Positions 1-36,117 of a DNA stretch of 36,117 nt are shown here, piece by piece. The DNA lies in the IMG/VR virus record IMGVR_UViG_3300024264_002467, positions 1-36,117 of that record, one strand, 5' to 3'. Position numbers and translations under genes: made by a program. The notes beneath the pieces are model-generated. The model had not been told where the DNA came from and ran no database searches. It saw only the letters and a list, made by a program, of their open reading frames with translations. This stretch comes from a virus. The number at the start of each line of letters is the position of its first letter. Within the stretch, counting starts at the first letter, position 1.

Positions 1-3000
1 GGCACAGTAACAATTTTTACAAGTCAACGCACAGCAACAATAAATGCCGCAAATAAAAACATTACTGCTAATTTAAGTTCTAATGAACTTGTTTGGATAG
101 ATGACGACGATAATGGTAAATGGACAGTTCTTAAAAATACGCCAGTATATAAAGAACATCAAAAAGTCCAAAGTTCTTTACAACTTGATAGTACACAGCA
201 TGGATTTGGACATTCAATTAGTGTAAATCAAAATAATACTAAAATGGCAGTGGGTATACCATTTAAAGGCAATGGCGAAGTACACATTTATACAAGACCA
301 AGTGACAATACTAATTTTGTGCTAGATCAAATTATTGAAGCACCTACAGGTGTTGCTGATTCTTACGATGGCAGTACACCAACAACATCAATGAATTTTG
401 GAGAAAGTGTTGCACTTAGCCCAGATGGACAATATCTTGTAGTTGGATCACCTCAAGCATCAAACACATTTAGTTTTTATAAAGGCGAATTCCAACAAGG
501 CACACCATATACAAAATCACAAATTGTAAAGTACGGACCAAATTTATATAAAGCAATTCAAAATATTGATCCTGCTACAGGCGCAATCCAGTTTGATAGT
601 TTTGATTCATATTTGAACATAGTTCCAGACAGTGATAGTACATTAATTAATTTATTACAGTCAGGTGATTATAAAATTAATAACAGCCTAGTTAATCACA
701 TACTTGTAAGAGCACCTTTAGATGCTTACGAAGGAAGTACTGTAGGTGATGATATTGTTTTAAAATGGAACAACTATAGTAAGTTAAGTATTCAAGGTAG
801 TACAGCAGACGTGCAACCGTTTGATGGAGAATTCCCTGCAATTGATAATACATTTATTACAGGCACACACAATATTGAATATAAAGTAGACAATGTTCTA
901 GTTATCGAAAACTACGTCAACTTACCAGTAGTAGGTGACACTCTTTCAAGTAGTATTGCTAGTGGTGAAGTAGTTTATGTAGCAAGCAATCTAACAACTT
1001 GTACAGTTTACTTGTCAGATGTAAATGGAACGTTTGCATCAACTGGCAGTGTATTTGTTGGAACAATACGTATTGGAGATTATACTGAAGATTATGTAAG
1101 TCTTACAAGCAACTTAGGCGGATATTGGTATATTACTACACCACAATATACAACTAGTGCTGATAGTTCAAATGTATTTGTTGATCCAGGACACGGCCTA
1201 GTTTATCAAGATTTACTTACAACAACAAGTGGCAGAAGTACTCCGAATTTCTATTACAATATTACTGACACTAAACAAGAAGCCATTGCAGACGGCTTAT
1301 CAGCAAACTTACCATTAAGTTTGAATGACCAAGCATCATTCGCACAAACACTTACATATGAAGGTGATCCAGGAGAAGTGTTTGCATTACAGCAAAGTCC
1401 GTTATGGACAGTTAGAGGTGGTAAAGCATTTACTGATACGTTGTCAAATGGTGATACTTTTTATATGCAAGTTGACAGTGTAAGCGGAAATACTAATTTT
1501 ACTGATACAGCAATGAATGCCGCACTATTTAATAAACAGCATACAGTATATGATCTATGGGATGGGTATCTTGATCTAACTTTTGATGAATTTGATCAAG
1601 TAAACTTTTTACCGTTTGAACCTATTGTAGGTGACATTGTAGAAGATACAGTTACAGGTGCTACTGCTGAAATTACTTTTTACAAAAGACAATTTAATAC
1701 TGTAAGAATTTATGTTAAAAATGTTACAGGAGCATGGAGCAAAGGCGGAGATTACAACGAATCAGCAGATATATTCCGTGTAAGGGGAGCAGTTAAGCGT
1801 AATTTTGCTAGAATTGATGCAGTATCATTGGCAGGCGCTCGTTTAGGTAAAATTATTGTTATAGAAGAATCAAGTAACTTTGCAGATGCCACAACTAGTG
1901 AACTAAGTGATTTTGAATATTGGTTCTATAACAAAACTACACTATCAGGTATTCCAAGAGAGGCTAATATTCCAGCATCGAATAACAGAGATTGGCAGTT
2001 AGTTACCAACATTCCTGTATCTAATAGTAATGGTACACAAGCAAGTGGACTTGTACAAGAAGGATTGTTCAGTGTATACGACTTAGATAGTAAAATTCAA
2101 TTTAAAGTTAAATCACATTTTACAGTTCCTGAAAGAAAAGCACATGCTAAACTAGGTGACGAAGTACAGTTTACACAAGAAAATGGTTTATATAGATTAA
2201 GTGTTGCATCAAAAGGTGCTGGTACACAAACTAACGCAGGCAGTATACATTTTGTTAAACATGGCTCTGCAACTGTAAACGGAACAATAGAAAGTTACGA
2301 CTGGCAACTTGATATAGATCCAAATTATAGAGGTACGTTCCATACAACAGTATTTTATAAACAAGGAGAGATTGTAGAATATCAAGATAACCTTTACAAA
2401 GCACTAAGAAATATTGCAAGTGGTCTATCCTTTGTACCACTTGATTGGGAATTAGTAACTGACGGAACAACACATGTTGGTTATATTCCAACAACAGGTA
2501 CAAATAGAATTATTGGTGAAGAAGTATTTGATCCAGAGTTTGGAGTTAGAGATTTTGCAAGAATATATGATCAGTCTAAAGATGGAGAAGTATTAGTTGT
2601 AAGTTCTAAAATACAAGGTAATGATAGTACAGGCGAGCGTGTTATAGTTGTTTACAGAAGATTACCAGGCGGCCAAATGACAGTATCACAAGTTATTAGT
2701 CCTCCGTATGAAGATAATTCATCAATGTTACCAACAGGTGTTGATTTTGATTGGAACTCAACAAGTTCATACACAGGATTTGGTGATAGTGTAAGTGTTA
2801 GTAGCGATGGTGAAATGATTGCTATTGGTGAACCTTACAATGACGATAGGAAAAAAGATCAAGGCAAGGTTTATGTATACACACTTGTAAACGGAAAGTT
2901 TGCATTAACCCAAGAAGTGTTTAGTCCAAATGGTGAACAGGCAGAACATTTTGGTGCTTACTTGAACTTTGATGGAAATTCATTATGTGTTACTAGTCTC

Positions 3001-6000
3001 AACGGCGATATTGAATTGCCAACAACATTTGATAACCTTACAACAGTGTTCGATGATGAATTTACAACTTTCAAATCGTCAAATATGGACAGTGGTGTTA
3101 TCTTTATGTATGAAAGAATTAATCAGTCATTACTATTTGCTCAAGAATTTATTATTGACGAACCATTAGCAGTCAATTTTGGTAAAAATATTGTTATGAA
3201 CAGTAATCATGTTTACTCAGCAATTCCAGAAGTTACTGACCTTAATACTTTCCAAGGTATGATTATTGACTTTAGAAAAACTATTGGTGCTAAATCATGG
3301 AACACACACAGAAGTCCAATTGATCAAGTAGATATTAACAAGATTAAAGGTGCATTTTTATATAACATCAAAACTAACACTCTTATTGAAGATTTAGATT
3401 TCATTGATCCAGTACAAGGAAAAATTGCAGGAATAGCAGAACAAGAATTATCTTATAAAACTTATTATGATCCAGCGGCTTTTAGTATTGGTAATGACAC
3501 TGTTATTATAGACGAAACTAATGCTTGGGGCAGAGAACATGTTGGCGAACTATGGTGGGATTTAAGTGCAGTTAAATTTTATAACTACCAACAAAATAGT
3601 ATTACATACCAAACAAATTATTGGGGAGAAGTATTCCCAGGTACAAGCGTACAAGTATACGAATGGGTTGAGAGCGATCTAATACCTAGCGAATGGGATA
3701 ATTTAGCAGATACAGAACAAGGAATTGCTTCTGGAGTAAGTGGTACATCTAAGTACGGTGACTTTGTATATTCACAGCGTTTAGTATGGGATCCTGTTTC
3801 TAAAACTAGTAAGCCGCGTTATTATTATTGGGTAGCAAACAAACGTGTGGTACCTAATACTACAGGTAGACGTATTACTTCATTCGATGTTACAAGGTTA
3901 ATTGAAGATCCAGTTGGACAAGGACATAGATTTGTTGGTTTAATGGGTAAAGACAGATATGTGTTGTTTAATTGTGAAGGATTAATGAGTGGCGAAGATG
4001 TTGCATTTAATTTACGTTACTTTACTCTTGACAATGACACTCAAAATATTCACAATCAGTATCAAATGTTAACACAAGGTATTGGATCAAGTAGACCTAA
4101 CAGAGATATTGAATTAAAATGGTTTGATAGTATAATTGGTTACGACACACAATTTAGATTAGTTCCAGATCCTAAATTAAGTGCAAAAGCAAAATACGGA
4201 ATTAGTAATAATCCAAGACAATCGATGTTTATTAATAAGTCAGAAGCATTTAAGCAACTAATTGAAAGAGTAAATGACGTTCTAATAAAAAATATTATTG
4301 TTGATGAGTTTGATATTAGTGATTTAACTAAGAGTGATCCTGCACCATTTGCAAGTTCACGTGATTATGATATAAAAATTGATACATTTGAAGATCTTGC
4401 GTTTGTTGGTGTTGCTAAAAGAATTACAGCAGTGTTAACTCCTACAATAGTCGATGGTAAAATTACAAGTGTTAAAATTACAAATTCTGGAAGAGGTTAT
4501 ATTGATCCGACATATGTTTCAACAGTAGGCGGAACACGTTTAGGGCCAAAAGTAACTGTATCTGGCATTGGTAGAGGTGCCGTTTTAGAAACTGAAATTA
4601 ATGAATTAGGACAAGTTACTACAGTTAACATTGTTGATCCAGGACAAGGATACGATGAAAATACAGTGCTTACTCCAAGAAACTTTAGTATACTTGTTTC
4701 AAGTGATATAAATGTTGCTAATAAGTGGTCTTTATATAACTATAACGGAACAACATGGAATAGAACAGTAAGTCAGCGATTTGATACTAACTTATACTGG
4801 AGTTATTCTGATTGGTATGCAACAGGATATAACGAATTTACTGAAATTGATAGTTTAATTGATTTTAGTTACCAACTTACAGCAATTGAAAACGATATTG
4901 GTAATACTGTAAAGATTTCTAGTGTTGGCTCTGGAGGGTGGTTACTTTTAGAAAAAATTGCAAACAATCCTACAGAAGATTATACACAAAATTATAAAGT
5001 AATTGGTAAACAAGATGCAACTATTCAATTCAGTAACAAATTGTATAATACACAAATTAACAAAACAGGATTTGATGTTGATACATTTGATACAGTATTT
5101 TATGATAGTCAGCCCGTAACTGAATCTAGAGTAGTTTTAGAAACACTTCGTGATCATATTTTAATTGATGACTTAGAAACACATTATAACGAATTGTTTA
5201 TAGCAAGTATACGTTATGCATTTAGTGAACAACCAAATATTGATTGGGCATTTAAAACATCATTTATTAAAGCACAACACAATGTTGGTGATCTTGCACA
5301 AAAGGTTACATTTAAAAATGATAGCATTGAAAATTACCAAGATTATATAAACGAAGTTAAACCATTTAAAACAAAAATTAGAGAATATGTATCTAATTAT
5401 GAAAAAACAGATCCTACTAATAGTGTTGTAACAGATTTTGACTTACCGCCGAGATATAATTTTAGTAAATCAAAAATTACAAGTAGTACAGCAAAAGTTT
5501 CTAATAATTTAATTACAAGTGTACCTAACAGTACTAGTTCTTATCCAGATAAGCATTGGTTAGAGAATACTGGGTATGAAATTAAAGAAATTGTAGTAAG
5601 CAATGAAGGATTAAACTATACATTACCTCCGATTGTTACTGTTGAAGGCGGCGGCGGCACAGGCGCAACAGCAAAAGCCTACCTAAATGGTAATAAAGTC
5701 TCTAAAATTGAAGTTACTAATTCAGGTAACGGGTATATTAGTGTTCCGGATATTGTGTTAAATGGAAGTGTTGAAGAAGGCGGCACTGTAGCAACTGCAA
5801 GAGCAGTATTAGGTAACGGTAAAGTAAGAGGAACACATATTATATCTAGATTTGATAGAATAAGTGGAAATCCTTATTATCTAGAAGTTGCTAGATCTGA
5901 AACGTTTACTGGTGACAATGCAACTTCAGTATATGACTTAAAATGGCCAATGAATTTAAATGGTGCAAAAGTAAAAATAATTATTAGCGGTGTAGAGTTA

Positions 6001-8769
6001 TTAAAAAGTGAATACTCAATTTCAAATTTTGAGGATTCAACAAAAGGTTATACTAGAAAACGTGGTAGAATAATATTCCAAGCACCTCCTAAGTTAAATA
6101 TTGGCTTAACAATTCAATATGAACTTGCACCTGACTTATTAACAGCACAAGATAGGGTTCAAAACTATTACAAACCGATTGATGGTATGATTGGCAAGGA
6201 CATATCACAACTTATGATGGGTGTTGATTTTGGCGGCGTTGAAGTTAAGAGTTTTGATTTTGCTGGAGTAGGCGGTTTTGAAACAAAAGGCTTTGGAGTT
6301 GAACCGTATGATATTTACGATACAACTTTTGAAGATATTATTTTTTACTTAGATGGATCAACAGCAGAATTAACTTGGAAACAACCATTAGAAACAGGTG
6401 TTGTATACAATGTATATAAAAATAACGTAAGGCTTGATGATGCAAATTATCCAAGTAATCCTACAAATCCAAATGCTGTTATGACAAGCATTATTGGTGA
6501 CGGTGTATTGACATCAATTAACATTCAAAACTTTGGAATACCAAGTAAAGATGACGATATATTTGTAATTAGAAAAAGTACAAGCGATGGTTCTTTCAAA
6601 CCAGATCCTGCAAGTTATGATACACAATTAACAGGTGGAGCATTAAGTTATAGTAATGCAAAAGGTATTGATGCAAGTGAAATTATTGTAGATGGTGATG
6701 GATTTATTACTCCAATGACAACAACTGGGCCTGAAGAATTAGTTCCAGGTAAAATTAGTGATACGGTTGATATTAAAGTTTTCCATAGACCAGACGACGG
6801 AACAAGTAATATACAGACACAATTCTTTACAACAGATGGCATAGAGCAAACTTTTGCAACTGGAATTCATCCGTTTAATAATGAAGCAGTATTTGTAACA
6901 TTAGATAATGTACAGACAACAGATTATACAATAAATTATGTAACTGATACAATTACATTTACAACACCTCCAACAGCAGGAAAAGTTTTAAGTATTGTTA
7001 CCCTTGGTATTAATGGACAAAGAATACTTGATATCAATTACTTTACAGCAGATGGAAGTACAAATACATATACAACTAACATACAATATCAAGAAGGTGT
7101 AAGTCATTATGTTTATTTAGATGGTGTTGTTAACCCTTCAACTTTATCCGAAGGACCAAATGGTAATTTTGTTATTACATTTGGAACAGCGCCGCAAGCA
7201 GGTAATGAAATTCATTATGGATTGTTCTATACAACTGCTACAAACTTTAGTGCAACAAATGTACAAACACTAGTAGGTGACGGATCAACTACAATATTTG
7301 ATGTAAATCCAGCATTAGTTGGCGGATTGCCAACTGCACAAAATGCTATTGTACAAGTTGGCAGTTCAATACTTGATGCAGGATACAATGTAGACTTTAC
7401 AATTACAGACGCGGCAACTAGGGAATATCAAATACAAGAATGGCAGTTCTTTAGTAACAGCGTCAGAGGCGAAGATATCGAAGTTTATCTCAACGACGAA
7501 TTACTTGTTAAGAATATTCAATATAGATGGGACAGTGCAAATAACAGTGTTAAACTTTCAGCAGGTATTGGAGCAGTAGGTGACAAATTAGATGTATTCT
7601 TTAGTATCGATGGACAATATGCATTTGGGTATATTGGTGTTGGTGCAGACAGTAGTACTAAATTTTTACAAGATAGAAGTAAAATTTACTTTGACACAGC
7701 ACCTGCATTAGGCCAGACAGTTACAATTACATCATTTAGTAATCATGACGTTCAAGGATTTGAACGTATTAAGTATAACTTAGTAAGTCGTGTTCCATTA
7801 GTTCCAGGTACAACTAATTATAAAGAGTATATTACTTTCAGTAACGGACTTGTAAAATTGAGACACAAAGCACAAGATTCAGAATATGTTTGGGTCATAC
7901 TAAATGGTACAAAACTTGCACCAAATATTGATTATTACGTGACTGAAGATCAAATGTATGTGAAAATTATTCAACAACTTAATACAAATGATAAAGTTGA
8001 GTATATACAATTTGGAGAAGAGCAGTTAACACATCGCTTTGGTTATAGACAATTTAAAGACATATTGAACCGCGTTCACTACAAGAGGTTGGACAATGCG
8101 AATAAGTATAAATTAGCACAAGACCTTAATTGGTGGGATACTAGAATTGAACTAGTAGATGCTTCAAATTTACCAGAACCTGGCAAAAAGAAGCAAATAC
8201 CAGGTGTTGTGTTTATAAACGGTGAAAGAATTGAGTACTACGTGAAGCAAGGAAATAGTTTACGTCAACTACGTAGAGGTACTTTAGGTACTGGTGTAAA
8301 CGCATTAATTGCTTCAGGAACTGAGGTAAGAGATCAAAGTCCGGGCGAAAATGTTCCGTATATTGATCAAACACTCACACAAGTGTTTACAGCAGACGGT
8401 ACTACAGCATCATATGAATTAGATTTTACTCCTACACAAGGAATAAATGAATTTGAAGTATTTGTTGCTGGAAACAGACTTCGCAAAAATGCGATAAGTA
8501 GTTATCAAGTAGACACTAAAGATAGTGTAGGAAACTTTGTAACTAGATTTATTGCACAAGATAGTGCAGAAGGTGACGTAACACTGCCTGTAGAGTTCAC
8601 ATTAAGTGGTTCTACATTAGAATTAGCAGTTACACCTGAAGCAGATCAGAAGGTTACGGTAATTAGACGTGTGGGTCAAACATGGACAAAAGCAGGTATA
8701 AGCCTAGCAGATGAAGAAAATGACATTGCACAGTTTCTTAAGGCAAGAACAACGGAGTTACCTAAATAA
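1..8769 (+). CDS. Giant virion structural protein, 5'-truncated by the window edge
   Basis: The reading frame is open from base 1 with no start of its own, so the gene begins outside the window; the first in-frame ATG (244) is internal. At least 2922 residues are visible. FG-GAP-like propeller repeats (FG, then a Ser/Asp-rich strand, then a [VI]G.P strand) lie near residues 67-99, 131-162 and 926-1080. Two chitin-binding/CBM5/12-like segments with the Y.....V.Y...LYKA pattern lie near 169-195 and 785-820. Glycine-rich beta repeats (NSGRGY, GGGGTGATA) lie near 1491-1557 and 1864-1942. Several [AT]DG-type beta modules follow between about 2276 and 2840. It is probably a virion surface, tail-associated or adhesin-like protein, judging from repeat content and from the tail genes downstream. 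No catalytic motif was recognised. The exact virion location is unknown. Confidence 0.85.
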   Translation, partial: GTVTIFTSQRTATINAANKNITANLSSNELVWIDDDDNGKWTVLKNTPVYKEHQKVQSSLQLDSTQHGFGHSISVNQNNTKMAVGIPFKGNGEVHIYTRPSDNTNFVLDQIIEAPTGVADSYDGSTPTTSMNFGESVALSPDGQYLVVGSPQASNTFSFYKGEFQQGTPYTKSQIVKYGPNLYKAIQNIDPATGAIQFDSFDSYLNIVPDSDSTLINLLQSGDYKINNSLVNHILVRAPLDAYEGSTVGDDIVLKWNNYSKLSIQGSTADVQPFDGEFPAIDNTFITGTHNIEYKVDNVLVIENYVNLPVVGDTLSSSIASGEVVYVASNLTTCTVYLSDVNGTFASTGSVFVGTIRIGDYTEDYVSLTSNLGGYWYITTPQYTTSADSSNVFVDPGHGLVYQDLLTTTSGRSTPNFYYNITDTKQEAIADGLSANLPLSLNDQASFAQTLTYEGDPGEVFALQQSPLWTVRGGKAFTDTLSNGDTFYMQVDSVSGNTNFTDTAMNAALFNKQHTVYDLWDGYLDLTFDEFDQVNFLPFEPIVGDIVEDTVTGATAEITFYKRQFNTVRIYVKNVTGAWSKGGDYNESADIFRVRGAVKRNFARIDAVSLAGARLGKIIVIEESSNFADATTSELSDFEYWFYNKTTLSGIPREANIPASNNRDWQLVTNIPVSNSNGTQASGLVQEGLFSVYDLDSKIQFKVKSHFTVPERKAHAKLGDEVQFTQENGLYRLSVASKGAGTQTNAGSIHFVKHGSATVNGTIESYDWQLDIDPNYRGTFHTTVFYKQGEIVEYQDNLYKALRNIASGLSFVPLDWELVTDGTTHVGYIPTTGTNRIIGEEVFDPEFGVRDFARIYDQSKDGEVLVVSSKIQGNDSTGERVIVVYRRLPGGQMTVSQVISPPYEDNSSMLPTGVDFDWNSTSSYTGFGDSVSVSSDGEMIAIGEPYNDDRKKDQGKVYVYTLVNGKFALTQEVFSPNGEQAEHFGAYLNFDGNSLCVTSLNGDIELPTTFDNLTTVFDDEFTTFKSSNMDSGVIFMYERINQSLLFAQEFIIDEPLAVNFGKNIVMNSNHVYSAIPEVTDLNTFQGMIIDFRKTIGAKSWNTHRSPIDQVDINKIKGAFLYNIKTNTLIEDLDFIDPVQGKIAGIAEQELSYKTYYDPAAFSIGNDTVIIDETNAWGREHVGELWWDLSAVKFYNYQQNSITYQTNYWGEVFPGTSVQVYEWVESDLIPSEWDNLADTEQGIASGVSGTSKYGDFVYSQRLVWDPVSKTSKPRYYYWVANKRVVPNTTGRRITSFDVTRLIEDPVGQGHRFVGLMGKDRYVLFNCEGLMSGEDVAFNLRYFTLDNDTQNIHNQYQMLTQGIGSSRPNRDIELKWFDSIIGYDTQFRLVPDPKLSAKAKYGISNNPRQSMFINKSEAFKQLIERVNDVLIKNIIVDEFDISDLTKSDPAPFASSRDYDIKIDTFEDLAFVGVAKRITAVLTPTIVDGKITSVKITNSGRGYIDPTYVSTVGGTRLGPKVTVSGIGRGAVLETEINELGQVTTVNIVDPGQGYDENTVLTPRNFSILVSSDINVANKWSLYNYNGTTWNRTVSQRFDTNLYWSYSDWYATGYNEFTEIDSLIDFSYQLTAIENDIGNTVKISSVGSGGWLLLEKIANNPTEDYTQNYKVIGKQDATIQFSNKLYNTQINKTGFDVDTFDTVFYDSQPVTESRVVLETLRDHILIDDLETHYNELFIASIRYAFSEQPNIDWAFKTSFIKAQHNVGDLAQKVTFKNDSIENYQDYINEVKPFKTKIREYVSNYEKTDPTNSVVTDFDLPPRYNFSKSKITSSTAKVSNNLITSVPNSTSSYPDKHWLENTGYEIKEIVVSNEGLNYTLPPIVTVEGGGGTGATAKAYLNGNKVSKIEVTNSGNGYISVPDIVLNGSVEEGGTVATARAVLGNGKVRGTHIISRFDRISGNPYYLEVARSETFTGDNATSVYDLKWPMNLNGAKVKIIISGVELLKSEYSISNFEDSTKGYTRKRGRIIFQAPPKLNIGLTIQYELAPDLLTAQDRVQNYYKPIDGMIGKDISQLMMGVDFGGVEVKSFDFAGVGGFETKGFGVEPYDIYDTTFEDIIFYLDGSTAELTWKQPLETGVVYNVYKNNVRLDDANYPSNPTNPNAVMTSIIGDGVLTSINIQNFGIPSKDDDIFVIRKSTSDGSFKPDPASYDTQLTGGALSYSNAKGIDASEIIVDGDGFITPMTTTGPEELVPGKISDTVDIKVFHRPDDGTSNIQTQFFTTDGIEQTFATGIHPFNNEAVFVTLDNVQTTDYTINYVTDTITFTTPPTAGKVLSIVTLGINGQRILDINYFTADGSTNTYTTNIQYQEGVSHYVYLDGVVNPSTLSEGPNGNFVITFGTAPQAGNEIHYGLFYTTATNFSATNVQTLVGDGSTTIFDVNPALVGGLPTAQNAIVQVGSSILDAGYNVDFTITDAATREYQIQEWQFFSNSVRGEDIEVYLNDELLVKNIQYRWDSANNSVKLSAGIGAVGDKLDVFFSIDGQYAFGYIGVGADSSTKFLQDRSKIYFDTAPALGQTVTITSFSNHDVQGFERIKYNLVSRVPLVPGTTNYKEYITFSNGLVKLRHKAQDSEYVWVILNGTKLAPNIDYYVTEDQMYVKIIQQLNTNDKVEYIQFGEEQLTHRFGYRQFKDILNRVHYKRLDNANKYKLAQDLNWWDTRIELVDASNLPEPGKKKQIPGVVFINGERIEYYVKQGNSLRQLRRGTLGTGVNALIASGTEVRDQSPGENVPYIDQTLTQVFTADGTTASYELDFTPTQGINEFEVFVAGNRLRKNAISSYQVDTKDSVGNFVTRFIAQDSAEGDVTLPVEFTLSGSTLELAVTPEADQKVTVIRRVGQTWTKAGISLADEENDIAQFLKARTTELPK

Positions 8770-8772
8770 ATA
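8765..8772 (+). promoter_or_regulatory. Candidate T4-type late promoter box
   Basis: AATAAATA differs from the T4 late consensus TATAAATA at the first base only. It overlaps the stop codon of the giant structural gene and lies 21 bases before the next ATG, a suitable distance for a late transcript start in between. In AT-rich DNA one mismatch is weak evidence; the support is its position in an intergenic gap, matched by similar boxes before two other tail genes. Confidence 0.4.
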
Positions 8773-8793
8773 CAGTAGCAGTGAGAGAAAAAC

Positions 8794-9399
8794 ATGACAG
8801 ACAAATTAAATGATAAAAGCGGAATAGTAGTAAAAGGACATATCAAAATACATGATCCTAAAACGGGTGAAGTGTATGTTGATAAGCGTAATGCTATTCA
8901 CTATGAAAATATGAGTATTGCTCTTGCAGAAAGCCTTGCAAACCAAGGTCAAGGTACAATATATGAAATGAGTTTTGGTAACGGAGGAACAAGTGTTGAT
9001 CCAACAGGTATTATTACATACTTAACACCAAACTCAACAGGAACAAATGCAAGTTTGTATAACCAAACATTTACTAAAGTTGTAGATGATAGAAGTACAA
9101 GCAACACTGATCCTGTAAGAAACAAAATTGAAACACGTCATGTTAGTGGAACAAATTACACAGATATTGTTGTAACTTGTTTATTAGACTACGGAGAACC
9201 AGAAGGACAAGATGCATTTGATACTGCTACAGATACTACTAACCTTTATGTGTTTGATGAATTAGGTCTTAAAAGTTATAGCCCATCAGGCGCAGGCAGA
9301 TTAGTTACACATGTTATTTTCCATCCTGTACAAAAAAGTTTAAACAGATTAGTTCAAATTGATTACACAGTACGTGTACAAAGTTTGTCAGGAGTATAA
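8794..9399 (+). CDS. Tail/baseplate-associated structural protein (putative)
   Basis: This 201-residue protein starts at ATG 8794 behind a GAGAG purine run. It resembles small structural proteins that sit in tail-gene clusters of marine T4-like phages; the assignment rests on general sequence character (VKGHIKIHDPKTGEVYVD, then a Gly/Ser/Thr-rich beta region with FGNGGTSVDPTG) and on context. No enzymatic motif, signal peptide or membrane segment is visible. It lies between the giant structural gene and the first tail-fibre gene, 3 bases before the latter, so the two are probably cotranscribed. The function is inferred, not demonstrated. Confidence 0.65.
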   Translation: MTDKLNDKSGIVVKGHIKIHDPKTGEVYVDKRNAIHYENMSIALAESLANQGQGTIYEMSFGNGGTSVDPTGIITYLTPNSTGTNASLYNQTFTKVVDDRSTSNTDPVRNKIETRHVSGTNYTDIVVTCLLDYGEPEGQDAFDTATDTTNLYVFDELGLKSYSPSGAGRLVTHVIFHPVQKSLNRLVQIDYTVRVQSLSGV

Positions 9400-9402
9400 T
9401 AA

Positions 9403-11427
9403 ATGCCTTATACAATTAATTTTACTGACGTAACAAACAAAGGTAGTGTTACCGTTGAAGATAATGATATAAATCAATCAACAAGTTTAAGTTTTGTTGG
9501 TCGTAATACTACAAGTTATGGTGTTGAGTTTAATCAAAACTTTTTAAAGTTGTTAGAAAATTTTGCAAATATAACATCACCATCAAATCCAGTTGAAGGA
9601 CAATTATGGTACGATAGTACTGCTGGCAATGAACAATTAAAAGTTTATGACGGAACAAATTGGGTAGCAAGTGGCGGATTAAAAAAGGCTACTAGTGAAC
9701 CAGGAGCATCAAATAGTTTAACAGGTGATCTTTGGGTTGATACTGATAATCAACAATTATATTTGTATACAGGTTCAGGTTGGACACTTATTGGTCCTGA
9801 GTATGCTGGAGGGTTAAGTACTGGTGTTAGTCCAGTTACTATACTTGCACAAGACAATATAGAATACACAAGTCTACAAATTGAAATTGATGCTAAGCCA
9901 GTTGCAATTATTAGTACAAATACATTTACGCCAAGAGCAGAAATTAATGGCTTTGGACAAATTAATCCAGGAATTAATTTAAGTACAGCAGATATCACAG
10001 GTGCTGGCGCGGCAAGATTTTACGGACCCGCAGAACAAGCAGAAAACTTAGTTGTTGCCGGAAAAAAAATTGCGGCGGCAAACTTTTTACGCGGTGATGT
10101 TGTAAGTACAACAACAAATCAATTAAAAGTAAACACTGATGATGGTATTATACTTGGTAGTGGAAACCAAGTTACACTAGGTGTTGAAGGACAAATTGGA
10201 GTTATCAGTCATAACACAAGTGGTGCGAGTTTAGATATACGTGTTAATGACCAAGGTACTACTAAAACAGTTATGCGTGTTGACTCAACAACAAACATTG
10301 GTATCAATAATACAGCACCAAGTGAAGCATTAGATGTTACAGGTAATATTAAAGTAAGTCAAGGTGTTACAATCGATGGAACCACTGCAAGTACAAACTT
10401 TGGAACAGGTAGTTTAATTGTAAAAGGTGGTGTAGGTGTTGCAGGAGATGTAAACATCGGCGGCACAATTAACGTGCAAGGTGATACAGAAACTAGGGAT
10501 ATTATTCCTGACGTAACTAATACAAGAAATATTGGATCATTAGCAAACAAATATACAGGAATATATGCAACAACCTTTGTGGGAAACTTAACTGGTAACG
10601 TTAGTGGACAAGTTAGTGGTAGAGCAGGTAGTGCAGATAAACTTTCTAGTTCTACAAACTTTACACTAGCAGGCGAAGTTAGTGCGCCAACTATTATATT
10701 TGATGGTCAAGCAGGCGGTACTACAAAAACATTCCAAACAACTGTAGCAAACAGTTTTATTAGTAATAAAACATATACTAGTAATGCTGATGCTAGTGAC
10801 GAATTCTTATTAAACAGAGTACAAGGACAAGTTGGACTTTATAGAATTAGTAGAAGAGATTTATTATCCACAGTACCAGTTAACCCACCAGGTGTAATGA
10901 TGCCTTATGCAGGTACAACTGCGCCAACGTTTTGGTTACTGTGTTATGGTCAAGAAGTACTACAAGCAGACTATCCAGAACTATATGATGTAATTGGATT
11001 TACATACAAACAATCAGGACTATTAAGTGATAACGGTGTAGCAAGATTTGCACTACCAGATATGCGTGGTAGAACTGTTATGGGTCTAGATGATATGGGC
11101 GGAACAGGTGCAGGTAGAATTTCAGGCTTGCAAGGTAGTGAACTTGGTAATAGTGGCGGTCAAGAAACAGTTACAATTCAAAATACTAACTTGCCAGATC
11201 ACGAACACGATTTAGTTGTTGAAGGAACACAGTTCTATGCAATACTAGATGCGGCAAAAGGTGCAAATAGTCCAGTATCATCAATTACATTTGATGCACC
11301 AACAGGACAAAATGCAGGACAGGCTGTAACAACAAGTGGTGGTGTTGCAGGAACAACCGGACAGGCAATGGAAACACTGTCACCGTTTATGTCCTTAAAT
11401 TACATAATTTACACAGGGAAAGTTTAA
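9403..11427 (+). CDS. Tail fibre protein with C-terminal phage tail-collar domain
   Basis: This 674-residue fibre-like protein carries a GGAG ribosome-binding site at 9391-9394. Residues 1 to about 135 form a module shared with the next two genes (VGRN..SYG, NQNFLKLLENF, GQLWYDS, GDLWVDT). The middle is a low-complexity beta region with ALDVTGNIKV and GNLTGNVSGQVSGRAGSADKL, typical of trimeric fibre shafts. From about residue 495 comes a tail-collar-type domain: PPGVMMPYAG, W.LC.GQ, YPELYDVIG, F.LPDMRGR, then LPDHEHD near 597. The family is found at distal tail fibres of T4-like and other phages. Probable role: host-recognition fibre or its adaptor. The stop codon overlaps the next start (TAATG). 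Confidence 0.85.
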   Translation: MPYTINFTDVTNKGSVTVEDNDINQSTSLSFVGRNTTSYGVEFNQNFLKLLENFANITSPSNPVEGQLWYDSTAGNEQLKVYDGTNWVASGGLKKATSEPGASNSLTGDLWVDTDNQQLYLYTGSGWTLIGPEYAGGLSTGVSPVTILAQDNIEYTSLQIEIDAKPVAIISTNTFTPRAEINGFGQINPGINLSTADITGAGAARFYGPAEQAENLVVAGKKIAAANFLRGDVVSTTTNQLKVNTDDGIILGSGNQVTLGVEGQIGVISHNTSGASLDIRVNDQGTTKTVMRVDSTTNIGINNTAPSEALDVTGNIKVSQGVTIDGTTASTNFGTGSLIVKGGVGVAGDVNIGGTINVQGDTETRDIIPDVTNTRNIGSLANKYTGIYATTFVGNLTGNVSGQVSGRAGSADKLSSSTNFTLAGEVSAPTIIFDGQAGGTTKTFQTTVANSFISNKTYTSNADASDEFLLNRVQGQVGLYRISRRDLLSTVPVNPPGVMMPYAGTTAPTFWLLCYGQEVLQADYPELYDVIGFTYKQSGLLSDNGVARFALPDMRGRTVMGLDDMGGTGAGRISGLQGSELGNSGGQETVTIQNTNLPDHEHDLVVEGTQFYAILDAAKGANSPVSSITFDAPTGQNAGQAVTTSGGVAGTTGQAMETLSPFMSLNYIIYTGKV

Positions 11428-13244
11428 TGGCATATAAAATAAACAAAACAAATGGTGCATTACTAGTAGATTTAATTGACGGTACAGTTGATACTAACAG
11501 CACATCATTAACATTAGTTGGCAGAAACTATTCCGGATATGGTGAAGCATTTAACGAAAATTTTGTTAAATTACTTGAAAATTTTAGTAACACTAATTCA
11601 CCAACTAATCCAATTGCTGGACAACTTTGGTGGGATACTGGCGAAGCACGTTTAAAAGTTTATGAAGGTTCACAATTTAAAGCAGTAGGTGGACCATTTG
11701 TACAGAAAACCCAACCAAGTATGGTTGCAGGTGACTTGTGGATGGACAATGTAAATAATCAACTTTACTTTTTTGATGGCACAGATTTAACATTAGCAGG
11801 TCCAGTCTACAAAGCAGGGCAAGGCGAAACAGGATTTAGAATTGAAAGTGTGTTAGATACTCAAGATAGAAGTAGAACACTTGCAAGTTTGTATTTAGGT
11901 AATGGTACTAATGGTACAACAGAAAGAGCCGCAGTTATTAGTAATGTAGAATTTACTCCAGCAGTAGGATATGCAATCGATGGTATTACAGGTAATATCA
12001 AAAAAGGTATCAATGTAATTGATAAAACAAACTTTCTTTTTGAAGGCACAGCAGATGCGGCAAAAAGTTTAATCAAAGCAGACGGAACAAAAGTTGGTGC
12101 AGATAACTTTGTTAGTACAACTACAGATAACGTTGTTACAGGTTCACTAACTGTTAGTAACTCAGCAGGTATTACTATTGGACCAAATGCTAACCAAGTA
12201 TTAAGTATAATTGGTAATTCGTTTGTTACTGCTAATCAGCAGTTAGATGAAAATTATTCAATAAAAGTTACAAGTACTGCGGCAGGATCACAACAAGTAG
12301 ATGCTGTTTTTATTGATGCGGCAAATAAGCGTGTTGGTATTTTTGATAATACACCAGAGTATACTTTAGATGTTGCAGGAGATATTCGTGTAACAGGAAA
12401 CTTATTAGTTGAAGGCTCTAGTGCAAGTATTGATGTTAGTACACTAAGAGTTGAAGACAAGCAAATTGAACTTGCTATTACAAACGATAGTACTCTACTA
12501 AATGATGCAAGTGTTGATGATGCTGGTATGGTTGTAAGAGTTACAGGTGCAGATAAAAAATGGACTTGGATACAAGCAACAAATAGTTGGACAACTACAG
12601 AAAATATTAATGTAACTACAGGCAACGAATATAAAGTTGCAGGAACAACAGTACTTACAAATAATACACTTGGAAGCGGCATCGTAAATTCAAGTCTTAC
12701 AAATGTAGGCACATTAACATCTTTAGATGTAGATAATATTAATTTAAATGGTAGTACTATTACAGGTACAAGTGGATTAACAGTAGCGGCAGGCGGTGAT
12801 GTTAATTTTTCAAATAGTAAAATTGCAGGAATAGCACAGCCTACACAAGACACAGACGCGGCAAGTAAAGTATATGTAGATGAACAAATTGCAGGATCTG
12901 CAATTTCGTTTAGTATGGACGTTACAGGATTAAACGATACACAAATTGGATTAGTTCTAAATGACCTAGTTCCATCAGGTACTGTTGCAAACGGTACAAC
13001 TGCACGTATTCATTGTACTACATTAGGTGGCGCAAGTGTTACAGGTATTGATGTTGCGGCAGTAGCAACTAAATCATTCATAGCGGTTGACGCCGCTGGA
13101 GTAGAAAACGAATCAGTATTGCAAGATATTGGATTTACAGCGGCAACAGGTACAGTTACAGTTAGTGTAACTAGAGCGTTGAAGGAATACATCACATCAG
13201 GTGGAAGTTGGACATTTAGTCAAAACTTAGTATCTAGTGTGTAA
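11427..13244 (+). CDS. Tail fibre-like structural protein, paralogue of the preceding gene
   Basis: This 605-residue protein starts on the last base of the previous stop (TAATG). Its N-terminal module matches the preceding gene (VGRNYSGYGEAFNENFVKLLENF, GQLWWDT, GDLWMDN), which points to duplication. The central part has fibre repeats such as YTLDVAGDIRVTGNLLVEG. Near the end is the KIAGIAQPTQDTDAASKVYVD motif, a common phage tail-fibre repeat. The C-terminus has no collar domain and instead carries a different beta-rich module. Probable role: fibre shaft or receptor-binding subunit that shares its attachment module with its neighbours but has a different tip. Confidence 0.8.
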   Translation: MAYKINKTNGALLVDLIDGTVDTNSTSLTLVGRNYSGYGEAFNENFVKLLENFSNTNSPTNPIAGQLWWDTGEARLKVYEGSQFKAVGGPFVQKTQPSMVAGDLWMDNVNNQLYFFDGTDLTLAGPVYKAGQGETGFRIESVLDTQDRSRTLASLYLGNGTNGTTERAAVISNVEFTPAVGYAIDGITGNIKKGINVIDKTNFLFEGTADAAKSLIKADGTKVGADNFVSTTTDNVVTGSLTVSNSAGITIGPNANQVLSIIGNSFVTANQQLDENYSIKVTSTAAGSQQVDAVFIDAANKRVGIFDNTPEYTLDVAGDIRVTGNLLVEGSSASIDVSTLRVEDKQIELAITNDSTLLNDASVDDAGMVVRVTGADKKWTWIQATNSWTTTENINVTTGNEYKVAGTTVLTNNTLGSGIVNSSLTNVGTLTSLDVDNINLNGSTITGTSGLTVAAGGDVNFSNSKIAGIAQPTQDTDAASKVYVDEQIAGSAISFSMDVTGLNDTQIGLVLNDLVPSGTVANGTTARIHCTTLGGASVTGIDVAAVATKSFIAVDAAGVENESVLQDIGFTAATGTVTVSVTRALKEYITSGGSWTFSQNLVSSV

Positions 13245-13252
13245 GATAAATA
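13245..13252 (+). promoter_or_regulatory. Candidate T4-type late promoter box
   Basis: GATAAATA, one mismatch from TATAAATA, lies directly after the stop of the second fibre gene and 24 bases before the next ATG (13277). It is in the 32-base gap between two tail genes. An AAAGGG ribosome-binding site follows at about 13264-13269. Confidence 0.45.
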
Positions 13253-13276
13253 TAGTTATAATTAAAGGGTTGAAAC

Positions 13277-14755
13277 ATGGCTTATACGATTAACAAATAC
13301 AGCGGAGCAACACTTGTAGTAGTACAAGATGGTACCGTTGATGTTACAACAGACTTAACGTTTGTTGGCAAGAACTACGCTGGTTACGGCGAAATACAAA
13401 ATGAAAACTTTTTGTTTTTGTTAGAATCATTTAGTGGAACATCACAGCCACCAAAACCAGTTAGTGGTCAAATATGGCATGATTCAACAAATGGCAAAAT
13501 TAAATTCTACGATGGTGCTAAATTTAAAACTACAGGCGGAGCAGAAGTTTCAACCACACAGCCAGTAGGTTTAACAGCAGGTGACTTTTGGTGGGATTCA
13601 GGCAACAGTCAGTTATACACATATAACGGAACATCATTTGTATTAGTTGGTCCACAAGGTGCAGGTACCGGTCTTACACAAATGCAAAGTAAAACAGTAC
13701 GTGACATTGCAAATGTTAATCATAGTGTAATTGCCGCAACAATCGAAGACGAAATTATTTTTATAACTAGTGGTCAAGGGTTTACTATTGATTCAACAGA
13801 TCCTGAAAATCGTATTACAGGTTTTGATGTTATCAAAAAAGGTACAACAATGATCAACACCATAGATGCAACAGAAGGTGTTACATCAACTGATCATTAT
13901 TATTGGGGTACATCAAGTAATGCATTAAGATTTGGTGGAAAACTACCAAGTGAGTTTGTACAAAGTTCGCCAGGATCAGCAACTCAATTTAGTGATATTG
14001 TTAGATTTCCTGATGCAGGTATTACAGTAGGTGACCAAAACGATTTACATATCTATATTGAAAATGGTAACCAAGGTGTTATTGCTAACGAAGTTGGTAC
14101 AAATAACATAATTAGATTTAAAACAAGTAATGCAAACAGTATACAAACTAATAGTGCCAATGTTACAGCAACAGGTATTAATCCTGGATCAACTAGCACA
14201 TATACATTAGGTACAAGTATTGCTAAATGGTCAAATGTTTGGGCAGATAATTTCCAAGGTAATGCATCTAGTGCAGATGCAATTAGATTTAATAGTGCAG
14301 ATTATGCAGGCGATACAAGTGCTATTGCAAGTACAACAGCATTACGTGATAGTGCAGGCGATTTACATGCTAACTTCTTTAGAGGAACAGCAACTCAAGC
14401 ACAATATGCTGACTTAGCAGAAGTGTATGCAACTACAGAAGAATGGCCAGTTGGTACTGTAATGGCAGTAGGCGGAGAAGCAGAAGTTAAGCCAGCCGGC
14501 GTAAGTCATCATGCAATAGGAGTTATATCAGCAGAACCAGCATACTTAATGAATAGTACAGCAGAAGGTCAAGCAGTTGGTCTTAAAGGGCGTGTTCCAG
14601 TAAGAGTAAAAGGACCAGTGTCAAAAGGTCAAGCAGTTTATGCATGGCAAGACGGCGTTGCTTCAACTATTGCAAGTACAGGATTAGTTGGAATTGCTTT
14701 AGAATCAAGTACTTCCGATGATGAAAAATTGATAGAGTGTGTTTTAAAGGTATAA
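13277..14755 (+). CDS. Tail fibre-like protein with peptidase-G2-like C-terminal domain
   Basis: This is the third member (492 residues) of the fibre paralogue set. It shares the N-terminal module (VGKNYAGYGEIQNENFLFLLESF, GQIWHDS, GDFWWDS). From about residue 377 there is a conserved C-terminal domain: YADLAEVYATTEEWPVGTVMAVGGEAEV, then HAIGVIS, AYLMNS, GLKGRVPVRVKGPV.KG. Domains of this type recur at the ends of marine phage fibre proteins and resemble the peptidase G2 / intramolecular-chaperone class, which in other phages folds or trims trimeric fibres. Self-cleavage is inference; no catalytic residues were assigned. A GGGTTG region precedes the ATG. Confidence 0.78.
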   Translation: MAYTINKYSGATLVVVQDGTVDVTTDLTFVGKNYAGYGEIQNENFLFLLESFSGTSQPPKPVSGQIWHDSTNGKIKFYDGAKFKTTGGAEVSTTQPVGLTAGDFWWDSGNSQLYTYNGTSFVLVGPQGAGTGLTQMQSKTVRDIANVNHSVIAATIEDEIIFITSGQGFTIDSTDPENRITGFDVIKKGTTMINTIDATEGVTSTDHYYWGTSSNALRFGGKLPSEFVQSSPGSATQFSDIVRFPDAGITVGDQNDLHIYIENGNQGVIANEVGTNNIIRFKTSNANSIQTNSANVTATGINPGSTSTYTLGTSIAKWSNVWADNFQGNASSADAIRFNSADYAGDTSAIASTTALRDSAGDLHANFFRGTATQAQYADLAEVYATTEEWPVGTVMAVGGEAEVKPAGVSHHAIGVISAEPAYLMNSTAEGQAVGLKGRVPVRVKGPVSKGQAVYAWQDGVASTIASTGLVGIALESSTSDDEKLIECVLKV

Positions 14756-14758
14756 ATA
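14751..14758 (+). promoter_or_regulatory. T4-type late promoter box (exact consensus)
   Basis: TATAAATA is an exact match to the T4 late promoter consensus. It overlaps the stop codon of the upstream fibre gene and lies 33 bases before the ATG at 14791, leaving room for a transcript start and the AGGAAG ribosome-binding site near 14777. This is the best of the three late-promoter candidates in the tail region. Confidence 0.6.
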
Positions 14759-14790
14759 TTAAAACACGTATATAAAGGAAGTAAGTAAGC

Positions 14791-15699
14791 ATGGCCGTTA
14801 ACGATTTAATCACAGCCGCAAGATATAATAACGCACAAGGTAGAGTAAGTGCAATCCTTGGTAACGGATCTGGAAACGAAGGTTATGGTCAAACAACAAC
14901 TAGTGCTCAGGTTTCAAGTAACGTTATAATTAATTCTACTCACGTTAATGCACTATTTACAGACTTAAACAAAATTTACATACACCAAACAGCATCAGTA
15001 CCAAATTCCATTGCTGAAGTAGAAGTTGGTGATACAATAGCAGAAGATACTAGCGGTGGAGATACTAAAGAAGGATTCAAAGACTACGAAGATTTCATTA
15101 GTATTATCGAAACAGCAAGTAATAGATTTAGATTAGCGGCCGCACAAAGTAGTACACTTAATAATGCTAAAACTATTCAACGTAGAAATCAATGGACTGC
15201 TCCAATCGAGTGTGAGTTTAATGTTTCTTTTACTGATAGCGATACACGTAGACACTTTTTTAATGCAGGAGGATCTCTTACATTTATTAGTTCTTTAAGC
15301 GGAACTCCAGTATCAGGAGACAGTGTAGCAAAAAGCCAAGATTGGTCTTCAATTCTTAGCAATGCTGGAACTATTAGTATAAACCATGATTCAACTACAA
15401 CTACAGGCACAGGTGTAGTTCAAAGTATTGGTAATTATGATTTAACAACTTCATATCAAGAGATATATAGAAAATCTGCAACCGGAGTTTACGGTAATAA
15501 CAATTATATTCTTTTTGCTAAAGCAAGCAATAGTTCTAGCATACAAGTAAAATATCAATTTTATGATCATAATCCAGGCGGATACAAAATTGACGAACCT
15601 GTCTTAGGATTACTAGAAGCAAAAATAGGCTTTGTTAGAGCAAGTGGATCATACGTTGACACCCCTGCACCAGCATTTGCGGCTACAAATAATCTTTAA
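14791..15699 (+). CDS. Virion structural protein, first of a tandem paralogous pair
   Basis: This 302-residue protein begins MAVNDLITAARYNNAQGRV. It is clearly paralogous to the next gene: both have VxDLITAxRYN, a GYG.TT.SSQV segment, RFRLA, the strongly conserved RRHFFNAGG motif and an FTRASG.YVD-like C-terminus. Proteins of this kind occur in tail-gene clusters of marine T4-like phages. The family's exact role is unknown to me; a fibre, whisker or decoration subunit is likely from its beta-rich composition and position. An exact late-promoter box lies upstream. Confidence 0.72.
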   Translation: MAVNDLITAARYNNAQGRVSAILGNGSGNEGYGQTTTSAQVSSNVIINSTHVNALFTDLNKIYIHQTASVPNSIAEVEVGDTIAEDTSGGDTKEGFKDYEDFISIIETASNRFRLAAAQSSTLNNAKTIQRRNQWTAPIECEFNVSFTDSDTRRHFFNAGGSLTFISSLSGTPVSGDSVAKSQDWSSILSNAGTISINHDSTTTTGTGVVQSIGNYDLTTSYQEIYRKSATGVYGNNNYILFAKASNSSSIQVKYQFYDHNPGGYKIDEPVLGLLEAKIGFVRASGSYVDTPAPAFAATNNL

Positions 15700-15727
15700 G
15701 ATAATTAAAAGTAACGAGGAGATATAA

Positions 15728-16666
15728 ATGGCCGTCGGTGATATTATTACTGCAACTAGATACAACGCTCTACAATCTAGAGTTGAAAGCATCTTGGCCG
15801 TTGGAGCAAATACTGAAGGTTACGGAGAAACTACAGCAAGTTCTCAAGTAGCAGTAAATGATTTAGTAACAGCATCTCAAGTTAATCAGTTAAAAACTGA
15901 TATTGACCTTATTAATCGACACCAAACTAACCAAGCGGCAGGAACTATTACTAGTATCCCTATTGGAAATCTTATTGCTGACGAAACAAGTGACAATCCA
16001 GATGGCATAGAAAAAGGGTTTGCTGATTATGAAAACTCTATGACTACTTTAGAATCAAGTCCAAACAGATTTAGACTTGCACCATTACAAAGTACTTCAG
16101 GAACAGGCCCGTCATTAACATTTACATCTCAATGGAGAGAAAATGTAAACGGATACTTTAGAGCAACATTTAGTAATTCTAATCATAGAAGACATTTTTT
16201 TAATGCTGGCGGAGTAATTACTTTTGCAAGTAGCCTAGCAAGTACAGCATCTGGCGGAAATGTAGCAAAAACAAACGACTGGTCAACAATGTTGTCTAAC
16301 GCAGGCACAGTAAGTTTTGCATGGAATTCAACTTCAACATCAGGATCGGGCACAGGTAGTGCAATTGGTAATTTTCAACTTACTTCAAGTGAACAACAAG
16401 CGTTTAGAAAAACTGGTACAGGTGTATATTCTGATAACAACTATTATATTAGAATAAGAGAAATTGATAGTTCGACTATTGAATTCCGCATATGGATGAA
16501 TGAGGCTGATACAGGTAATACTTCCGGAGCAAAAGGTGTAGCCCCAGTTGACGAGTTTGTTCAAGGCAATTTAACCACTACAATTGGCTTTACACGAGCA
16601 AGTGGTGTTTATGTAGACGTGGCGGCACCAACTTTAACTATACAATCTAACTTTTCTGGCAGTTAA
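15728..16666 (+). CDS. Virion structural protein, second of a tandem paralogous pair
   Basis: This 312-residue protein has a strong GAGGAG ribosome-binding site just before the ATG. It shares MAVxDxIxAxRYN, RFRLAPLQS, RRHFFNAGGVITF and the TIGFTRASGVYVD end with the preceding protein, so the pair arose by tandem duplication. It is the last gene of the structural module. Its stop codon at 16664-16666 is followed after only three bases by the -35 box of a consensus promoter, so the transcription programme seems to change here. Confidence 0.72.
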   Translation: MAVGDIITATRYNALQSRVESILAVGANTEGYGETTASSQVAVNDLVTASQVNQLKTDIDLINRHQTNQAAGTITSIPIGNLIADETSDNPDGIEKGFADYENSMTTLESSPNRFRLAPLQSTSGTGPSLTFTSQWRENVNGYFRATFSNSNHRRHFFNAGGVITFASSLASTASGGNVAKTNDWSTMLSNAGTVSFAWNSTSTSGSGTGSAIGNFQLTSSEQQAFRKTGTGVYSDNNYYIRIREIDSSTIEFRIWMNEADTGNTSGAKGVAPVDEFVQGNLTTTIGFTRASGVYVDVAAPTLTIQSNFSGS

Positions 16667-16669
16667 TAC

Positions 16670-16698
16670 TTGACAATCTCATAGATCTATCATATAAT
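16670..16698 (+). promoter_or_regulatory. Perfect consensus sigma70-type promoter with a palindromic spacer
   Basis: TTGACA at 16670-16675 and TATAAT at 16693-16698 are separated by exactly 17 bases, the ideal housekeeping-sigma promoter. The spacer contains the perfect 10-base palindrome ATAGATCTAT (16681-16690), a possible operator. A GGAGA ribosome-binding site (16709-16713) and the ATG at 16718 follow, giving a leader of only about 10-15 bases. It heads the run of glycosyltransferase-like and radical SAM genes, in contrast to the late-type boxes before the tail genes. Confidence 0.8.
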
Positions 16699-16717
16699 AT
16701 TACTATATGGAGAGATT

Positions 16718-17053
16718 ATGGATCAACGTTTGAAAACTGCATTAGAATATGCAGATTACGTAACAACATTTAAAAATCAAAAAAGAGTTCTACAAGAAAC
16801 ATACAATAAAGATTGTACGGTATATTATTGTGGTGGCCAATTCACGGCTACAAGAGAATTTGTTGCAAGTATACTAGCAGTAAAGTGTGACGTTTTTATA
16901 GATAACAATCAAACTCCGATTGAAGTATTAGATAAAGAAGATTTTTATAATGTTCTTGCTAGAGCATTTACAAATGCAACTGAAAAATATCATAGTGAAT
17001 ATCAAAAAATAGTAAAAAGTCAAAGGACGGTACAAGGAATAATTGATGTCTAA
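16718..17053 (+). CDS. Small protein of unknown function, first gene behind the consensus promoter
   Basis: This 111-residue soluble protein is not recognised. The sequence is mixed alpha/beta (an N-terminal helix MDQRLKTALEYADYVTTF, a CTVYYCGG strand-turn, and a C-terminal helical region) with no signal peptide or membrane segment. It has three Cys residues, two of them in CTVYYC. It has a well-placed GGAGA ribosome-binding site and overlaps the next gene by 8 bases, so translation is probably coupled. As the promoter-proximal gene it may be regulatory or an accessory factor for the cluster, but nothing in the sequence proves that. Confidence 0.75.
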   Translation: MDQRLKTALEYADYVTTFKNQKRVLQETYNKDCTVYYCGGQFTATREFVASILAVKCDVFIDNNQTPIEVLDKEDFYNVLARAFTNATEKYHSEYQKIVKSQRTVQGIIDV

Positions 17054-17837
17054 AGGCATACTTGTACATGCATTTAACAATGAAGATATAAACTACGTAA
17101 AGCAAGCCTCTATGGTTGCTGAACGAGCAAAAAAACACCTTAATCTTCCTACAAGTGTTATTACTGATTGTGACATTGAGAACGATGGTACATTTGAACA
17201 TATCATACATTTAGATACTGCACAAAACTATACTCAAAAGATGTATAACAACGGAAACGTAGGTAAACATCTAACATTTAAGAATAATGCTAGAGCATTA
17301 AGTTACGATCTTAGTCCTTATGAGTATACATTAATGCTGGATACTGATATAATCATATGCGACAACTCTTACAACTATTGTTTTGAACAAAGTAATCCTT
17401 TATTAATGTATAAAGATGCATATCATTTAGGACAAAATCTTGACTATCGGCAATTTAATAAAATTAGTGATTCTAGTATTGATTTTTATTGGGCTACATG
17501 TGTATATTTTGCGAAATGTAAACAGAACAAAATATTTTTTGATTTAATTAAACACATCGAAGAGAATTGGAAACATTACCGAATGGTATATCAGATAGTA
17601 CAACAAACATTTCGTAATGATTTTGCATTTAGTATTGCTGTACATATTTTAAATGGTCATGCTAAAGGTGATATAGTAGGAAAAATGCCAAGTAAGTTAT
17701 ATTATACTATTGATAAAGATATTTTACATAAAATTAATAACGATGAACTTACATTTATTATAGACAACAATCCAATTAAAACAAAACAAATGACTGTACA
17801 TGCAATGAACAAGTATAGTTTAGAGGAATTACTATGA
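17046..17837 (+). CDS. GT-A-like glycosyltransferase-type protein
   Basis: The start ATG at 17046 (263 residues) is preferred over an immediately preceding TTG. The N-terminal GILVHAFNN segment, a VITDCDIE strand and the acidic YTLMLDTDIIICDN motif (D99-T-D101) fit a nucleotide-sugar-binding GT-A fold with a DxD metal motif. It overlaps the upstream gene by 8 bases and the downstream paralogue by ATGA. The pair shares GxLxxAxNN, DNYVKQA-like, PYE/DxTxxxDxD and a late aromatic region. Donor sugar and acceptor are unknown. The fold assignment is by motif and pattern only. Confidence 0.6.
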   Translation: MSKGILVHAFNNEDINYVKQASMVAERAKKHLNLPTSVITDCDIENDGTFEHIIHLDTAQNYTQKMYNNGNVGKHLTFKNNARALSYDLSPYEYTLMLDTDIIICDNSYNYCFEQSNPLLMYKDAYHLGQNLDYRQFNKISDSSIDFYWATCVYFAKCKQNKIFFDLIKHIEENWKHYRMVYQIVQQTFRNDFAFSIAVHILNGHAKGDIVGKMPSKLYYTIDKDILHKINNDELTFIIDNNPIKTKQMTVHAMNKYSLEELL

Positions 17838-18640
17838 AACAGGGTGTATTAATTTTTGCACAAAATAATAAAACAGACAACTATGTAAAACAAGCATATC
17901 TATGTGCATTAAGTGGTATGCAAAGTGGCAATAAACATTTTACATTAGTAACTGATAACGAAGTTGATGAAAAAACTAGTTTTATGTTTGATAAAGTAAT
18001 TGTACTAGAACACGATGATGCAAGTACTAGTGACTGGAAAATTGAAAATCGTTGGAAAGCATTTAATCTTACTCCGTATGATGAAACTATTGTAGTTGAT
18101 AGTGATGTATTATTTTTAGATAAAATAGACTGGAATAAATTTAAAGATCAAGAATTATATTTTACACAAAATCCTATTACATATCGACAAGAAAGTATAA
18201 ATGATACGTATTATAGAAAAGTATTTCATCAAAATCATTTGTTTAATGTTTATACAGGATTGTATTTTTTTACAAAAACAAAAACAGTAGCACGTTTTTT
18301 TGAATTATTAAATATTATCATTAGAGATTGGAAAGACTTTTATGATATATTCTGTAAAGAATTTAAACCAACACACGTAAGTATTGATGTATGTGCGGCT
18401 ATTGCTCTTGAATTAATGGAATACAATAATTTTCAAGATATTGATTTAATAGATTTTGTACATATGAAATTACATGCACAAAACTGGGTAGACACAAGTG
18501 AACATTGGCAAGAGAAGGTAGATTGGTATTTTAACAATGGACTTAAAATTGGAAATCACCAACAGCACGGAGTATTTCATTATACTGAAAAAGACTTTTG
18601 CGAAAAAATCCTAAAAAGGTACGAACAATGTATTGGTTAA
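17834..18640 (+). CDS. GT-A-like glycosyltransferase-type protein, paralogue of the previous gene
   Basis: This 268-residue protein begins MKQGVLIFAQNNKTDNYVKQA, parallel to its neighbour. It has FTLVTDNE, the linker NRWKAFNLTPYDE and a DxD motif TIVVDSDVLFLDK (D89-S-D91). That places it with GT-A-like enzymes that bind a nucleotide sugar through a metal. The C-terminal half is rich in Trp, His and Phe (HMKLHAQNWVD, QQHGVFHYTEKD), as often seen around acceptor sites. It overlaps the upstream stop through ATGA and the next gene by 13 bases. Specificity cannot be read from sequence. Confidence 0.62.
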   Translation: MKQGVLIFAQNNKTDNYVKQAYLCALSGMQSGNKHFTLVTDNEVDEKTSFMFDKVIVLEHDDASTSDWKIENRWKAFNLTPYDETIVVDSDVLFLDKIDWNKFKDQELYFTQNPITYRQESINDTYYRKVFHQNHLFNVYTGLYFFTKTKTVARFFELLNIIIRDWKDFYDIFCKEFKPTHVSIDVCAAIALELMEYNNFQDIDLIDFVHMKLHAQNWVDTSEHWQEKVDWYFNNGLKIGNHQQHGVFHYTEKDFCEKILKRYEQCIG

Positions 18641-19149
18641 TTTTTGATAAAGATAGTAGTAAAATTACAGGTCTACAAAACTATCCTCCTGAAGATGAAT
18701 TTCATGTAGAAGTATCTGAAGATGAATATGTTGACTTTATGCAAAATCCTGATAAAAAAGAAAATTATATTGTAAAGTATGATATTGCAAAAAAGCAATA
18801 TTTAATTTTAGAATATGAACAGCCTAAGTTTAATTATGATATTAAAGATGTAATATATCATGTTCCTAAGCAAATTGATGCAGATTGTATTATTACTAGG
18901 AATATAGAATGGCGCAACTGGAAACTACATGTTGATACAACACAAGAAATACTTTTAAATCCTAGACAGTTGTGTAAGTTTAGTATTACAAAAGCAAACG
19001 ACCCTCATTTGTTAATTAGGACATTTGATGCTACTGTAGAACAAATAGCAAAAGGTTATACAGTCCATTTCGAATATGACGAAGAAAAATCAGATGTAAG
19101 TATATACACACATAAAGTTTTTAACACGTACGGATGGATAAATGCATGA
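18628..19149 (+). CDS. Protein of unknown function between glycosyltransferase-like genes
   Basis: The start is taken as ATG 18628 (MYWLIFDKD; 173 residues) because an AAAAGG ribosome-binding site lies 8 bases upstream; an upstream TTG at 18598 would add ten basic residues inside the previous gene and is less likely. The protein is acidic and soluble, with no recognised domain. It reads as beta-rich (YLILEYEQPKFNYDIKDVIYHV, LLIRTFDATVEQ, YTVHFEYDEE). It overlaps the following gene by ATGA. Being locked between sugar-transferase-like genes suggests a partner or substrate-binding role in the same pathway, by inference only. Confidence 0.7.
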   Translation: MYWLIFDKDSSKITGLQNYPPEDEFHVEVSEDEYVDFMQNPDKKENYIVKYDIAKKQYLILEYEQPKFNYDIKDVIYHVPKQIDADCIITRNIEWRNWKLHVDTTQEILLNPRQLCKFSITKANDPHLLIRTFDATVEQIAKGYTVHFEYDEEKSDVSIYTHKVFNTYGWINA

Positions 19150-22100
19150 AACAATTTAAAGTTTTAGACTATGACATTATATATTTGTCATACGATGAAC
19201 CTAATGCAGAAGAAAATTATGCAAATTTACTTACTAAAGTTCCGTGGGCAAAACGTGTACACGGAGTAGAAGGTTCAGATGCCGCACACAAGGCTTGTGC
19301 TAAGATTGCAGAAACAGATAGGTTTATTACTATTGACGGCGACAATCAAATAGATGAACAATTTTTAAATCAAACAATTAACTTTCAAGATGGTGTAGAT
19401 TTAAGTAGGCATGTTGTAAGTTGGACTGCTGATAATATTATAAATGGACTACGTTACGGTAATGGTGGAATCAAATGTTGGGATAGAGAAACTGTCCTAA
19501 AGATGAAAACACATGAAAACGCCGAACCTGGAAACGTTGCGGCAGGCATTGACTTTTGCTGGGACTTAGAATACATACAGATTAATAGTTTAATGAGTAC
19601 AGTGCATAATAATGCAACACCACATCAAGCATGGAGAGCAGGGTTTCGTGAAGGTGTTAAAATGTGTTTGATGGAAGGAATCAAACCTGCTAAAACTGAA
19701 CTAATAGGTAATCATTGGAAAAATTTAGAAAGATTATATGTATGGTGTATGGCAGGTGCAGATGTTCCTAATGGATTATGGGCAATATATGGTGCAAGGG
19801 AAGGCTTGTACAAAACAATGTGTACAGATTGGGATTATGTTAATGTACGTGATTTTGAATACTTAAATGGTCTTTGGAAAGATAAGGTACAAGACGAAAG
19901 TGATTTACTAGAAGCAATTGAAGATTACGGCAAACGACTACTAGAACAACTAGATATTCCTATTGCTATAACGCCCTTAGACGCTCAACAGAGCAAGTTC
20001 TTTAAAAGTACATACCGCAATCCACCTAGACCAGAACATCCTTATATACGTACATCTACAACACAATTTAATAGTTTTTCAGGACAGTTGAATATAACGC
20101 CTAAAACAGAATATGATATTGTAATGATATCTTATGATGAAATAAATGCAGATGACAACTTTAATAAACTTACAACACGTTTTCCAAGAGCACAGCGTAT
20201 ACATGGAGTTAAAGGAATACATCAAGCACACATTGCCGCGGCAAATATTTGTTCAACAGAAATGTTTTGGATAGTAGATGGAGATGCTATTATCGATGAT
20301 GACTTTAACTTTGATTATATAGCAGAAGATACTCGTGCAGTGCATGTATGGCGCAGTCAAAATCCTATTAATGATTTAGTATACGGATATGGTGGAGTAA
20401 AACTATTTCCTACACAGATGACACGAGATATGGATACAAGTCGTCCTGATATGACTACAAGTATAAGCGACAGATTTAAAAAGATGGAAAAGATATCCTG
20501 TGTTACAGGATTTAATTCAAATGAATTTAGTACATGGCGCAGTGCATTTAGAGAATGTGCTAAACTAAGTTCTAAAGTTATTGACAGACAAAAAGAGGAT
20601 GAAACAAATGAAAGATTACGAATTTGGACAACAATGGGAAAAGACCGTCCCTTCGGCGAATACGCTATTAAAGGTGCTTGTGCTGGCAGGGAGTATGGGC
20701 TTTCTGATGGCGCTGATCTTCGGTTAATAAATGACTTCAATTGGTTGTATGAACAGTTTGTAGAAAATACAGACACTACAGAAGAATGGCAAGAACTATA
20801 TAATAAAGACGATAAAGTTCAAACAACAACGCCAACTGAAATAGAACAACCTCAAGAAATTAAAAGTACAGTTCCTATTCAAGAAGATAGTCCATTGCCA
20901 CCAAGAGATCCATTTATTGTAGATTTATTAGATAGATTTGAAATATTATATGGTGATAAAATATCTAATCTTAGACGTTTTTATAATGACGGTCATATGT
21001 TAGATATACTTCGTATGATTGGAAACGATGATTTACGTACTTTTATTGAAGAAAGAAATTATCACGGATTATTTAGATACTTAGAAGACAAGGGTATCGA
21101 AGATATTGACGACATCAGAAAGATGTTTATTGAAAAAAATGTACATAGTTTGTTTAGACTTCTTGGAGACGATTATGAAGATTTACGAAAAAGTGTTGTA
21201 GAAGAAAATTTACATAGTTTGTTTAGACTAGTAGATGAAAAGCATGATGATTTAAGAACTTTAATGTTAGAGAAAAATCTACACGGATTGTTTAGATTGT
21301 TAGGACCAAAATATGAAGATCTACGCAAAGCAGTAATAGAACAAAATCATCACAGTTTGTTTAGAGTGCTAGGTAATGAATATGATGATTTACGTAAAGT
21401 AGTTACAGAACAGAATGTACACAGTTTGTTTAGGTTATTAGGTGATGAATATGATGATTTACGTAAAGTAGTTACAGATAAAAACGTACATAGTTTATTT
21501 AGACTGATTGAACAAACTGACACTACAGAAGATTTACGCAAAGCACTAACTGAATCAAATGAAATGAGTTTGTTTAGATTAATCCAAGACAAAGATACTA
21601 TTGTTGAGGATATTAAAAAAGCAGGCTTTTACAAAAATATTTGGAGCATTAAACGTATTGAACCTAGTGTTGCTGATGAAATAAATCTAACAATGGATAA
21701 TAATAAACATTTCTTATGGCGTGTACTTGATAAGCATACAGGAAGTTTATTTGTAAAACCTTTAGAAATATTAGATAAGCATAATGTTGAATACGACAAA
21801 GATGTAATGAGTCGCGGACAAATAAAAAGTAAAAAGTGGTTAGTTGATGAACTTAGCAAATTAAACCTACCACTAGGCACAATATTTTTATGTGCAGGCT
21901 GGTATGCTAGTATTGTTCCGTTAATGCAAGAAGCAGAATTAGACTTTGAAAAAATTCGTAGTTTTGATATTGATCCTGATGTATGGAAAATTGCTGAAAT
22001 ATTTAATACTGAATTAGTTAGTAATGCATGGAAATTTAAAGCAAGTACACAAAACATAATGGATATAAATTACAATGAACATACATATGATACACTTAAA

Positions 22101-22379
22101 CCAGGAGGCGAAGTAACAACAGTCAATAGAGAAATTGCTAATACTATTGTTAACACAAGTTGTGAACATATTACAAACTTTAGTAAATGGTATGATCTAA
22201 TACCGAATGGTAAACTAGTTGTATTACAAAGTAATAATTATTATGAAATTGAAGAACATGTCAATTGTTCTAATAGTTTAGAACAGTTTAGTGCTAGTGC
22301 GCCAATGAAAGAAGTATTATACGAAGGCGAACTTGATCTAGGACAATACACGAGGTATATGAAAATTGGACGTAAGTAA
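19146..22379 (+). CDS. Multi-domain protein: two GT-A-like domains, 23-residue LFRL repeats, methyltransferase-like domain
   Basis: The start ATG 19146 is chosen for its ATGA overlap with the previous stop; an in-frame ATG at 19134 is the alternative. It is 1077 residues. Residues 1 to about 290 and about 315-560 are two diverged copies of one domain. Each has DYDIIYLSYDE/EYDIVMISYDE, RVHGVEG/RIHGVKG and a DGD motif (64-66 and 378-380) as expected of a GT-A-like fold. About 605-840 is an array of 23-residue helical repeats (DDLRK......HSLFRLLG). About 860-1077 resembles a class I SAM-dependent methyltransferase: GTIFLCAGWYASI at the cofactor loop, SFDIDPDVW after it, and a late IPNGKLVVLQSN strand. 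The cofactor loop is not a classic GxGxG, so activity is uncertain. Such a fusion is unusual for a phage. Confidence 0.7.
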   Translation: MKQFKVLDYDIIYLSYDEPNAEENYANLLTKVPWAKRVHGVEGSDAAHKACAKIAETDRFITIDGDNQIDEQFLNQTINFQDGVDLSRHVVSWTADNIINGLRYGNGGIKCWDRETVLKMKTHENAEPGNVAAGIDFCWDLEYIQINSLMSTVHNNATPHQAWRAGFREGVKMCLMEGIKPAKTELIGNHWKNLERLYVWCMAGADVPNGLWAIYGAREGLYKTMCTDWDYVNVRDFEYLNGLWKDKVQDESDLLEAIEDYGKRLLEQLDIPIAITPLDAQQSKFFKSTYRNPPRPEHPYIRTSTTQFNSFSGQLNITPKTEYDIVMISYDEINADDNFNKLTTRFPRAQRIHGVKGIHQAHIAAANICSTEMFWIVDGDAIIDDDFNFDYIAEDTRAVHVWRSQNPINDLVYGYGGVKLFPTQMTRDMDTSRPDMTTSISDRFKKMEKISCVTGFNSNEFSTWRSAFRECAKLSSKVIDRQKEDETNERLRIWTTMGKDRPFGEYAIKGACAGREYGLSDGADLRLINDFNWLYEQFVENTDTTEEWQELYNKDDKVQTTTPTEIEQPQEIKSTVPIQEDSPLPPRDPFIVDLLDRFEILYGDKISNLRRFYNDGHMLDILRMIGNDDLRTFIEERNYHGLFRYLEDKGIEDIDDIRKMFIEKNVHSLFRLLGDDYEDLRKSVVEENLHSLFRLVDEKHDDLRTLMLEKNLHGLFRLLGPKYEDLRKAVIEQNHHSLFRVLGNEYDDLRKVVTEQNVHSLFRLLGDEYDDLRKVVTDKNVHSLFRLIEQTDTTEDLRKALTESNEMSLFRLIQDKDTIVEDIKKAGFYKNIWSIKRIEPSVADEINLTMDNNKHFLWRVLDKHTGSLFVKPLEILDKHNVEYDKDVMSRGQIKSKKWLVDELSKLNLPLGTIFLCAGWYASIVPLMQEAELDFEKIRSFDIDPDVWKIAEIFNTELVSNAWKFKASTQNIMDINYNEHTYDTLKPGGEVTTVNREIANTIVNTSCEHITNFSKWYDLIPNGKLVVLQSNNYYEIEEHVNCSNSLEQFSASAPMKEVLYEGELDLGQYTRYMKIGRK
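20961..21663 (+). repeat. In-gene array of about ten 69-bp (23-residue) repeats
   Basis: Units follow the pattern [YIH]-[DE]-D-[LI]-R-K-x6-N-x-H-[SG]-L-F-R-[LV]-[LIV]-G-x2. Six consecutive units are exactly 23 residues; the first and the last few are diverged or a few residues longer. Two neighbouring units share 29 identical bases (21381-21409 and 21450-21478), exactly 69 bases apart, so this part duplicated recently. The repeats look amphipathic and helical, likely forming a solenoid or binding scaffold between the glycosyltransferase-like and methyltransferase-like domains. Confidence 0.85.
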
Positions 22380-22590
22380 ATTAACATTAAGGCAAATGCA
22401 AACTGAAAGTGCTAGAGCATTAAGCACTATGGAAGCGACCAACAACAACATTTATCAGTTTAATAAACAAGCACATCATAACAGTCAAAATTGGTACAAA
22501 GCCGTAATTGATTGGTATGTTGGACAATACGGTGATTTACCCAGCCGTGCCGGTCCCGGTAAAGATATAAAGTTAGTGTTAGATGTATAG
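22366..22590 (+). CDS. Small protein directly before the radical SAM run
   Basis: A 74-residue frame opens at TTG 22366, with GAGG 10 bases upstream; an ATG at 22396 (64 residues, poor spacing to AAGG) is the alternative start. It overlaps the end of the upstream gene by 14 bases and the first radical SAM gene by 8. It is rich in Asn, Gln and aromatic residues (NNNIYQFNKQAHHNSQNWYK) and ends SRAGPGKDIKLVLDV. It contains no Cys and no recognised domain. It may be a structural or accessory protein. Its size and position before radical SAM/SPASM-type genes also make it a candidate modification substrate, but there is no clear leader-core layout. Confidence 0.6.
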   Translation: MDVSKLTLRQMQTESARALSTMEATNNNIYQFNKQAHHNSQNWYKAVIDWYVGQYGDLPSRAGPGKDIKLVLDV

Positions 22591-23665
22591 ATACGAAGAT
22601 ATTAAAGAAGTACATTTAGAAGTTACACAACGGTGCCAAGCCGCATGTCCTATGTGTGATCGTAATATGAATGGAGGTGCAGATAATCCTCACATAACAA
22701 ATGCTGAACTAAGCGTAGCAGATACAAAACGTATGTTTAGTCCAGACTTTATTAAGCAATTAAATGTAATGTATATGTGTGGTAACTTAGGTGATCCTAT
22801 TGTTGCAAAAGATACACTAGAAATATTTGAATATTTTAGAGAACACAATCCTAACATGTGGTTAAGCATGAATACAAATGCAGGCGCAAAAGATATCTAC
22901 TGGTGGGCAAGACTTGCAGAAGTTATAGGACGTAGAGGCGCAGTAATTTTTAGTGTAGACGGACTACGAGATACTAATCATCTATATAGACAAAATGTAG
23001 TATGGGACAACGTAGAAAGAAACATGCAAGCATTTATCGAAGCAGGCGGTAGAGCCCGTTGGGACTTCTTAATTTTTGCACACAACGAACATCAAGTTGA
23101 AGAAGCAGAAGCACTTGCTAATCAATGGGGATGTGAAAAGTTTATTAAGAAAAAATCAGGTAGATTTATTACAAGTGATATTAAACCTAAAACATCTCAT
23201 CAAGCAGTAAATCGTAAAGGTGCAGAAACACAAACTTTAGCACAGCCCAAAGATCAAAAAAATAAAAATTTAGCATTGCTAAAACAAAAAGAGATTGAAA
23301 AGTCTTATGGTAGTATGAAACAGTACTTAGACAAATGTTCAATAAATTGCAAAGTTGCAAAGCAAGGAAGTATCTTTGTAACAGCAGAAGGACTTTTAAT
23401 GCCATGTTGTTGGACTGCTGGACGTATGTACAAATGGTGGCATGAAGATCCTCGTGTAGAACAAGTATGGGATCATATCGATAATGCTGGTGGAAAGCAA
23501 GGCATAAGTATTATTAACAACGATATAAAACACGTAGTTAACGGAAAATTAATAGACAGTATTACCACAAGTTGGCAAAAAGATAGTATTGCTGATGGCA
23601 AACTTGGTGTTTGCGCTCAGAAGTGTGGTAGTGAGTTTGATCCTTATGCGGAGCAGTTTAAGTAG
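22583..23665 (+). CDS. Radical SAM protein, type A (SPASM/twitch-like C-terminus)
   Basis: In this 360-residue protein the radical SAM motif C18-x3-C22-x2-C25 (CQAACPMC) lies in the first strand region and would bind the 4Fe-4S cluster that cleaves SAM. Instead of GGEP there is CGNLGDP (residues 66-72). Next come FSVDGLRDTNHLYRQN and the WDFLIFAHNEHQ strand seen in the three other type-A proteins. A basic linker (about 200-245) leads to a C-terminal Cys domain: C.INC near 251, PCCW near 275, and CAQKC near 345, probably ligating an auxiliary Fe-S cluster. It overlaps the 74-residue gene upstream by 8 bases. The substrate is unknown. Confidence 0.85.
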   Translation: MYRYEDIKEVHLEVTQRCQAACPMCDRNMNGGADNPHITNAELSVADTKRMFSPDFIKQLNVMYMCGNLGDPIVAKDTLEIFEYFREHNPNMWLSMNTNAGAKDIYWWARLAEVIGRRGAVIFSVDGLRDTNHLYRQNVVWDNVERNMQAFIEAGGRARWDFLIFAHNEHQVEEAEALANQWGCEKFIKKKSGRFITSDIKPKTSHQAVNRKGAETQTLAQPKDQKNKNLALLKQKEIEKSYGSMKQYLDKCSINCKVAKQGSIFVTAEGLLMPCCWTAGRMYKWWHEDPRVEQVWDHIDNAGGKQGISIINNDIKHVVNGKLIDSITTSWQKDSIADGKLGVCAQKCGSEFDPYAEQFK

Positions 23666-24763
23666 ATGGATATTACCCAGTTAAAAAAAGTAGAATTAGA
23701 AATTACAAGCGATTGTAATGCGGCTTGTCCAGGATGTCAAAGAACGTCATTAAACAATCTCGGCAAACTTAAAGTCCAAGACTTTAGTCTTGCTGATCTA
23801 AAAAGAATTTTTCCGCCTAATAATTATCAAGGAATAGAATTTAAATTTTGTGGAGTATTAGGAGATCCTGCAATACATCCCGAGTTTGCTGAAATGCTAG
23901 AATATCTATTATTGTGTGGAGGCACTTGTAGTATTAGTACTAATGGTGCAGTTGGCACAGCAGACATGTGGCGTAAAATAGGACAACTTTGTCACGATCA
24001 CGAAAAGCGGTTTCATTTACATTGGTGTATAGACGGGCATGAACAAACTAATCATATTTACAGAGTAAACACAAAATGGAAAGTGTTAGAAAGAAATATG
24101 AATGCTTTTGTAGAAACTGTAGGAGAATATGTATATCGAGCAAAGTGGGTGTTTATTGTTTTTGACCATAATGAATACGAAATAGAGACAGCCAGAGAAC
24201 ACGCTGAACGTTTAGGATTTAGTTTTGCCACACGTACTGGAATGCGTAATAGTTTTCAAAAATGGATAGCAGAATTACCACAGAAAGTAGTTGTCAACAA
24301 TAAGAAAAAAGTTGTTAAAGTAGAAAAAGTTATTACTACTACAGGAACAAAAGAACACAGCAAAGTAGAACAAGTAAAAAAATTAGATGATTTTATTGCA
24401 AAAGAAAATAAAACACACAAAGAAACAGTAGAAGTATTACAAACAATACAATGCAAATATATACATGAAGGAGAAATATTTATTGCGGCAGATCAAACTA
24501 TGTGGCCTTGTTGTTTCTTGTCAGATTCGTCGACGAATAATAAAGAAAAAATTAATGACAAGATGCATGAATATGGTGATGGCTGGAATAGTTTACAAGA
24601 TAAATCAATAAACGAAGTTATGCAACATCCATGGTTTGATAAAATTCTAACAGATAGTTGGGATCCTAATCATTCAAAACATTTACCTAGATGCATTAGA
24701 ACATGTGCATATAACAAAGCATATCACAATGAAATTAATCATAATGACAAAGTTACAGCATGA
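23666..24763 (+). CDS. Radical SAM protein, type A
   Basis: This 365-residue protein starts right after the previous stop (TAGATG). The 4Fe-4S motif is C17-x3-C21-x2-C24 (CNAACPGC). The GGEP position reads FCGVLGDP. The type-A signature WCIDGHEQTNHIYRVN and WVFIVFDHNEYE follows. A long Lys/Thr-rich linker (about 205-255, with NNKKKVVKVEKV) separates the core from a C-terminal domain with PCCF near 280 and CIRTCAYN near 343, likely an auxiliary cluster site. The paralogous relation to the preceding gene and to the genes at 25866 and 26816 is clear from shared motifs in the same order. Target unknown. Confidence 0.85.
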   Translation: MDITQLKKVELEITSDCNAACPGCQRTSLNNLGKLKVQDFSLADLKRIFPPNNYQGIEFKFCGVLGDPAIHPEFAEMLEYLLLCGGTCSISTNGAVGTADMWRKIGQLCHDHEKRFHLHWCIDGHEQTNHIYRVNTKWKVLERNMNAFVETVGEYVYRAKWVFIVFDHNEYEIETAREHAERLGFSFATRTGMRNSFQKWIAELPQKVVVNNKKKVVKVEKVITTTGTKEHSKVEQVKKLDDFIAKENKTHKETVEVLQTIQCKYIHEGEIFIAADQTMWPCCFLSDSSTNNKEKINDKMHEYGDGWNSLQDKSINEVMQHPWFDKILTDSWDPNHSKHLPRCIRTCAYNKAYHNEINHNDKVTA

Positions 24764-25866
24764 CAGAATATAATTGTTTAGAATCTATTAACGCAATTTA
24801 TGTAAGGCGCGAGGAAGAAGGATACGCAGTTAAACCTTGTTGTGTTTATAACCAACCCTATCAAGATGATCATCATGTTCAGGATCCAAACGAATTATTT
24901 GATAATCCCTATATCAATAAAATTAGAGAAGGCTTCAAAGGCGATTGGGCAAAAAATAATCCTGGCTGTGCCGCATGTGTTATGAAAGAAAAAAGCGGAA
25001 AACCTAGTAAGCGTTTAGGAAGTTTAAAACGTGGACCTAATTTGAATGTCAATAATATTCCTACTAGATGGGACTTACGTCCAGGCAATACTTGTAATTT
25101 AAAATGCATAATGTGTAATCTAAGAAATAGTAGTAAATGGATTGAAGATAATGATATTGCAAATAAATTTAACGGTAGCCATGGTATTGATACAGAAAAA
25201 TCTTTTAGAAAGGACATGGATTGGAATTGGGTGTACAATAAATGTAAAGGAATGGCAGAGATTATCTATATAGCAGGCGGCGAACCGTTTTACATGAAAA
25301 ATGTACGTAACTTTTTAAAAAAACTATCTGAAATAAAATGGAACTGTGATAATACAACTATTCAAATACAAACAAATGGAGTTACTAATAGTCCTGCACT
25401 TTTAGAAATACTTTCTAAATTCAGCAGAGTAGAGTATAGTTTAAGTATTGACGGTTGGGCTGAAGTAAATGAACTTATAAGATTTCCTACTATTCACCAA
25501 GAATGGATTGACGGATATAATAGTATCAAATCTTTAGATCCAATCAATCTGATTTGCAATCTTACAATACAGTCTTTAAACTTGCCTAATATACAAACAA
25601 CACTAAAAGAACTGCATAACTTAGATAAAGATTTAAAATTTGATATGCATTTGTTAGAATATCCTAATTACTTGTCAATAAATGCATTAAAGCCGCAAGT
25701 AATTGAAGAAGTAAAACAAAACAATAACAATAAGTTAATTGCAAAGTTTATAGACTCATACAATTATGATAGAGGATTAAATGTTAAGATGCAAAAATTT
25801 CTACAAGAAATGGATACAAGGAGAGGCACGAACAGCAAAGTAGTTGCTCCGTGGTGTTACGTATAA
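24760..25866 (+). CDS. Radical SAM protein, type B (N-terminal twitch-like domain)
   Basis: This 368-residue protein overlaps the upstream stop by ATGA. Its architecture is reversed relative to type A. A Cys domain comes first (KPCCVYNQPY with C27-C28; NPYINKIREGF; GCAACVMKE; SKR), followed by the radical SAM core with C112-x3-C116-x2-C119 (CNLKCIMC) and an intact GGEP (IAGGEPFY, about 171-178). A TNG motif and SLSIDGWAEVNELIRFP follow, as in SPASM/twitch radical SAM enzymes. The N-terminal PCC plus CxxC would hold an auxiliary cluster. It sits between two type-A genes, so the two types may act together. Substrate unknown. Confidence 0.85.
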   Translation: MTEYNCLESINAIYVRREEEGYAVKPCCVYNQPYQDDHHVQDPNELFDNPYINKIREGFKGDWAKNNPGCAACVMKEKSGKPSKRLGSLKRGPNLNVNNIPTRWDLRPGNTCNLKCIMCNLRNSSKWIEDNDIANKFNGSHGIDTEKSFRKDMDWNWVYNKCKGMAEIIYIAGGEPFYMKNVRNFLKKLSEIKWNCDNTTIQIQTNGVTNSPALLEILSKFSRVEYSLSIDGWAEVNELIRFPTIHQEWIDGYNSIKSLDPINLICNLTIQSLNLPNIQTTLKELHNLDKDLKFDMHLLEYPNYLSINALKPQVIEEVKQNNNNKLIAKFIDSYNYDRGLNVKMQKFLQEMDTRRGTNSKVVAPWCYV

Positions 25867-26819
25867 TGTGGTCAAGTGAAACTTTAGAATGGATTGATAT
25901 AGAACTTACAAGTTTTTGCAATATTAAATGCAAAGGCTGTTTCCGTGTGCTTTCTGATTACAAAGATGATATACTTAATAAAACTTATCTTGATTTAGAT
26001 ACTATTAAAGAAAAGTTTCAAAAGGAAATGTTTCCTAACATGAAAATAATTAACTTTTGCGGAAGTGTAGACGAACCTTGTAGTCATCCGCAGTTTCACG
26101 AAATAATAGAACACTTTGCACAGTGGGGGTGCCATATCAATGTTGCTACGAACGGTAGTTTACGTACAACAAGTTGGTGGGAAAAACTAGCAAAAATTAT
26201 GCCGCCTAGTCATAGAGTAACTTGGGGTATTGATGGTAGTGATGAATTATCAGAAGTATATAGAGAAGGCAGTAGTTTTAAAAAAGTACAGCAAAATTTT
26301 AAAGCGTTTATAGCCGCAGGCGGTCAAAGTGTTTGGCAGTTTATTAGTTTTGAACACAACGAACATCAATTAGAAATAGCAAAGCAAATGGCTAAAGATG
26401 AAGGCTTTAAAGATTTCAAAACTATTATAAGTCATAGAAAAGATACTAAAGAAGTAAAACATAAAAGAGCAAAAGCAGATACTAATCCTGGAGAGCGTCC
26501 GTGTATTAGTTGTAAGTATGCAAATCAAAAACGTATATTTGTAAATCATATGGGCAATGTTATTCCATGCTGTCACTTAAACAGTAAAATGTTAGAGTTT
26601 CCTATAAGTGGTAAACACAAAGATAGATTTGAAGATATACTTGTTGAGAACGATTATATGAATGATATCAATTTGAAAAATGTTACACTTGACCAAGCAA
26701 TGAATAGTAAAGTATGGAATGGTATTAAAGACAGTTGGACTGATGATGTACGTATACCTAAATGCGAAAGCACTTGTGCAGAAAAAATTCGTGACAAATT
26801 TATAAAGGAACAATTATGA
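25866..26819 (+). CDS. Radical SAM protein, type A
   Basis: The start is ATG 25866, the A of the previous stop (TAATG), giving 317 residues; an upstream GTG at 25851 would add five residues. The motif is C18-x3-C22-x2-C25 (CNIKCKGC). FCGSVDEP replaces GGEP. WGIDGSDELSEVYREG and WQFISFEHNEHQ match the other type-A proteins. A basic linker (SHRKDTKEVKHKRAKA) is followed by CISCKYAN, an IPCCHLN site and CESTCAEK at the end, giving enough Cys for an auxiliary cluster. It is the shortest of the type-A set. It overlaps the next gene through ATGA. Confidence 0.83.
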   Translation: MWSSETLEWIDIELTSFCNIKCKGCFRVLSDYKDDILNKTYLDLDTIKEKFQKEMFPNMKIINFCGSVDEPCSHPQFHEIIEHFAQWGCHINVATNGSLRTTSWWEKLAKIMPPSHRVTWGIDGSDELSEVYREGSSFKKVQQNFKAFIAAGGQSVWQFISFEHNEHQLEIAKQMAKDEGFKDFKTIISHRKDTKEVKHKRAKADTNPGERPCISCKYANQKRIFVNHMGNVIPCCHLNSKMLEFPISGKHKDRFEDILVENDYMNDINLKNVTLDQAMNSKVWNGIKDSWTDDVRIPKCESTCAEKIRDKFIKEQL

Positions 26820-27868
26820 GTTGGCCTATAAAACCTAATAAAGTAAGAAAAGTACAAATGGAAATTACAAATTATTGTAATGCAAGATGTTCTGCTTGTG
26901 CAAGAGAGAAAATTGTTTTAGGAAAATTAGAACCTAATATACTAGGCATAAATGACAACTATATAACATATGAACAATTTGTTAGTTGGTTTACGAAAGA
27001 TGATTGGTCAGAATTAAGACTGCTTGACTTCTGTGGTAACATAGACGAACCTACAACTAATCCTGATTTAGAAAAAATTGTAAAGTGGATACTAACATAT
27101 GAAGGATTTGATCCTAGGTTACAAATTAATATTGCTACTAATGGCGGAACACGTAATAAAGCATTTTGGCAAAATATGGGAGAACTATCTGCTCGGTATA
27201 CTTCTCCTATAACTAGACAAGATGGCACTAATAGAAAACGCTTGCACATTATTTGGGGCATAGATGGTTTAGAAGATACAAATCATTTGTACAGGCGAAA
27301 TGTAAAGTGGGAAAAATTACAAGAAAATTTTAGGACATATATAAAAGCAGGTGGTCGAGCAACTTGGCAATTTATATATTTTGCATGGAATGAACACCAA
27401 GACGAAGAAGTTAAACAGCGCAGTATTGACGAAGGATTTGAAAAACTAAAATGGCGTAATACAAAACGCGGTGATAGAGGCGACACTAAACCTGCAAAAA
27501 AAGAACAATTTGTAAAAGATAATTATAAACCAAAAGGAAAAATTGTTTGTAAAGCATGTTTTAGGCCAAACTACTTTGGTTTAGAAACAGGGTTGTTTGT
27601 TACTAATAAAGGACACGTTATGCCCTGTTGCTGGCTAGGCACAGAAGCAAAAATGTATGAAGTATATAGAGACTATGGATACAAATACGATAAAAATGAT
27701 AATGTTCTAGATGGTAAAAAAAGTTTTGAAGATATTTTAAGTAGTGAATGGTATAGTAATATAATGAAAACTATTATGGCAGAAACTTGGGATGCCTGTG
27801 TATCACATTGCAAAGAAAACGCAGTAGAAGCAATCACTGACGACTGGAATATAAAACAAGATGATTAA
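26816..27868 (+). CDS. Radical SAM protein, type A
   Basis: In this 350-residue protein the motif is C21-x3-C25-x2-C28 (CNARCSAC). The GGEP position reads FCGNIDEP. WGIDGLEDTNHLYRRN and WQFIYFAWNEHQDEE carry the type-A signature. A Lys-rich linker (TKRGDRGDTKPAKKEQ) leads to VCKACFRPNYFG, MPCCWLGTE and CVSHCKEN, the C-terminal Cys set. It ends the first half of the radical SAM run; the 47-base gap to the next gene is the largest within the cluster and holds no recognised promoter or terminator. Substrate unknown. Confidence 0.83.
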   Translation: MSWPIKPNKVRKVQMEITNYCNARCSACAREKIVLGKLEPNILGINDNYITYEQFVSWFTKDDWSELRLLDFCGNIDEPTTNPDLEKIVKWILTYEGFDPRLQINIATNGGTRNKAFWQNMGELSARYTSPITRQDGTNRKRLHIIWGIDGLEDTNHLYRRNVKWEKLQENFRTYIKAGGRATWQFIYFAWNEHQDEEVKQRSIDEGFEKLKWRNTKRGDRGDTKPAKKEQFVKDNYKPKGKIVCKACFRPNYFGLETGLFVTNKGHVMPCCWLGTEAKMYEVYRDYGYKYDKNDNVLDGKKSFEDILSSEWYSNIMKTIMAETWDACVSHCKENAVEAITDDWNIKQDD

Positions 27869-27915
27869 ATCAGTAATAAAATCAATAAAAAGGATACACG
27901 ATAAGTACGTATAGA

Positions 27916-29328
27916 ATGACAGATAAAACAAAATATCCATCAGACACTTTTTGCTTACTACCTTGGGTACATTTAAGTACAAGACCAGACGGCAGTATGC
28001 GAGTATGCTGTACTGCAAATGCTAGTAGTGTTGGACCTACTAACGATAAAGCCCACGGCGGCCAAGTAGGTATTCTCAAAGATGAGCAAGGGAGACCTAA
28101 TAATTTAAATGTAAGCGATTTTGAAACAGCATGGAATAGTACATATATGAAGAATGTACGCAAGCAAATGCTTGCAGGTGAAATGCCTCCTAGTTGTATT
28201 AAATGCTATAAAGAAGAAGCCGCAGGCCATAATTCAAAGCGTATGTGGGAAACAGCATATTGGGCTCAGCGTGTTGATGTAGATAAAATTATCGCAGATA
28301 CAAAAGAAGACGGTTCAGTACCTCCACAATTAGCATATATTGATTTACGTTTTGGAACCAAATGCCAACTTGCTTGTGTTATGTGTTCACCGCACGATTC
28401 ATCAGGATGGATCAAAGATTATAAAAAGATTTTTCCAGATGTACAAGACGCAAGTCTAAAAGAAACAATGCAATGGAAAGACAAAGGCAGTTACAACGGT
28501 AGTAGTTATAATTGGCACAAACAAAATCCTACATTCTGGAAACAGTTTTACGAACAAATGCCAAGTATGCAACAAATCTATTTTGCTGGCGGCGAAAGTC
28601 TTATTATTGAAGAACACTACGAAATACTTGAACATGCAATCAAAATGGGTTACGCAAAAGATTTAGAATTACGTTATAATTCAAACGGAGTTGAATGGCG
28701 TGAGGATTTATTTGACCTATGGAAAGAATTTAAATTAGTACGTTTCCATTATTCAATTGACAGTATAAAAGAAATGAATGATTATATTCGATATCCTAGT
28801 AATTGGAAACGCCAAGAAGAAGTCTTTCATATACTTGATAACGAAACTCCAAATAATACAGAAGTTACAGTAGCCTGTGCAGTACAAGCATTGAATATAT
28901 ATTATTTGCCAGATTTTATTAAATGGAAACTTACACAAGGGTTTAAGAAAATTAATATGTGGCCATTTGGCGCAGGTGCTATTAATTATCATTTTGTATA
29001 CCATCCACCACATCTTAATGTTAAAATATTACCTGCTTGGTTTAAAGCAGAGTGTCGTAAAAAATACGAAAAGTTTTATCCTTGGTGGGAAGAAAATTGG
29101 GAACTAGGAGTACCTAGTTGGCATAAAGGCAAAGTAGATTACGATAAATGGCGTAATGCTAGTTATGGTATTAGTAGATTAGAAGGTATGCTTAAATTTA
29201 TGGAAAGCGAAGACTGGAGCCAACGGTTACCCGAAATGAAAGAGTTTTTAAATTTGTGTGACAAACAACGTGGTATCAGTTTTGCAGAAACATTTCCAGA
29301 AATGAGAGATATCTTTAATGACATCTAA
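27916..29328 (+). CDS. Radical SAM protein, type B (N-terminal twitch-like domain)
   Basis: This 470-residue protein has the N-terminal Cys domain CLLPWVHLSTRPDGSMRVCC (C13, C31, C32), AWNSTYMKNVRKQMLAGEMPPSC and CIKCYKEE. The radical SAM motif is C150-x3-C154-x2-C157 (CQLACVMC). The GGEP position is GGES (FAGGESLI). LRYNSNG and FHYSIDSIKEMNDYIRYPSNW follow the family pattern. A C-terminal helical extension of about 100 residues (WWEENWELGVPSWHKG) makes it longer than the other unfused members. The start ATG 27916 has no close ribosome-binding site (AAGG is about 23 bases upstream). Genes of this architecture are known in marine phages and bacteria, but to my knowledge without assigned function. 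Confidence 0.85.
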   Translation: MTDKTKYPSDTFCLLPWVHLSTRPDGSMRVCCTANASSVGPTNDKAHGGQVGILKDEQGRPNNLNVSDFETAWNSTYMKNVRKQMLAGEMPPSCIKCYKEEAAGHNSKRMWETAYWAQRVDVDKIIADTKEDGSVPPQLAYIDLRFGTKCQLACVMCSPHDSSGWIKDYKKIFPDVQDASLKETMQWKDKGSYNGSSYNWHKQNPTFWKQFYEQMPSMQQIYFAGGESLIIEEHYEILEHAIKMGYAKDLELRYNSNGVEWREDLFDLWKEFKLVRFHYSIDSIKEMNDYIRYPSNWKRQEEVFHILDNETPNNTEVTVACAVQALNIYYLPDFIKWKLTQGFKKINMWPFGAGAINYHFVYHPPHLNVKILPAWFKAECRKKYEKFYPWWEENWELGVPSWHKGKVDYDKWRNASYGISRLEGMLKFMESEDWSQRLPEMKEFLNLCDKQRGISFAETFPEMRDIFNDI

Positions 29329-30502
29329 AACACTTTGTCCTCTTCCATTTATGCATCAATATATAAACGTAACTAGCGGAGTGACTCCCTGTTGCCATGT
29401 ATTTAATACTAAAGATTGGCCTGAACAACAGTTAGACTTTACAAAAGGTATTTACACTAGTTCTCATAAACTAATGCGTAAAAAAATGCTTGGAGGTATC
29501 TGGCCTAATATATGTTCTAAGTGTAAGTTGCAAGAACAAAATAATCAAAAGAGTCATAGACAAATGGCACTTGAAAGATTTGGGTTCCCAAAAACAAAAG
29601 GAATAAAATATCTTGATATTGCATTTAGTAACAAATGTAATTTAGCATGTAGGATGTGTAAGCCATCAGATAGTAGTTTGCTTACTGAACTATATGAAGG
29701 TGAAACACACTTACCTGAATGGGTTGATGCAGAATGGCCACCTGCTTCAGAACAACAGCCTGATAAAAAAGTTACATATGTGAAAAAACTTATAACTGAA
29801 GGATTAGAATTACTAAAAGTAACTGGTGGAGAACCGTTTGCATGTAAGTATTTTATGAGTGTAATTGAATGGGCTATTGAAAAAGATTATGCAAAAAATT
29901 TAGAAATAAATCTTACGACTAACGCTACAAAGATTAATAAAACATTAATTAATAAATTACTTAAATTTAAAAAAGTTAAACTATTACTAAGCATTGACGG
30001 AACCGGCACAGTATACAACTACATTAGACATCATGCATCATGGGATAAGGTGTATAATAATTTAAAGCAATTATCAAAATATTCAAACATTGATCTACAG
30101 GTAGCATGTTTGGTTATGTTTCATAATACTACTAATGTTATAGATTTAATATACAAATGTGCAGAACTTAACATATCAGTATACGTCGATCAATATATAA
30201 AACCAGTAACAACTCCGATAACTCCCTATCACATAGATGAAAATATTAAAAGTATTTTGTTAAAACAAGTATCAAAATTAGAAGAGGATACGGAACACTG
30301 GAAAGATAGTTTAGTCAAATACCATGCATTATCTGGTGCTAAGTCGCTATATAATATTGCTATGTCTGCCCCAATAAATATTAGCATTAGAAGGAAACTA
30401 GTAGATACAATAGCATTACAAGATAAATTGTACAACACTAATTACAAAGACTTCCTACAGTCTGAACAAATTAACTATTTAGAAGGAACAAACAATGTCT
30501 AA
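29318..30502 (+). CDS. Radical SAM protein, type B
   Basis: This 394-residue protein overlaps the upstream gene by 11 bases and the downstream gene by 8. The N-terminal twitch-like domain has CPLPF (C7), TPCCH (C25-C26) and ICSKCKLQEQ. The radical SAM motif is C107-x3-C111-x2-C114 (CNLACRMC) with GGEP intact (VTGGEPF). LTTNATK and LLLSIDGTGTVYNYIRHHASW follow. The C-terminal tail is helical and Lys-rich without further Cys clusters. The order of motifs matches the type-B genes at 24760, 27916, 30495 and 34976. Its product is unknown. Confidence 0.85.
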   Translation: MTSKTLCPLPFMHQYINVTSGVTPCCHVFNTKDWPEQQLDFTKGIYTSSHKLMRKKMLGGIWPNICSKCKLQEQNNQKSHRQMALERFGFPKTKGIKYLDIAFSNKCNLACRMCKPSDSSLLTELYEGETHLPEWVDAEWPPASEQQPDKKVTYVKKLITEGLELLKVTGGEPFACKYFMSVIEWAIEKDYAKNLEINLTTNATKINKTLINKLLKFKKVKLLLSIDGTGTVYNYIRHHASWDKVYNNLKQLSKYSNIDLQVACLVMFHNTTNVIDLIYKCAELNISVYVDQYIKPVTTPITPYHIDENIKSILLKQVSKLEEDTEHWKDSLVKYHALSGAKSLYNIAMSAPINISIRRKLVDTIALQDKLYNTNYKDFLQSEQINYLEGTNNV

Positions 30503-32978
30503 ACTTCCTTGTTTTTATGCTCACGGCGCACTTAATTTTAAAAATGGATTTGCTACAACTTGTCCTATTAGTTCAGCACATCTACAGGAATTAAATGAAG
30601 GTAAAGATTTACCAAGCGAATTTTGGAACAACGATAAGTTCAAAGAATATAGAAAACAATTAGATCGAGGAGAATGGCCTGAACATTGTCATCTCTGTCA
30701 AACTGCTGAAAAAGAAGGAACAAAAAGTATGCGCCAAGATTACGAAGCAGACTTAACACATTATGATCCTGAAACAGGAACTGTAGATTTTAAAGGTTTA
30801 AAACATGTAGAAATGCGGTTTAGTAACAGTTGTAATATGGCATGCTTACATTGTAGTGAAGTATACAGTAGCCAATGGGGTAGTAGACTAAAAGATTATG
30901 TTCCAGACCAAAAAGACTGGGATTATAATCTAGAGCAAATTTTAAAGACTCAACATAGAGAAGGTCCAGAAGATAATAAACAAATTAGATTGTCTAAAGC
31001 AGACGCACTAACTATTGCTGACGATTTAATTAAAAACTTTCCTAATATAGAAAAAATTGATTTTGCTGGCGGTGAAGTATTATTTCAAAAGCAATTCTTC
31101 CCAGTACTTGAGCGTTTAGCACAACATCCAAATGCTAAAAATATATATATTTTCTTTCATAGTAATTTTAATGCACCTTTTAATGTGGTAAGGTTAAATG
31201 AATTATTACAGCCTTTTGGTCAAACAAAAATTAAAATAAGTATAGATGCTGGAACAAACATTTACAGTTATTTTAGAGACGGCGATTGGGACGTACTAAA
31301 AGATAATCTTGCTAAGTTTAAATCAATGAACAAAAATACATATTTAGATGCAGTATGTACAACAAGCATTTATCAAATACTTGATATTAAAAACATATTG
31401 CTATCATTGTGCAGTCTTGATGTAAACGAAATATCTATGAGTACAGTAATGACTCCAAGATATATAAATCCTTCAATAGCATACAGAATGTTTGGTAAGG
31501 CAATATTACATGATTTTATGGAAGTAGTAGAAGAACTAAAACAACTTAAAACAAAAAGAATACAGGAAGGAAACCTGCAAAAGTATCGTTCTTATAATCC
31601 TACACAACATGAATTTGATGATATCCGCGGCGCATTACGAGATTTAGAAACAATTAAAACATATATTTTGAATCATGAAAGTGTAGAATATGATATTGAA
31701 TCATTTGTTGCTTATGCAAATAAGATTGATAAATTGTGGAACAAAGACTTTAACAAACATTTTCCACGATATAAGTTAACAGATAAAAAATTAATTCGAA
31801 ATTCTAATGTAGATTATGATCTAGAATATCCATATAGTAAAATAGATACTAAAGTAGAAATAGAAAAAGGAATAAAAAAATTAAGTGAGAATGTTGAACG
31901 AATCAGACCGTATTACGAAAAATTAATAAGTTTTGCAATGCCGGAAGATGTTGTACAATTAGATAGTGATGTTGTTAAAGAATTGTCTGAAGAAATTTCT
32001 CAAGCAATAAAGCAAGTGAGATCAGAGTTGAGTTCAGATGCAAAGAAAGAAATTGACGAAGAATTAAATTGGCTTGACAGATTAAAAACTAGAGATGATT
32101 ATACAACACATAAAAGATATGACTCATACATTAAACAATCAAGAATTGCTGTAGCAGATATTGAAGAATTATTTGAAAAGAGTATGAGACAGCGCGAATC
32201 TATAATGAAATTAATTATAACTTCGTCAGGATTTAAACAATTTACAGTAGATGGTTTAAATATTCCTTTTAATCCAGACTGGGAAAAAATTGCTGTAAAC
32301 GTAAGTGGCGGCGCAGATAGTTGTTTATTAACTTCTTTACTTTGTAGACATATAGAAGCCAATAATTTAAAATGTAAAATTGATGTAATTACTCATCAAC
32401 GTGTATGGACTGTAAGACCTTGGGCAGGACCTATTAGTTTAGATGTTTACAATGCACTTAAGGAAAAATGGCCTAACATAATTAACAAAAGACTAACAAA
32501 TTACATACCTCCAGAACTAGAACATAGCACACTTGGTAATCTTGTAGGAGACCGCAGTGGTGATCAAATTATAGTACAAAGTTTTAATGAGTTTCAAGCG
32601 GCTGAAAATGATTATAATTGTATTTTTAATGCTACAACAAAAAATCCTAGCATGGAAACCCCTACAGAAGATAGAATGCGTAATAGAGATTTTGTAGCAG
32701 TTGGACTAAAAGAGTATCTATTTTTAGGAACTAATTTTTGGCAAAGCATGCCGTTTATTGCTACAGAAAAAGATTGGGTAATAAAACAATATAAAGATTT
32801 AGAATTAATGGATTTATACAACAAGACTCGCAGTTGTGAAGGTGATGGTCGATTCGGTGGTAGTCTTATAGGAAAAGACTATTGGTGGTACAAATATAAC
32901 GATGTAGAAGTTGAAACATGTGGAAAATGTTTTTGGTGTGTAGAAAGAAAATGGGCGGAAGATAAAAATGAGTTTTGA
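30495..32978 (+). CDS. Fusion of a type-B radical SAM protein and a QueC-like PP-loop ATPase
   Basis: This 827-residue protein has an N-terminal twitch-like domain (PCFYAHG, a lone C at the usual CC site, CHLCQTAEK) and a radical SAM motif C113-x3-C117-x2-C120 (CNMACLHC) with GGEV at the GGEP site (FAGGEVLF). About 390-600 is a long helical, probably coiled-coil connector. From about 598 there is a PP-loop ATP pyrophosphatase domain with V603-SGGADS-C610. It ends in C781 and C809-x2-C812-x2-C815 (CGKCFWCVERKWA), the arrangement QueC enzymes use for zinc. QueC converts carboxy-deazaguanine to preQ0 using ATP and ammonia; QueC-like relatives do other ATP-driven amide or nitrile chemistry. Whether this one uses a deazapurine is unknown. 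Confidence 0.85.
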   Translation: MSKLPCFYAHGALNFKNGFATTCPISSAHLQELNEGKDLPSEFWNNDKFKEYRKQLDRGEWPEHCHLCQTAEKEGTKSMRQDYEADLTHYDPETGTVDFKGLKHVEMRFSNSCNMACLHCSEVYSSQWGSRLKDYVPDQKDWDYNLEQILKTQHREGPEDNKQIRLSKADALTIADDLIKNFPNIEKIDFAGGEVLFQKQFFPVLERLAQHPNAKNIYIFFHSNFNAPFNVVRLNELLQPFGQTKIKISIDAGTNIYSYFRDGDWDVLKDNLAKFKSMNKNTYLDAVCTTSIYQILDIKNILLSLCSLDVNEISMSTVMTPRYINPSIAYRMFGKAILHDFMEVVEELKQLKTKRIQEGNLQKYRSYNPTQHEFDDIRGALRDLETIKTYILNHESVEYDIESFVAYANKIDKLWNKDFNKHFPRYKLTDKKLIRNSNVDYDLEYPYSKIDTKVEIEKGIKKLSENVERIRPYYEKLISFAMPEDVVQLDSDVVKELSEEISQAIKQVRSELSSDAKKEIDEELNWLDRLKTRDDYTTHKRYDSYIKQSRIAVADIEELFEKSMRQRESIMKLIITSSGFKQFTVDGLNIPFNPDWEKIAVNVSGGADSCLLTSLLCRHIEANNLKCKIDVITHQRVWTVRPWAGPISLDVYNALKEKWPNIINKRLTNYIPPELEHSTLGNLVGDRSGDQIIVQSFNEFQAAENDYNCIFNATTKNPSMETPTEDRMRNRDFVAVGLKEYLFLGTNFWQSMPFIATEKDWVIKQYKDLELMDLYNKTRSCEGDGRFGGSLIGKDYWWYKYNDVEVETCGKCFWCVERKWAEDKNEF

Positions 32979-34245
32979 TACAGTAGATTTACTTACAGGA
33001 AATGTATTCCAAGTAACTTGGGATCTAGGACGTAGATGTAATTACGATTGTAGTTATTGCCCAGTAACACGCCATGACAATTTTAGTCCACATGCTACAC
33101 TAGACGAACTAAAAGCAAATACAGACTTTTTATACGAGTACATTGATACGTATATGCAACACCGTCAGTTTAAAAGAACCAGTATTGGGTTTACCGGCGG
33201 AGAACCTACAGTTAATCCAAACTTTATTCCCTTTATGCAATATTTAAAAAGTGAATACGAAACAAGGTACCAAAGTAGATGGAGTGCAAACTTTGCACTT
33301 ACAAGTAACGGCGCCATGGGACAAAAGATGGCACAAAAAGTAATGGAGAACTTTGCTCACATTACAGTAAGTTACCATGCTGAAAGTAATGAAAAACTAA
33401 AAAAGCAAGTACGTGATAGAATATTGCAATTTCATAAAGACGGTCCTGCAACTAAAACAACAATGAGCATAAATGTTATGTTTCATGCAGAACACTTTGA
33501 TGAATGTAAAGAGTTATGTGAATGGCTAGATGAACAAGGAATAAAGTATGTTCCGAGAGTCATTGGTGAAGAGCCTGATAGTAGAGAAAGTTTTGCCCAT
33601 GTGTACAATGATGAGCAACTTGACTACATGAAGAACTTCTGGAAGAACAAAAATGCAAAACTTAATAATGAAAAAGAGACTACTAGTAGGCTAAGTGCTG
33701 TAGGAAAGCCTAAACAGGAACAATTAAAACAACAACAAGTTGATGAAGAACTTAGAAATAAAAAAGACGGTAACACAGTAGAAGCAATCGAAGCAAAGAA
33801 TAAACAACGTGAAGAAGCAAAGAAAAAAGAATCAGCAAATCAAGGATACAAAGTTGGAAGACCATGTTGTGGTAGTAGGGAAATGTGTTTATCTAACAAA
33901 GGGCAAAGCCGTAATGCAACATTTGTAGATATGAGAGAATTCAAAGGTTGGCATTGTAGTGTAAATTGGTTCTTTTTGCATTTAGAACAACAAACAGATC
34001 AAGTGTTCCATCATCAAACATGTCAAGCACGTTTTGACGGTACTCGAGGACCAATAGGTAAAATTAGTGAAGGTAAAAAAATTGTTGCAGATTTAGTTAA
34101 AAAGTTAGAAACAAATTCAATGCCGACTATTGTTTGTCCTAAACATACTTGCGGTTGTGGATTATGTGCGCCTAAAAGTAAGTTTGAGAAAAACTATAAA
34201 GATGTAATGGAAAAACATCTTATAAGGCCGGAAATATTAGTATGA
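32968..34245 (+). CDS. Radical SAM protein, type C, with Cys-rich C-terminus
   Basis: In this 425-residue protein the motif C24-x3-C28-x2-C31 (CNYDCSYC) is near the N-terminus and GGEP is canonical (F75-TGGEPT). Its closest look is to general radical SAM activases or epimerase-like proteins rather than to its neighbours. A charged Lys/Gln/Glu insertion (about 225-295, low complexity, probably coiled) separates the core from a Cys-rich part: RPCCGSREMC, WHCSV, HQTC and CPKHTCGCGLC. The nine Cys there could hold one or two extra Fe-S clusters or zinc. It overlaps the fusion gene upstream by 11 bases and the SGNH-like gene by 4. Confidence 0.82.
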   Translation: MSFDTVDLLTGNVFQVTWDLGRRCNYDCSYCPVTRHDNFSPHATLDELKANTDFLYEYIDTYMQHRQFKRTSIGFTGGEPTVNPNFIPFMQYLKSEYETRYQSRWSANFALTSNGAMGQKMAQKVMENFAHITVSYHAESNEKLKKQVRDRILQFHKDGPATKTTMSINVMFHAEHFDECKELCEWLDEQGIKYVPRVIGEEPDSRESFAHVYNDEQLDYMKNFWKNKNAKLNNEKETTSRLSAVGKPKQEQLKQQQVDEELRNKKDGNTVEAIEAKNKQREEAKKKESANQGYKVGRPCCGSREMCLSNKGQSRNATFVDMREFKGWHCSVNWFFLHLEQQTDQVFHHQTCQARFDGTRGPIGKISEGKKIVADLVKKLETNSMPTIVCPKHTCGCGLCAPKSKFEKNYKDVMEKHLIRPEILV

Positions 34246-34982
34246 GAATAGGAATTTTTGGTGATAGTTTTGCCGACAGTAAAAATGGTGGCACACAATT
34301 TAATCAACAAGGATCATGGCCGCAACTATTAGCAAATACAAAAAAGATAAAAGTAGAAAACCATGCTCTTGTAGGTAGTGGATTAGAATACTCATTAATA
34401 AAGTTATTTGAGGCTGGAAGTAGATACGACAAACTAATTTTAACTGTTACTAGTCCTGAAAGATTATATATAAATCCAGATAATCATCACAAATTATTAG
34501 ATGATAATGAAGTATATCATCACATTAGACCGACAGATATTCGAAAGAGAAAAAAAGATATTTTTTTTAATAAAGCAAACGATGTAGCATTAGAACATTA
34601 TAATATATTTAATAACAATGATACTAATAATATTCGAACAGCATTATATATTAAAGCACTTCGTGATTGTTTTGGAGGAAAAATATTACTATTAACTTGT
34701 ACTAACCAGAGTACAAAGTATAATAAAGGTTTAAATGCATGGCCACATAACGAATTAAGTTTAATTGATATGTTTTATCATGAAAATAAAACATTATTTC
34801 CAGACGGTAAAATAGATTGGAAGAATGACCAACGTTCGTGTCATTTAACACATTGGCATCATAGAATGTTATACGGTAAAATATTAAAATGGATCGAAAC
34901 TGATAAATTCAAATTAACTAAAAAGGATCTTCTATCTCTAGACAAAGATGAAGTAATACAAGGATATTTTGGCAAATGGTAA
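34242..34982 (+). CDS. SGNH/GDSL-like hydrolase (putative)
   Basis: This 246-residue protein starts MRIGIFGDSFADS, a block I GDS motif with Ser9 as the expected nucleophile. NHALVGSGLEYS could supply the block II Gly. Near the C-terminus HLTHWHHRMLYGKIL gives the catalytic-His region; the usual Asp three residues before it is not in place (DQRSCHLTHWH), so the dyad or triad is uncertain. There is no signal peptide, so it would act in the cytoplasm. It is the only non-radical-SAM gene within the run of radical SAM genes, overlapping its neighbours by 4 and 7 bases. Possible roles are removal or transfer of acyl groups on the product made by the cluster. Confidence 0.68.
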   Translation: MRIGIFGDSFADSKNGGTQFNQQGSWPQLLANTKKIKVENHALVGSGLEYSLIKLFEAGSRYDKLILTVTSPERLYINPDNHHKLLDDNEVYHHIRPTDIRKRKKDIFFNKANDVALEHYNIFNNNDTNNIRTALYIKALRDCFGGKILLLTCTNQSTKYNKGLNAWPHNELSLIDMFYHENKTLFPDGKIDWKNDQRSCHLTHWHHRMLYGKILKWIETDKFKLTKKDLLSLDKDEVIQGYFGKW

Positions 34983-36073
34983 CCCCTAAGTACGCATGTC
35001 CATTACCTTTTAATCATATGGCTGTTAGACCCGACGGTAAAATATTACCATGTTGTGTTTTCAGATGGGACGATGTACCAGAAGATTTAAATATTGATTA
35101 CAAAGATCCTTTCAATCATCCTTTCATGAAAAATCTTAGAGATAAAATGTCTAAAGATGTGTATGTTGAAGGTTGTAAAGAATGTTATCAAAAAGAAGAG
35201 TTTGGTAATCAGAGTTTTAGAAAACTTGTACTAGACAAGCAAGAAGACTTTGGCGCAACTAGTTTAGTAGAAGGTACACCACCAGAACTTACATATATAG
35301 ATCTAAGCATTAGTAATACTTGTAATAATAAATGTAGAATGTGTAATCCTGGATTAAGCACAAGTTGGTATAGTGATGCAAAGAAGTTAGGTATAGAAAT
35401 TCCTAAAGGAATTATTAAAAATCCTTTTATTGAAAACACTGATTTTAGTAAATTGAAATTTATTAAATTGTTAGGCGGAGAACCGCTTATGGAACAAAAA
35501 GTTATCAAGAACATTCTAAAACAGTGTGACCTTTCGCAGTTACATATTCAACTTATTACTAATGGCACAGTAATACCTGACGATGAACTAAAAGGTATGC
35601 TAGAACAAGTTAAGCGATTAGAAGTAAAACTTAGTATAGATGCATATGGAAAACTAAATGACTTTTTACGCAGTGGCAGTAAATGGGAAACTGTTGAAAA
35701 AACTGTAGATTGGTTCAAACCATTTGTTAACAAGAAGTTTTTAAGTATTCACAGCGTAGCAAGTATATATAACATTAATAAGATAGACGAACTAGTTGAA
35801 TACGCAAAGTCAAAAGAAATATATCATGAATATGTACCGCTTGATGATGTTGATTACATGCAAACAAAACATTTACCTTTAGAGGCTAAAAAATTGTTAG
35901 TAGAACAAATAAGAAGTAAAAATTATAAATTTGGTACCAGTTTGATTTATGAATTAGAAAAACATGGAGATACTAATTTATTTTTAAAACAGGATGCTAT
36001 TATGAATGCATTGCGTAGTGAACATTGGAAAGATTGCAATCCTGAATTATTAGATTTATTGAAGATTGAATAA
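34976..36073 (+). CDS. Radical SAM protein, type B, last of the cluster
   Basis: This 365-residue protein has an N-terminal twitch-like domain: CPLPFNHMAVRPDGKILPCC (C8, C26, C27), FMKNLRDKM, GCKECYQKEEFG and SFRK. The radical SAM motif is C116-x3-C120-x2-C123 (CNNKCRMC), with GGEP intact (LLGGEPL). LITNG and VKLSIDAYGKLNDFLRSGSKW follow the type-B pattern. No C-terminal Cys domain is present. It overlaps the SGNH-like gene by 7 bases and closes the + strand run; the 44 bases after it hold no + strand gene and no clear terminator. Confidence 0.85.
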   Translation: MVTPKYACPLPFNHMAVRPDGKILPCCVFRWDDVPEDLNIDYKDPFNHPFMKNLRDKMSKDVYVEGCKECYQKEEFGNQSFRKLVLDKQEDFGATSLVEGTPPELTYIDLSISNTCNNKCRMCNPGLSTSWYSDAKKLGIEIPKGIIKNPFIENTDFSKLKFIKLLGGEPLMEQKVIKNILKQCDLSQLHIQLITNGTVIPDDELKGMLEQVKRLEVKLSIDAYGKLNDFLRSGSKWETVEKTVDWFKPFVNKKFLSIHSVASIYNINKIDELVEYAKSKEIYHEYVPLDDVDYMQTKHLPLEAKKLLVEQIRSKNYKFGTSLIYELEKHGDTNLFLKQDAIMNALRSEHWKDCNPELLDLLKIE

Positions 36074-36117
36074 TTTTATATCTGGAAGACCTTTGCTGTG
36101 TTTATATCCACAATGTT
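36056..36117 (-). CDS. Possible 3' end of a convergent gene (truncated by window edge)
   Basis: On the minus strand one frame is open from the window edge to a stop at 36056-36058. It reads HCGYKHSKGLPDIKLFNLQ, which looks more protein-like than random AT-rich sequence, while the other two minus frames close within 44 bases. It would overlap the end of the last radical SAM gene by 18 bases. The fragment is too short to assign and may be chance. Confidence 0.25.
   Translation of the reverse strand, partial: HCGYKHSKGLPDIKLFNLQ

Follow-up and report, generated by a model that had tools for sequence, protein, structure and literature searches.

A radical SAM domain fused to a QueC-like PP-loop domain in a viral radical SAM gene array, and the coupled gene pair of related viruses

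Results

The radical SAM array and its neighbours

The window, i.e. the whole stretch of DNA analysed here, is a linear record of 36,117 bases from an uncultured aquatic virus that infects bacteria. It carries a run of ten radical SAM genes, which like the other features located below lie on the plus strand, and this array is preceded by tail-protein and glycosyltransferase-like genes. Upstream of the array lies the gene for a 1081-aa protein (19,134–22,379) with two repeated N-terminal glycosyltransferase-like domains, HSLFRLL repeats and a methyltransferase-like C-terminus, domain names that were assigned in part by reading the sequence. A small protein of 74 aa with a TTG start (22,366–22,590) stands at the beginning of the array, its gene overlapping that of the first radical SAM protein by 8 nt. 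The array continues with the radical SAM types A (360 aa, 22,583–23,665), B (365 aa, 23,666–24,763), C (N_Twi, 368 aa, 24,760–25,866), D (322 aa, GTG start, 25,851–26,819; weak C-terminal SPASM match), E (350 aa, 26,816–27,868; weak SPASM match), F (N_Twi, 470 aa, 27,916–29,328; 423 bits) and G (N_Twi, 394 aa, 29,318–30,502), the gene of the latter overlapping that of the fusion protein (30,495–32,978) by 8 nt. The fusion gene in turn shares 11 nt with the gene of type I (425 aa, 32,968–34,245). A GDSL/SGNH hydrolase-like protein of 246 aa, scoring below the Pfam cut-off (34,242–34,982), and type J (365 aa, 34,976–36,073) complete the series.

For comparison, loci were picked from IMG/VR by the radical SAM half of the fusion alone, thereby avoiding a choice by PP-loop gene. 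This search gave 219 relatives. The best 80 loci were retained and near-copies (95%) removed, leaving 53 loci; counts out of 53 in the following always refer to this selection from the best 80 of the 219 relatives. On average, the 53 loci contained 9.4 radical SAM genes, over at most about 21 kb, and the arrays additionally contain glycosyltransferase-like, nitroreductase, dioxygenase and hydrolase-like genes. The C-terminal part of the 1081-aa protein, for which no Pfam match was obtained, was kept in 46 of them. In one related virus (G014), genes for an A-type Fe-S carrier, the iron permease FTR1, a ferredoxin and a QueD-like protein stand one after another; a role in Fe-S supply would fit all of them but the last.

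The fusion protein

The open reading frame of the fusion begins with ATG, contains no internal stops and encodes 827 aa, in which three regions can be distinguished. The first, residues 1–430 (30,495–31,784), is an N_Twi radical SAM domain: residues 15–427 scored 210 bits with the NCBIfam model N_Twi_rSAM (NF033640), against a cut-off of 170. The fusion differs from this family in carrying a PP-loop domain, and its radical SAM half forms a subfamily of its own; in the parts of the literature available, we found no characterised function for the family as such. The radical SAM cysteines are C113, C117 and C120 of a CxxxCxxC motif, followed by GGE at 192–194, and C6, C23, C65 and C68 fit a predicted N-terminal auxiliary (twitch/SPASM) cluster. 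All seven cysteines were kept in 67 to 68 of the 68 unique radical SAM homologues. The second region, residues ~450–577 (31,842–32,225), is a helical connector, visible in the full-length model described below and poorly conserved between the two fused lineages. The third, residues 580–827 (32,232–32,975), is the PP-loop half with SGGADS at 604–609 and the cysteines C781 (in TRSC), C809, C812 and C815. Every one of the 69 unique PP-loop relatives has SGGADS; TRSCE occurs in 66, and of the three without it two break off at a contig end.

The original prediction, made from the letters alone, had placed a twitch-type radical SAM core, a long helical connector and a PP-loop domain in one polypeptide. 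This layout was borne out in each part, with the motif residues found where it had put them and retained among the relatives. What it had overlooked is the setting, an array of about ten radical SAM genes with a conserved small protein at its beginning. The same fusion was also recovered elsewhere, in loci from several metagenomes (L006, 96% identical to the window fusion, L007, L011/L012, L014 and L015). An assembly artefact of the window contig is ruled out by this recurrence.

Fold of the PP-loop half

Run against PDB sequences, both the full-length protein and PP-loop profiles yielded weak PP-loop matches only, so that a fold search was required. Likewise, the PP-loop half alone scored 16.1 bits with PF01171 and 12.8 bits with PF06508 (gathering score 22), both below the cut-off; stand-alone relatives in two loci (L007 and L047) exceed the gathering score of PF06508. 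An AlphaFold2 model of the PP-loop half, built from 24 virus sequences, reached a pLDDT of 87.8 and a pTM of 0.89, and its top PDB match was QueC from B. subtilis (3BL5; E 5.9e-6, probability 1.00, TM 0.50/0.63, 19% identity). The PP-loop fold anticipated for the C-terminal half is thus present. In the case of the full-length model (pLDDT 71.7), QueC again came first, and radical SAM structures such as viperin, SkfB and MoaA appeared lower in the list of matches. The radical SAM half is of low quality in this model, most of residues 1–164 having a pLDDT below 50, and we therefore make no claim on the domain interface. Overall, the PP-loop half is a divergent, probably zinc-binding PP-loop enzyme of the QueC fold. 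A chance match of motifs is ruled out by conservation and fold together.

Relation to queuosine synthesis

Canonical QueC (cluster 1 of PF06508) is characterised by the motifs YxQxHxxE, VPxRN and YPDC (PMC13329287), and Tyr and Asp of YPDC bind the deazaguanine base (CDG) both in QueC and in Cap9 (PMC13279940). The PP-loop half has in common with canonical QueC the PP-loop fold, SGGxDS and a conserved Lys, together with a putative C...CxxCxxC zinc set. However, each of the three motifs was found in 0 of the 69 PP-loop relatives, and at the position of YPDC the window protein reads RMRN in a profile alignment to E. coli QueC. The four C-terminal cysteines are conserved with a longer first spacing, 27 residues before CxxCxxC as compared to C(x)8CxxCxxC, and the PP-loop half further differs from canonical QueC by its score under the Pfam cut-off and by its fusion to, or coupling with, an N_Twi radical SAM enzyme.

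As to the genomic context, TGT was found in none of 16 related virus records and QueD-like genes in two (G003 and G014), whereby many of these records are fragments and such absence is not proof. Among the radical SAM genes no QueE was recognised, as judged without a QueE family model. A canonical queuosine enzyme was rejected on the absent motifs and on the TGT missing from these 16 records. A broader role in 7-deazaguanine chemistry, be it the synthesis of preQ0 as in QueC or the attachment of CDG to a protein or nucleic acid as in Cap9, could draw on the QueC fold, its two hallmark motifs and the QueD-like genes of the two records. We regard this as improbable, since none of the 69 relatives has the substrate motifs with their CDG-binding Tyr and Asp (PMC13279940), with the TGT, QueD and QueE results, limited as they are by fragmentary records, pointing the same way. 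The original prediction had compared the fusion with queuosine/archaeosine synthesis and suggested channelling between a radical step and ATP-dependent amide or nitrile chemistry. Of this, the idea that both halves act together was supported, as relatives encode the two parts as overlapping neighbours, and queuosine-type chemistry was not.

QueC-fold proteins are also known outside queuosine synthesis, i.e. QatC of qatABCD and Cap9 of type IV CBASS, in which the nucleoside role has been lost (QatC) or redirected (Cap9) and which work (Cap9) or are proposed to work (QatC) on partner proteins. Since the window family is a QueC-like family encoded by phages, it might, as the original prediction had suggested, counter such immunity, either as a decoy or by modifying the partner proteins. 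Members of the family do match QatC weakly: the best E values against the PADLOC QueC and QatC models were 4.5e-4 and 1.3e-3, and with the QatC models of PADLOC and NCBIfam the window member itself was unmatched, with the best family member at E 1.3e-3 and 4.6e-4, not above cut-off. The family differs from both systems in being phage-borne, paired with radical SAM enzymes and devoid of the CDG-binding Tyr/Asp pair of Cap9, and neither a CD-NTase nor a QatB partner, which would bear an N-terminal MGTS motif, was noticed among the genes examined, in the case of QatB without applying a model. A role in anti-defence is very improbable in our view, because the gene sits in a long biosynthetic array rather than an anti-defence locus, retains its full catalytic motifs and is in most copies coupled to a radical SAM enzyme.

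The coupled gene pair

The two halves are normally separate; what is usual is a pair of coupled genes, of which the fusion is a variant. In L008, for instance, both parts are separate genes with a 4-base overlap. Five of the 53 loci (from the best 80) carry the fusion, and in 36 the PP-loop gene overlaps or abuts the radical SAM gene, lying downstream in 33 cases and upstream in 3, with spacings of −85 to 0 bases. The PP-loop gene is found elsewhere in the locus in 7 of the 53, and in the remaining 5 none was found within the stretch examined. When mapped on a tree built from 35 radical SAM halves, the fused state requires two changes, either two separate fusions or a fusion plus a split. Starting from the other partner, 134 PP-loop genes were collected in 98 loci, near-copies included, and 82 of them were fused to, overlapping with or at most 60 bases from a radical SAM gene on the same strand.

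This coupling is specific to the radical SAM family of the fusion when compared to families A, B and J. A PP-loop gene was directly downstream of, or fused to, 40 of 56 genes of the fusion's family, as opposed to 1/57 for family A, 0/52 for B and 1/34 for J; the values for families F and G were 18/82 and 4/7. Family I directly follows a PP-loop gene in 25 of 57 cases, the same arrangement as in the window.

A conserved small protein

When the 53 loci were searched for small open reading frames, the small protein (65–96 aa, usually ~74 aa) turned up in 42 of them (from the best 80 of 219 relatives), mostly with its gene overlapping a radical SAM gene. Its approximate consensus reads LTLRxLQxESARALSTMEATNNNIxQFNKxAHHNSQNWYKAVIxWYVEQYGDLPSxVGPGKDxKLV. 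It has no Pfam family and gave no tblastn match in 50,697 cultured phage records. Differences between the copies fall mainly on the third codon position (661/302/1597), and the small protein is therefore a real protein. In a search using the small protein itself, 524 relatives were found, and radical SAM genes were present in 79 of the best 80 loci.

We regard the small protein as a candidate substrate of the array. RiPP systems with SPASM radical SAM enzymes (PqqE/PqqA etc.) likewise have a small conserved protein encoded directly before the twitch/SPASM genes; they differ from the present loci, where about nine radical SAM enzymes occur per locus, no known precursor family is present and modification of the small protein is putative. 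A typical peptide precursor has a variable core. Because the small protein is, unlike such precursors, conserved almost throughout, it may instead be an accessory or binding protein.

Distribution

Aquatic viruses commonly encode QueC-like relatives as stand-alone proteins (at least 554 matches). A GTDB genome scan with the PP-loop profile gave no relative, and one with the stand-alone relatives gave six loci only. In one bacterial locus, on a 710-kb contig of a Bdellovibrionia MAG (L047), a QueC-like gene passing the Pfam cut-off adjoins three radical SAM genes, one of them SPASM/radical SAM and one B12-type. Genes for a GTPase, an APS kinase and a protein of the PAPS-reductase fold lie next to these, and a sulfotransferase-like gene there was named by reading alone. 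In the 50,697 cultured phage records, tblastn found no match to the PP-loop half, and only Vibrio phage D479, at 23% identity, for the radical SAM half. Among cultured phages, those closest to the contigs studied here are other T4-like phages of large size.

Marine T4-like phages have already been reported to carry radical SAM genes in runs. One such genome has 12 radical SAM genes, which were read as Fe-S biology (PMC5332604), and host-recognition islands of pelagimyophages contain radical SAM cassettes together with glycosyltransferases (PMC7029224). Common to these cassettes and the window are many radical SAM genes beside tail-fibre and glycosyltransferase genes, whereas the PP-loop partner, the fusion and the 74-aa protein go unmentioned in the available parts of both sources. 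No description of the pair, the fusion or the small protein was found in the openly licensed papers searched.

Discussion

We favour, with a confidence that stays tentative, the explanation that the fusion enzyme carries out two steps in a modification pathway of phages, which comprises about nine radical SAM enzymes and travels with the ~74-aa protein. This explanation is supported by the retention of fold and residues in both halves, by the pairs that overlap or abut (36/53) or are fused (5/53; loci from the best 80 of 219 relatives), and by the specificity of the PP-loop coupling for this family (40/56) versus A, B and J. Further support comes from the small protein, with its presence in 42 of 53 loci and radical SAM genes in 79 of its own best 80, from the Fe-S carrier, FTR1 permease, ferredoxin and QueD-like protein of G014, and from QueC relatives that act on proteins: Cap9 has been shown to attach CDG to the N-terminus of a protein, and for QatC a modification of QatB has been proposed (PMC13279940).

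As to the mechanism that we infer, the radical SAM half would take hydrogen from a bound peptide or protein, for which the 74-aa protein is the best candidate, and would then introduce an oxidation or cross-link. The PP-loop half would bind ATP at SGGADS, convert a carboxylate to the adenylate and couple this to an amine or ammonia, so as to form an amide, by analogy with the reactions of Cap9 and QueC on their own substrates. Fusion of the halves would serve to hold the intermediate on the enzyme, i.e. to channel it.

Several observations weigh against this explanation. The co-occurrence may partly stem from shared phage ancestry, in 5 of the 53 loci (from the best 80) the stretch examined contains no PP-loop gene alongside the radical SAM gene, and the tailoring genes of the arrays equally fit the synthesis of a glycan or small molecule. 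A sugar or other small molecule as substrate is indeed the main rival, because of the glycosyltransferase-like and tailoring genes and of the cassettes in the pelagimyophage islands (PMC7029224). The pair would then act on a sugar, nucleotide-sugar or other small metabolite made by the array and thereby modify the host surface or the phage fibres, the radical SAM half oxidising or rearranging the metabolite and the PP-loop half amidating it in the manner of sugar amidotransferases. We hold this to be quite possible. Glycosyltransferase-like and hydrolase-like genes lie within and beside the array, in line with the pairing in those islands, and one family member weakly matches the N-acetyl sugar amidotransferase WbuX (E 0.015). 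On the other hand, the fold and the C-terminal Cys set are of the QueC type, with QueC as top structural match, and it is not obvious what the 74-aa protein would do in a sugar pathway.

Returning to the two-step enzyme, its fullest form would be that, in large aquatic phages, about nine radical SAM enzymes act on the 74-aa protein and a QueC-like ligase, fused or coupled to one of these enzymes, forms an amide on the same protein, yielding a phage-made modified protein or a peptide-derived cofactor. Taken with all these parts, it is a speculative proposal that we consider less likely than not.

Altogether, phages are seen here to pair a QueC-fold enzyme regularly with a radical SAM enzyme, in a setting other than queuosine synthesis, Qat or CBASS. 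The label queC on such phage genes, common in surveys of auxiliary genes, can be wrong. The radical SAM cassettes of marine phages gain a defined core, consisting of the small protein, the radical SAM families and the PP-loop partner, and the small protein gives a concrete handle on whether these cassettes modify a peptide.

Gene neighborhoods of the fusion and its relatives

In a single phage locus (L023, 4148-16649), four PP-loop genes are interspersed among 11 radical SAM ORFs. At another locus (L080, 7954-11347), two stand-alone QueC-like genes come after genes labeled, by reading the sequence alone, as GMP reductase-like and DNA adenine methylase-like, and a radical SAM gene is absent from this locus. 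In the Bdellovibrionia MAG locus (L047, 7575-17846, and L050), the QueC-like gene adjoins sulfate-activation-type genes. A sulfotransferase-like gene, so named only by reading its sequence, is also found nearby. The QueC-like gene of L047 additionally has three radical SAM genes beside it, one of them B12-type.

Upstream of the array in the window, a protein of 1081 aa (19134-22379) carries HSLFRLL-type tandem repeats, with a glycosyltransferase-like part on one side and a methyltransferase-like part on the other. Its C-terminal part was present in 46 of the 53 non-redundant virus loci. More of these repeats are discernible in its relative from L007, another locus carrying the fusion.

In the related virus record G014 (L036, 2741-4922), consecutive genes encode an A-type Fe-S carrier, an FTR1 iron permease, a ferredoxin and a QueD-like protein.

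Finally, amidinotransferase-like proteins were located within radical SAM arrays at L202 (2059-3051; weak match to PF02274) and L048 (5227-6288), which hints at guanidino or amidino chemistry.
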